From positions 19,522,814 through 19,586,813 of the forward strand of contig OU744450.1 of assembly GCA_916610825.1 (NCBI GenBank): a DNA stretch of 64,000 nucleotides. Reading direction: 5' to 3'. Position 1 is the stretch's first letter; the number at the start of each line of letters is the position of its first letter. This document shows positions 1-64,000 of the stretch, in pieces. The notes under the pieces were generated by a model that was given only the letters and a program-made list of their open reading frames with translations, did no database searches and had not been told where the DNA came from. Origin of the DNA: Haliclystus octoradiatus (Eukaryota; Cnidaria; Staurozoa; Stauromedusae; Haliclystidae). Position numbers and translations under genes: made by a program.

Positions 1-337
1 ACTAGGTATGCCACTGACTTAGCAGTGTGACTGGTGCTTGGTCTTGGTGGTGACAGGTGTGCTTTCTTGACATCCTAGCTTCTACTATTAGTGATTCTGA
101 GTTCCACCAGCCAAGCACCAAATGCCAAAGAATATAACATGTGATGTAGAAAATGATTTCAATCAAATAAACAGATAATTAGGCTAATTCATTTTTCTTC
201 CATGCATTCCCTTTTAATTAAAAGGAAAGGAAAAAGCTTGCTTGAAAATTTGTATCTCATTTCTGCAATTCTCAAAAACTCAGCTGAATCATACATAAAA
301 AAAAATATGAATAGGCAAAATAATTTCATTCACTCAC
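1..337. other. FLCN intron at left window edge
   Basis: No coding exon is visible in these bases. A short imperfect inverted repeat is present: a GGTGCTTGG segment near 36 faces a complementary CCAAGCACC segment near 112. It could be a small hairpin or a MITE remnant. Confidence 0.4.
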
Positions 338-3300
338 TGCATCTTTCGTTATTTCATCTAGTGAACGGTAAACTTGATTACCACTACGTGCCCTGCGAAA
401 TTGATCTATAAAACAGAAATCGAATCAAATATTGGCTGTGATTGACTTTAAAATGCATCCTGAATTTGGGAATATATTTGAGATGTACGCATGTTAATAT
501 AATTGTTGCTGGATAACTCCATCATTACATAGATTCCAAGAACACATCCAACCAATCCATTACTATACAGTTAACAATTGTAACAAAGACAGTGACAAAG
601 CAATAAACATAGTTAGTGTTTTGATCATGCGCCGCTGTTTTTTACTACTGCGCTGTTGTGTGGGGAATCGTATGCAGGAACAATTTGATTGCCTCCAGAT
701 ACTTCAAAACAGGTGTCAACCGACAGTGCTCAAATGTCACTCCAGGGCTCCTGTCTCGCAGATGCTTAGTAAGCTTGGTGGGCTATGCGTGAGAGACAGG
801 TTGAAATACAATGAAATTTCTAAAAGCTCCTCCTATGCTATCCACATTCTTCTATTCTCTATTCACCACAAAAACCCGCTCCTCAACCAATAATGACATA
901 TACATCAAACACCGACATTGTAACTCTTTTCTGTCAGCTGGTGCTTGTTTGTGGAACAATCTTCCATCCTCAATGGAAGCGGCCACTGAGAGTTTGACTT
1001 ATAGCAAATTTGAAAAATTATGTTATTATAAATTAACTACGGTAATTATGTAATATTGGTATTTTTAAAAAACATTATATTGCAATTTTTTTATAATGAG
1101 CCCTTTGAAAAAAGCCTATCTTCTGAGCTTGAAGATTTATCTCAATAAATGATGATGATGATGCATGCTGATAGTTAAGCTTATGTTATGTGAAGTTTAA
1201 AGGATCCTGGAATGAAAACAAGGAAAACCTACTTGGTGCAAATGCTTTTGACGACATAGCTAAGACTTGCTGTCGATCAGGTTTTTCAGCTTGCTCTAGT
1301 TTATACACTGCGTCTGTCTAAATAAAACAACAAACAAACAACATCTATTTCTGGAGTATGTATGTATAAGGGTTGTGTCTATACTATTTGTGAATGTATT
1401 GCTCACTAGTTCGAGTAGTCTGAGCACTCTGGTATAGCAAATACGTCTTTTTCATGTAGTGGATTTTTCACAAAATTGACTAACTGATCTTGACTTAGCT
1501 ATATGAAGTCAGTCACTTGTTCACTGGGCAGTACTGATGACAGCTAAGGGCCAGAAATAAGTGCTTGTCTGCTGCTATGCATTATACGGGTTGTGTATAT
1601 TTGCTTTATATGCTGGATACTCAATATCATTATACCACATTATTATCCAAAAGATATCAATCAAAATGTTGTAGCTCGGCATTCTGCGTCCAGTAGATAG
1701 CCTTCACGAATAGAGGTAGACCATAGAAGCAAACAAACACGATAATAGGAACTATGATAGGATATTACTTGACCCTTTAAGACGGAATCAATGACCATAT
1801 AAACTAATAATTTCCAGAGTAAATTCTGAACATGCTAACATTTATTCCCCTGTAAAACTTACTTCATTAGTTCATGAAATGCTAATGAAGTTGAAAAACA
1901 GTTCATGATTTGTTCATTGAATTTTCACTGGTGGGTGTGTCTGTGTCACTGTGCACATCAATATGATGATATTTTAATCAAATAGGTCTTGCAAATCAGG
2001 TGAATATTACTTGCAATTGCTATAATTGTTCTGTTCTGAAATCATTGGCAAAGGCTTTAAATCTATATATGACCGATTGCTCTCCTGTCATATGATAGAT
2101 TGAAAAGAAGAGTTATATCTTCTGGACAAAAATGATTACATGGCATAATAATTAAAATCACCTTTGATTGCAGCTTTTCTATGACAGCTTTAAAATTCCT
2201 AGATACAATTAAAATAATTAAAGAGTTAACTTTCTGTTAATTGGGCAGCTAGGCTAAGTTGAATAATAATTTTCAATTTTGCTTCCTAGCAGCTACTGAA
2301 GTTTGAAGAACAGTATATATATTCGTCATGTATTCACAACACATGTGGAATGAGTCTATTGATTATTGGCCTATATACTGGTAAAACTATAGTTGGTCAC
2401 ATGTTAGGCAAGCAATCATGCCGAGGTGCAAGTAAGTCAACATTGAACATGTTAAACAATCCAAAGAACTCCTGCTTGAAAGTTTCTAGCTAACAGTACA
2501 CAAAACAATTCAGTCACTCCTTATTTTTCTTTTATACTACCTTTTAATATGGTTAGTAGTTTCCTCTGGTTATCAAGGGATATGATGACATGTTTACTAG
2601 CTGCCTGTCAATGCTGTCATACCTTTACTGTTTCCTGCAGGCATAGTGAAGAAAAGCCTTTGCTCATTAATTGTTCATTCTAGAAAGTGTTCATTAATTA
2701 GATACTATATTTTTACATGCAAGAGTCAGGGTCCAATAAATTATTTTCCCTCCGGGATTCTAACTTTTGCTTCCAAAATGCTTCCATGTAAACAATTTCA
2801 CATCTTTTTATTTAGGGGTTATTTTCATAAAAATGATTTTTCTTCATATTATAAAAACTAGAATACAATTATTTCTTTCCATTTTTCTTGAATTTGTGCT
2901 AGCCTCATGGGACTGTATTTGTAACTGTGTATTTCTACTCAACGTATCCATCATAACTTTGATACCTCACAAGGAAAGGCCAAGAGTTTACCAAGTATAT
3001 TCTATCCATCATCACACAAATAATGCTATACCTGAATAAACAAACAAACAAGAAAATAGCAAAGGGATCGTAAAGCCAGTCCTTCAGACATGAATTTGCA
3101 AATTATAAATGTTGAAAATACAGCAGACAGAAAACAGACAGACACTAAAGATATACACTGAAACTATTGAACCTTCGTTATAGTGTGACAATTACGCAAG
3201 TCATCAGGTAGCTATTCCATAAAATTGGAGCAACGACAATTACAATTAATTACAATTCGACAAAAACGCTTCAAGTATTTCACTGAAATGTTTAATTAGT

Positions 3301-6300
3301 TTTTTTGACATGCATTCAAGCTATATAACAAAAATCAATAAATCTTGAAAAAATGATTAATTTCAAAATATTTATTTGAGAAAATTGGAAACCCAGCGAA
3401 GAAGTCCCAGAATAAAGAAACAAGCTCAAATGAGAAAAAATTTATGTTATACTTGTTGTTAATTTTGCATGTTAAACAGGTCTCAAACAATACTGAAGGA
3501 TAAATATTCAATACAGTCAAACCTGTTAAAACGGTCCCCTCTATACAGCGGCCACTTGTTCATAGTGGCCACTCTTGGTATGTCTAAAATCGTATTTTCT
3601 ATTGCAATAGCCCTGTAGGCCAATATAAAGGTTGCCTGCACATAGTGGTCCATTCATACATCTCACGTAGCAGGGAGAGTGCAGTGGAGGCTCGTAGGCT
3701 TTTTTCTAGGGAGGGCAGGGGATGCCACGATGTGTCATCAGGTGAATTCCCCTCAAAAATGTTGTTCAAGCCTCATCACGCAGCTATACACAGAAAACCT
3801 CTCATATTCTCATCGATCTGTTGTTGTAATATGAATATTCTATTGACTATTCAAGTCTATTGTCTTAATTACCCGATCTTATTGTCGTAGCAGCTTTACT
3901 TGAATGCCTATGGGCAAACGACATGTCTGCCCATAAAAGCGTTTAATTCTGCCCTATTAGGGACTGCGCATAAATATCTAGTTGACTAAAACAATTGTAA
4001 TTTGCAGTCAAAAGCGTCCTCTGCCCTTCTCAAGTGCTTTGAAAGAATGCTGCATGCGTCAACGCTCTTTGTGGAAAAATAACCTCAATACGTATGCGAT
4101 AAAAAGCTGTTGAGTTTATAAATAGGGTGCCAAAGAGCGGATAATTTGAAAACTAAGCTACGGAAAGCAGATCTCGATAAATAATGAAATACATTAAACT
4201 AGTCAAAAAGTTGGGAATATCAAAATACATCAAGGTATAATGTTATGTCATTAAAAGCATGATTTCTATAAATAACTATTTGAAATAAAAGGGAATGCAC
4301 TGCCCTGGTTGCCCATATGAACGAGCCGCCACTGAGAGAGTGTTATATACAGGTTTCATTGTATTCATCCATTTATATAAAGCATAGAATTCATCATGAT
4401 AAACAATTAACTAACTACCACCACAGATTGACACTACCTTATAGTCGACACACATGACAGAAAACTTGAGACTGATTCAGACTAAGCAAATCATGTAAGA
4501 TGACAATAAGAATACAGTGTAACTCGCTACAGTGCGATTCGAATATTGGTAAGTAAAATTCTTGCTTATCTGCAATCTGGTTCTCTAAAAGCATATAAAC
4601 TATTTCTCGAGCAATTCCTTAAGAATCAATTTTGGATAAAGCGCAAATTCAGATAAATACAATGAAAATTGTTGGCAATTTTGACTTTTGACTTGCACTT
4701 AATTCAGTCAGTTACACTGTATATTAGAGCTTTTTGATATGGATATAAGTGCTATCAAGATATTATAATAGAACCAAGATAGTCTAACTCAGATTTGTGT
4801 TTTTGAGAGTTTTAAACAGGCCATAATATTATCTTACCTTTGTGAAAATCAACCAAATAAATTGTATTTAACATCCTCAAGCATTGAATAATTCAAATTT
4901 AAAAACGACGTCTTTGCCCGACATCAATAACATCCTCAAAAGTCTATCTTTGTTGACCCAATATCGATCATTTCCAAACATTTTGATCTGTTTTGCCACG
5001 GCAAAATCACTGAGAATTGGCCTCAAAAGCTATTTTAAGATCATCTCGTTTCGATGCGAAAAAATTACCAGGGCTCAGATTATCAAACAAACAAACTTAC
5101 TTTCTTGTGAAAAGTAAAACATTTTTTCGCGCGGTTCAGATGAAATCATGAAACCCGGTTCTGTTGATTTTTTGCCACGCGCGACATTTCAAACATATTG
5201 AATATCAGCAATGTTTAATAAATGTTTTACTTTTCACAAGAAATTAAGTTTGTTTGTTTGATAATCTGAGCCCCGGTAATTTTTTCGCATCGAAACGAGA
5301 TGATCTTAAAATAGCTTTTGAGGCCAATTCTCAGTGATTTTGCCGTGACAAAACAGATCAAAATGTTTGGAAATGATCGATATTGGGTCAACAAAGATAG
5401 ACTTTTGAGGATGTTATTGATGTCGGGCAAAGACGTCGTTTTTAAATTTGAATTATTCAATGCTTGAGGATGTTAACTACAATTTATTTGGTTGATTTTC
5501 ACAAAGGTAAGATAATATTATGGCCTGATTAAAACTCTCAAAAACACAAATCTGAGTTAGACTATCTTGGTTCTATTATAATATCTTGGTGCTATATAAA
5601 TGTATATATTATTGTTATTATTATTATTATTTATGTTAACTTCAATTACCATCTCTGAGATCCTCTTGATTGACTGTCCTTTAAAAAGAATGTATAGCTG
5701 ATCACATAGCCACTAGATTCATCACCAAACATGATTGGACCTTCTCTTCCAGGGCATACTTCACAACTCAAGCTGAAAACAATGTTTTAATGTATTATGT
5801 GGGTAATTACATTTGAAATAAAAATAGTACAGTCTAGTTGAAAAACTGCAGTCTAGTATAAATAAATCGCCTCATGATCACGTTCTGGTGTGAATTTGAA
5901 GTGGCGTCATTCTAGAATGTTTCAATTTTGACTCTCATTCTAAATACAGTCAAACCTGTTATAATGGTCACCTCTAAACAGTGACCCTGTGTCTATAGTG
6001 GTCACTTTTGGAATGCCTCGAGTAATATTTTCTTTTGAATCAACCTTTATATAAAGGCCGCCTGTAAATATAGTGGCCAATTTTTCTATCTCTCGTAGTT
6101 GACTGTTATATACAGGTTTTACTATACAACTGTATTACCGTATCACACTGATTATCAGCCTGGTGGCATCAACACATAATATATCGATAATTCCTTCATG
6201 AAAATTAAACTGTGTCAACCAACACACATTCATGAGTGTTCTCTATGGTAAATATATAAACAATGCAACAGTAATGCTCTCTTCCATGAAGTGTAGCGGA

Positions 6301-9300
6301 AATATCAAGGATCTACACAATAAGATTGTATTTTAATGATGTTCAGTCTGCAATAGATTCTATATTTCTCAAAATCTGTGTGTGAAAGGTGTTCAATAAA
6401 GTCTCTGTTTTATTGAGCCAAGTAAAACATATTCCAAAGTTCTGGATGGTTTCAAAACTGTTGATACAGTACCTCAAAGTACATGTGTAAAAACTAAATC
6501 AGCTATGATTGCTTTCCTAAGAATCTCCAACAATCAAATGATGAAAAATAACTACTATACTGTGGCGAAACTAAGAACTATTGATGCAGCAAAATTATGT
6601 TGTACAATGTCGTTGTAACCCCCAACCCCCTTGCCCAATAAGACTTTTTGAAAATTTAATGGAAAATTTGAAACAAAAAATGGCAAAACGTGAAATTTGG
6701 AAGGTACTGTATTACAGTACTGAAGCTCCCAAATATGCCAATGCCACACCTTTTTCGGGTAAAATACACATTTAGTCAGGCAAAATGGACACCTACCACC
6801 TAGGTCAGAGCCATGTATAGTTACGAACGTTGTGGTTGTACACTGTACAAAGTTGATTCCTAAATATTTTTTCATATTTTTTTAACATGGTTGACGTAGA
6901 AAGTTTATGATAATTATACAAAAAAGTACCTCCTGCCCCCACAGCTCTGGTGCCCCTGGATAGATCAAACCTATGTTTCAACCAACCTGCGCACGCATGC
7001 ATGCCTTGTAATACTATAAAGGTCTTGCTGTTCAGGATATTGCATACTGACATAACTGATGTGAGAATCTTTATCAATACTTATTAATGATGGCTCCCCA
7101 GGTTTGAAAGATCGACATGCCTACAAAATACAACAATATTTAAAATAAATTAAATTATTGAATTAAAAACAAAGTGACAAAGTGAGCAAATTATCCTCTT
7201 TGAAAGAAAGCTTACAAGATCATGATTGTATAATTGCCCGAAAGTTCATGAACTGATCATGAACTCACATAAAAATGTCGATGAACTGTTCTTGAACTTG
7301 TGGATTTTTTCGCAGGGATGTAACAAAACATTCAATAACAATACGAAACATCAACTTTGAAATCTAAAACACTTAGCAGTGATAAAAAATCACTTGTTGT
7401 GGAATTAATACCTGGAATACAATTCTTCTAGATATCTCGCAGACACGCGATACAATGAAACATTAAATGTTGTATGTATTGATATATGTTGTTTTGATGT
7501 TGCATAAAGTGTTGATATTTGATGCTGTGTATGTTATGGTGTGACTGAACAAGTGTGGTTACTGTAATATATTGTCATCGTTATTATTGTAAGTAGCTGT
7601 TAATGATATACCATAGTAAAAGAGATGTTGTAAATGAGAGTCACACGAAGACAGTGATTGAAGAAAGAACTCAAGTCATATTTGTGTAAAAGAAGCGTTC
7701 TCGTTTTATCTGTCTCTCTCACACAGACCCTACAGTCTTACAAATGTCTGTCTTGCAAGCAACATTTTCCCAGATTTAAAGGATAGACAAAAATAAATTG
7801 CAAATTAGATGATTGACATATACTCATATTGTGGAAACTACACTCAAAATTCTATCATGGATCAAATAAAAAACACAATAACCATATATTATTATTAATT
7901 CGAAATGTACTGCTTAAAAATGTAAAACCATATTAAGTACTATAATATTTCTATTTACCAATCGAATATTATTATTGATAGGCCTATATATCTAATATCT
8001 CAATTATTTGAGGACTTATAACTTGTTAATTGTGGGGTCACCCAAACAAACAAGCGGTTATGGTCATAATTTATATAGCTTACTTGTAATAAATATGTTT
8101 GCTTTTTTATGACCAAATGTATATCACATCGATACCCATATCAATATTATCGATATATTGATAAAGTAATGCAAAAAGTAGGCACTCGTTGTTGAATTTA
8201 TTTATCATTATCAATATCTCTGCATTTATGGCATCAAGCACTTAGGCAGAAAAGACAATCTATTTAAGTACAGAGAATCCTGTATATAACACCCAGCTAA
8301 GAGAGGTAGATAAATTGACCACTATAGGCAGGGCTGATTCAATAGAAAATTATATATTAGACATTGCTAGAGTGGCCACTTTATATTATAATATCCATAA
8401 ATGATTACTAGCCAGCTCAATAATGAATATTCTTTCTTCCTCCATAAGTTCACTATCTACTATGATTACACAGTAGATGAAGGCACATAGTATATTAGTT
8501 TTTGGAAAGATCTACTTGACATAAATTTTATGTGCGTTTTTTATCGCATTTACTATCATAGAATACTTTATTTCAAGCCTTGTAGGGGAGACTGGGGAGA
8601 CTTGGACCAGTTTTCACATTTTAATTATTAAAATTATTGTGGTTGTGCAAATGTAACAAATTTTATGTCATTAATTAGCCAACATGCTCAATTCAAAAGA
8701 GTAAGAATATCAATTACATAAATGTAGCAATTTTTCAATATTTAGTGCAGAAGACCGACCATTTTAGTGGGGAGACTTGGGACACGATGGGGTGACATGG
8801 ATAATACATATTTTATCAAAATTTCATTAAATAACTGACAAATAAACTTTCCAGTACCAGACACTACAGCTGTTGCTTTGACTTAGGAAGTTCATTTGAT
8901 CAAAATTGAGCCAGCAAAAAGTAATTTTAGCATTAATAAAGAATATTATTTTTGACGCACCTGTCATCAGTCTAATTGTAATTGATTTAGCAACTTTATC
9001 TCCACAAAGTAAAAAAGTCAAATATAGCGCGTATAAATGAAAACAAACTCATATCTTCACCAAATGCGATTAGTTTCCCATTCGTCATCTATGCTAAAAC
9101 GCGTTGTTTTATTACTTATTTTACGTTTGGCTTCCCAGCAAAAATTGAGGTGGTACTCCTCATCAACAGGAATGTATTCAAAAATTTTATATCAAAATAT
9201 TCATCAAAGTGAATCCATTGCAATGGCACCATTCAAAATGGCAATTAAACACTTATTCTAAAATTAATTGAATCAAAAGAGAAACCGCAAAACGTATGAC

Positions 9301-12300
9301 GGTCATCAAAAGCTAGTACACGAAATTTCTTGACAATTAGTTATTGTTGCTTATTGAAATTTAGGGAAACAACATGAAATGAAGTGATATATAACATATT
9401 AGAAGATAATTTACATGGGTAATCAGGAACGCTCTTGTCCCATGTCTCCCTAGGTCCAAGTTTCCCCGGTCTCCCCTATCTAAGAGATCAGAAGAACTAG
9501 ATTGTACATATAAAACAAACTTACATCACATGTCGTTTGACGGCTAGGTGTACTCTGGAAGAAAACAAACAACAAGCTAATATATGTATAACTAATAAAG
9601 TAGGCTACTGGTATTAAACTATTGGGATAACCATAAAATACAAACTTCTTTAACCATCATTATTAGTTATTAATTGATTGTTTATCTCGATTGAGTAACC
9701 AGCATATTTTATACTCTTCCAACAACGACAAGCTTAGAGCTATGCTCCGCAAATCTACAATCTGTGTAGCAGTATAGTCCGGTAGAAAAAATCAATTAAT
9801 CATATTGACACTTTGACTATCAAATATTTATTGAAAATTGTCTACAAATATCCACTAAGATATTCTGAACCAATTAAATTCAAAAAACTTATTTTAAAAT
9901 GTGAACCCTTTTCATTTCTATATTTTCTATCTGAGTTTCAATGGTAAACGCTTGGAAATGGTTCCGGCCCACATTTTAAGATATTTTGGACTCTAATTAT
10001 TTCAGAATATCTTGATGGATATTTGTACACAATTTGCGATAACTATCTGACAGTCAAAGTGTCCAGATGATTGGTTATATTTTCTGCGGGACTATACTAC
10101 TACACAGATTTGCCAGATGAACATGAAATATTTTCCTAAACATTTCTATGAACAGTTCATGAAATTTGGAAAATTTAAAGTTAACAACTGCATTCATGTG
10201 GAGTAATTAAGTAATTGAGACTGTAACGCCCTACAAAAGGCAACCATGCCATTCTTCTATTTTTAGAAAATTGGCTTTTTTCACTGAGAGCAATTATGTT
10301 AAATGCTCCTTATTTATCTCAGTTGTGAAACTGCAGATCAATTTCAACAGATTATATGGCAGATAGGCCTTGATTGTCAATGTGCAACGATGCGCCGCAG
10401 CTACTCAGAATGCAATTCCTCTGCACCATTCTTTTCAACATTTCTTAGATGGTACTCATTTGATGTTGAAAGTCAAGGGTGTGGATCAGATATGACAAAA
10501 TCTAAACTTCGGTTGCTCTGCCATCTGAGCTAATCCTCAAAAATGGTGTGCCCAATCACAGCACACCTTGGTATCATGTGAGTTACAGTCAGGTGCTGGT
10601 TGGTCGGCCCATTGAAGAACAATAGCCTACAATGAGGTGTGAACAAAATTGAAATTTGCTGAATTCAGCTATTTTGAATTTCAATACTTTGTAAACAAAC
10701 TGTTGAAGAAAACTTAAAACGTCAAGTTTACGGGATTTTTTTTGATCAATTGGAGCAACAAAAATAGAAACAATAGATTACATTATCTCGAAGGACTGTA
10801 TGAACAATAAGAAAGTCTTTCGTGGGCGTAGAATACAAATTTAATAGGAGAAAACATCATGTTTTAACGGAACGATCGCCATCGTTGGAAAATTGTAAGC
10901 ACTTCCGTCGGTTTGAATCTTGATTTAAATAATCAAAATCAAAGAAATATTTGAAATTAAAGATCAATTCTCCAATATACAGCCTTACTCTGTTTCAAGA
11001 TTTCCATTTTTTCGTAAATATATAATTAAAAATTGACTATGTAACAGAATAAACAATCTAAATGCAAACTTTGAGAACGATTCAAGCAAGTTTGTTTACA
11101 TTTTTAGTGTTTTATTCACCAACCAACGCTCGATAAAACTTCACATGATACCAAGGTGCGCTGTGATTAGGCACACCATATTTTTGGTTTCTGGCACACT
11201 TTTTAACCTTCAGTTTTATTAGGCCCTCACCGGAGCGATACGCGGAAATGAGGGCCATGATGGAATGAGACTATGGCCCCTCTAGATCTCATTGAAAAGT
11301 GCCTCACTCTGCAAACTGGCTTACGATGATTGATCAATCAATCCTAATCAGAACAGAGAGCCCCGAGAAAAAATAAACATAACATACTGTTGTGTGACTA
11401 CTCCGCTCATTCTCATCATTTTCATCATCTTGCATGATATCAGGTAATCTTGAATATGCTTGTCTAAAAACAACAAGAAAGCAGTTACAGTCAAACTCGT
11501 CATAGCGACCACTCCTATTAAGCGGACACTCTTTGTAAGCGACCACGCTTCGGGCCGCCGTTGAATGAAACAATAGAAAAGTGTTGCATTTAGTGACCAC
11601 TCTTCAAACACGATCAGCAACAGGGTCCGACAAAAGTGGGGATCCTGGGATCCTAAATCTCGGAAGGCTAGAGCAAATTCAGAAGAAAATTGATAAATTT
11701 TTGATTTATAGGCCAAACCTCAACAAAATTTCAGAAGAAAATGTACCATGTTGTTCAAGATCCCGGAAAGCTAAACCTTTTGTCGGACACTGACCAGCAA
11801 CAACCCCTTGCGGTCCCACGTTTGACTATTCATTGTTTTAAGCGACCGCTATTAATCAATGAATAGTTAACAGCGTTATTTTAATGTAGCCAATATTGAA
11901 ATATTGTCTAAACATTATTTGTGCCTAATATTCTGAAACAGATAATGTTGTATTTTCGCTTCAATTTACGTTTTGGATTATGTTCACAGAAGCGCAATCT
12001 TCTGTTGTCATGGCAGCACGATTTTTTTCACATTCCAATTCACAAACAAAGCACTTAAAATTCATCCCGTCCGTTCGATCAATTAGTTGTCATAGCAACG
12101 GAGCCCAAAATAGGATCAACTTCGAGTAACTTGAGATTGTCTTTGTTATGTTAATTGATTAACAGAATTGGTTAACAGATTTTTGTTGACCATTCAAACA
12201 CGCAAAAGACGTTGTGTTGTTAATACTTTGCTGTGATTTTAATGTTTTAAATTACGAAGTTTATCGAGAAAAAAAAATTATGGGAAAAGAGGCTTTTAAT

Positions 12301-15300
12301 TATTGAAGTTTATTTAGAAAAATAATATTTAACTTTATTCAAACAATCTAATACTGTACTTTGTTTTACCATTTGATTATTGAGTTTTAATTTATATTTG
12401 AACATCATTTGGTAATTCAATTGTCTACCATAAAATACCATATAATAATATATTCAGATGAAAACTATGACAACATTGGTAAACAAATGAAATTTATAGA
12501 ATCTTGGAATAACATGACACACTGATGTATATTTTTGCTGATAAAATTAACTATTTTCAAAATAATAAGTCTATCACCAAAAAATTTTTTTCTATTATTT
12601 CAGCCTATTGTTCTATATTTCTATTGTTCTTATTCAGCAACCACTCCTTGTTAACGACCATAGTCGGAGGGTCCCTTAAGTGGTCGCTTATGACGAGTTT
12701 GACTGTACTTTGAATCAAACCAAATTTGATTAAATTGAGAATTGTTAATTAAAGCTAAACAGAAATGTTCACTCTGAGGTTGAGCACTGTATCAATTTGA
12801 ATAGAAAGTATCACATATCCAATTTATTCAAGAAAGAACAGAATCTGCACATTCCGTTGTTCTGTCATATCACATGCAGCCTGGGTGGTAAGTAACGTAT
12901 TGTCAGTACGAAAGAAAATGTCGTCTTCTATGTAAATTACAAAGTAATGAATAAAATGATACAGCATTACTTTCTGTGGAGAGATCTCTGGGTAAAGAAT
13001 CATGTCACGGGTTAAAGAACAACCGAGCCTGTGTCTAAAAAAATTATTTGTGGTATGTATGCGAATTACGGAAAAAACGAAACTGGACCTACACTTATTG
13101 CTAGTTCTTTCATAAATAGATTGAAATTGAGTCTGTGACGCAGAATAGTAATATCTAAATGAGATCCTATGTTAGCCTATTGTTAAGTCTATACATTTTT
13201 CTTCCTAGCTAATATTCTATGCAGAGAGAAGACTTTAGCATACAATGCATAATGTGGCAGCTAATACCTATTGACAAATGAGCCACATGCTGCAGGTGAA
13301 GCTCTTATTCCTCCAAGGACATCTTCTGGGTTATGGCTCTGGCAATGAAATGCCTACACATAAAACAAGAATGACAATAAATATAAGCAAACGTCGAAAG
13401 TCAAGATCCAAGAATCCAAACTATTTCTAAAGTCTGATCAACATTTTTTTAAGTTTGTAATTTTGTTGAAGCAATCCAGAAGAATTTTAATATCGCTAGA
13501 AATTACTCTACAAAAAACTTGTTGCTGTGACAACGAACAATTTAAGCTGCGACTGCAGAAGCTCAGATGTGTTTCATTTCGTACGTCGATCATATTGTAT
13601 AGATGAATAAATATTAGTGGCAAATAACAAAATGCTATACATGCAGATACAGTGTAAAACATATAATTTATTGTAGTGTTTCGTTCTCAGAAAGCACTTG
13701 CTGCAAGAAGAAAGCGTAACTCCGAACATCGTAATAGAAACAGAAATCGTCACAAACCGAAGGCTTCAAGTTTTATTGGATCAGAACTGCGATCTCGCAA
13801 TCGAGTTCCAAATGGAGATAGCACATTATCTCCTTCAGCGAAAAGACCCTCTACGCCTAATCGTATTGCTACGTTCAACTCCAGAACCCTGAAGTGTCCG
13901 TGGCGACAGAAAGAGTTAGCTACACTCACACGTAAGTTAAATTTTTTGTTTGTTGCTGTTCAGGAACATCGTATTATCCACGATGAACCTATTCGTTATG
14001 TTGATTTAGATAATAAATGTAGGCCTACATTTATTACATCGTCTGCTGAATGTTATGGTGTTGGTGGTGTAGGATTTATGTGTAATCCGCATGTTGATGT
14101 TCGTTATGTTCGTGTGAAGTCTCATTCATCCCGTATTTTATAATTGTCTGTTAAATTATATGATCGTATCGTACATGTTTTCTCTGTTTACTCTCCCACT
14201 GCCGTCAGACAGATCGAGGCCTCCCTTTTCTATGCTCGGTTATCTACAATCTTAGTTAATATACCATCCCGTGATGCTATTATGTTGTGTGGTGATTTTA
14301 ATGCGTGTTACCCCTTGTCATTAAACCCTGTAGGACGTAACTTAAATGATAATTCCCCTTATTTAATTGATCATATTAATCTCTATGACCTTACTCCGTT
14401 AAATTTTGTGTATCGTAAACCTCTATCAAGACGTGCTACTTACTTAGAATGAACGTCTTGATTTTAATCTCACTAATTGTCCACGTTTATTTTACGAATG
14501 TGATACTATAGCACCATTTGCTATTCCATCTGATCATCGCCTTGTTTTCTCTTGCATGAAACAACGCATCCGGTACTGCAAAAGAAAGGCGGGGACATCC
14601 CTTTGTTGGAAAAGTCTGTCAGAGTTTTCACAAGCGTTTAACGATTGTCTTGAGAATTCTCTTGTTGGACACAAAAGGTGATTTTTCCATTCTTTCCTCA
14701 GTCATCATCAAAGTAATGATCACACAGGTAAGATATGAATTGAAACTTGCTAAAAAACAATTACGTGATTGTTCTCCTACTATACACAATATCAATCTTT
14801 TACAATCTATTGTTGATCAAAAAACAATAGATCTCGCTGCCGCTTATAACGCCCTAGTCGCGCGTGAATTAAACGCTATAATTTTAGCGGTAAAAATGGC
14901 TAGTAACAGTAATAAGCATTGTATAGCATGGAAAGAGATAAGGCGTCTTAAGAACGCATCCCACAAGCCCTTATTAGTTGAAGCGTATGATTCTGTCGAG
15001 GAAAACAGTATGATTCGTAATTATTTTTATGATTTATATAATCATCATCCTGTCTACTATCGTTAAATAAATTAGCTCCACCGCCTAACTTCTCCCCTCC
15101 TGATATGTCCAATTATAATACTTCTCCTGTTACTAATGACAAATTATGCTCTATTACGACTAAGACGAAATTTATTGCTTTAGGCATAAAACAAGTACAC
15201 CTTGCTACATCAAATGGTGACATAGAACGTGTAGATTCGTTCAAGTACCTAGGTTCTGTACTTCCATCTTCTTCAGATGATTTAACACAACGTAGAGGTC

Positions 15301-18300
15301 AGGCTTGGGCAGCCATTAGAGGTCTAAATAAATTCTGGGCGTCCGATGTCAACACTGACGTTAAGTTAAGACTGTTCAGACACACGATAGAACCGGTTCT
15401 ATTATATGCATCTGAAACGTGGGTTCTATCAACCTCACTATTGACCCGACTTGACTCAGCTTATGAATGACCCGACTTGACTCAGCTTGACCATGCTTCG
15501 GCATGCTTTAGGAGTACATTGGCCCAACTTACTGTCTATTGCTAAACTTTCCCCTTCTGCCTCTGCTATTGCTCACCAACGTCAGATGTCGTTTTTAGGT
15601 CACATCGAAAGATCAAAGACGTATGCCCCTCAACCGCTGCATGACATCCTTCATTGGCAACCGAAGGAGATGCTTCGACGGGGCTATGGGAGAGTAGTAT
15701 CTTTTCATAATGTTTTGTATCGTGAATTGTGTTATTTAAAAGTTTCTTTGTCAGCTATGTCTGACCGTGTTTTGTGGCGTTCTTTGTGTAGCAAATATGT
15801 AAGGCGTAAGAGGGACGGCACATTCCTATAATGTGACTGTCTATACTACTACTAGGCTACTACTATAATACATAGATACATAATTTTTAGAAACAAACTA
15901 ATTAACAAATTAATAAACTCTTGAAACTAGATATAAAAAATTAGAATAGATTACTCCACTACAGGACCACGCGATTGCAGTATACGTATATGATCCTTTG
16001 CCTTTTTCACTTTCTTGAACGACGACGGAAGCAGCATACGCAGTACGTCTGCGCATAACCTACTTTCAGGAAATCGCATTTTGACTATATTGTTTATGGA
16101 CCGTTCACTTGAACGGTTCAAGGCCATTCTATCGTCGAGGCAAACGGTGCAAATACAATATACTTTATTTAAATTATTATTGATAGCTTATACTTTGATT
16201 TACAAGATTTTATTATGAATCAACAACAATCAAAGGATAAAAATACAAATGAAACCAAATTTAAATGGAATAAGCAGCATGAGTTGGCTTTCACTAGAGA
16301 GTGTTTAGTTAACTGTTGGACCTTTTTCTCATTGTTATGGCAAGAGTGAGAGGTTTTCAAAATTTAAGCTAATTGTTTCTTCGTTAAATGGCTTGACCAG
16401 TTCATGCTTTTCATATAAAGGTACACTGAACTATCCGTGAAAATTTTTCAAATATATTGGAAAACTTTGAGTTAACTGAGAAAAGAGAATGTTTAGCCAA
16501 TGGCATAGCCGGTTGTGATGACGATGAACATTGGACAACCCTAACTAGCATATCAGAAAAAATGAAAGAATATAAGGAAATATGGGATAAAGAAGATAAC
16601 GACTTGAGCAAGATAGCCAAATATGACGGTGGCACAATGGCATTAGAAATTAGAAAGCAGGCTACGAAGAGGATAGGTAAATTAGAAAATGACAAGATGA
16701 TGAGAATAACACAACGGCAACGTCGTCTCGTAGTCGAAAAAGAAACAAATTGGCTGGTGTGATTTCTTTAATGCAGACGAGTGTGGCCTACAAAAAGAAG
16801 TGTGAAGTGATAACAAGTATAGAACTCAGAAAGAGAGAGAAGAGAGAAGGCAACTAGAAGTTAGCAAAAGAGAGTTATGACATTCAACAAAATCAGTTGG
16901 TACTAATGTTACATGAGCAAAATAAAGAAAGCAACTAGCAAATATGATGATACAGATGCAACAACAACAAAATCAAACAATGTCTATGATGCTTGAAATG
17001 TTGAGACAATTGAAAAATTATTAAATTTGTATAGCCCTGTTATTATTATTTTTATGTATTTATGTATTATATATTATTATATTTAAAGTGTATCCCCTTT
17101 TGATTCAATAGTTAAATTTCATTTTCAATAGAACATGCTACAATTCTTTCTGATACAAATTTTAATAACTTATAATTTTTTTAATATATTTTATATTCAC
17201 ATTTTTTTATGTATATAAGCAAAATAGGCACATTCAGGGGATTTAACAGTCTGTCACGTGACTGCTATCGTCGTCATTTAAGAAATCTGAAACCCTGTAT
17301 CATCTAAAGTGACATTCTGTAATGTATGTGTATAGTGTAACAACATGCGCGTAATTGTAAGTATTAATTGTTTGTGATCTAGATCTAAGAGGCTGATTAT
17401 TTCGAAATTGAAGTTTTAGAAATTAGCAACATCTTATTTTCATCCAAGATTGAAAATGAGACAGCAAAATGCAGGCTTGACAATTTTGGCATAACATATG
17501 ATGTAGGCCTGCTGCTCCTTACAACTCAGCGGAGTCATGACAGAGTCAAATCATTTGAATTTCGCACTGCTCATGTACAGCACAACAGTTGATCTGTGCC
17601 TTAGATAGATTGGTTAAGGCGGCTTGAGCAACCACTGTGAAAACAGCTCATTGTGTTAGATGGTTGAAATTGCCAAATTTCCATAAGCAGTTTGAGAAGA
17701 GTTCATAAAAAAGTTTATGAAAAACAGGCAAATAACATTCATAAACAGGCACCAAATAAAAAAAAAATCAATGTTTTGTTGTCCTGAAAACCTACGTCAT
17801 GTCGTCATACCAAGAATTATGATATAGCGTTACTTCTCTCTAATGTACCTCAAAAGTTCCCAGAATGGAACATGATGCCAGAGCGAGATTGCAGCAAATT
17901 AGCCTACTCTGCATTTCTTGTTGTGTTGTTGTGATACTAGACCTTCTTAAAATTCAAAAAAATAGCATATGTGCATCGGCGTTATGATACAGCCAGGAAT
18001 CAAGTGTTCTACCAGTCCCAGTAGTTGTGCTATGCTTAGGCTACAGAGCTCCAAAGAATGCTTATGTGCAGCACAACATTTCATTTAGGCCTAGAAGTAA
18101 AACAAGTATTTAAGGCAAATATATCCCTTATTCATGCGAAAATAAAAACCTGGTGGCCACATCCAAACGATATGATCCACTTCTTCTTTTAATAGGCAGC
18201 CAGACCAGACAGGCATATCACAATCAGATCTCTATTTTGCTGATAGGATATGTGAGGTCTGTGGACATGACTAAAACATTACCTAGGCCTGTTTGCTTCC

Positions 18301-18685
18301 CATATCTAGTTTTGTGAGTCATGGACTCATGTGATGTGAAATCACAAATTCGGTAAAGTTATCCAGACTCAAGCTTGCTTTCAGCAGCCAGTGAGCTAGA
18401 GCCTAGATACACTACAGTAGGCCTATAATTAAAACTTTCCTTACATAGCCAAAGTTACATGATATTGGTCATACAGTCTAGCCTAATAAATTAGCTTAGG
18501 CTGATAAACCGTTAATAACATAACTGTAGGCCTAGGCTATATAGAGAGAAGAGAGTCATAGATAGTGAAAGAGGAATTTGATAGCCTAGGCCTATCCGTC
18601 ATCTTTAAAGTTTTACCTGAGTACAGAACAGAATTCGTGGTCCGTGATGCTCACAGAAATGACAAAGAGCTATAATGGCATTCAT
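338..18685 (-). CDS. FLCN: Folliculin, N-terminal 255 residues in 10 exons (3' end outside window)
   Basis: Folliculin is a lysosome-associated tumour suppressor that, in known animals, pairs with FNIP and acts as a GTPase activator for RagC/D in mTORC1 signalling. Exons, 5' to 3' on the minus strand: 18685-18617, 13353-13268, 11463-11388, 9554-9525, 7120-6987, 5772-5650, 3031-2966, 2198-2162, 1317-1229, 392-338. All have AG/GT borders, phases agree at every junction, and together they give exactly 255 codons. Diagnostic stretches are [17 protein letters not shown] at the start, the cysteine pair around [26 protein letters not shown], and [13 protein letters not shown]; these follow the family's longin-domain order. 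Exon 4 is only 30 bp and exon 8 only 37 bp. The C-terminal DENN part must lie below position 1. I know no close alternative family; the exact 3' splice site of exon 10 is the least certain border. Confidence 0.93.
611..1163 (+). mobile_element. Truncated LINE 3' end (CR1/L2-like reverse transcriptase tail)
   Basis: Two overlapping reading frames resemble the C-terminal tail of non-LTR retrotransposon ORF2: [20 protein letters not shown], then [21 protein letters not shown] frame change lies between them. The insert ends in a short (ATG)n tail near 1145-1162, as these LINEs commonly do. It sits antisense in the FLCN intron between the exons at 1317-1229 and 392-338. It is 5'-truncated and dead. 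Confidence 0.7.
1866..1925. repeat. TTCATGAA-cluster dispersed repeat
   Basis: Several TTCATGAA-type palindromic words occur within about 60 bp. Similar clusters recur near 7243-7300, 10140-10180, 17695-17750, 42625-42735 and 63625-63740, so this looks like one degraded dispersed family. No terminal repeats or target duplications were found. Confidence 0.4.
3514..4361. mobile_element. TA-target MITE (CAGTCAAACCTG family), split by a hAT MITE
   Basis: The left end CAGTCAAACCTGTTA follows a TA at 3512-3513. The right end TATACAGGTTTCATTG precedes a TA at 4362-4363, as expected for a Tc1/mariner-type nonautonomous element. The same family recurs at 5947-6124, 48515-50174 and about 61807-61975. 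Repeated internal phrases such as ATAGTGGTCA and TTTCTATTGAATCAA link the copies. This copy is interrupted by the element at 3682-4334. It lies in the FLCN intron between the exons ending 5650 and starting 3031. Confidence 0.7.
3682..4334. mobile_element. hAT-type MITE with 8-bp target duplication
   Basis: Terminal inverted repeats read CAGTGGAGGCTCGT on the left and, reverse-complemented, CAGTGGCGGCTCGT on the right. The flanks are GGAGAGTG (3674-3681) and AGAGAGTG (4335-4342), an 8-bp duplication with one mismatch. Both features fit the hAT superfamily. There is no coding capacity in its 653 bp. Confidence 0.78.
4758..5585. repeat. Long near-perfect inverted repeat (hairpin)
   Basis: Arms of about 367 bp (4758-5124 and 5219-5585) are nearly identical when one is reverse-complemented, with a loop of about 94 bp. 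The same 77-codon open frame can be read from each arm in opposite directions, but I see no family resemblance and treat it as a by-product. It lies in the FLCN intron between exons at 5772-5650 and 3031-2966. It ends beside an ATT-rich tail. A fold-back transposon or recent inverted duplication are both possible. Confidence 0.8.
5947..6124. mobile_element. TA-target MITE, CAGTCAAACCTG family, full-length 178 bp
   Basis: This is the best-preserved copy of the family. It starts CAGTCAAACCTGTTATAA after a TA and ends with ACAGGTTTTACTA before a TA. It lies in the FLCN intron between the exons at 7120-6987 and 5772-5650. Confidence 0.72.
8275..8400. mobile_element. Degenerate reverse-oriented copy of the CAGTCAAACCTG MITE
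   Basis: The stretch from AATCCTGTATATAACA through GACCACTATAG to GAGTGGCCAC resembles the reverse complement of the 5947-6124 element. Its ends are eroded and no target duplication is visible. Confidence 0.45.
8585..9476. mobile_element. MITE with GGGGAGAC termini, probable TA target
   Basis: The left end GGGGAGACTGGGGAGACTTGG and the right end, reverse-complemented GGGGAGACCGGGGAAACTTGG, form a TIR of about 24 bp. Each end is bordered by TA (8583-8584 and 9477-9478). The inner 890 bp hold no convincing protein. It ends about 50 bp from the 30-bp FLCN exon at 9525-9554. Confidence 0.7.
9749..10113. mobile_element. Hairpin MITE, about 365 bp
   Basis: Left arm AGTATAGTCCGGTAGAAAA and right arm, reverse-complemented AGTATAGTCCCGCAGAAAA, continue as imperfect pairing through most of the element. 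The outer GCAAATCT/AGATTTGC words also pair. No clear target duplication was found. It is in the FLCN intron between exons 3 and 4. Confidence 0.65.
10538..11186. mobile_element. MITE with CAAAAATGGTGTGCC termini
   Basis: The left end (10538 onward) and the reverse complement of the right end (to 11186) share CAAAAAT(AT)GGTGTGCC, then AATCACAGC and ACCTTGGTATCATGTGA, about 45 bp in all. No target duplication is apparent, so its superfamily is unknown. It lies about 200 bp from FLCN exon 3. Confidence 0.65.
11488..12705. mobile_element. TA-target MITE, CAGTCAAACTCGTCATA termini
   Basis: TIRs CAGTCAAACTCGTCATA and TATGACGAGTTTGACTG are bordered by TA at 11486-11487 and 12706-12707. The subterminal AGCGACCACT words are shared in inverted orientation. 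It begins 25 bp upstream of the FLCN exon 3 start at 11463, so it forms part of that exon's 3' splice-site environment. A second element is nested at 11621-11792. Confidence 0.72.
11621..11792. mobile_element. 172-bp hAT-type MITE, CAGGGTCCGACAAAAG family
   Basis: It starts CAGGGTCCGACAAAAG and ends CTTTTGTCGGACACTG. The flanks ATCAGCAA (11613-11620) and ACCAGCAA (11793-11800) are an 8-bp duplication with one mismatch. It is inserted inside the 11488-12705 element, so it is younger. Related copies are at 30922-31087 and about 50483-50550. Confidence 0.75.
13700..15831 (+). mobile_element. Broken non-LTR retrotransposon with reverse transcriptase core deleted
   Basis: Reading along the plus strand, an APE-type endonuclease is visible: [36 protein letters not shown], then [11 protein letters not shown]. 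It is broken by an in-frame TAA at 14141 and a frame change near 14450. Linker-like sequence follows ([22 protein letters not shown]). The reverse transcriptase palm is absent. At 15105 the frame resumes with the post-RT region, [21 protein letters not shown] and [10 protein letters not shown], ending at 15831. It lies antisense in FLCN intron 1. The overall plan resembles RTE/CR1-type LINEs; the exact clade is not resolved. Confidence 0.8.
16215..17024 (+). pseudogene. Decayed SANT/MADF-like transposon-associated gene
   Basis: A possible start at 16215 ([10 protein letters not shown]) leads into [18 protein letters not shown], which resembles Myb/SANT- or MADF-type DNA-binding proteins found with DNA transposons. 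After frameshifts, 16457-16762 reads [16 protein letters not shown] and [13 protein letters not shown], and the end (16942-17024) reads [16 protein letters not shown] and stops. The order is N-terminal DNA-binding motif, acidic helical middle and glutamine-rich tail. Stops and frame changes mean it cannot encode one protein. It is in FLCN intron 1, antisense to FLCN. Family assignment is by general resemblance. Confidence 0.5.
17025..18616. other. FLCN intron 1, gene-free stretch
   Basis: No open frame or exon with matching splice sites was recognised. The stretch is AT-rich with recurrent TAGGCCTA words and one TTCATGAA cluster near 17695-17750. Confidence 0.4.
18617..18685 (-). CDS. FLCN: FLCN exon 1 with start codon
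   Basis: This 23-codon first coding exon starts at ATG 18685 and ends in a CAG before a GTAAAA donor. It encodes the conserved folliculin amino terminus, including the ALCHFCE and HGPR motifs. About 920 bp separate it from the NUP153 stop codon on the same strand, so the FLCN promoter should lie in that gap. Confidence 0.92.
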
Positions 18686-19608
18686 TGTAGAACATCTTTT
18701 AAATCAAAGCTAAACGCCATGTCGTCGATTGTTAAGCTTAAATAGCATTCTAAGTTCGTGGTATGAGTTAAATTTTGGCACACTGTCAGCAAAACATCAC
18801 AAGACCGCCATTATGTGTCACGTGAGCGATCATTCTAGAGGTTTTAACGCCGTCACGCGAGAGATTTACGTCCGCAAGCTAGCTGACTAGAGATGACTAT
18901 GTATATTTCATGTCTTGTAGCCTATAAAATTATATGCCCTTAAATTCTTACCATTACTATGAAGGATAGTAAATACAATGATGATATTGCTATGAAGCAT
19001 GGTCATCAATAACGTGGTAGCAGGCCAATGCCCCCGTGACTTGTCAGTTTATAAGGCCTGCAAGGATTTCCTACTACGCTTGCTTGTGAATTTGAAGTTA
19101 GTGGCAGATAAATTTAAGAAAAAAATGTTAAAGACGAAAATCACTAGGCCTGGAATTCCTTTTGTCGACCTTGGTATAAAGCAAATTGAAATCTTATCAG
19201 GTACAATCTCCATAGTATTCAAAAAAGACGCAAAGTAATTCTTATGATGTATTATATCACATCATAAGGTAAAGATGTAATTGCATTGTTCCGTACAAAT
19301 ATTTTAATGATTGAAAAGACATTGAACTATATAATTGTTTTTTATATCAGTTATAGTCATAATATAAATCTTATTACCCTAGCTGGAATTATTTGCATGA
19401 TTTGCAACCATTTGCAAATGTACAGATTAATATCTGAATATACAGATTAAATGGAAAGACCGAATTTAATGTTTCGATATTGACCATGATTTGACTTTAT
19501 ACATGATGACAACAAGTTATAGCATGGATATAATATTAAGTACATAAAATCAATTATCTATCCTACAAAATATATTCAAATATCTATTAGATTTATCTCA
19601 TAATTATG
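18686..19608. promoter_or_regulatory. Intergenic gap: NUP153 3' region and putative FLCN promoter
   Basis: This 920-bp gap separates the NUP153 stop codon from the FLCN start on the same strand. Nearest to FLCN, 18800-18880 contains CACGTGA, GTCACGCGAG and other CpG-bearing words unlike the AT-rich surroundings. Known FLCN biology involves TFE/MiT factors that bind CACGTG-type sites, so this could be regulatory; that is inference. A short plus-strand frame at 18999-19238 has no recognisable family. Confidence 0.4.
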
Positions 19609-22600
19609 CTACCTTTGTGTCCGTCTAATAGCTCGTTTAAATTTCCGTCGCGGTAATGAAGATGATGCTTGTTCAGGCGTAGAGTTAAAAGTTGGTAATG
19701 CAGATGTACCAGGGATTGATTGAGGATTAGCATTAGCAGTAAAATTAAAACTTGGTGCATTACTGCTACCAAAATTAAATCCTTGATTGGGGGTTGGTTG
19801 GGCAGGGGGGAAGGGGCTTGCATTTAATGCAGGTGGTTTGAACATATTGTCCGTCTGAGGTGCGGTGCTTCCAAAAGCAAAGCTTGGTTGTTGACTACCC
19901 ATTAATGTGGATCCAGGTGCATTCCCTAAGGAAGAATTAAATAAATTGTTGCTCGAAGTTGTAGGTAAACTATTAGATGATGGAAACGTTGTATTTGTTG
20001 GAGCACCAAATGTAAATGGCTTTGTGGATGGTGCTGGTGTTGGATTACTTCCAAACGTAAATGGCGATAAATTTGCAGCAGCTGGTGCTGCTACAGTAGC
20101 ACTAGCATTAAACAAATTTGTACCAAAAGATGCTGTTGCAGGTGTTGGTGCCCCAAAATTAAAACCTTGTGTACTAGATAAAGCGGTTGCAGGAGCTGCA
20201 GGTATTGATGATTTGAATGCAAAGTCACCTGTTCCACTACCAAATGACACTTTGGGTTCGGCTGAGAATCCAGTAAATGCTGGTGCAGTAACATCGGACT
20301 TAGGCTGGCCGCAAGATAAGCAACTAGCTACATTTTTGCCATTTTTCTTAGAGCATTTTTTACAAGTCCAGTCATCAGTTGTAGTCCCAAAAGTAAATGT
20401 ACTTGGCACAGCAGCAGAGAAATTAAAACCAGCATTAGACGGTACTGAAGTAGCAGCAGTTGGTTTGACATTGGCACTTCCAAATGTAAATCCTGGTAAA
20501 GGTGCTGATGTGGCTTCTGGTAGAGACGTCTTATTAGAACTCTCAAATGTAAATCCACTTGACGTGCCAAATGAAGTTGCAGATGATGTAGCTGGCTCTG
20601 AAGTTGCAATATTTGCTACTGGTGCTTCAGGTTTAGCAATACCAAATGAAAATCCACCGGTAGCACTTGTACCAAAGTTGAGTCCTGATGACATAGCTGG
20701 TGCAGTACAACCAGGTTTGATAGTTCCACATGCAACACATTTTTCAATTTTCTCATCGTTTCTAATCATACATGTGCCACAATCCCAACCAGGTTTTGGT
20801 ACTCCAAAAGGGGAAAAACCAACAGTTCCAAATGAGATCTTCTCGGTTGTAGGAGCTGCAGTGGTAGCTATAGTTGATGGCAAAGGTTCTGATGCTCCGA
20901 ATGATAAATCTGACGCAGGCTTTGTACCAAATGAAAATCCAGATGATCCCAATGAAGATGGATTATCAATTGTCTTGTTAACGTCTTTAGTAACACCAAA
21001 TGAAAATCCAACATTGGTATTAGATAATCCACTACTAACTGATGACGAAGCAGACTTTGATGATGTGACACTGTTACCAAATGAGAATCCTGTGCTTGGT
21101 TTAGTCAATGCTTCATTTGTCGATGTTTCATTATCTTTCGATGTACTGCCAAAGTTGAATGTTGGTGCCGAAGTATTTGTACTACCAAAAGATAATGTTG
21201 GCTCATTAACAGTAGAACCAGGTTTGACTGTGTCACAAGCTACACATTTTGCAGTATTGTTATCATTTCTGATAAGACATGTCGAGCAGTCCCATCCAGG
21301 TTTAGGTGTTCCAAATGGATTAATAGTAGGTGTACTTGTAGATGATGCTGATATAGCTGGTAGTGATTCAGTAGGATTGACAGTTGCCTTAGATAAACCA
21401 CATGCTGAGCATTTGTCAGTGCCATCATTGTTCTTAGCAAGGCAGCTTTTACATTCCCATTCTTTCTTTGGTAAACCAAACGAAAAACCTGGAGCAGATA
21501 CTGCAGTACTGACTGCAGTTAGGTCAGCGCCTGGCTTATTTGTACCACAAGCTGCGCAAGTAGTGAGTTTCTCATCATTCTTAATCATGCATGTATCACA
21601 ATCCCAACCAGGTTTCGCTGCAGCTAATGCAAAACCAGCAGGTAGCGGCAAAGCTGTTCCAGATGAACTTGAAGAGGATAGTTGACCAAACAAAGAATTT
21701 TCTTTATCAGAATCATTCACTTTGATACCAAATACTTGTTTTTCTTTTACATCTTTTGCTTGTGCAGGAGATGGTAAAGTTGGAATAATTTTGTTTTTGT
21801 CAGTTCCACATGCAACACATTTTTCCTTTGATCCATCATTTTTGACATGACATGACTTACATTCCCATGATGGTTTAGATGATGCAAATGAAAACAACTG
21901 AGACTTTGACGATTCTGTTGCAAATGGTTTTGAATCAGAAGTAGCAGAAAATGAGAATTCAGCTGAAGATGTGGGACAAGCTTTTCTTGAAACTTTAACT
22001 GTTTCACAAATAGTATCATCTTTTGAAGCAGTCATTTCTGATGCAGCCATCTTGAATTTGTTCAAACCAATCGCAGGGAACATAATGGTATCTGACTCTG
22101 TTGATGTGATTTCAGATTCTGAGTTCTGATTGTGAGTAAATGGCTTGCTTGGTTTGCTAGTAATAGTATCACTTGACTCAGGATTAACATCTAGCTTTGA
22201 TTTGTTGCCAGAATGTGTATTTTTGTTGCTTAATGTGAAAGGCTTCGGTGTACTGAAGCAAAATGTTGACGATGGTTTGCTTTTAGCTGTATTGGAGGTA
22301 AGTGTCTGTTGCATAACTGTTGGTGTCGAGAATGTGAAACAGTTTGAGGCCAAAGTGGATGATGATTCAGTCTTCTTTTGGTGATTGTCAGGTATCTTGA
22401 ATGCACCAAATTTTGGCAATGATGACATTACTAATGGCGTCGCAGTTGCCATCATATTTACAGATTCATCTTCTTCGTCATCATCAATAACCTCAACCTC
22501 CTGAATTGGTTTACGAGAGATGTGTGTCTTTGAGCGTTCTCTTTTCATTTTTCTACTCGATTTCTCTCCCATGCTTTCTTTCCCTGATACAGAGAGCAAC

Positions 22601-23592
22601 GCAGGTAGTGGCATTGGAGTGAATGAGGAGATGACAGTTGAGTCTTTATTACTTAGAAATGACACATCTCTTTTGGAACTCATTGAATTCTTTTGTAGAA
22701 GGGATAGACCTTTGTTTGGTGGAACAGCCACCTTTGTTCTTCTGGGGTATGGGCTGTTTGATAGTCCCAGTCCTGTTCTGCCAGAAATTGCATTTCTGTT
22801 GGTATCATTACTAAACACGGGGAGCTTTTTAGCATCCTTTAATGGCGAAGGAAATTGCTCCAATGACGACAAGATTCGCTTTGCAGTGGCACTTGTGACT
22901 ACCCCTCGTTGACTTCTTTGCAAGGCTTTTGGTTCAACCTGGAGACGTACAGGTTGAACAGGAGATAGCTTCTGTCGCTTTAATGGCTGAGCCCTTGAAG
23001 AAGAAGCGCCACCAAACGATGTCCGGCCTTTGTAGAATGGTGAAGCAGCCGAAGATGTTGTATCATTCATCATAGAAACATTTGGTGAAATAAATGATGA
23101 AATCTTGAATGATGGTCTATCAATGCCAGCTGAAAATGACTGTGGTATATTGAAACTATCTTCTTTGACCATACCTTCAACAAATAATTTCTGTTGATAT
23201 GTACTATCGCTTGCAATAGATGGACAGAAATATGATCGATTTTCCATTAAACTTTGAGTTGACACACTTTGAGAACTTGAAGTTCCTGCAGATGAATTTT
23301 CAGTACTATATGAGCTTGATACAGTTGATGATAATCCACCAAACTTTGGTAACCTCAATTGTCGAGGTGGAGGTTTATCAAATATAGATAAAGCTTCGTT
23401 GGAAATACTAGGAAATGTTCTTCTCACTGGACTGATTTTATCAGCAATCAGCACTAAATCCTGGGCAACAATCTTGCTTTCAATCTGACTGCCACCTGCA
23501 GTAGGATGGAACTCATTGGCCAATTCAGGTAAACTATTAAATTCAGTTTCTACACTTGCATCATTTGAATTTTCATCGAGAACATCATCGTC
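19609..23592 (-). CDS. NUP153: NUP153 terminal exon: zinc fingers and FG repeats
   Basis: This 3984-bp exon runs from the acceptor at 23593-23594 to the stop at 19609. Zinc fingers read from the minus strand lie near 21865, 21612, 21467, 21302, 20795 and 20380. Each shows the paired cysteines and an N-D or N-N/N-G centre. FG dipeptides dominate the rest, mostly as FGS, FGT and FSFG. All frames opposite it are shadows, including a 592-codon one. Confidence 0.95.
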   Translation of the reverse strand, partial: DDDVLDENSNDASVETEFNSLPELANEFHPTAGGSQIESKIVAQDLVLIADKISPVRRTFPSISNEALSIFDKPPPRQLRLPKFGGLSSTVSSSYSTENSSAGTSSSQSVSTQSLMENRSYFCPSIASDSTYQQKLFVEGMVKEDSFNIPQSFSAGIDRPSFKISSFISPNVSMMNDTTSSAASPFYKGRTSFGGASSSRAQPLKRQKLSPVQPVRLQVEPKALQRSQRGVVTSATAKRILSSLEQFPSPLKDAKKLPVFSNDTNRNAISGRTGLGLSNSPYPRRTKVAVPPNKGLSLLQKNSMSSKRDVSFLSNKDSTVISSFTPMPLPALLSVSGKESMGEKSSRKMKRERSKTHISRKPIQEVEVIDDDEEDESVNMMATATPLVMSSLPKFGAFKIPDNHQKKTESSSTLASNCFTFSTPTVMQQTLTSNTAKSKPSSTFCFSTPKPFTLSNKNTHSGNKSKLDVNPESSDTITSKPSKPFTHNQNSESEITSTESDTIMFPAIGLNKFKMAASEMTASKDDTICETVKVSRKACPTSSAEFSFSATSDSKPFATESSKSQLFSFASSKPSWECKSCHVKNDGSKEKCVACGTDKNKIIPTLPSPAQAKDVKEKQVFGIKVNDSDKENSLFGQLSSSSSSGTALPLPAGFALAAAKPGWDCDTCMIKNDEKLTTCAACGTNKPGADLTAVSTAVSAPGFSFGLPKKEWECKSCLAKNNDGTDKCSACGLSKATVNPTESLPAISASSTSTPTINPFGTPKPGWDCSTCLIRNDNNTAKCVACDTVKPGSTVNEPTLSFGSTNTSAPTFNFGSTSKDNETSTNEALTKPSTGFSFGNSVTSSKSASSSVSSGLSNTNVGFSFGVTKDVNKTIDNPSSLGSSGFSFGTKPASDLSFGASEPLPSTIATTAAPTTEKISFGTVGFSPFGVPKPGWDCGTCMIRNDEKIEKCVACGTIKPGCTAPAMSSGLNFGTSATGGFSFGIAKPEAPVANIATSEPATSSATSFGTSSGFTFESSNKTSLPEATSAPLPGFTFGSANVKPTAATSVPSNAGFNFSAAVPSTFTFGTTTDDWTCKKCSKKNGKNVASCLSCGQPKSDVTAPAFTGFSAEPKVSFGSGTGDFAFKSSIPAAPATALSSTQGFNFGAPTPATASFGTNLFNASATVAAPAAANLSPFTFGSNPTPAPSTKPFTFGAPTNTTFPSSNSLPTTSSNNLFNSSLGNAPGSTLMGSQQPSFAFGSTAPQTDNMFKPPALNASPFPPAQPTPNQGFNFGSSNAPSFNFTANANPQSIPGTSALPTFNSTPEQASSSLPRRKFKRAIRRTQR

Positions 23593-26500
23593 CTGAATAA
23601 AACACGAGAACATTAGTATTATAAAACAACCTACATTAATAATTGGAAAAGAGAAGCTTGCTATCTGGTTTTTGAATCTTTAACTTATTTGTTGTTATTT
23701 TAATAATACAATGGAATGATACATTGGAAACGATGAATAAAACAAAATTTTGACTTAGGTTATCAAAGATCATTATTTGTTATATTTAACTTTATTATAA
23801 AAATGGAAGAAATAGCCGAAACAGCTGAAATTGAAGGTCAATTTTCAACCATATTAAAATTAGGCGGCCAGAAGACATGGATTTTGAAGAATGTCTATTT
23901 TTAATGCAGTTAGATATAAGGATGCGAATCGACAGCCAAAACGATAATCGAATATTCAATACTTACACTATTCAATTTGAATCGAATAATAATCAAAATA
24001 TTTTATTCTGTTGTTACCATTTAAGTACACAATAAAAACACAAACAAAACGTTTTCCACGACTGCAAGAAATGTGTTGAAAACATCAACTACCTTTACAT
24101 AGATTTTGCATTGATAAATGTAAATACACTTAAATGTAAACAGTTCGGTCGCTCATTTCGTTTCAAATTCATGCCATCTGCCTTCAAAGTAAAGTCACAA
24201 TTCTGTCCTTCAGATAAAATTTACTTGGAATTTTAAAGAATTCTGAAAAACAACTTTGGAATATTGATTATTCAAAAGCCTGACTCTGAGTTAAGGCTTA
24301 ACCGTTTGTGCCAGCTTGGTGAGTGACATTTGACTTAAATTGAGCTCAAAGTTTAAGCATTAAACATTTTTCTTAACAATAAATTAAAATGAACAAAACA
24401 TGTACCTCTTCCTTGCTTTGGAAAGCATTGGAGAACCAACTTGGTACAAGATAATTTGTCAACTTCTGCAGAAATCCCTTAAAAAAATCATCAATAATAC
24501 AACTAGATTAGAAAGAGGCATAGTTTGATTGTAACCTTCTAATTAACGGGAGGAGAGTTGTAGCCTAGTAGTCATTTGTTATTGAGTTCTGCATCTCCAG
24601 CTTCGATAGATAATTATGGAAAAAGCGCATTTACTGAAAAAGCCAATGTTGTATATTTTTCGCAGTAGCTTGAGATTTACTGATACCTTTCTCTCATGCT
24701 GTAATGTCACATACATTCATATAAATTCAAAATTGCACAATAAATTGTTTAATATTTAATAATAAGATTTTTCACAACAATTGATACGCTTTCCTGATAT
24801 ATAATAATATACCAATTAGTTGGTAAAGAATTTATCAAAACTGTCTGGGTTAACTTTGGAACAAAACTGTTTCGAAAAATCTAAATCCAACAGTCGAACG
24901 AGTTTAAGAGCATGTGGTTTTCTTGATGTTAAAGTAACAAGAAAATTTGTATGAAAATACATTGTCTTTAGCCAAACTGAAGACAATTTAATTCAAACTA
25001 ATAAATAATAAAATATAAATTTATAATTAGCAGTGTATCATTATATCAATGTAGAATTTTGGCTACTTCTTTCTCCCTCGACATCAATTAAAATTTCACT
25101 TGACTGACGGCGTAAATTTTGATTGCGTTGTTATGTGAATACTAGGGCATCGCAATGGCGGGAAATGACTAACCGGGTTCCCGGACTCGATACCCGGGAC
25201 CCGTTTGAGTCCCGGAATTTTCCCCCCAAAAAAATTTTTTCCGGGATATTTTTTTGCAAATTTGTTTTTTCTAAACACATTTTATTTTATTAAAAATTGT
25301 TTCTGAAAGTCTTTTTTGCGAATATATTATTTCTAAATTCAATCCATTTGTGATACTCTAATTGTATTGATGTAAAAAAAGTTTTAAAAATAGATAAAAA
25401 GCGGTGGAAAAACGTAAGCGACATAAATTGTAAACAACATCGTTCTATTTGATTAACACCATTCGATTTCTATTGTTTGAAAACAATAGCGGATGTGCTC
25501 CCATAACAACGCGATCAAATTTCACGCTTGGTCAAATGAAATTTTGAATTATGTCGAGTGGAAAGAAAAGAAAGAAAGCGAGAAAACTTCAACCATCGAT
25601 GATCTATTGATATGATTATACACTGATAATTGTTTAAATATGTTTCATTATTCATTATTTTGAGTTAAAGTGGTTTCATTTTGGCTAATTTACAATACTA
25701 GGATCCAGTTAATATATTCCTGTGTTATTCAACTTTGAGAAAACCACATGGTCTTTATAGGTCTTTATGAAACGCGGAGTTTGTCTGTCAGATTTAGATT
25801 TTCAATTCAATTTTGATCAATTATATACCAACTCATTGGATTATTATTTAAAGCAGCAATCAGTGTTATAAAATACTTTCAACATCAATGAAACATAAAC
25901 AAATCGAAAATAATAATTTCATAAACATAGAAAGTTAAACATTTTTATGTAAATTTTCGGAAAATTTTCCGAAATGCTGTCCCGGGACTCTACTTTTGGT
26001 CCGAGTCTCGGTTTCCCGGGACTCACTGCGATGCCCTAGTGAATGCATGTGATATTGTTCTCAAACAATAGATTTTGAATAATGTAAATCAAATAGAATG
26101 ATGCTGTTTACAATTTATGTTGCATGCCATTTTTCGTAGATTTTTCTTCATAAATGTTTTTAGTCCACGTATTTATTGCTTCAAAATTGGATAATTGTAA
26201 CTCTCTATATTATGGTCTACCAAAATCTCTAATAAAGAAATTACAACGCATTTAAAATGCAGCAGCAAAACTTATTATGTGAGCTAAAAAATATGATCAT
26301 GTATCTCCTCTTTCATATTCACTTCATTGGCTTCCAGTTGAACAACGCATCATTTTCAAAGTATTATTATCAACTTTAAAACCTTTACATAACCATGCTC
26401 AGAATTATTTAAAATAACGTTTAATTCCTTATATTTCTCAACGCTGTCTTCAATCGTCATCAAAAGCTTTTGGTTATTAGTTTGGTTATTAATATTAGCA

Positions 26501-29500
26501 TTTATTTTTTACCTTTTAGGCCTACTTTGTTTCAAATTTAAGTTTATTATATTAATTGTTAATCAAAATATTTAAATCTGGTAAAGCGCTTAGAGCAAAA
26601 TGGTAAAGGCTCTATAAAAATTCATTATTATTATTATAATCAAGATTACCAACATTTTAAAGGGACTATGCAGACCGACAGCCCTTATGGAATTTTTTTG
26701 GGTGCAAATTTTATTGTACGTCACTACATCGACTTCGCATTTTGGTTGCTTGGATTGAAAGCTGCGAGGTCGAGGATAGCAAAACAAATAGAAATGGCCA
26801 AAACATTTATTCCTATTTCATAATTAATTTCGATTTTGCTAGAAAACTCTGAAGGACAGAAATCAATAATTATACACAAATTGCATTAAATAAGGGCCTA
26901 CCGCATTTTATGGTTGTGCAGGCTATACTATAACTTTGAAGTCAGAAAAAATGCGACAATATATAAAACGAATCAGCTCAAAAAACGTAAACATGTTTTT
27001 ATTATTCATCAATTTCAAAAACGACAGCAAGTTCAACAAGTCCAGTAAATTGTACTATATGCTAACGATTGACAATTTGACATTAATCAAAATTGTTGAT
27101 CAATATATATATATGTTAGGTAGTCAACATCTTTTGGAAACATGATTACAATTCCAAATTGAATAGCCGATTAATCTACGAAGCATAAGCATGGATAGCA
27201 ACATCACAGCACACAGTATAAATTACCTTGATTACATTATCCAGATAATAAATAAATTTTTAAAAAGACCAGAGCAAATCGGGTGTCTGAAAGACTCTCA
27301 GAAATTTGTAGTTTTCTTTTGTAAAATTTTACACACACGCATACTGTCATTGCATTTGCACGGACAGATTTCCGTAACTTTGAGCTGAGGTCCTGTCTCC
27401 GCTTCAGATATTTCTGATCTTTACTTTCTATCACCTTCTCTCCTGTCTTTCCATTTGATTGCATCGATAAATAATGTTTACAATATTTGGACATACCATG
27501 AAATATTAAAATTAGATCGCAACTATATCAATTCAAGAAAACTAGTCAGCGCCGTGGAAAAATACACGAGGCAAGATGGCGTCATGCAGCTTTTCGTTTT
27601 CATAAACATTGAACACCAGAGAGAACAAGACAGCTAACATGAAAACGAGTATTGAAAAGTGAACTCACTTTTCAATAAAGAAGACCGCCGGTCTGCATAG
27701 TCCCTTTAAATAGTAGACCAAGCGCCACAGAATTAAAACGACAGGTTTCTCCGGGCAAATTGAAAATCACAATTCCCTATTTCTTGTTTCAATAAATTTT
27801 ATTGTGAACCCTTCAAAAATCAAATTTATATTTCATGATTCACGGTCAAAGCCTTCTTATCGTTTTGAGAAAATGCTGCATGTGAGCTTCATGGTTTTTG
27901 ATTCTTTTGTCCTCCCATGATTTTGCGAATCCATAGAAGCATGACGAAATACGAAATGTATGAATTAAGAGGGCTCTGACCGTGAAATAATTTACAAATT
28001 CATTGTTGATGAGCTCCACCATAAAATTTGACTAGAACAAGAAACGGGAAAGTATTTATGGTATTTTTATGAACATTTTATGTGAATTTCAAGTTGCCCG
28101 GAGAAACCTGCCGTTTTAGATATGTGGCGCTCGGTCTATAGGGGTGAGACAAATGTTCTAAAAAAAATCGGTTTTGCCGATCATCGGCGCCAATTTTTAC
28201 TAATCGGAAAATAATCGGCATTGACAAATCAACCACCTTCACCAATTGTTTTTAGAAAATGAAATTCAAAATAACAAAAATGTTATTCCAAAATTCATTA
28301 ACTTAATGATTTGATATCTATCAATCAAAAAGTTGATATCCCCCAGTGCAGTCGCTCTGCTTTGTTTACGTCATTCTGTAGTTCAGATCTACGTCGCTTT
28401 GTTTTGTATACATTGTTTTGTAATTCAAATCCTATTCCAAACGCTCGAATGATTCATCACGCCACTTGACACCTTCTATTGTTATAAAGTGATCAAAGTC
28501 AACACATTAGCGTTGATGAATAAAATATGTGAGCATGGTTGAATGAAAAATTTTACTAAGAAAGAAACAGGTGGCCGTCGGCTTTTGTACAGAAATTTTA
28601 TCTTTATCATTTTGGATGAAGCACTCTCAAAGCTGGAAAGATATACAAAGCATTTACGGGAAAAGTCACTTCCTAGCCCGCTTCCAGCGTGTGGGTCATT
28701 TCATGGGGAATCTGCAGTTTTTCCCCGCACCCTCTTAGAATTTGTTAAAAATATATATGCATATAGATCTCGATGAGCTGAGTTTAGAAATGTAACTTAT
28801 AGCCACGATTTTGCAACAGTTTCGATTTTATGGCACCTCGAAGTCGCGGAAAAGGTGAGAAAATTACATTTTCGCTACTCAATTAAACGCTTATATCCCT
28901 TCCATTTCTCGTTGGATTTCAACGATTTAAAACATCTGCAATAGAGGAATAAATTGTCTTGCCAAGTGTAAAATTTGAAGCCAAGCAGTTACACATTCAC
29001 TGCCATTAAAATTGTAATGAAAACTTCAAAAATACGTAGCGAAAAAGGTAATATTTTGATTTTTTTTTAAAAGTTGACAAAAGTTGCATTTCTGTGCTCA
29101 AATTGCAATATTTATGTTTTAGCTGGTGTAATTTGCAGCTAAATTTCTCGGTGTCACAACACCGCTAATTGACAAAGATTCACGCCTTTTGGCTGCACTC
29201 GCTTGAAATAAATTTAGATTGCTTCATGCCGAGATCGCATGTAAATGTTGATAATGTCTATTGTGATTTTGCCAGAGTGGTATGAATGAATTTAATTGAT
29301 CTCATCAGGTCGATGAGAGACCTGTTGATTGTTTGATCATCAATGGTTTGATGGAATTACTCCTGTCTAAACGATCCCGTTATTTTTAAAGAAAAAAGTA
29401 TAAATAGAGTTAGGAAACAACAAAAGATGTAAATAATAATAATAATTTTGCATTATTGTTTTTGTTATGGACCGTTGATCCTGTTGTAGTTTTATTTTCA

Positions 29501-31943
29501 ACATAAAATAAATGAGTTTCCTTTTGTTTCCTTTTGTCTTGTTTTGACTTATTATTTCTCATGTGTATCAGCGTGAAGTATAATGTAAACAAAACATTTG
29601 CATAAGCGGCTGCTTTGAATTTGACACTTTTGGGATAAAGCGACTTTTTCGAAGGACTGCTTGAAATTATTTGAAATCAAATGCAGTTTTATTCATACTA
29701 TGTTTGTTAAATTGATCTAAAAGAAAAGCCAGTTGAGTGATTTACGTTAACATTACATGATTGCTCATATTATATCAACCATAAATCAAATTTGAAAGAT
29801 TTTATTAGTATGTGAAAATGTTGTTGTGTTTTACGGAGACAATTTTTTTGAGTGAAAAATGAAAGTCTTAGATTGGAATTAAGTTTATCAAACCATATAT
29901 GAGATCAATTAAATTCAGTCAGTAGCACTTTAGCAGAATCAAAATAGACGCTATCAACAGTTACATGCTATCTCCGCATGAAGTAATCTAAATTTATTTC
30001 AAGGGAGTCCAGCCAAAAGGCGTGAATCTTCGTCAATTAGCAGCGTTGTGACATCAACATATTGAGCTGCAAATTACTCCAGCTAAAAGGTAAATATTGC
30101 AATTTGAGCACAGAAATTGAAATTGCACGGCAGGAAGCAGCCTAGCAACAGAATGAGTCACATAGGTTTAGACAACTACCTGCTGTGCAACTTTTCATTG
30201 AAGTTTTCATTTCAATTTTAATGGCAGTAAATGTTTAACTGCTTGGCTTTAAATTATATACTTGGCAAGACAATTTATTCTTCTATTGCAGATGCTTTAA
30301 ATCGTTGAAATCCAACGAGAAATGGAAAAGATATAAGCGTTTAAATGAGTAGCGAAAATGTAATTTTCACACCTTTTCAGCGACTTCGAGGTGCCATAAA
30401 ATCAAAACTGTTGCAAAATTGTGGCTATAAGTTACATTTCTAATCTCAGCTCATCGAGATCTATATGCATATATATTTTTTAACAAATTCTAAGAGGGTA
30501 CGGGGAAAAACTGCAGATTCCCCGTAGAATGACCCGTGTGTGGACAGGCAAACTTCTGCTATCATCAAATTTGGAAAACTTAAAACCATATTTCCGTCAT
30601 TTTATTCAGCTAATTGCAGACTTGGCAATTTCATATACAGTATACAGTAATTTTGTATTATGTTAATTTTGTATATGTTTTGTCTCCTGCTCTTTTGTTT
30701 TTATTCGTTTGGATAAGAAATAATCCGCAAAAACCGATTAATCGACCGATTGTTATGACTAATCGGTGGCTAACTAATTGGCATTGAACATCGGTAAATT
30801 TCATTATTGTCTCACCCCTAATTTTAAATTATAGCTTGTTACATTTCATGAGTTGAAAAATGTGTGGAAAGAACACAAACACACACACAGGCACGACACA
30901 TGGATCTCTATTAACTCTAGCCTGGGTTTGACAAAAAGGCTCAGTCTTCTGAAATCCTAGAGGCATTTCAAAATTTTCTTCTGAATTTTGTGTTGAAGTT
31001 TGACCAGTAAATCATAAAAATATCAATTTTCTTCTGAATTTGCTTCAACCTTCTGGAATCCAGGATTTCTACTTTTGTCAGACCCTGACTCTAGTTTTCA
31101 TCAATTATCATTGAGTAAAGCATTTCAATTAGAAATCAGCAAATAATTTCGGTCTGGACAAGTATTTGAACCCACAATTTTGGCAAAACAGAAACTGAAA
31201 GCGCTAACTACTTGCCCACCACAACGTAAGGGAAAAACCCCGGGAAAAACAAGAAATTTATTTCCTATTTTATCCGCACATTTTTCTCTGATATCCAAAA
31301 TCATACTGTTGGGCACGCACTTTTATAAACTTTGTAGAGTGTAGACTCAATTAATCGGATTTAATCATTCAACCTACCTAATAAGCCTTGCTTGTCGGTA
31401 GTAGAGTGATGCTTCACATATTTAATTAAGTCTGTGTACACCTAGTCGCAAAGAATTCAGAAAACTTGGTTTTGCGCGGGGAATGCACTTATTTTTTGAC
31501 AGAGTTTAATATTAACTCCTGGAGATTGCGCGGGGAATGCATTCCCCGCGCGGACCATTCTTTTCAACTAGGTGTGTACATTGTATTCCGCGGCTCCACG
31601 CAGTGCCTTGTTATATAATGATCTCATTTATAATCGCAGGGACGCAGGTTAGATTTGTACAAAAGAAGGAAAATATCCAAGGGAATCAGTTCAACTTTGT
31701 CGTTATTGCGGATTCCTGGATCTTGACCTCCATTGCGTAAGCTATGATTTAAAAACGGTATATTATTATAAACTTTTACTTTTAGTTGTATGATATTATA
31801 CATACCTCGTGCTTTTCGGGTGATACATAAGCGGAATCTGATTGTGTGCGTCGACTGTAAGGCTGTGCTCTTTTTCTCCCGTAGTTACGATTTCTAATTT
31901 TCCGTGATGGAAATTGTTGTTCATTGCCCTTATTAGGCTCCAT
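19609..31943 (-). CDS. NUP153: Nucleoporin Nup153, complete, three exons, about 1397 residues
   Basis: Nup153 is the FG nucleoporin of the nuclear-pore basket; its zinc fingers bind Ran and its FG repeats bind transport receptors. Exons are 31943-31806 (46 codons), 24477-24406 (24 codons) and 23592-19609 (1327 codons plus stop), all joined in phase 0. Exon 1 has the basic KIR-type amino terminus (RKIRNRNYGRKRAQPYSRR) and exon 2 the amphipathic helix YLVPSWFSNAF. Residues of about 640-1150 hold six RanBP2-type zinc fingers (W-x-C-x2-C-x10-C-x2-C), then FG/FGS/FGT repeats. The protein ends in the basic tail RRKFKRAIRRTQR seen in the family. Human Nup153 has 1475 residues and four fingers. The ATG at 23613 is not the true start; TTTATTCAG before GAC is the acceptor. 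Confidence 0.95.
24406..24477 (-). CDS. NUP153: NUP153 exon 2, amphipathic helix
   Basis: This 72-bp exon has a TTTTTTTAAG acceptor and a GAG/GTACAT donor. It encodes GFLQKLTNYLVPSWFSNAF and continues QSKEE, corresponding to the conserved V-P-x-W-L/F segment near the Nup153 amino terminus that binds membrane in known species. Confidence 0.88.
25143..26038. mobile_element. hAT-type MITE with 8-bp target duplication, 896 bp
   Basis: Termini TAGGGCATCGCA and TGCGATGCCCTA are perfect inverted repeats. The flanks GTGAATAC (25135-25142) and GTGAATGC (26039-26046) are an 8-bp duplication with one mismatch. Subterminal regions are rich in CCCGGGA words. It lies in NUP153 intron 1. A segment at about 25395-25490 recurs inverted just outside the element at about 26058-26145. 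Confidence 0.8.
26170..26640 (+). mobile_element. LINE 3' fragment (CR1/L2-like) with ATT tail
   Basis: The plus strand reads GLPKSLIKKLQRI, then SLHWLPVEQRIIFKVLL and KPLHNHAQNYLK, which is the standard C-terminal end of CR1/L2-type ORF2. It carries internal stops. The 3' end has the AAGCGCTTAGAG motif followed by (ATT)n at 26620-26638, typical of these LINE tails. It is in NUP153 intron 1, antisense. Confidence 0.75.
26661..27705. mobile_element. TTAA-target nonautonomous element, 1045 bp
   Basis: TIRs AGGGACTATGCAGACCG and the reverse complement CGGTCTGCATAGTCCCT are bordered by TTAA at 26657-26660 and 27706-27709. TTAA targets fit piggyBac or Kolobok superfamilies. Frames inside are short and unrecognised. 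A smaller TTAA element with AGGRG ends is at 35438-35636. Confidence 0.75.
27716..28136. mobile_element. TA-target hairpin MITE, 421 bp
   Basis: Left end GACCAAGCGCCACA and reverse-complemented right end GACCGAGCGCCACA are bordered by TA at 27714-27715 and 28137-28138. Inverted similarity continues inward through GGTTTCTCCGGGCAA. It directly abuts the next element at 28141. Confidence 0.7.
28141..30818. mobile_element. Fold-back element with long internal inverted arms
   Basis: Both termini read GGGGTGAGACAA(T) inward and are bordered by TA; an added 5' TA would also fit a hAT-like end, but no 8-bp duplication is seen. Inside, about 28680-29220 and 29990-30545 are long inverted repeats with good but imperfect match, for example around GGATTTCAACGATTTAAA, separated by about 770 bp. 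Subterminal parts carry ATCGG words. A 77-codon plus-strand frame at 28543-28776 falls across the left arm and is not recognised. It lies in NUP153 intron 1. Confidence 0.72.
30922..31087. mobile_element. 166-bp hAT-type MITE, second copy of the CAGGGTCYGACAAAAG family
   Basis: Read on the minus strand it starts CAGGGTCTGACAAAAG and matches the 11621-11792 copy through CAAATTCAGAAGAAAATTGA. The flanks ACTCTAGC (30914-30921) and ACTCTAGT (31088-31095) are an 8-bp duplication with one mismatch. Confidence 0.75.
31440..31573. repeat. Short hairpin element with a perfect 24-bp palindrome
   Basis: Outer ends CACCTAGTCGCAAAGAAT and, reverse-complemented, CACCTAGTTGAAAAGAAT pair. A fully self-complementary 24-bp GC-rich palindrome lies at about 31527-31550, and a half copy (GCGCGGGGAATGCA) is near 31475. 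It lies 230 bp downstream of NUP153 exon 1 within intron 1. Confidence 0.6.
31806..31943 (-). CDS. NUP153: NUP153 exon 1 with start codon
   Basis: The exon begins at ATG 31943 and ends CAC GAG before a GTATGT donor. It encodes MEPNKGNEQQ followed by the arginine-rich motif shared by Nup153 amino termini. The next exon lies 7.3 kb away, so intron 1 spans 31805-24478 and is filled with transposons. Confidence 0.85.
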
Positions 31944-32607
31944 ATTAGGTAAATATTTACTTCATGTTTTCAACTAATAACTTGCTTATATGTTTATACT
32001 AATGTTGATGATAAAATCTATACAGAAGGATATCAAAAAGACGATATAACTGTTAGATTCGATTCAACCATTTTGAAAATGTGTTGAAATTACAAATGGC
32101 GGGTTTTTCGATTCCCAAAATGCACATCGGTAGTTCAGCTGAAAGAGAGACCGAGACGAACAGAGGCAAATCTGGGAGAACATAATTTGTGTCAACAAAG
32201 TCAATAAAGTCTGCACTCAGCAAGTAAACTTGTAGCAAGCGGGCTAAAGAAAGAATTAAATGGATTATTCAATTGACTTTGTTATCATCAGCATGATTGA
32301 TTGGGATTAACAAATCAAGCTAGAAACAATGTTACTGTTTCAAATGCTCAAATTCATTTAATTTTCCACAGATTTTTTGGTACTGTATAAACTTTAATCG
32401 CATTTTCATTTAAATATATGACTATGAAACTGCAAAAGATAAGCTCAAAGTGAGCATTCAGAACATTAAATTCATATTAAATAACTAACAAATCATGCAA
32501 TATTATACATTATTATCAAGAGGTTTGGGCTACAATACTTCAAATATGCTTTATATGCTATTATCAGCCAGATCAACTAAATGTTCAGCTATTCAGTTAC
32601 AAATCAA
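31944..32607. promoter_or_regulatory. Gap between DDAH and NUP153 start; putative NUP153 promoter
   Basis: The 660 bp between the DDAH stop (32608) and the NUP153 start must hold the DDAH 3' untranslated region and the NUP153 promoter. No TATA box or poly(A) tract stands out. The first 100 bp after the DDAH stop match the same region beside the second DDAH copy. Confidence 0.4.
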
Positions 32608-33405
32608 TTAGGTCAGTAATATAGAACAACATGTCAATCCACCATCTACTTTGGCTATTTCAGATGTCTCAACGTTAATCTTACTTCGATTTAATTGATC
32701 AAAGACTTGCGCAGACAGTGGAAATTCATCTCTGGAGCATACAATTAAAGTACCATTAGCAAAAATGCAATTAGCTGCTTGCTGATTTGGCACATGTAGA
32801 AATTTATAATCAAATTTAGTATTTAATTTGATAATGTTTTCAACTTTTTCAAATCCATCAGCAATAACCATCAAATCTTGTCCAGCCATTGTTACTATTG
32901 ATTTCAAATGAAGTGCTTTTTCAACCTCAATGGTATGTACTTGATAATTTTTGAATGCATTACTTAATTGCTTGATGCCTTCTTCATTACTTCTCTTGGA
33001 TAAACCAACAAAGAATTCATTGCCTGTAAATAAAACATCTCCGCCATCCAATTGACCAGGTTCTGTCATTTCAATAAGGTCATATCCGAGAGACATCAAA
33101 CAATCTCTCATTGCAACAATTTCTCCCCGTCTTGATTCATGTCCTGTACGTGTCAATAAAGCGATATTCCCACATACTATTGCAGTGTCTTCGACAAAAA
33201 CACAATCTGGGTAGCGTTCGTCAGCTTCTAGAATCGTTACGTTAATGTTTATTCGTTTCAAAGCATCTACATATTTCTGGAATTGTATCAAGGCTTCCTC
33301 GTAATCAACAGGAGGACCATCCGAATCCAATCGTTGGGCTTCTGCAACTAGAGAACGCGGAATCCCTCTGCAGATAGCACGTGTAAATCTGAACGGTCCC
33401 TCCAT
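32608..33405 (-). CDS. DDAH: Dimethylarginine dimethylaminohydrolase, intact, single exon
   Basis: DDAH hydrolyses asymmetric dimethylarginine to citrulline and dimethylamine in the cytosol, relieving inhibition of nitric-oxide synthase. The 265-residue frame starts at ATG 33405 and stops at 32608; human DDAH1 has 285 residues. Family motifs occur in order: FTRAICRGIP, PDCVFVEDTAIV, RTGHESRRGE, LDGGDVLFTG, FFVGLSKR, ALHLKSIVTMAG with the catalytic histidine, AANCIFANGT, and VDGGLTCCSILL with the catalytic cysteine near the end. It has no introns, although vertebrate DDAH genes have several, so it may have begun as a retrocopy; no poly(A) scar is visible. A near-identical second copy lies 2.7 kb upstream. 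DDAH1 versus DDAH2 cannot be decided. Confidence 0.93.
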   Translation of the reverse strand: MEGPFRFTRAICRGIPRSLVAEAQRLDSDGPPVDYEEALIQFQKYVDALKRININVTILEADERYPDCVFVEDTAIVCGNIALLTRTGHESRRGEIVAMRDCLMSLGYDLIEMTEPGQLDGGDVLFTGNEFFVGLSKRSNEEGIKQLSNAFKNYQVHTIEVEKALHLKSIVTMAGQDLMVIADGFEKVENIIKLNTKFDYKFLHVPNQQAANCIFANGTLIVCSRDEFPLSAQVFDQLNRSKINVETSEIAKVDGGLTCCSILLT

Positions 33406-33950
33406 AATCAAATCGATGAAACTGTAGCAAGGGGGAAAGTTAAAGTTCCAGTTTCAACCCCCTCTGCGGACATTTCCGTTGATAGTTCAATGACATCCTC
33501 ATTCCCAAGCTCATTCCATCATGGCCTCGTTTCTGTGCGACGTTAAACAGAGCGGGTTCGTGTAGTTGTGTGACGTCAGGTCACGTATTTTTAGTATTAC
33601 CACTTTTGTTTGCGACATGATTTGCGAAATATTTAATGCCCAAAAAATTGGGAATTTTACTTGAAATTCGCTGCTGTAGTAGCTCCATTACCAGGAAACA
33701 TCACACAGAATAATCAATCAAATATTCGCTACGAAGTCCCGTTGATTGCGGAAAAATCTTTCTGGAGCGAGACATGACACCAGGCGCAGGCCGCAAGATG
33801 AATGCTTGTATATTATAGTACCTATATAGGCGAGACAATATCTACTGCCTCGTCAATCTCCGCAATCCTCCGGTCCCCGCTAATGCTGTTTAGCTAATAT
33901 GCTTCCTCTATCTGGCATTCAATTCATGAATTTGGCAGTTGCCTGTGAAG

Positions 33951-34290
33951 CCCCGGGGGTAACTTTAAATGGTTGGTATACGGGGACGTGCCAATTATTG
34001 AGGCTACCTTTTCACGGTCTCCGAAAATTTTTGAGGTATCTATTTCATAATTTTCAAAATATTCGAGGTATTGTTTTTCAATGAGCAAAAAATATTGATA
34101 TAAACCCACAAAATTGTAATCAATTTTCAAATATGCTTCCATAAAAAAATATTTGGGGTATACATTTTGGCCTGAATAAAATATTTGAGGTATCGATTTT
34201 GGAAAAACAAAATTTTGGAGGGGAAAATTCTGAATTCAAATTCGCACCCCCTTTCCCCATCCTTGAAATTTCTTAAGTTATCACCCCGGG
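33951..34290. mobile_element. 340-bp MITE with perfect 8-bp target duplication
   Basis: The element begins CCCCGGGGGTAACTTTAAA and ends TTAAGTTATCACCCCGGG. It is flanked by identical CTGTGAAG words at 33943-33950 and 34291-34298. An 8-bp duplication fits hAT or P-like elements. It lies between the two DDAH copies, so it dates from after their split or sat in the ancestral spacer. Confidence 0.78.
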
Positions 34291-35296
34291 CTGTGAAGTA
34301 ATTCCCTGTCTGAAATTCAATGGGAATTTACTGGAAAAGTTTGAAAACATTTATTTGGAAATTTCTGAAATTAAACGGAAATCTCAAAAATTCACAAAGA
34401 AATTTCTGGAATTTACTTGGAAAAGGTGCAGCAGTGGTTGGGATGTTGGGAGCCACCAGTGCGAAGGTACGTGTTATAAATTGATAATCTGCAGGCAGGT
34501 TCCATTTCTGCTTTCGGAATTTTCTTGATCTATAATTCCCTAACCGAAACATTTCTCTCGGAAAAATCTCCATTTCATCTGTGATATATCTAATCTAATT
34601 AAAGACGCTATATTCTATAACGTCACCAATACTCAAAAAGTTTAAAGTGGAAAATTTTTTTTCGATGATGAATTTTCGATGTAAATCCCAAAACATACGT
34701 TTTTCACTTGAATTTACGAAAGCCAAGCGGGAAAGATAGTTACCTGACTTTTGTACACATAATGAAACTTAAATATCGATAGCGTGTACCTAAAACAGGG
34801 GCGTGTATAAAATTTGAATATGAAGAATGTTAGTGGCGTGTACTTATGTCATGCTTATGTATAGCAGGGGCGTTTTCTTAAAGGCTTATATCTGTAGTGC
34901 CGGAAAGGAAATGAGTAATGAAACCTAGATAGTTCAAAATATAGTTCAGCCTTTTCTTTAAAGAGACAGAATCTTTAAGTATTAAGGTTTTACCCTCTTG
35001 TGGAAAATATACGGGCTCTTGGTGTCCGAAAAAGAGTGAGACACAAAAATAACCCAAAAGCTTCACTTTGACTGCATAGAGTATAATGATTGCGCAAAGT
35101 AAAAATACAAGAGGAACATAAAATATGAATAGAAAATGTTTCTGTATCTAAACATGATCTAATGAGAAGCAATTATCTCCCGATATCCAGGATATACACT
35201 TTAAGAGGTTTAGGCTACGATACACAAATCAAATGTGCTTTTTATGCTATCATCAGTTAGTTAAACAAAATCTTCAACTACTCGGTTACCAATCCT

Positions 35297-36297
35297 TTAG
35301 GTCAGTAATATAGAACAACATGTCAATCCACCATCTACTTTGGCTATTTCAGATGTCTCAACGTTAATCTTACTTCGATTTAATTGATCAAAGACTTGCG
35401 CAGACAGTGGAAATTCATCTCTGGAGCATACAATTAAAGGAGCAAAAATGACCGGCAGGCGCTACGCACTTAGGATCACGTGCACGCTTATTGTCATAAC
35501 ACAATGTTCATTGTTGACATGAATTTTATTACAAGTTAGGCCTGCGTATAACAATTGTTTCAAAGCGAGACGGTTGAATTACGCTAAGCATAAATTCAAC
35601 TTATGCTCGCAGCGGTCGCCGGTCAATTTTACCCCTTTAAAGTACCATTAGCAAAAATGCAATTAGCTGCTTGCTGATTTGGCACATGTAGAAATTTATA
35701 ATCAAATTTAGTATTTAATTTGATAATGTTTTCAACTTTTTCAAATCCATCAGCAATAACCATCAAATCTTGTCCAGCCATTGTTACTATTGATTTCAAA
35801 TGAAGTGCTTTTTCAACCTCAATGGTATGTACTTGATAATTTTTGAATGCATTACTTAATTGCTTGATGCCTTCTTCATTACTTCTCTTGGATAAACCAA
35901 CAAAGAATTCATTGCCTGTAAATAAAACATCTCCGCCATCCAATTGACCAGGTTCTGTCATTTCAATAAGGTCATATCCGAGAGACATCAAACAATCTCT
36001 CATTGCAACAATTTCTCCCCGTCTTGATTCATGTCCTGTACGTGTCAATAAAGCGATATTCCCACATACTATCGCAGCGTCTTCGACAAAAACACAATCT
36101 GGGTAGCTTTCGTCAGCTTCTAGAATCGTTACGTTAATGTTTATTCGTTTCAAAGCATCTACATATCTCTGGTGTTGTATCAAGGCTTTCTCGTAATCAA
36201 CAGGAGGACCATCCGAATCCAATCGTTGGGCTTCTGCAACCAGAGAACGCGGAATTCCTCTGCAGATAGCACGTGTAAATCTGAACGGTGTCCCCAT
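35297..36297 (-). pseudogene. Second DDAH copy, split by a 199-bp TTAA element
   Basis: From ATG 36297 this copy matches the intact DDAH almost base for base, with a handful of substitutions in the first 300 bp (e.g. T to A in the PDCVFVEDTA motif, E to K, Q to R) and essentially none in the rest. At 35636-35438 a TTAA element interrupts the frame after AANCIFANGTL and brings a stop codon two codons later. The 3' remainder (35437-35297) with the catalytic cysteine is still present but cut off. The truncated product of about 222 residues would lack the active-site cysteine. Similarity to copy one runs on about 100 bp past the stop, but only about 15 bp upstream of the start. Confidence 0.9.
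35438..35636. mobile_element. 199-bp TTAA-target MITE inside DDAH copy 2
   Basis: The copy without the insert reads CAATTAAAGTACC. Here TTAA occurs on both sides (35434-35437 and 35637-35640), and the insert has TIRs AGGAGCAAAAATGACCGGC and, reverse-complemented, AGGGGTAAAATTGACCGGC. Removing the insert and one TTAA restores collinearity with the intact gene, so the borders are certain. piggyBac- or Kolobok-type mobilisation is inferred from the TTAA. Confidence 0.93.
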
Positions 36298-37835
36298 AAT
36301 CAAACTGATGAAGTATAATAGCTAGACTGAAGCGCAAGCGAAAGTCAGCATTTGAAAGAGAAGACTAAAATTGTTTCGTTTTCATATGATTGATCCCTTC
36401 AACCTTAGTTGCTATGTTTCAAGTTATTATTTTCTACTTTAAAATGTTCCCGTTTGTCCCACAGCTGGCCCCATTTGGTCACCATACTTCATAATCGTAG
36501 TCTTATCCGATAGAATATGTTGACGCCATTCGTCAAAGAGAATAAATTTTCCATTCGTCCATAAAAAATTAAATCAGAATCAAGTCATATTAAAATTCAT
36601 CCTCCAAATCACGACGCGCTGCAGTCGTCATGGATGCCTTTGATTGACGGTTGTATTTAAAATTAATTATGCAGAAAGCGAATACATAGTTAGAATTTAT
36701 TTTTGATATGTTTTGCTTGTACCACTGGTTTCCACTAACAATTAGACAACTCGCCCTTGTTGTCTACCGTCTTGACATTAAGGAGGACCACGGAGGACCT
36801 TAATTGGTGACCTTAATTCGACGGTAGCCAACTCGGGCTCGTTGTCTAATTGTTAAATAGTATTCGTGATATTTATAGACATGGAGAAATGTACAATAAT
36901 TAAAAGAACTCTCGTACTTCTCTCCTAATAGAAAGCGAGCATCACACCATTACTGACCGGCCCTGACTGCAGTTTGTGAGGACACGGGCAAAACAGAATT
37001 GCTATCAACAATTATTGATATTTGATAGATGAAATAGAGATTATTCGTGAAAAACTTTTTGAAATTCGACATCGGGTGAAATTTCTTATCTAAATGATGC
37101 AAACCGTAAAAGTAATTCAATAGAAACTGATACATAAGCCATCGTCATCATCATGATTTGTTCACAAACCTGTTTAACCTGATAATTAACAGGAATAATC
37201 TTGCTTGAATAGTGACTGTAAAAACAGGAGAAAACCGGATCGATTTCATCATCTTGGCATTCAATATAAGTTTCTATCGGCGCGTGGATTTACAATTATA
37301 AAATAGAGGATTTAAACGTTCGCATCTGCTTACCACATGACACAAGGGAAATTTTATTACCGAAAGGATATTTGTTACACAAAAACCGTATTGCGTGCCA
37401 AAAAGTAGCATGTTTTGAAGGTGGTGGCTGGGGTCAAAGCATTATTTCATTTAGCGAGCTAATAGACAGTATAGCTCTGTAAGCCTCACCAGAACATTAA
37501 TCTATTTCACACAAGCTTTAGTACTACTGTAATAATAAATTTCTTAAACGTCAGGAAAAAAGTAGAGTTGGAAAAGCTATATAGTATATACTCTATTGCT
37601 TTCAGGTCAGGACAGAGGAGTTTTGATTTTATCAATCGTAAGATCTGCAACAGTTTACATGTAGATTGATTGGGAATGTAATAATCAAATTCAAAACAAT
37701 ATAGGACATACATAGATAGGTCAATGTCTGCAGGGACACGGATAGTCATCTTCGTTAAAATTCCAGCTTTGCATTCAAGGACAATCATTTAACTTTTGTA
37801 GTATGGTAATGTACATCCCATCGCATGTGTGACCG
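36298..37835. other. Intergenic stretch
   Basis: It contains a small hairpin MITE (36736-36855) and otherwise no supported gene. Frames at 36950-37135 and 37507-37788 lack family resemblance and splice context. Confidence 0.4.
36736..36855. mobile_element. 120-bp hairpin MITE
   Basis: TAACAATTAGACAAC on the left pairs with GTTGTCTAATTGTTA on the right. Pairing continues inward through TACCGTC and TTAAGG words. No target duplication is clear. Confidence 0.55.
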
Positions 37836-37843
37836 TATAAAAG
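37836..37843 (+). promoter_or_regulatory. TATA box upstream of the 37960 ORF
   Basis: TATAAAAG lies 117 bp upstream of the ATG at 37960. That spacing allows a start site about 30 bp downstream and a 5' leader of about 95 bases. It is a plausible core promoter for the unrecognised plus-strand gene. Confidence 0.5.
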
Positions 37844-37959
37844 TCCAGTAAAAACACAGAACAAGACACAGTAGCTTTGATGTCACGATAGAGCTATTTC
37901 AAAACACAGAAGTCCAACTAAACCATCTACTTTAGCAGAAAGTATTATCTGCTGAAAAA

Positions 37960-38376
37960 ATGACGAAGGTTGCCAATGAAATGATTTCAAATAGAAGACA
38001 ACCCTTAATGGGTCTCAATTGTCACAAAGACGAAATCTGCAATGGGAATCTTCCTATGCAGGCAACAGCTCTTCTTAATGTTGGTTCTGATGTTGCAGAC
38101 TCAACACATCTTTTGCAAAGCATTTTCAGGAATTATGGTGATGTCTCTATTGAAAATCACACAGATGATCATAAAATTCAAGAAGTAAAACATGAAGATG
38201 ACGATGACGAGCAACTTCATATGTTTCTGAGACAAACAAAGCAATCTCGAAGGCGTATGGCTATTATTCATGATGGAAGTATCGAGGCATCTTTACAAAT
38301 CGATATTTTCCGTTCTATGATATCTACTTCTGATGGAGGGGTAATTGCTTGTCGAGAGATCAATTGCAATTTTTAG
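37960..38376 (+). CDS. Unrecognised 138-residue protein, single exon, TATA-driven
   Basis: I do not recognise the family. The ATG is preceded by an A-rich context with A at -3 (GAAAAAATG). The protein has no signal peptide or membrane segment. It has an acidic run (HEDDDDEQ, about residues 84-91), then a basic patch (KQSRRRM, about 99-105), then a more hydrophobic tail ending REINCNF. It is the only plus-strand frame in the intergenic region with both a good start context and a TATA box. A small intronless, inducible-type gene is one possibility; chance is another. No AATAAA follows within 200 bp. Confidence 0.45.
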   Translation: MTKVANEMISNRRQPLMGLNCHKDEICNGNLPMQATALLNVGSDVADSTHLLQSIFRNYGDVSIENHTDDHKIQEVKHEDDDDEQLHMFLRQTKQSRRRMAIIHDGSIEASLQIDIFRSMISTSDGGVIACREINCNF

Positions 38377-40137
38377 CGAAAAGTTTCAAACTGAAGAAGT
38401 GAAGGGAATACGTCTACGGAAATATACAAACTTTACTCTGGTTTCCATGTAACAGAGAATGTATACAGACTATACGAAGGCTGTTTGTAAGTCGGATTTA
38501 ACGATATATTCATCCATAAAGCAATTTGTATTTAGTAATCATGAAGATTTCAATAATTTTGTATAATCAAAGTTGTGTTATAGTAGTCTGAAACGCAGGC
38601 TACATTATTGGTTGGATTGTATATACTTTATCAATATGAAATTATTATATTATAATAACAAAACCATGTTCAAAATATAAAAATTATTCTGTTGCTCTTT
38701 TTGCCATTTGTGCTTGTTGTATTCATTTAATCTCTCTAATGTATTACATCAATATTATATTTGGTCATCAATGCACCATTATTGAATGATTTTCTTGAAA
38801 TTTTACCCAACATCTGTGTAATTATTCTCTATCGTTTTGAGTAATTCTATTTGGGCACTTCACGACAGGGATGTGGGCACCTCATAGAAAGACGTGTACC
38901 AGCCACGATAATCAACTCAATCAAGTTATGAACCCGACAATAATTGCAGTAATTCATTCCCTTTAGAAATTTTCAAACAAAACGATGCATGGGACATCCA
39001 AAATACCAAAGTCATGCATGATGTTTATTTTAGGCTGGCCGCCGTCGTTAAGCTACGCACGTCTAACCTCATTCCAATTCCATCATTTATATCCCGAGAA
39101 CGACAATAAGCTATGACTATCTCACTTATGCATTTCTTTGGAATTTTCACATCAACCTTTTGTAATGACGCCGGTTATTTTGCCAAGTTTTTACGACGAA
39201 TAGAGAAGCATTTTTCAAGAATATGCGTTTGAAAACGAGACAGTTTCTAATCTTGAATAACAGAGGTTCATGACGACAAATCCAAGTGACGGCATCGTGT
39301 TGTCATGTACGTCACCCAATTACTCAACATAAAGAAATCGTAATCGAAAGAAGAGACAAAGTGAAAAAGAAAAGTTTAAATTTGATCTATCTGTAATTCT
39401 ATATTCATCAGGGAAAAGATGAGACTATTTAAGCGCATATTATAAAATAACTATACATTATTATATTTACATAAAGACCATACAATAATTAACTTGTCTG
39501 TTATTTGTCATATTTCCCTCATCATATCACATCTAGACTATATCAATATTACATTATAACTAATATCAACACTTTATTGACATAAAATTTGATATAAGAT
39601 CCATAATTTGGGAACTTCATTGATTTTTATACAGGATATATCCCGATATGTTTTATAGTATAAGAAATAACAGAATAAATATTAATCAAGTATGTTTAAT
39701 GATAGTGAAGTCTCTGATGTCTTATGGAATGGAGAACATACACTTCTTTGTTGCTGAGGAGAGTATTGTGAACGCATTTCGTTTGGAATATAAATGTATA
39801 ATAATGAATTAATATAAGTATTGTTAACAACACCTTCGCAAAAAGCATATACTCATGAACCTTAAAAATGGCCTGTTTATGTTATGAGCAGTCAAACAAA
39901 CGAGGTAATTTAACGTTTATAAACTGAATTTCATTGTCATAATAAATTTCTCGATGTTGTCATTTCTTGAAGCGACAGTCTATGTACAATTATACATATA
40001 GCGACGACATGAAATAGCTAAATAGATATCCAGGACCAGGATTATCATTTAGCTATGAATAACAGTTACACAATGTACAAAACATTGTCTTCATTGACCA
40101 ATTCTTTATATATGTTGTGTTGATTTTAACCATGCAT
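38377..40137. other. Intergenic stretch between plus-strand ORF and ASPM 3' end
   Basis: AT-rich sequence with no supported exon, TIR pair or LINE motif. It should include the ASPM 3' untranslated region next to 40137. Confidence 0.4.
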
Positions 40138-40410
40138 TCATTCAAAGACATCATCTTTCTCTTCAGTTTGACTTTTATATGTTATAACATTAATAAGTAA
40201 ATCCATAACAGTTACTGCATTTGATATATAGTCGTCACTCCTTGATCTATCAGGCTGTACTTTCGTGTTATTTGCTTTACGAATGTTTCCTTTCGATGAC
40301 GTTGATGGTAAATTATCTTTTGATTTAGGGTATGCAGAAGATGCCTTTCTGTGTACTAAGAAATGCAGTTTTCTTATTTTTAAAATCGTTTTCTCTTCAT
40401 GTAAGATCTC
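40138..40410 (-). CDS. ASPM: ASPM terminal exon
   Basis: 91 codons from an ATCTTAG acceptor to TGA at 40138-40140. It starts [14 protein letters not shown], which parallels the vertebrate TERILYKQKK segment after a serine from the previous exon. A variable S/K-rich linker follows, then the conserved C-terminal helix VMDLLINVI. Confidence 0.85.
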   Translation of the reverse strand, partial: EILHEEKTILKIRKLHFLVHRKASSAYPKSKDNLPSTSSKGNIRKANNTKVQPDRSRSDDYISNAVTVMDLLINVITYKSQTEEKDDVFE

Positions 40411-43400
40411 CTAAGATTTACAAAATATCATTAGTATTAAATTGAAGAATAATTTAGGTACAGTATCGGTTAGCAACATCGTTTAGGGCAAAAGGGAAAT
40501 TCCAAGAAAACACGTAGATAGAAATTTCTCTAAGATGTATGATTGATGTTGCAAAGAGGCGACTTCGAAACCCCATGATAACATTTTGCATACATTTACC
40601 CTACTTTTGATCCTCTTTATAGTTCTACATGTCTATAAAATTGTATCGTGTAATAGAAAAAAAGCAGAAGGATATTTGTATGCAATACTATAGAATACTA
40701 TTCCAAGGGAAGCCACCTCAAGTCAATAATGCAAATAATCCTGTGGGAAATCCACAACGTAGTTTCAATTTTCAATATTAGCCCGGCAATAGTTTTTTTT
40801 TAAATCAAGTCATTCATAATACCTATATAATACAAAAATGCCTATAAATCTTGTAGGTTAAATATTTAAATTCACAGATAGATTTCAGCCGATCCGATTC
40901 TATATCCGATTAAGCCTACATTATACACTATTTGGAATCAAGTGAGACAATGTACAATGTGCAACAATAGTCAGAATCCATTTGAAAATCTTCAAAAAAG
41001 TTTCTACCTCGATGATATCGTTACTTTGTTGACAAAGTCTTGCTATCAGCATCCCAGCGATATAGAATATCATACTCTTTCTTTCTCTGAAATTCGACAT
41101 TAAATCAACCAAAAACGAAACGAAATTTGGCAACAAATATACAGCCATGTATGTCGATTGGTACTACAAAGAAAAATCATAGGATAGAAAAATAATTGTA
41201 GTTATGATATAGTCATGCTAAATAAATATAAAATTCTGTGGGTCATTTGATAATAGCAAATGAAAGGTTCTCAAAAAATTGCTATGGAACCTTCGATGAT
41301 GGCTTGAACCTTAGGCGGATCGCTTTTTCAGAAAAACATATGAAAAGTTTCTCAAAACATCAAAATCATTGACAATGAAAAATTCATAAAAACTGAATTT
41401 TATTCAGTTGATAAAATACTTGTTATCGGGATTGATTAGCCGCCTTTTCTGTCAAATTATGATTGATTGTATTGGAATGGTGAGTTACATTTATGTCATT
41501 GAATATAATGTATGTATTAACCTGACTGACTGATTCTAGATTAATTAGACTGTCATACACATGCAATGTAGTAATTTTTAGCTAAATTGTTTGTCAATAA
41601 TCGAAGACCGAGCATTGGAAAATCAATTTTAAACTAACTGATAATTTTATAGTAACAATGAGAAGGTAGAGAAAAACACATTCTTTCTTGAGAAATTTTT
41701 CATTCAGAAGAATGTGTCTTTCTTGACCTTTTCATTATTATTATTATTTATACTCTGCTATTCACTGGCATTGAGCACTATTCAATTGCCAGTGTTAATA
41801 TTTTTTAATTTATATATATATTGAGATGATAATTTTATAGATCGCACTGAGAGATTGCATTGTTGATGTCAACATATTTAACAACGTGACAATGTCAAGC
41901 TAACACCATAGAAATACAATTCAATGAGTCACAATGAAATGAGACGAAACACTTTGTTTGAAACTATAGAAGCACTTACCTCGACCAGGTTTCTCAAAAC
42001 CAATAGAGATATTTCAATTAAATTAATAGATGGCAAGCTTCTGTTGCAATTGCCTACAATTTTGTAAATCACTGCAAGAGCATTGTCTTCTACAAACGTT
42101 TGACAGCACTTTTCAGATAAACGAGTTGCAATTTCTACAACAAAACCAAGACAAGTTTTTAAAGACAATTCAATCACAGCTTATAATGTAAAAACGATGT
42201 TAATTATATTCAGACATGGATTGAGCAATTTCATGTCTGTGTTTAACTTTGAAGGTAGATTTTGTTCAGCATGCTTTGCTTAAGAACTAACTCCATTTTT
42301 GTGCAATTCGTCATACCATGAAAATAAGGAGATTGATACATTCATCAATTAGTCCTGCTATTTTCTGTATTCTAAATTTCCGGGGCAAATAATTTGTTGA
42401 AAATTAATATGGCTTACACAGATTCTTGTGTGTGTTGACAAATAAATGCAGAATTTTGAAAAAAGATTTGTGCGTTTTCTTTTATTTGTAATCAATATTT
42501 TGGTGAGATGTCACTTGCGCAAGGAACAGCATGCCAGGTTTATCGTTTTATCCTGCACTATCTTTTGATGTAGAAAGCATGATTATTCATGCATAATTGC
42601 ACATTACCCTCTGTAAAACAGTTCATGAACATGAAATGATCAAACTACAGTATCTCCAACAGTTCATGAAAAACAGGCCATTAAAAATTCATGAAATGTC
42701 CACAGCCGTTTATAAGGTGTTCATGAACACGTCACAAGCTAAATGATCTTTTTCGCATGATAAGCCTATTACAAAATGTCAATTGCACATCCATCAATCG
42801 ATAGACCATGTTTGGCATGACATAAAAATAACTAGAAACACTTGTAGGCCTATAGCATTTATATCTATATAATTAAAATGACAGGATTTAAATTTTGAAA
42901 ATAGTCTGAAATCAAGGATAAATAGATATTTGTAATGAATTTCAAAGGGAAAAAGGTAACATCTAGAGTTCACAAGTGTATGAATAGTCTGAAAATCCTT
43001 ATGTCTGATAAATGCAGAACTCTATGCTTGTGCGTGTGTGTGTGTGTGTGTGTGTCAAGTGTTCCACAGTTTCTTCAGTTACTCTTTAAGCAAGATATTT
43101 GAGTTATATATCATTAGAATTGTTGTTTAATTAAAACATGCTTTGATTTTTATGTTTCACATAACGAAAAAAAAATACTGTTTGAACTGTATCATAGCTA
43201 TGGTTTCCACATTCAATTCAAATTTCACAGATGCTGCATTTCAAGAAAACAACGAAATTTAATCGATTACTATTTGCTTTTAAATTAACGCAGCATCACA
43301 GGTGACTTACTGCTAATAGCTTATAAAGTAAATACTTACCAATTTGTACTAGCTTGTCATATATCGTTGATATGTTTTTGCAAGATAAAAGATAATCCAA

Positions 43401-46400
43401 AGCAGATCTGTTGCGGTTACAAAGTTTCATTGCTTCTGTTGCATTACTATTTGCAATTTCAATTCTCTTTCGAACAGCTTTAATTTTCTTTGATTTGGTT
43501 GCTTTTCTAACGAGATATCCTCTCCATGCAGACTATGATTGAATTGAACAGGAAATAGATGAACATATATCAGATTGATACTTGATGCAAAGCCTGGTTT
43601 TATCTACATTAGGGATCAGCTAATACTGAATATCTAATACATATTGTCAAATTTCTGCACAACGTTTTTCCCTGCCGGTAATCAATGGTGAACATCAACT
43701 GTGAACTGGACTTTTAGGACACTGACTTCTCAATTTTGCTATAGAACATATCACATTTGGAGTTCATAGCTCTGACACAGACATAGGGAATCAGGTCTGG
43801 AAAATAGTATGACATCAAGGACAGTTTGATTGTTTGTGAAATCAAGAATAGCTCGATTATTTGTGATGGAAGTGAATGAGGAAAAGGTAAAATCTTGAGT
43901 TCAAAATCATGAAAATTGTTTGGAATCCGTTTTAAAAGTCTGAAAATTCTTATGGATTTGAACTACAGTATAAATCCGAAAAATAGCAAATTTTGTTTTA
44001 ATATGGACTATCTGAATCACAGGATATATTGCTATACTGATACTGATAAACATCATTATTTTGTTCATCATTTTTATCAATTATCAAAAAACAAATGTGA
44101 GGTCAGTATTAGGTTGAGAAATACAGAATCTAAATAATTATCAACTTATTTTTGAATTTGAATTCAATTCAAGATTATTTAACAAAGGAATCGACTAGAA
44201 AAAAGTCTATTCATCAGAACTGCAATCATGGAGTTTATAAGGTAGGCTACATAAGAATAATTTTGTTTGATATTAATTATCTCAGACACCCTATACAGTC
44301 CAACATAAAAAAGATTGGTTTGTGGGTTTGTGGACATTTTTTTTTGGGTTCATGGATGTGAAATTGTCAAAATTAGTGCAAACATTTTTTTGTAGATTGT
44401 TTATAAACTCACCAACTTTTTCTAAAGGGTACATGCTCTCTGATCCCAAATGGAAATTTCTAGTATACTAAGTATAGAGTTCAATGTTTTGTCTGAATAT
44501 CAATTGTAACAAACCTGTATAATGATGGCAGCTTGGTTAACTTTTCGAGATTGTTTTCTAGCAAATCTTTTCTCGTTGAAACTTCGATAGATACCCTGCA
44601 ATACTATAACAGACGCTTTAAGTTTGATGTACTGTTGACGACGAACATAGCCACGGTAGGTTGATTGAATTCGAACAGCTGCATTATTGATCACAATGAG
44701 ATTCTTTCTGATAAGATATGCCCTGAAATACGACTGGATTAGTTGAGCTGATGACTCCCTTCTCTGATCAAATAAAGTGACATCTGAGGAATCCTCAGTA
44801 TGGCGACATAGCACAATAGTTTCATTGAGATTGAAATCTGCATTGTTATTTTCCACATTAGTTTCCATTAGCTGGCTTTCACCTTCTTCAAATATATCAG
44901 ACAACAGCGACAACTCAAATGTTTTCCCTATACCTACAACAGATTGATCAAATTGTACAACCATATTTTGTTTCAATTTATATAGCCTCCAATTTTGCTG
45001 AATACATAAGCAGGCTTTTTTCATTTTCATAAATCGTTGGCGCATAACAAAGACTCTCCAGTGCCTCTGTATAATTAATGCAGCATCATATGATTCGTTA
45101 GCAGCAGTAGGAAATGTAACATTACAATCAACCTGCTTTGCATTATAGTCTCTTCGCATAATGTACATCTTGAACACCGATTGTATAACAGTAGCAGCTT
45201 TGTGTTGTTGTTTCAAATGTTTCCTCGATAAATGTCCCCGTACAACAGCTTGTATAGCAATACAAGCACCTTGAATGATTTGATAGACTCGAAAGTCCTT
45301 CTTTTGTTGCAAATATTCACGCCAAAATCGTTGTATTACAATTGCACTATAATTCCTTTGAAGATAAATGTTTCTTGTCTTTTTCATATTACAATGGGAC
45401 CTCCAGTGCAGTTGGATAATAGAAGCTGCTTGAAGTTGTCGGGTTGTTTCAGGGACAACATGATTTTCATAACCGGAATGAATATTTACAGCAAGATTTG
45501 GTTTATCTATATAGACGCCAGAAAATTTTTTAGAGAGAAGAATAGATCGCCACCATCTTTGTATACAAATAGCAGCATTGCACATAGAAATGAAGCATTT
45601 CTTCTGCATCCTTGCAAACATAGTTGCTCTCCACTTTTCTTGGATAATAATAGAAGAATTTCTCATGTTACAAAATGTGTTCCTCTCATTTCTGCATAAT
45701 ACCATTCTGCGATAATGCGTTTGTATACATATAGCAGATTTTCTATAAGCTAAATATACCTGTCTTTCTCTCTTTGCCAACAACGCTACTCGCAGCCTTT
45801 TCTGTATACATACAACAGCCCTCCTGTAAGTAAGAAACATTTTTCTTTGTTTGCACCCCAGAAGAGTTGCCCTCCATCGCCTTTGTATAGTCACGCAAGC
45901 AGACTTGTGCTCTTTGAATGAAGCCAGTTCACTTCTAGAAGAAATATAACTTCTCCATCTCCTCTGAATTGCAGCAGCTGCATTGCAATAGGATAGGAAT
46001 TGTTGTCTTTCTTGTCTGGCAAAAAGTGTAGCTATCCATCGTTGCTGGATGACAAGGGCTGATTCCAAATAAGCTAAGAAGCGCTGCCTTTCCTTTCGAG
46101 CTAGTAGAGTTTCCCTTAAACGTTTCTGAATGAGAATTGTTGACTGTCTGAGCAGGATAAAGTCTCCTTTTTGTTCACTGGCAAGCAAAGTTGCTCTAAA
46201 TCTGTCTTGGATAACAATAGCAGAAGACCTTTTGAGTAAAAATGATTCTCTCTGTTTCCTGGCTAGCATCGTTGCTCTCCATGAGTCTTGGATGAGAACG
46301 GCCGAGTTCTTCATCATTAAAAATGATTCACGCTGATTCTTGGCAAGTAGAGTAGCTCTAAATATATCCTGTATGACAATTGCATAACGTCTCTGAAGTA

Positions 46401-49400
46401 AATACGAGTTCCTCTGTTTCCTGGCTAGCATAGTTGCTCTCCATATGTCTTGAATGAAAATGGTAGAATTTCTCATCAGTATGAATGATTCACATTGATT
46501 CTTGGCAAGTAGAGTAGCTCGAAATCTATCTTGGATGAGAATGGCAGAACGTCTTTGAAGTAAAAACGATTCTCTCTGTTTCCTGGCTAGCATAGTTGCT
46601 CTCCATATGTCTTGAATGAGAATTGTAGAATTTCTCATCAGTATAAATGATTCACGCTGATTCTTGGCAAGTAGAGTAGCTCGAAATCTATCTTGGATGA
46701 GAATGGCAGAACGTCTTTGAAGTAAAAACGATTTTCTCTGTTTCCTGGCTAGCATAGTTGCTCTCCATATGTCTTGAATGAGAATTGTAGAATTTCTCAT
46801 CAGTATAAATGATTCACGCTGATTCTTGGCAAGTAGAGTAGCTCGAAATCTATCTTGGATGAGAATGGCAGAACCTCTTTGAAGTAAAAACGATTCTCTC
46901 TGTTTCCTGGCTAGCATAGTTGCTCTCCATATGTCTTGAATGAGAATTGTAGAATTTCTCATCAGTATAAATGATTCACGCTGATTCTTGGCAAGTAGAG
47001 TAGCTCGAAATCTATCTTGGATGAGAATGGCAGAACGTCTTTGAAGTAAAAACGATTCTCTCTGTTTCCTGGCTAGCATAGTTGCTCTCCATATGTCTTG
47101 AATGAGAATTGTAGAATTTCTCATCAGTATAAATGATTCACGCTGATTCTTGGCAAGTAGAGTAGCTCGAAATCTATCTTGGATGAGAATGGCAGAACGT
47201 CTTTGAAGTAAAAACGATTCTCTCTGTTTCCTGGCTAGCATAGTTGCTCTCCATATGTCTTGAATGAGAATTGTAGAATTTCTCATCAGTATAAATGATT
47301 CACGCTGATTCTTGGCAAGTAGAGTAGCTCGAAATCTATCTTGGATGAGAATGACAGAACGTCTTTGAAGTAAAAACGATTCTCTCTGTTTCCTGGCTAG
47401 CATAGTTGCTCTCCATTTGTCTTGAATGAAAATGGTAGAATTTCTCATCAGCATAAATGATTCACGCTTCTTCTTGGCCAGTAGAGTAGCTCGAAACCTA
47501 TCTTGGATGAGAATGGCAGAACGTCTTTGGAGTAAAAATGATTCTCTCTGTTTCCTGGTTAGCATTGTTGCTCTCCATAAGTCTTGAATGAGAATGGCAG
47601 AGTTCTTCATCAGTCTAAATGATTCACACTGATTCTTGGCAAGATGAGTAGCCCTTAAGTGTGTTTGAATTGTAAGAGCAGACTTTCTATAAAGTAGGAA
47701 TGACTTTCTTTGTGTTTTTGCTAGTAGAGTTGCTCTCAATCTTCTTTGAATAAGTAAAGTGGAGTTCTTGAGTGATAGGAAATACATTTGTTGTTCTTTG
47801 GCAATCAATGTAGCTTTCCATCTTTGCTGGAGCAATGTGACAGCCTGTTTGACTTTCAAATAATGTTTTGTAGCATTCCTTGCTTGAAGAGTTGCTCTCC
47901 ATTTGAGCTGTAACACTATACAGGAATTTCTTGTCATCAAGAATGATTCTCTATACTGCCGACAAATGCGAACAGCAATCCATTTCCGTTGAATAACCAC
48001 AGCAGCACGCTCATAAGATTCCAATTGTTTCTTTGAACGTTTTGATACAAAATATCTCCAACAGTTTTGGATTACGATTGCGGCAATTTCTTTTTGCTCC
48101 ATGAGTATTTGATTCTTTTTTGAAATGTTCTTCTCTCTCCATGTGCGTTGGACTAGTTTCACAGCACGTAACATGCTCATGAAATCTTTTCTGTCTTGTT
48201 TCATCTTTAGAACTGATGTCCACCATTTTTGAATCAAACGAGCTGCAACGTTTTGTCTTGAAGCTTTGAAAAATCGTCTCTGTATTAAAAATCTTTGTAA
48301 ATATTCTCGGACATGGAATTGAATTATTCTGGCTGCTTGTGATCTGCATCTGAGTTTATGCCTGGTTAAAAATCCACGTGCAATAGCCTGAATAAAACAA
48401 TAGTAAAATCTAACAGCTCTAATTTATAATGTTACAAGGCCCAGTCAAATCATCCGCTATTGTTCTAAATCTGTTATTTAAAATTCTTTGATCACTCTTG
48501 ATAAAAAAAAATAGTATCTTCTATTGAATAAAACCTGTATATAAAGGTAACCTGTCTATTAGACTGGTCCAAAAAACGTGAGAATTGGAAATCTTATCGG
48601 GCTCATCAATTTTCTTGTGATTTGAAATTGGGAAATGGGGTCCCAAGGCTCCTCTAAATTGATCCGAAAACCATAGACATAATAGATATAGACCGCTGAT
48701 GGGGTCACGTGACGTGTGGCACTCATGGGCAGCCAAAATGGTAGACACATGCGCCCAAAAGTTACAGTTGTATGTTGTAAACTGACCGCAAAAGTCAAAA
48801 TTCCAATACAATTTTGTATTTGAAGTAGACGCAAAGTGCTTGAATTGATTTAAATCGCTGCATATATCATATATATTTGTCTTGCTTTTGAACATTTTTA
48901 ATATGGTTTTAATGATACGGAAACATTGATTATAATAAAAATTTGCATATTTTGATATCAATTGGTATCCGCTACGCTTGTTTGCGATGGTACTGCTGGT
49001 TATGAGGCTTAATTTGTGGCTATCTTCATAAATTTTAGACTTTATAACTATTATCACTATGGGGTGTAAAATATTTGGATATTTGGTGAATTAAATTTGA
49101 ATATTTTTCGTAGCATTATTGCAATTTGTTTGTTATTGTTTCAATATCAACTTTTCTACACTCATTCTGTGTCCTGTGTTTTGCTGTAACCAGCAGTAAA
49201 CATGCACCTTGTCATGTAAATACAGCTTGGATGATTAATAAATGTTAAATCTGAGCAAACTCTGAAATTTTGATGTCTTATTGTTACAAAAGCAGCGATA
49301 TTCCTACTTACAAAATTGGAATATTTCAGTGAAAATTTGATTCGAAATTGAGCAGATTTGATTCGAAATTGAGTGATACACAACAAAACTGTTAAATTCA

Positions 49401-52400
49401 ATCATATTTAGCTGTTTTAAAAGTAGCTCGAAATATCCGGCTCATCTATCCTTCTATTTTCTAACAACAATATTGGGTCAAAACACTGCTTTCCCCGTCA
49501 CTTTGGGAGCATGTGTCAGCCATTATGGATCCCCATAGGTGCTACGTTTTAAGCCCGCTTTCGAACGCCATCAGCAGTCTATATCTATTATGTCTATGGG
49601 GAAAACGCTGATATTTTTCAAATGAAAATACGTCCTCTTGGTGAAAACATATTCTAAAGTTTGCTTAGGTGGCTGTGGAGGTAATGATCTGAATAATCTG
49701 AATTTATTAATTTAAATGTTTGAATCTTTATCATTGCCTTAAACTATGGGGTTGAATACCATGCATAACAAAACGTGACTTCCGCTGTGAAAAAGGATTA
49801 ATTAATCTATAAGTGTCTGCTATCAAGATTCAAACATTTAAATTAATAAATTCAGATTATTCAGATCATTACCTCCACAACCATCTAAGCAAAATTAGAA
49901 TATGTTTTCACAAAGATGACGTATTTGTGTTTGAAAAATATCAGCGTTTTCCTCATAAACTTTACGTATTAATTTAGAGGGGTATTGGGACCCCATTTCT
50001 CAATGTCAAATTAAAATAAAATTTGTGTACATCATATTTTGAAAGCATTCTGAATAAGAAAATCGATGGGCCCGATAACATTTCAAATTTTCAAGTTTTT
50101 TGGACCAGTCTACTGTCTGTAATGGTCAATTTATCTACCTCTTGTAGCTGGTTGTTATATAACAGGTTTCACAGTACACTAGTCTAAAACCTGAACATTG
50201 TTGTGTATGGTTATTCAGCTAACCAAAAACTATGGTACAGCGTAATCCGCTTAAATGCAAGTCAAAATACAAACAACATTCATTCCATTTATGAAGAATT
50301 GTTTAACAACGACTTGACTGTAGAATAATTTTCAAGAAATCCAATGTCAGGCTGCAAACAAACGAGAATATCACTTATTTGATTTGCATTCATTTAAGCG
50401 GGTTACACTGTATATAAAAATAAAAAAAAATCGAGCTCAGCACAAAGTCTAATCTTAAAAGGGGATACAAGACTGATGACCAGGGTTTGATAAAATGAAG
50501 GATTCAAGGACTGAGAGTTCCGGAAGACTAGTACAAATTCAGAAGGAAGGAAGAGGAAACAGCTTTATTGAAGTTGATACAATGAGAATAAGAAGAATTA
50601 TATTTCTTTTCTGTGGAAGATACATGATATGAATGTGCAGTTTTTATCACATTTTTATGGAAATCAATGGAAAATAATCGTTTGCTTGATGTAGTTAACC
50701 CAAAAAATTGTAGAAGCAAAAATTGGAGCACCTGAATGAAAAATATTTTATCGGACCATGCCAATGACTTATTGAAACATTTAAATTTTGTGTACAATAC
50801 AGTTCCCATTGGAACAAAAAATTGGGTAAACCCATTTTGCGAGGCAGCGAGGCATCTGCTTGAAACCGAGGCATCTAACAGATGGTGATACAGATTGCGA
50901 GGGAGGATTTCGTTTTACTATTTAATAAAAAACGAAGTGTCTATTTGACCGGCAGTCGCAGCCATTATGGATTCAACTGCGCGTGCGCTGACAGTCAATT
51001 ACGTCATTCACTCGATCACGTGTTTCACTCGTCTCAGTATTAGGGTTAGGTTCCGATCACGTGATCCACCCGTTTAGTGTTAGGGTCAAGTCACGTGATA
51101 ACCACTCGGTCGAGTATAAATTCATTTCTGTTTCATTTTCTCTCGTCGGTTGGCGTAGCTCATTCAAATTGAGTCTGATTAGAGTGCAGGGTATGCTGGT
51201 TCGAGTCCTGGTCAATCCGAAATTTTAATTTACTTTCATTATTTACATCCCGAAATGTAATTAAATCAAAAGTAAATCGTAAGGTATAAATCGTCCTGCT
51301 CTCATTGCCTCGCTTGTTATGTCCTGCTTCGCTCATTACGTCACTGCCTCGCAATATGGGCCACTCCAAAAAATTAAGCATGAAAAGTTGTGACTTATGC
51401 ATGCGCTATACAAATCCGGATTCCTACAAATATACCTAACATACAAATCAAGTTCCTGAAATTGATGAATGGTAGGCCTACACGTTCTTACACAACATTA
51501 ATAAATTTATGCTGCGGGGAGTTTGCTGAAATCTAATGATGTATTAAGCGTTGTTTTATACAATGAAATAACTTACCTGTAATTTCACTACAGCATCTGT
51601 CTTCACCTAAACAAAAAAAAAAAAGACAAATAAATGCATGTATTGATACAGAATATAAGCACAAGAGAAAACTTATTTTAAAACATTATAGGCTTTATGC
51701 ACATCTTTGGGAGGCTGCGTTAAAGCGAGGCAGGTGCTGTTAGAAAGTTCTCTTTGAGTTTTGATACGATGGCGCACTGTTGTGTTCCTAATTGCACTAA
51801 TAATTGGCGACAAATTGACGAGAATACTGGTAAAAGACGTACAGATATTTCCTTTCACAAGTTTCCTAAAGATACTGCTATAACTGCAAAATGGATTGTT
51901 GCTATTAAAAGAGACATAGGCCAGCTTTTTCAGGTGAGAATTTCAAAACATTTCGATGTTGGTTTTACTTGGCGTTTGTTACTGTTCGTTCATGGCATGA
52001 TTAGATAGCTCTGATCAGAACAACCTGTGCTATAATTGTGCATTTTCTTTCTAGATTACAAGTAGTACTTATGTATGTTCAAAACACTTCGATCTTAATG
52101 ATTATAAATGGTGCCAATCAGGCGTAAAAAAGTTGAAAACTGGCGTTGTTCCTTCGATATTTACTTGGTCAAGGACAGGCACGAAGCGAAGGAGACCAGC
52201 TGATAGATCACAATATCAACAGGCTACAGATCATTTAACAAGGTAAATAATATTATATGATTAAATGTAACCTCTTATTACTGATACTAGGCCTAATACT
52301 CCTTGGGTAAGGCTATGCGATGAATTTGACATAATTAAATCTTTGCTTGTTTACATTTTCACAGTCCTTGATTGAACGTTATAGCTTTATCGTCGACTGC

Positions 52401-55400
52401 TATTTCTAGTTTTGTCGTCTCATTCAATATTATTTTGAATTATTGTGAACCAGGCATCATAGTATAACCTTTTCATTGTTTATTTCTTGTAGTGAATCAG
52501 CATTTGAACTAGCTGAATCTGAATCCAATAGTTCTGCAGAGGCAGCTCCAGTACTGTCAATTGAAGAACAGTTGGTGAATGCAAATGATTTTATTGCTAA
52601 ACTGCAGAGTGACATGGAGGAGCTGAGGATTGAGCGTTTTGGCCTACATCGTTTGTCAAAGAACCCAGAACAGATGAGATTCTACACTGGTTTCACTAGC
52701 TACGACTTATTTATTGTATTTTACAATTCCATATACCCTCATGCTGTGGAGATGATTACCTGGACCAAAAAGCAACGGTATGATGCATTGAAGAGCATGT
52801 CAATGACCCCGAGCTACAATATGAAACTACCTTTAATTGACCAGTTGTTCATGTTCCTACACAAAATTAGGCTTGGTTCATTGAACCAAGAACTTGCCGA
52901 TAAATTCAATGTTCACCAGTCTACGGTGAGCCGAAACACTGTCACATGGGCCAATTTTTTATACTGTGTCCTTGGGTCACAGCCTCTATGGCCATCAAGA
53001 GAGCAGGTAAATGCGAACATGCCTGATTCCTTCAAAAACATGTCACCGTCAACAAGGGTCATACTAGATTGTACGGAGTTAAAAGTGCAGTCACCTTCAA
53101 GTTTGGTTCTGAACTCCCAATTGTTTTCCCATTACAAAGGAACAACAACTTTTAAAGGATTGGTTGGCATAGCCCCTTCTGGCCTTGTAACCTTCGTCAG
53201 CACCCTATATGCTGGTAGCATTTCAGACATTAGTATAACAAGGGTATCTGGAGTGCTTGGCCTCTTGGAGCATGGGGATGGAGTAATGGTGGACAAGGGT
53301 TTCAAAATTGAGGAAATGTTAAAGGCTATTGGTTGTACCCTGGAAATACCAAACTTTCTAGAAAAAAAGGGGCAGTTTACAGAGGAAGAGGTACAACATA
53401 ATGAGAAAATTGCAAATCTACGTGTTCACGTTGAGCGGGCAATTCTGAGGATGAAGGAATTTCATATATTTGATTCTGCCCTTGCCTTAACTCTTGCTGG
53501 TTCTGCACAACAAATATGGTCAGTCAGCTGTTTACTGACAAATTTTCAAGGGACCTTAATTAAGCAAAAGCAATAGAAATATGTAAATAAAAACAGTAAG
53601 CGTTTGTATGATATATCATATTGTGATATTATAATACTAACCAATTAATTAATTTCAATGGATATATAGTTTATAATTACAGTTTCTCAAAATCCACTAT
53701 TTAGATACTAGAAGTGGTAAAAAATACTTGAAATAAAACATATCAAGCTGGAATTTCATTGTGTCAAATTTATCTTGATCAAAATAAATACGTTCACAGT
53801 GGTAATCATCTGCACAGTATACGAAGAAGTCACACCAGGGATCTCCCGTTATGCCTAGCTGCCCTATAACTTGATAATAATATTCATTATTCTCGTTTAA
53901 CTTCAACGATCCATCTACTTGCAACTTCAGGTATGCACAATTGAAAACGGAACTTTTCGACAAGGGACATTTAATCTCCAAAAGACCAAATTTATTATCT
54001 TTTTCATCAGGATCGTAGACTCTTCTATCCGGGGAGGCTCCAAGATAGGGGGCAGAGGGATTAATAACAAAGCCAACATCATAGACATTTCTCCCGAATG
54101 TATTTGCATAATACGCAGCAGCTTTTGGTTCAGTTTCAATACCATGTCGCATTGCTTTAGTTTGATTAATTGGCTTTTTAAGATCAGTAGCCAGCTTCTC
54201 AAAGTTTGCCTTCCTGCTAGCCACCCTCTTGAATTTTGATGCTGTCAAACGATATTTCCTGAGTAAGTGCCACCTTTTGGTATCAGATTGCTTTCGAGTT
54301 TCTTCCTCATACTGATACGATTGCTCCATGGTGCACTGCATGGTGCTTAACATACACGATGGCTTGTAATTTAGGGGTAAATCAATCGATCCTTGTTTTA
54401 GAGGGGGAGGGTAAACAAGGCAGGAGTTGGTGCATCTTTCAATAAAATAATACCTTCTTCATTGTTTCTAGGAGGTTCAGGCAATTGATAGGATAGCATA
54501 CTACCTTTTCGAACATTGCCAAAGATGGTTTGTACAAATTCAGTGGGTTTGTTTTTGGACCAAATCTGTGAAAATTGTGGTTCTGGGTCCATAAATGGAA
54601 AATGGGTAGATAACTCACAATCAATTCTAACATTTTCAAGGGACTCCCTGACAGCATTATATACATTAGAAGTAATTCCACAAGACCTTTTTTTTGATGC
54701 CCCACCTGTAGGCTTTTTTGGTTTCTGTACTACAAGGGATGGTACAGATTGAGGGGATAAACCAAGACAACGAGCAGGTATATGCCAGGTTTGTGGAAGG
54801 CTAGTTTTCGATTCAAAGAGTGGGACAGAGGTCAAATTTAATTTCATATAGTGAGTCAACGTGTACAGACTAGCAATTACATGGTGACACACTCCTTTAC
54901 CGGCAGCACAACTGCATTTATTGGAGATTATAGACTTTCCATTAAATTCAACAGCGATCGAGTGAGGGGGTTCATTTTTCTTCTGGGATCGAAAACACTT
55001 GCACCGTAATCCCCACCGAATATTATCTCCTTCGTACACTGAAATTGAATGATAGACTGAATAAATATTTCACAATTATGAAAATATTGCAAAGTTTCCT
55101 TACAAGAAAACTTGAAAAAAAGCGCCTGATGAGAACTGTAGAATTATGTTGAAGAAATAATAATAACAACATAGGTTGAATTGATTTGTATGGTATATTT
55201 CTTCTTATGAATAATAATATTAATTCCAAGTTGACATGTTGATAGTAGACTGTACATTAAGTTCTCATAGTTTTCATAGTTTTCATTTACTGTATTTATA
55301 GTGTTTAGATAAATGCTAGATCATGCATGGTCATTTGTGAGTCATGCGGGGAGTCATGTAGGTTCTCCTATGTTCTAGAATGTTCTAGATGGTTCAGGAA

Positions 55401-58400
55401 GGTTCCTACATAACTCCCCCCGCCAGATGGCGGAGCCATAAATAAAAATGCATGATATAGGCTAAAAATGAGAAAGATTAATGCTTTAATATATGCTAAA
55501 TTGTAAATAATAAATGTGTGTAAATATAAATGTAAGTAATTATGGTATTGTATATGGTATGGTATTGTATATATTGTATATGGTATAATTATGGTATGGT
55601 ATAGTATTTGTTGCTTATTCTTGTGTGTTTGATGAATTCAGTATTTTCTTGAGTTGTTGCTTATTCTTGTGTGCTTGATTAATTCAGTATTTTCTTGAGT
55701 TGTTGCTTATTCTTGTGTGTTTGATGAATTCAGTATTTTCTTGAGTTGTTGATTATTCTTGTGTGCTTGATTAATTCAGTATTTTCTTGAGTTGTTGCTT
55801 ATTCTTGTGTGTTTGATGAATTCAGTATTTTCCATGAGTTGTTGCTTATTCTTGCGTGTTCAATTTTAAACTCATTTGTGAGTCATGCGGGGAGTCATGT
55901 AGGTTCTCCTATGTTCTAGAATGTTCTAGATGGTTCAGGAAGGTTCCTACACGCCAAACATCGAAGTTACCTACCTTCAAAGTCATGAACATATTTCTCA
56001 AGATGGAACTTGTAGGCGCGTTCGGAGGTGACTTTGACAATTTTCTTAGTTAAAATAAACGTCTCAATAATAGAATCAGTAATAATTGGGATCCTCTCCA
56101 AGCATCCATGGTAAATACGATCAAGAGACGACGAAGATAAACTTGGTATTGATAACGCCATTTTGCAAACAACGAAGAAGTTGAGGTCGGTATTAGTTCA
56201 TAGTCAACATCGGTCCCTAGCGTCGTCGCGCGTCATGTATTTCGTTATCCTTTAGTCAACATCGACCCTAGCGTCGCGCGCCATCCATGCCTTCGTGATT
56301 AAAGATGGCCGCTAGTTGCCGAGAAAATTAGAAGAAACTCATCATCAGAGTTCAGACTGTTCAGAGTTGCTACTCTGCTACTTAAACATATCTAGAATAT
56401 TTTCGTTACCATCGTAAATAATCTTATTCATTCCGCTGTTTTTAATGTATTTTTTGAATGGCAGTAGAATGCTCAGAGTCCCTTCGTGTCGCGAAGCGGT
56501 GTTGTTGACCTGTTGTCTTGTTGGTGATGGACTGGTGGATGGTGATGGTGTCTTTAACTTATAACGTGACCTGGCTTGGTTGGTTAAGTTGGTGGCCGAG
56601 GTCTCAAATCTGAAAACAAGTATGCTTGTTATTGTATCAGCAATTATTATTGCTGTATAAACTATTTAAATGATCAATATGTGTGTTTGATTGTGAGATG
56701 TGGTCTATGGACTATGATGATTTCAAGAATACATTGGCCTAGCCTAGTAAGTCAGATATTCAATTTACCCTCTTTTATGTTACATGCTATATCTCCTAGT
56801 TCTGTTCACCGTGTTTCTTACATAAGTTAATATTTATTCAAAATGTTATTTTTGATATATCTTTTATATATTGTGACATAATGTGTTGTAAGTTGTCTTA
56901 CTGATTGAACATAGGACCATTATAATACATTAAGACCATTATATATTATTGATTTATTATTTAAATATTTTACATATTATATTATGACATAAATATACAC
57001 ATAGTGACATAGGCCTACAGTCATACATACATGACATAATCAAATACAGTGTTAAACAGGTGCTACATGTGCCTATCTGTGATTTTGATTCAAAATAAAG
57101 CACAACAAAAACAAGAATAGTCGGTGTCTGTAAACTGCAAGCTTGCATACGTGTGTACTTTTCACATAAATTTTCATAAATTTTCACATTTCTCCGCTAT
57201 TCCAGAAAGGAGATTGAATCCGTGCATAAAAGTTAACTTTGTGGAAGTTTCAGCCTTTGATGTGATCGTTTTTTTTGTGACACATTTATTTGTAAATAAA
57301 TATGTTAATATTAACTTTTTTCTTATAAAAAACCAAACACATTTTTATGGAGATATCGTGCAATCGTTCTCGTTTTTTGTACACCTGCAGTATTACTAGG
57401 CCTATGTGTTTTAGGCCTACTGCTTTTCATTGACGATCGGGGATGTGAAACTACTCTGTGACATCAAATTGTCAAAGGAGGCTGCCGTGAAGGCATTGCC
57501 TTTTAACACCCCAAAACATCACAATTTATTTGGAATCCAAGGGTTGTCACACAATCCCCATCTCAAACATTATATTTCCATTCTATACAAACTCTTGGTA
57601 TTTCTGACATACTCATATGACGTTGATTCGTTGCAATTATTTCTGTCAATTTCTCGAATGATGACAATGAATTTAAATTCCTAAATCTTTTTACCATAAC
57701 CTTGCATGGTTTTAGTTGTTAAAATTATATTCCTGCAACATTTTTACACTTATTAAGCAAGAAGAGAGGCTATATCACACTATTTTTGCGTCATGGAAAT
57801 ATTGTATTCCTCAGCTTGCAATCCAAATGACTCAGTTCAATATGCATAATCTATTTGAAAACGAAAAATTTAATATTATCATATATTTATTTACACAAAT
57901 CAATGTCTTGTGAAAAAGCAATCAGAATATCAGATCAAATGTCCATACAATCTAGACTCATCCTGTAGCGCAATGCGAGACGATAGATGGTGAGAATATT
58001 ACACAGCTTCAACCTCCTTTCTGGGGTAAAATGTGAAAATTTATGAATATTTATGTAAAAGTTACGCACATGCGCAAGTAAACACAGTTTACAGACACCG
58101 AGGATAGTCCATTCATAGAATCATTGGCCTAGCCAATGAGCCAGCCAGCCGAATCTTTGTAATTAACAATACATCGTTCCAAATGGCCCAAATCTTTAGG
58201 CCTACGCCTAATGCCTATATTCCCCTCAAGTGTTCCATGAGCGTGTTTTAGTGTTTCCTAATATTTATATAGGTTGGAAATGAACTAGTGCTTGCCCATT
58301 TTACCATTTCAGCAGCAAATTTAGTGCATAGCATAGGTCTAAGCTAACTCACCTACAATTTTGGAATTTATTCTATACTTAGCTAGAGACTATCAAGCAG

Positions 58401-61400
58401 GGTGTCACAAAAGGTTTATGAATCATGTCAACAGATTGAAAACCTTAGACAAATGTTAACAGCTTTTCTGAAATTAAAATATTTTTAAGCATGGTTGGGC
58501 CTATGAATGAATTTTACATGAATACATGAATTTCACAACATAGAAAGATGGAATATGTAAGTCATGATTTTGGATAAGAAGACAATGTTAATAATTGAAA
58601 ACCTTCTGAATTTTCGCTGGCCAGTGTCTGTTACTTGCGTGTGTGCGTACTGCGTGCTTTTTCAGGAAATACGTCATAATTTATTACCTTTTAGACTACG
58701 ACCTCCACTTACTATTTAGGATGTCATGTTATGAAGATGTTCTGGCTTGGCTAAATTTGGCAGTCCCTGTCATGTTGTAATTGATGGGGACTTTACTCCG
58801 ACTTAATTTAGGCCTATGAATGATCTAATTTATTGAACATTATTCGACCGCTATTAAGCAATATCAATAGCTCATAGGAAACTGTGCGCCATTGCTTTGC
58901 ATTATAACTAGCACAACTTTAACAAGCATCTACATGACTCTCTTGCTCAAAATATGTTTTTGAAAACTCCTGATCAAATTAGAAATTCTCATTCGTGATA
59001 TCAAATTCGAATTGTAAGATCGATTGTGTTTTTGAACCTAGATTTGCTATGGTGATGTGGCGTCAAACTCTAAAACAATAAGGCAGTCTTCAAACGTCGC
59101 GCTTTACATGCGCCGTGCTTTGCTTTGTCTAGCACGGCAGAATTGGAATTCTGGTTTCAATTCATTTTAGACGGCGTGAAATTGCCGTGCTTTGGCCATT
59201 GACGTCATCAAAATTGAAAGGCGTAGTCCGCAATTATTGAAAGTAAAACTACCTTTAGCTAAATTTAGCAGTACCTGAAAATGATGTCACACTGTCTGAG
59301 ATATAAAGATTTCGGTTTAAGAGATCTAATATTTATTAGTTAAATTTCCTTCGAATATAAATGTTTTAATTTAAAAAAACAATTAAATCTCATAAAGAAA
59401 TATTTGTTCTATCAAGCTATGTTACCAGTTAACATGCAACTGAAATGAAGGGCATCCTGAAATGTTTTCAACCTACATAGTAATAACATATTAATAAAAT
59501 TCACTATTTTAATAGACAGCAGAATACCAAACAGTTGAGCATAATGAAGTAGTTTATAATTGAACTTTATGTTCATCAATATCATCGAGAAGTGAATGAA
59601 ATGATAAAAAAACATCATAAAAACTACTATTTTATCCCCAATTCGCATGAATTTGACCGAACATTCGTCTGAAAACAGACGAATAAAAGCTCGGCATCCT
59701 AAAAAGCACGCCTTATAAAACAACTGTCGTACTGACGCCGCTCCGAGCGGCAACCTTATACGTCGCGCTTTTGCCAGGTCGCGCCAGAAGATTTGCACGG
59801 CGCATGAAAAGCACGACGTTTGTAGACTGCCTAAGATTGATCAATTCATTTTCGTTTCGAATATTATAAATAATAAAAAACGTTTTATGATATTACCGTT
59901 TAATAAACATACTATACCAATTTTAAATTAAAAATTAGAACTTGTTCTTCTTAATTTCAAGGCACTATATATGTATCACATTGATACAAAATTTCCTAGA
60001 ATTTATTCCTTAGATTTTATTTCTTAGATTTTCTGTTGATAAAACCTGTTAGAAACGATGCAAACTATATGTGAATTTACTGTGTGGGCTTCAGGCTGAA
60101 TCCCAATCAATGAAAGCAAAAACAGCAATTGGTGCCCTGTGGAGAACACTTGGAAGGTGGACTTTAAGAGAGCATTTTAGTTACATCTACACATACAAGG
60201 TTAGGCCTATGCCTATCTTAACATGTTCACTTCCAGTAAGTAGCTTGTCCAACCCCTCAAAAGCATTAGAAAATTCTTGAAAAGGCTTTCTAGACAATAT
60301 GAAGATCTTCTACAGGCATAATATTGGATGAAGCACGCAAGTTACAGACACCGTTTGCTGGCCTTCCGAGGACTTCCAGGAACCATGTTTCCAGGATCCT
60401 GCACAGTAACAGCCTGCTAGTCAGTACTGCTTGCATGTCCAAACCCCTGGAGAGGAAACGTTGATCAAATTCAAGATAAAAAACACAAGTAAAGTTGAAT
60501 TGTTCTTTCCAATCTCAAATTATTTGTCGCACTTCTAAGTAACTCGCATTCAACAGCAAAAAACAGCATTCAGTGAATATCTTGAAATTTGAAATCTCAT
60601 CTGAACTACAAACTGGTTATTTAAAACATCAAAATATATTTATAAATATATCATGATTTGATTTTAACAAAACAAAGATAATAATTCAGCAATACATTCA
60701 GTGGAATTTATTTTCTGCCTCTGAGCGCAAGATATTCAGAAGCGGGACTTGCAGTTTGAGATGAAAAAAAAAGGAATTTACCTGGTGTTTTTTATCAGAA
60801 ATTTGAGCTGTGTCCAGGTTTTGGACCTGCCAAAGACAAACCTAACCTTTTGTAAATTAGTTTACTAACAGCTGAACACAATTAGTTAAACTAGGGCTAG
60901 GCTACATATGGTAGAATTATAAGGCACTTGATTTACGATTACCATATGCCTAATAATCATTTGCTTAATAAAAAATTAAGCCCTACATTTAAAACATATC
61001 TAGGCCTATTATATTCATATAAAAGCAATAGGTTGTTGTTTCTACTTATTCTATTTATCCACTCTCAACATCCTTATTCCAAGAAGGGACAATTTGGGGT
61101 TCTTTTGATTTTAATGATTCTTGGTTAGTGTCAATTAATGTTGCAAATTTTCAATTTTTAGGAGAGGTCAACTGCGTAGCCTCCAGATGTCGCTATGGTG
61201 TATTCTAGATTATTATGTGGTTATGTGTGTCATTTACTTGGGTCTGTTCTAAATTAGTTTACGATATATAACTATTGATTATAAGATTATTGACTTTGTA
61301 ATATTTGCTAGTTATATTTGAGCATTATTGATTAATTATTGAGTGTGTCATATTTCAAAATACAGTACATCACTTGAGTTTGCTCTGTGATACTGATGGC

Positions 61401-63955
61401 TAAATGTGCGCGGTAACTTTAGAATAATTGAGTCTTCTACTTCAAAACCAGCTTAAGTTTTTAATGATTCTCTCAATTGGAAGGAAATTACTGACATTTT
61501 TTTCTTGGCCGTTTAGTAGCCGATGTCAGTTTCACCTGTGAGTCAAATATTATATCTAGGTTACTACTGTTTTCACTAGGATTATTGATCTATACGTCAT
61601 ATATATATAACACTAAAAATATTGTCTTGCTTGTACCTCAATATCAAGGAATTTGAGAATTTGAACAATGAGAACTTTGCTGCTGCACCCCAATTTCTCG
61701 AATTTTGAATCAGTATTCGGGTTTTGCGGTAGTAATTATCAGGTCTCTGTAAATTAGATGTAATTTTGATAAGTAACATTATTCTGCACAATAAATAATA
61801 AATAAAGCCAAACCTGTTATAATGGTCACCTCTATGCATCAGCCACCTTTCTATAGTGGTCACTCTTCCAATATGTAAATAGTATTTTCTATTGAATCAA
61901 CCCTGTATATAAGGCCACCTGCATATAGTGGTCAATTCATATCCCTCTTATAGTTGGCTGTTATGGTCACTGTATACAAAGTAATGAAACAAAGCACCCT
62001 TATCACATTTCATGCGTTTTTGATGACTTAAGCACACCATGCTATCTCATGATGCAATTAATCAGAATGGATGGTTTTAAAGGTGAATCATGGTGGGGGA
62101 TTTACGATGAATACTTCTATGTATCCCTATGTCAATGTGTTATGGTAGGATTCAAAATGATATGGTTGGATTATGTAAGGCAACCCTTGTTAATTGCGAA
62201 CTAAGGATGAAAAGACACATTTGGGAGATGGACCCTGCATGGCATTTATTTTCTTGACTGTTTCATCAGAGCTGTAACCCATCTTACAAAATATAACTAT
62301 TGTTCCTCTATGTGTGTGGTCAAACCCCAAAGAAATACTTATCTTGGCAAACATGGACCATTATAGCAAATACTGACTCTTCGCTTCTAGGAGGAGCTCT
62401 TCAGCTTCTTTTTCTGTGTACACGCAAAAAGATCAATTTCATTTCCAATCTCAGCCCTTATGTTACAAAAGATATATATATACAAGGTATGATAAGATTG
62501 ATTCAGGTTCTATATGCAAAAAAATTAATTTAATATCCATTAAATTTTTTCAATTCTTTGTCATTAAATCATAATGATATTAATAATTCAGCCTCCAGGC
62601 TGTAGTTGTTTGCTTTTTGCAGATTTCGAAGTAGGTGCACACTCATCTCGATTTGAAAAAGTTATGAGTTCCTCCTCTTCGTCTTCGTGCCATACAATAC
62701 TATATTATTTACACATTTTTATTAACCATTTATTCTATCTATTTGTAAATTTACAATAGCTTAATTAAAGTTTTGAAATAATGTTGAACACATTGTATTA
62801 GTTTTGCACTAGGACAGACAAAAGATATAGGATTATTAAATTCATTGATAAAGAATTAAAGGATGATCAAATTAATTGTAATTTTCTGCACAGTACGTTT
62901 TGAGATTTCCCGGGAAAGAAATAAACAGCCTCACTCACAATATATATAATTAATATATATTTAATTTCGAGGATAGCGCGCTGCATTCTATGTGCGCTGG
63001 ACATGGCGCGCGACGACGCTAGGGACCGATGTTGACTATGAACTAATACCGACCAGAAGTTGAACAGTCTTTCTAACAGTTCCTGCCTCGCTTTGACGCA
63101 GCCTCCGCAAGATGTGCATAAGGCCTATAGCTAGATCAGTGGTTTTATTTTAGCTGATTGAAAAAGAGAAATTGAAGAAACACTCTCGCGCCAGAAGATA
63201 ATTAAAGGACAAATGGACAAATGAAATACAGTGCTTATTATTTCAAAAGTCTTAAATGACAATTAGTTACCCTACTTTACAACGTTTTACTTTACAACGT
63301 TTTTTTTATAAAATCAAACCGGTTTTTATCACACTGTTTCAATGTGTTATCTTATGCCATTTTCTAATGAGAAATGTGTCATTAAAACAAAATAATCCCT
63401 TGATAGGTAGGAAGGGGGTCACAGCAACAAAATGCTGACATTTGCACTGTTGTGTAAACTGTGAGCTTGCATTTATTGTTGTGCGTGCCTGCGACCAACA
63501 GTCTACAAAGTTTTCCGTTTTATTGAACCCTGACATTTGATACAAAAAGAGAAACGACCAAACCATTATAACTAAGCTACATATTAATTTAGATACACAA
63601 TACAACGCATGTGAAAAAAATCCATGAATTCATAAGCAGTTCATGAACAGTCACGGAGAGTTCATGAATACGTTGAATTGGTTCATGAATGTGGAATTGC
63701 ATGAAAGTTCATGAACTTTTAGGCAATTTCTTGATCATGAACATGCACAAACTTTTTTCACAGGGGAATAAACAAACAGTTGGACAATGGACATACTCGT
63801 AAGATCTTTATTGCCTTTTCTCTCCAGGCCAATTGAATACATCTAGCAGCTCGTGTTTCTTTGCGAATGTCCAACAAACGTGCACATATGTATGACACAT
63901 ATGTTATTACAACCTTAGATAAAAATGAGAAGTTACCTGTATTGCAGCTATCTTA
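40138..63955 (-). CDS. ASPM: ASPM / abnormal spindle, C-terminal half in seven confirmed exons (5' end outside window)
   Basis: ASPM is a microtubule minus-end and spindle-pole protein with calmodulin-binding IQ repeats; in humans its loss causes microcephaly. Exons in order: 63913-63797 (39 codons), 51606-51577 (10 codons), 48387-44515 (1291 codons, the IQ-rich giant exon), 43532-43340, 42179-41980, 41163-40927, and 40410-40138 with the stop. All phases agree. The first exon reads [20 protein letters not shown]. After about 46 IQ-type motifs come [18 protein letters not shown], then helical ARM-like segments (CNRSLPS), then the end [18 protein letters not shown], matching vertebrate ASPM order. 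The calponin-homology region must lie beyond 64000. A further upstream exon seems to end at 63937 (KIAAIQ before GTAACT), but its start is unclear. Confidence 0.94.
40927..41163 (-). CDS. ASPM: ASPM exon, helical repeat region
   Basis: 79 codons in phase 0, from a TTTCTTTGTAG acceptor to a GTATAA donor, reading [20 protein letters not shown] onward. It matches the region of ASPM following the CNRS motif in length and hydrophobic pattern. Confidence 0.85.
41980..42179 (-). CDS. ASPM: ASPM exon with CNRSLPS motif
   Basis: 200 bp joined after a split GCT codon, with a GTAAGT donor. The motif [14 protein letters not shown] corresponds to the vertebrate LIRSCNRSIP segment of the ARM-like C-terminal domain. 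Confidence 0.88.
42600..42740. repeat. TTCATGAA-cluster dispersed repeat
   Basis: Words such as AACAGTTCATGAA, TTCATGAAATG and TTCATGAACACG recur within 120 bp in an ASPM intron. It belongs with the clusters listed at 1866-1925 and 63610-63770. Confidence 0.45.
43034..43055. repeat. (GT)11 microsatellite
   Basis: A perfect dinucleotide run in the ASPM intron between the exons starting 43532 and 42179 (minus strand). Confidence 0.9.
43340..43532 (-). CDS. ASPM: ASPM exon linking IQ array to helical domain
   Basis: 193 bp, [20 protein letters not shown] onward, containing [14 protein letters not shown], a near-exact match to the vertebrate [13 protein letters not shown] block. The last IQ motif is completed across the junction with the giant exon. 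Confidence 0.92.
44515..48387 (-). CDS. ASPM: ASPM giant IQ-repeat exon
   Basis: This exon corresponds to the single giant IQ exon of vertebrate ASPM. It opens A-I-A-R-G-F-L-T-R after a TTTATTCAG acceptor and closes at CAG before GTTTGT. IQ motifs recur about every 27 residues. The first ([11 protein letters not shown]) is split across the junction with the 30-bp exon before it. The centre is a block of near-identical 54-residue units. Confidence 0.95.
46400..47560 (-). repeat. ASPM: Tandem 162-bp coding repeat in ASPM
   Basis: A 54-codon unit made of two 27-residue IQ repeats ([16 protein letters not shown] and [16 protein letters not shown]) recurs at exactly 162-bp spacing. The same TAAAAACGAT word falls at 46561, 46723, 46885, 47047, 47209 and 47371. 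The central copies differ by only a few bases, while units on either side are more diverged. Confidence 0.92.
48562..50110. mobile_element. Middle TA-target element of the nest, 1549 bp
   Basis: Ends GACTGGTCCAAAAAACG and, reverse-complemented, GACTGGTCCAAAAAACTTG are bordered by TA at 48560-48561 and 50111-50112. Inverted similarity extends about 60 bp. Two further inverted arms of about 130 bp lie at 49605-49735 and 49824-49955. No transposase frame. Confidence 0.75.
48676..49594. mobile_element. Inner TA-target element of the nest, 919 bp
   Basis: TIRs GACATAATAGATATAGAC and GTCTATATCTATTATGTC are exact apart from one subterminal base, bordered by TA at 48674-48675 and 49595-49596. It sits inside the left part of the middle element. 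Short frames inside it are unrecognised. Confidence 0.78.
50483..50550. mobile_element. Fragment of the CAGGGTCYGACAAAAG hAT MITE
   Basis: CCAGGGTTTGATAAAATGAAG, then TCCGGAAGACTAGTACAAATTC, matches the left half of the 11621-11792 copy. The right half is missing. Confidence 0.5.
51141..51222 (+). repeat. tRNA-like sequence, possible SINE head
   Basis: GGTTCGAGTCC at 51198-51208 fits the RNA polymerase III B-box, and GGCGTAGCTCA near 51152 partly fits an A-box at suitable spacing. The T-stem halves do not pair, so this is more likely a tRNA-derived SINE or tRNA pseudogene than a working tRNA. Confidence 0.35.
51577..51606 (-). CDS. ASPM: ASPM 30-bp microexon
   Basis: Ten codons, [10 protein letters not shown], lie between a CTAAAC...TTTAG-type acceptor and a GTAAGT donor. 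Phase 0 on both sides. Its last residues complete an IQ motif with the start of the next exon, which is the strongest reason to accept it. An ISL2EU-like transposon ends only about 80 bp upstream of its acceptor. Confidence 0.82.
51769..53576 (+). CDS. THAP-DDE transposase, intact, three exons, 478 residues
   Basis: Exons 51769-51933, 52055-52242 and 52493-53576 join in phase with canonical AG/GT borders. Residues 1-90 form a THAP zinc finger: CCVPNC, FHKFPKD, KW, CSKHF, then the GVVPSIF signature. A short coiled coil follows, then a helix-turn-helix ([20 protein letters not shown] onward to HQSTVSR). The DDE_Tnp_4-type catalytic core has candidate acidic residues D310 (LDCTELK), D385 (MVDKGFK) and E432 (HVERAIL). 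No stop or frameshift interrupts it, so it may be active or recently active. The methionine at 52476 belongs to the intron. Similarity to PIF/Harbinger transposases is expected because the families share this fold. Confidence 0.88.
53697..56161 (-). CDS. YqaJ-type nuclease with SWIM zinc finger (transposon ORF2), one frameshift
   Basis: Exon 1 is 56161-55975 ([12 protein letters not shown] onward, 62 codons plus one base). Exon 2 starts at 55038 after TTTCAG and completes a GTG codon. It carries a SWIM finger ([13 protein letters not shown]-x-C-x6-C-x-H), then the YqaJ exonuclease core: [24 protein letters not shown] and LLEIKCPLS. Between these, near 54404, a run of five Cs breaks the frame. 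One more C would join the upstream frame (ending [10 protein letters not shown]) to the downstream frame, which reads [16 protein letters not shown]. So the gene is either decayed by one base or affected by an assembly error. The intron (55974-55039) is bloated by tandem repeats. Confidence 0.8.
55331..55951. repeat. Pair of 80-bp direct repeats bracketing a 46-bp minisatellite
   Basis: Positions 55331-55410 and 55872-55951 are nearly identical (TCATTTGTGAGTCATGCGG onward to GGTTCCTACA). From the TG to the CA inside, each looks like a very short LTR. No flanking duplication was found. Between them, 55609-55860 holds about five and a half tandem copies of a 46-bp unit (TGTTGCTTATTCTTGTGTG onward), and 55540-55600 is rich in GGTAT words. 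All of it lies within the transposon ORF2 intron. Confidence 0.75.
57121..58101. mobile_element. TIR element nested in the Mutator-like insert, 981 bp
   Basis: Termini TCGGTGTCTGTAAACTG and CAGTTTACAGACACCGA are perfect inverted repeats. Inverted similarity continues about 80 bp inward through TTTTCATAAATTTTCACA and CAGAAAGGAG words. A target duplication is not clear; ATAG occurs near both flanks but not in register. Frames at 57124-57399 and 57430-57684 have no recognised family. Confidence 0.72.
59082..59831. mobile_element. Harbinger-type MITE with TAA duplication, 750 bp
   Basis: TIRs GGCAGTCTTCAAACGTCGCG and, reverse-complemented, GGCAGTCTACAAACGTCGTG are bordered by TAA at 59079-59081 and 59832-59834. 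A 3-bp TWA duplication fits PIF/Harbinger. Subterminal GCGCCGTGC words are also shared. No intact coding frame. Confidence 0.75.
61807..61975. mobile_element. CAGTCAAACCTG-family MITE, degenerate copy
   Basis: AGCCAAACCTGTTATAATGG onward matches the 5947-6124 copy along its length, ending near TGTTATGGTCACTGTA. The right terminus is altered. Confidence 0.6.
63610..63770. repeat. TTCATGAA-cluster dispersed repeat, richest copy
   Basis: At least six TTCATGAA or near-identical words occur here, ending in a CTTTTTTCACAGGG border. The cluster at 7243-7320 ends similarly (TTTTTTCGCAGGG), which suggests a shared right end. It sits about 30 bp from the ASPM exon at 63797 on the donor side. Confidence 0.5.
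63797..63913 (-). CDS. ASPM: ASPM exon, start of IQ region
   Basis: 117 bp in phase 0, with a TATCTAAG acceptor and a GTATGT donor. It encodes [19 protein letters not shown] and continues with [13 protein letters not shown], close to the human segment TYLCSRLLDLRKE. Confidence 0.9.
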
Positions 63956-64000
63956 ACTTGTCACAAATCGTAATTAAATCGTATTTGGGTTTAGGCAGTT

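Follow-up and report, generated by a model that had tools for sequence, protein, structure and literature searches.

Structure of the locus

The window analysed here is a 64,000-nt stretch of the Haliclystus octoradiatus genome (GCA_916610825.1, OU744450.1:19,522,814–19,586,813, forward strand). Within it, the span under study (51688–63128) comprises a 4,558-bp ISL2EU transposon and a 6,870-bp insert (Table 1). An inverted-repeat search of the window recovered outer repeats of 61 nt with 90% complementarity (51687–51747/63069–63129), bearing out an initial annotation that had placed terminal inverted repeats (TIRs) of about 60 bp at a distance of 11.4 kb. That annotation had read the 11.4 kb as one transposon; the span instead proved to be a 4,558-bp element split by the 6,870-bp insert, with an LTR-like insert in addition.

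Table 1 Features of the ISL2EU element and its inserts, in window coordinates (TSD, target-site duplication).
Feature	Position	Strand	Evidence
Left TSD of ISL2EU, AT	51688–51689		AT on both sides in copies; single AT at the empty L009 target
Left TIR of ISL2EU, 58 bp	51690–51747	+	52/58 positions identical with right TIR
Transposase exon 1 (THAP, first part)	51769–51933	+	THAP E 4e-10; GT donor
Transposase exon 2 (remaining THAP)	52055–52242	+	Spliced THAP E 7e-18; AG and GT signals
Transposase exon 3 (HTH_Tnp_4, DDE_Tnp_4, stop codon)	52493–53576	+	Pfam domains; splice signal; acidic triad
YqaJ/SWIM exon 2 (one-base frameshift near 54,400 in the window copy)	53697–55038	-	Domain match; alignment
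LTR-like insert, outside the ancestral element	55132–55951		Present in L009 and L010, absent from L011–L013
YqaJ/SWIM exon 1 (start codon at 56161)	55975–56161	-	Alignment; frame
Left 9-bp TSD of nested element, AGAAGTTGA	56176–56184		Siblings with one copy
Nested 6,870-bp TIR element, no recognised gene, separate from ISL2EU	56185–63054		Own TIRs and TSD
Right 9-bp TSD of nested element	63055–63063		Repeat of AGAAGTTGA
Right TIR of ISL2EU	63069–63126	-	Inverted-repeat search; alignment
Right TSD of ISL2EU, AT	63127–63128		AT on both sides in copies

The spliced transposase frame of the window encodes 478 aa without an internal stop, in keeping with the earlier statement that the gene has no visible defect over its three exons. 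The predicted protein matches the Pfam families THAP (E 7e-18, complete domain), HTH_Tnp_4 (4e-12) and DDE_Tnp_4 (6e-39). Across 12 aligned element frames, the first and second Asp of the DDE triad are each present in 12 of 12, and the Glu in 9 of the 9 frames that reach it. Searches with the transposase gave no match among PDB sequences up to E 0.1 and none among viral contigs.

The second gene lies on the minus strand from 56161, contains one intron and is convergent with the transposase gene. Its YqaJ domain is recognised by Pfam in the window copy (E 6e-20), while its SWIM match falls below the Pfam cut-off (14.8 versus 19.6 bits). A one-base frameshift upstream of the YqaJ domain interrupts the window copy near 54,400, and may be an assembly error because it involves one base in a homopolymer. 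The convergent THAP-DDE and YqaJ/SWIM genes of the annotation thus stand in layout and domains, with the reservations that SWIM is sub-threshold and the YqaJ frame is broken here.

Against PDB sequences, with a limit of E 0.1, the YqaJ protein matched one entry, exonuclease 3syy, at E 1.4e-9 in an alignment spanning the ASPD and EIKCP motifs. 3syy is an enzyme of the YqaJ, or lambda-exonuclease, type. It is listed as a free-standing exonuclease of 216 residues, whereas the protein here has an N-terminal part (with the sub-threshold SWIM match) and is transposon-borne. The residues presumed to form the active site, assigned in part from this match, are widely kept: among 18 distinct places, with identities as low as about 30%, Asp is present at 18, Glu at 16 and Lys at 17. 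This count began with 32 loci, of which 28 had a frame of at least 100 aa and 21 one of at least 150 aa; these 21 reduce to the 18 places, of which several are close copies.

The intron of the YqaJ gene holds the LTR-like insert. Its LTR-like part (55132–55410, 279 bp) ends in 80 bp that recur at 55872–55951, and it has at least 41 genomic matches (best 40 of 603 candidates scored), among them at least nine pairs about 1.4–1.5 kb apart, as in a short LTR element (TRIM-like). In the window, the second copy has shrunk to 80 bp and a 46-bp tandem repeat lies inside the insert.

The host gene is on the minus strand. A 64-aa frame at 63761–63952 ends in KILR, followed by a splice donor; next come a 30-nt exon at about 51580–51609 and, beyond an acceptor, a 1,307-aa frame at 44503–48423. 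Joining the three exons restores an IQ-like motif, which places the ISL2EU element in an intron of the host gene. Pfam IQ is above cut-off in seven stretches of the 1,307-aa frame, the 64-aa frame has no Pfam match, and no further host exons were recognised by eye in the 3.5 kb beyond the window. The ASPM intron of the annotation is thus confirmed as an intron by splice sites and IQ repeats, while the name ASPM is one that we presume, partly from those repeats. Elsewhere on the minus strand of the window are two very similar DDAH-like exons (32611–33453 and 35632–36321; Pfam DDAH_eukar), likely a tandem duplication, and a Nup153-like gene with RanBP-type zinc fingers (19612–23679).

Sibling copies, target sites and order of insertion

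Searching the 262-Mb assembly with the left end of the element gave 15 matches including the window. Since copies with the same ends occur elsewhere in the genome, the possibility raised in the annotation, that the TIRs might be a chance match, is ruled out. The ends of the window element recur in L009 (contig C2) and L010 (contig C11), each about 4.57 kb in length; L011 and L013, of about 3.7 and 3.3 kb, likewise have both ends. The right end was not seen in L012, and L014 and L015 have the left end only. The window copy is 99.65% identical to L009 and 99.60% to L010, and the three, at three sites, are 99.56–99.65% identical pairwise.

The transposase frame is open in the window copy and in L010; a stop interrupts it in L009, and a frameshift in L011. 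For YqaJ, L010 has an open gene (509 aa), in which a 457-aa open frame matches the YqaJ domain in Pfam; frameshifts break the gene in the window copy, L009 and L011. Indels are numerous in both genes of L012 and L013. Among the six copies compared (window, L009–L013), L010 alone therefore has both genes open. The fragment L032 (C8:5004950–5005709) shares the YqaJ frameshift of L009, and its fetched flank contains no transposase; it is a broken copy that moved or else a duplicate.

The dinucleotide AT flanks both ends in all five two-ended copies (window, L009, L010, L011 and L013). Left TIRs begin with AGG in seven of eight ends and with GGG in one. Next to the AT, an A stands on the left in 1/5, a T on the right in 2/5 and both in 0/5, on five sites only.

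The L009 insertion lies within a repeat. When its flanks were joined, 40 of 40 scored full-length matches crossed the joint (best 40 of 974 candidates), and one extra short match, the 41st, stopped short of crossing it. All four empty targets that were fetched read GTCGATATTACGCAG, with one AT as against an AT on each side of the L009 element. For L010, whose flanks match two different repeat families, the genome search gave no clean empty site, a few matches extending up to 14 bases beyond the joint. The joined flanks of the window insertion likewise gave no exact empty site in the genome; besides its own site, two weak matches of 68–69 bases (82% and 78%) cross the joint. The empty sites with a single AT or TA envisaged in the annotation thus exist as single-AT sites for L009, with no exact counterpart found for the window copy.

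At the place of window positions 56185–63054, L009, L010 and L011 are uninterrupted and have a single copy of AGAAGTTGA, of which the window has two around this segment; a sequence of 6,870 bp has therefore inserted into an element of 4,558 bp. The insert occurs only in the window copy among the six compared. The LTR-like insert is common to the three near-identical copies at three sites, and hence the element moved when it already carried that insert. The order of events is insertion of the LTR-like sequence into the YqaJ intron, presence of the element at three sites, and insertion of the 6.87-kb sequence in the window.

The 6,870-bp insert is bounded by inverted repeats of 61 nt (56178–56238/63001–63061, 93%), and its TIRs agree at 49 of the first 50 positions. 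Its left 313 bp has 17 near-full genome matches including the window, 12 of them at 99–100%, and one sibling is 99.7% identical across the 6,870 bp. A 9-bp TSD is present in all four copies examined (window, L061 and those on C8 and C11). In this TSD length the nested element resembles Mutator-like elements; unlike them, it has no transposase recognised inside. Its longest frame in the window is 142 aa, compared with a mean of 97 and a maximum of 135 in 60 letter shuffles. The eight window frames scanned had no Pfam match above cut-off, and a MULE transposase was not recognised among them; putative frames of 178–183 aa occur in the copies on C8 and C11. The nested element is thus without a recognised gene, which is not to say proven non-coding, and belongs to a family of its own that is large, young and apparently non-autonomous.

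We rejected its long copies as an autonomous form, as those on C8 and C11 contain other transposons. The C8 copy (17.9 kb; L059/L060) contains a P-type transposon with a 477-aa frame matching TNP-like_GBD (Pfam), flanked by an 8-bp duplication and short inverted ends as read by eye. The C11 copy (13.9 kb; L062) contains what its motifs suggest is an LTR retrotransposon, Pao/BEL-like, in which there is a single long frame. Inside the nested element of the window are two inverted-repeat units, 57142–58078 (50-nt arms) and 59081–59832 (38-nt arms), perhaps older MITE-like insertions.

Relation to published elements and pairing of the two genes

The published description of ISL2EU reports a THAP-HTH-DDE transposase, a second ORF with YqaJ, an AT TSD and an average length of about 4.8 kb (PMC4482050). 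The window element has the same TSD, transposase domains and YqaJ second ORF at 4.56 kb, in line with the ISL2EU-like identity first assigned to it. The combination of a DDE transposase with YqaJ, called unusual in the annotation, is expected because both belong to that description and mark the group (PMC4482050). The same paper reports the target A-AT-T, with conserved flanking letters, defines groups by TSD composition, and gives GG as the usual but not required TIR start. Here the TIRs start with A/G-GG, a slight difference in the first base, and A-AT-T occurs in 0/5 (few sites); the window copy differs further in its frameshifted YqaJ gene and in the two sequences inserted later.

PIF/Harbinger elements are similar in having a related DDE transposase and a two-gene plan (PMC4482050). 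They differ in a TWA TSD and a Myb/SANT second gene, whereas the window element has AT in 5/5 copies and YqaJ, and gave no Myb match. Spy elements have no TSD, insert at AAATTT and have a single ORF, in contrast to the AT TSD and second ORF found here.

The 2015 description gives the function of the additional ORF as unknown (PMC4482050), in agreement with the annotation, which had called the role of the nuclease in transposition unclear. No test of that role appeared among the titles and abstracts listed from the open-licence literature; the terms YqaJ, transposon and THAP occur together in PMC10225492. The convergent pairing, similar constraint and joint divergence of the two genes described below are new here.

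A genome search with YqaJ gave at least 95 matches at no fewer than 80 places, and one with the transposase at least 115 matches at no fewer than 109 places; 150 of 157 YqaJ and 113 of 272 transposase candidates were scored, so that the counts are lower bounds and divergent partners are missed. Of the 80 YqaJ places listed, 54 lie within 4 kb of a transposase match, compared with about 0.3 pairs expected under uniform placing, and the two genes are convergent in 54 of 54. Also among the matches listed, a match to the other gene is lacking within 4 kb at 26 of the 80 YqaJ places and at 55 of the 109 transposase places.

Between the window family and L034/L035 (70–73% protein identity), pN is 0.171 for the transposase and 0.173–0.175 for YqaJ. 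The corresponding pS is 0.82–0.83 for both genes; with synonymous sites saturated, pN/pS gives a rough upper limit. In the comparisons with L037 and L041/L018 the constraint on YqaJ is the weaker of the two, with pN of 0.23–0.25 versus 0.18–0.21 for the transposase. Close pairs have few changes and scatter widely: L053/L057 gives 0.94 for YqaJ versus 0.14 for the transposase, and L034/L036 the reverse, 0.14 versus 1.12. These values support a constraint on YqaJ close to that on the transposase in the L034/L035 comparison, and a weaker one in others. The two genes show correlated protein distances (r 0.92 over 74 of 78 pairs, reached in 0 of 5000 permutations), among 13 elements chosen for their frames and including near-identical copies that raise the correlation.

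Interpretation of the element and of its second gene

We are highly confident that the locus holds a young cut-and-paste transposon of the ISL2EU group that moved recently, that it lies within an intron of an ASPM-like gene, and that its history is the one given above. Outer TIRs and an AT TSD do bracket the entire 11.4 kb, as they would in a single large composite element moving between these TIRs. Such an element is nevertheless improbable in the extreme, given that the two-ended siblings L009, L010, L011 and L013 all measure 4.57 kb or less, and that 56185–63054 has its own TIRs, a 9-bp TSD and 16 other near-full left-end matches. In transposition of the 4,558-bp element, the THAP domain would bind the TIRs, and the DDE domain would excise the element and join its ends to a cut staggered by 2 bp at AT. 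The YqaJ/SWIM protein would assist in trans, as is suggested by the kept convergent layout, the constraint close to that on the transposase and the kept nuclease residues; the steps that it might serve are second-strand cutting, end trimming, or repair at donor or target. The window copy could supply transposase at most, because its own nuclease frame is broken.

Some role of the YqaJ nuclease in transposition is very probable. The pairing, constraint and co-divergence, together with the kept residues and the 3syy match, argue for a selected and probably catalytic role, and from sequence comparison YqaJ is probably a kept, working part of the machinery. The contrary view, that YqaJ is a passenger without a role in transposition, draws on the frameshifts in the window and L009 copies, both young, on the broken frame that L009 and L032 have in common, and on the transposase places without a YqaJ match within 4 kb (55/109, among the matches listed). 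We consider it improbable, in view of the convergence of 54 of 54 pairs and of the similar constraint on, and joint divergence of, the two genes; the broken frame in L009 and L032 is compatible either with action in trans or with a nuclease that is not needed. In PIF/Harbinger a Myb-like protein helps with DNA binding or import, and YqaJ/SWIM could have a comparable part, its nuclease activity unused. This is conceivable but rather unlikely; the persistence of the active-site Asp, Glu and Lys at 18, 16 and 17 of 18 places, in sequences of as little as about 30% identity, speaks against it. At its most specific, a catalytic role would make ISL2EU a two-nuclease transposon. TnsA acts beside TnsB as a second nuclease, and by a similar logic YqaJ would be a catalytic partner that the DDE transposase requires, processing or cutting a strand at the ends, and would act in trans on copies with a broken nuclease gene. 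We put this forward tentatively, as a possible extension by analogy.

The element adds a young ISL2EU family to the known group. One genome contains at least 54 transposase–nuclease pairs, many of them divergent, in one layout, and in L010 both genes are open. With this number of pairs in a fixed layout and a sibling with both genes open, the function of the second gene is testable in a simple cell assay.
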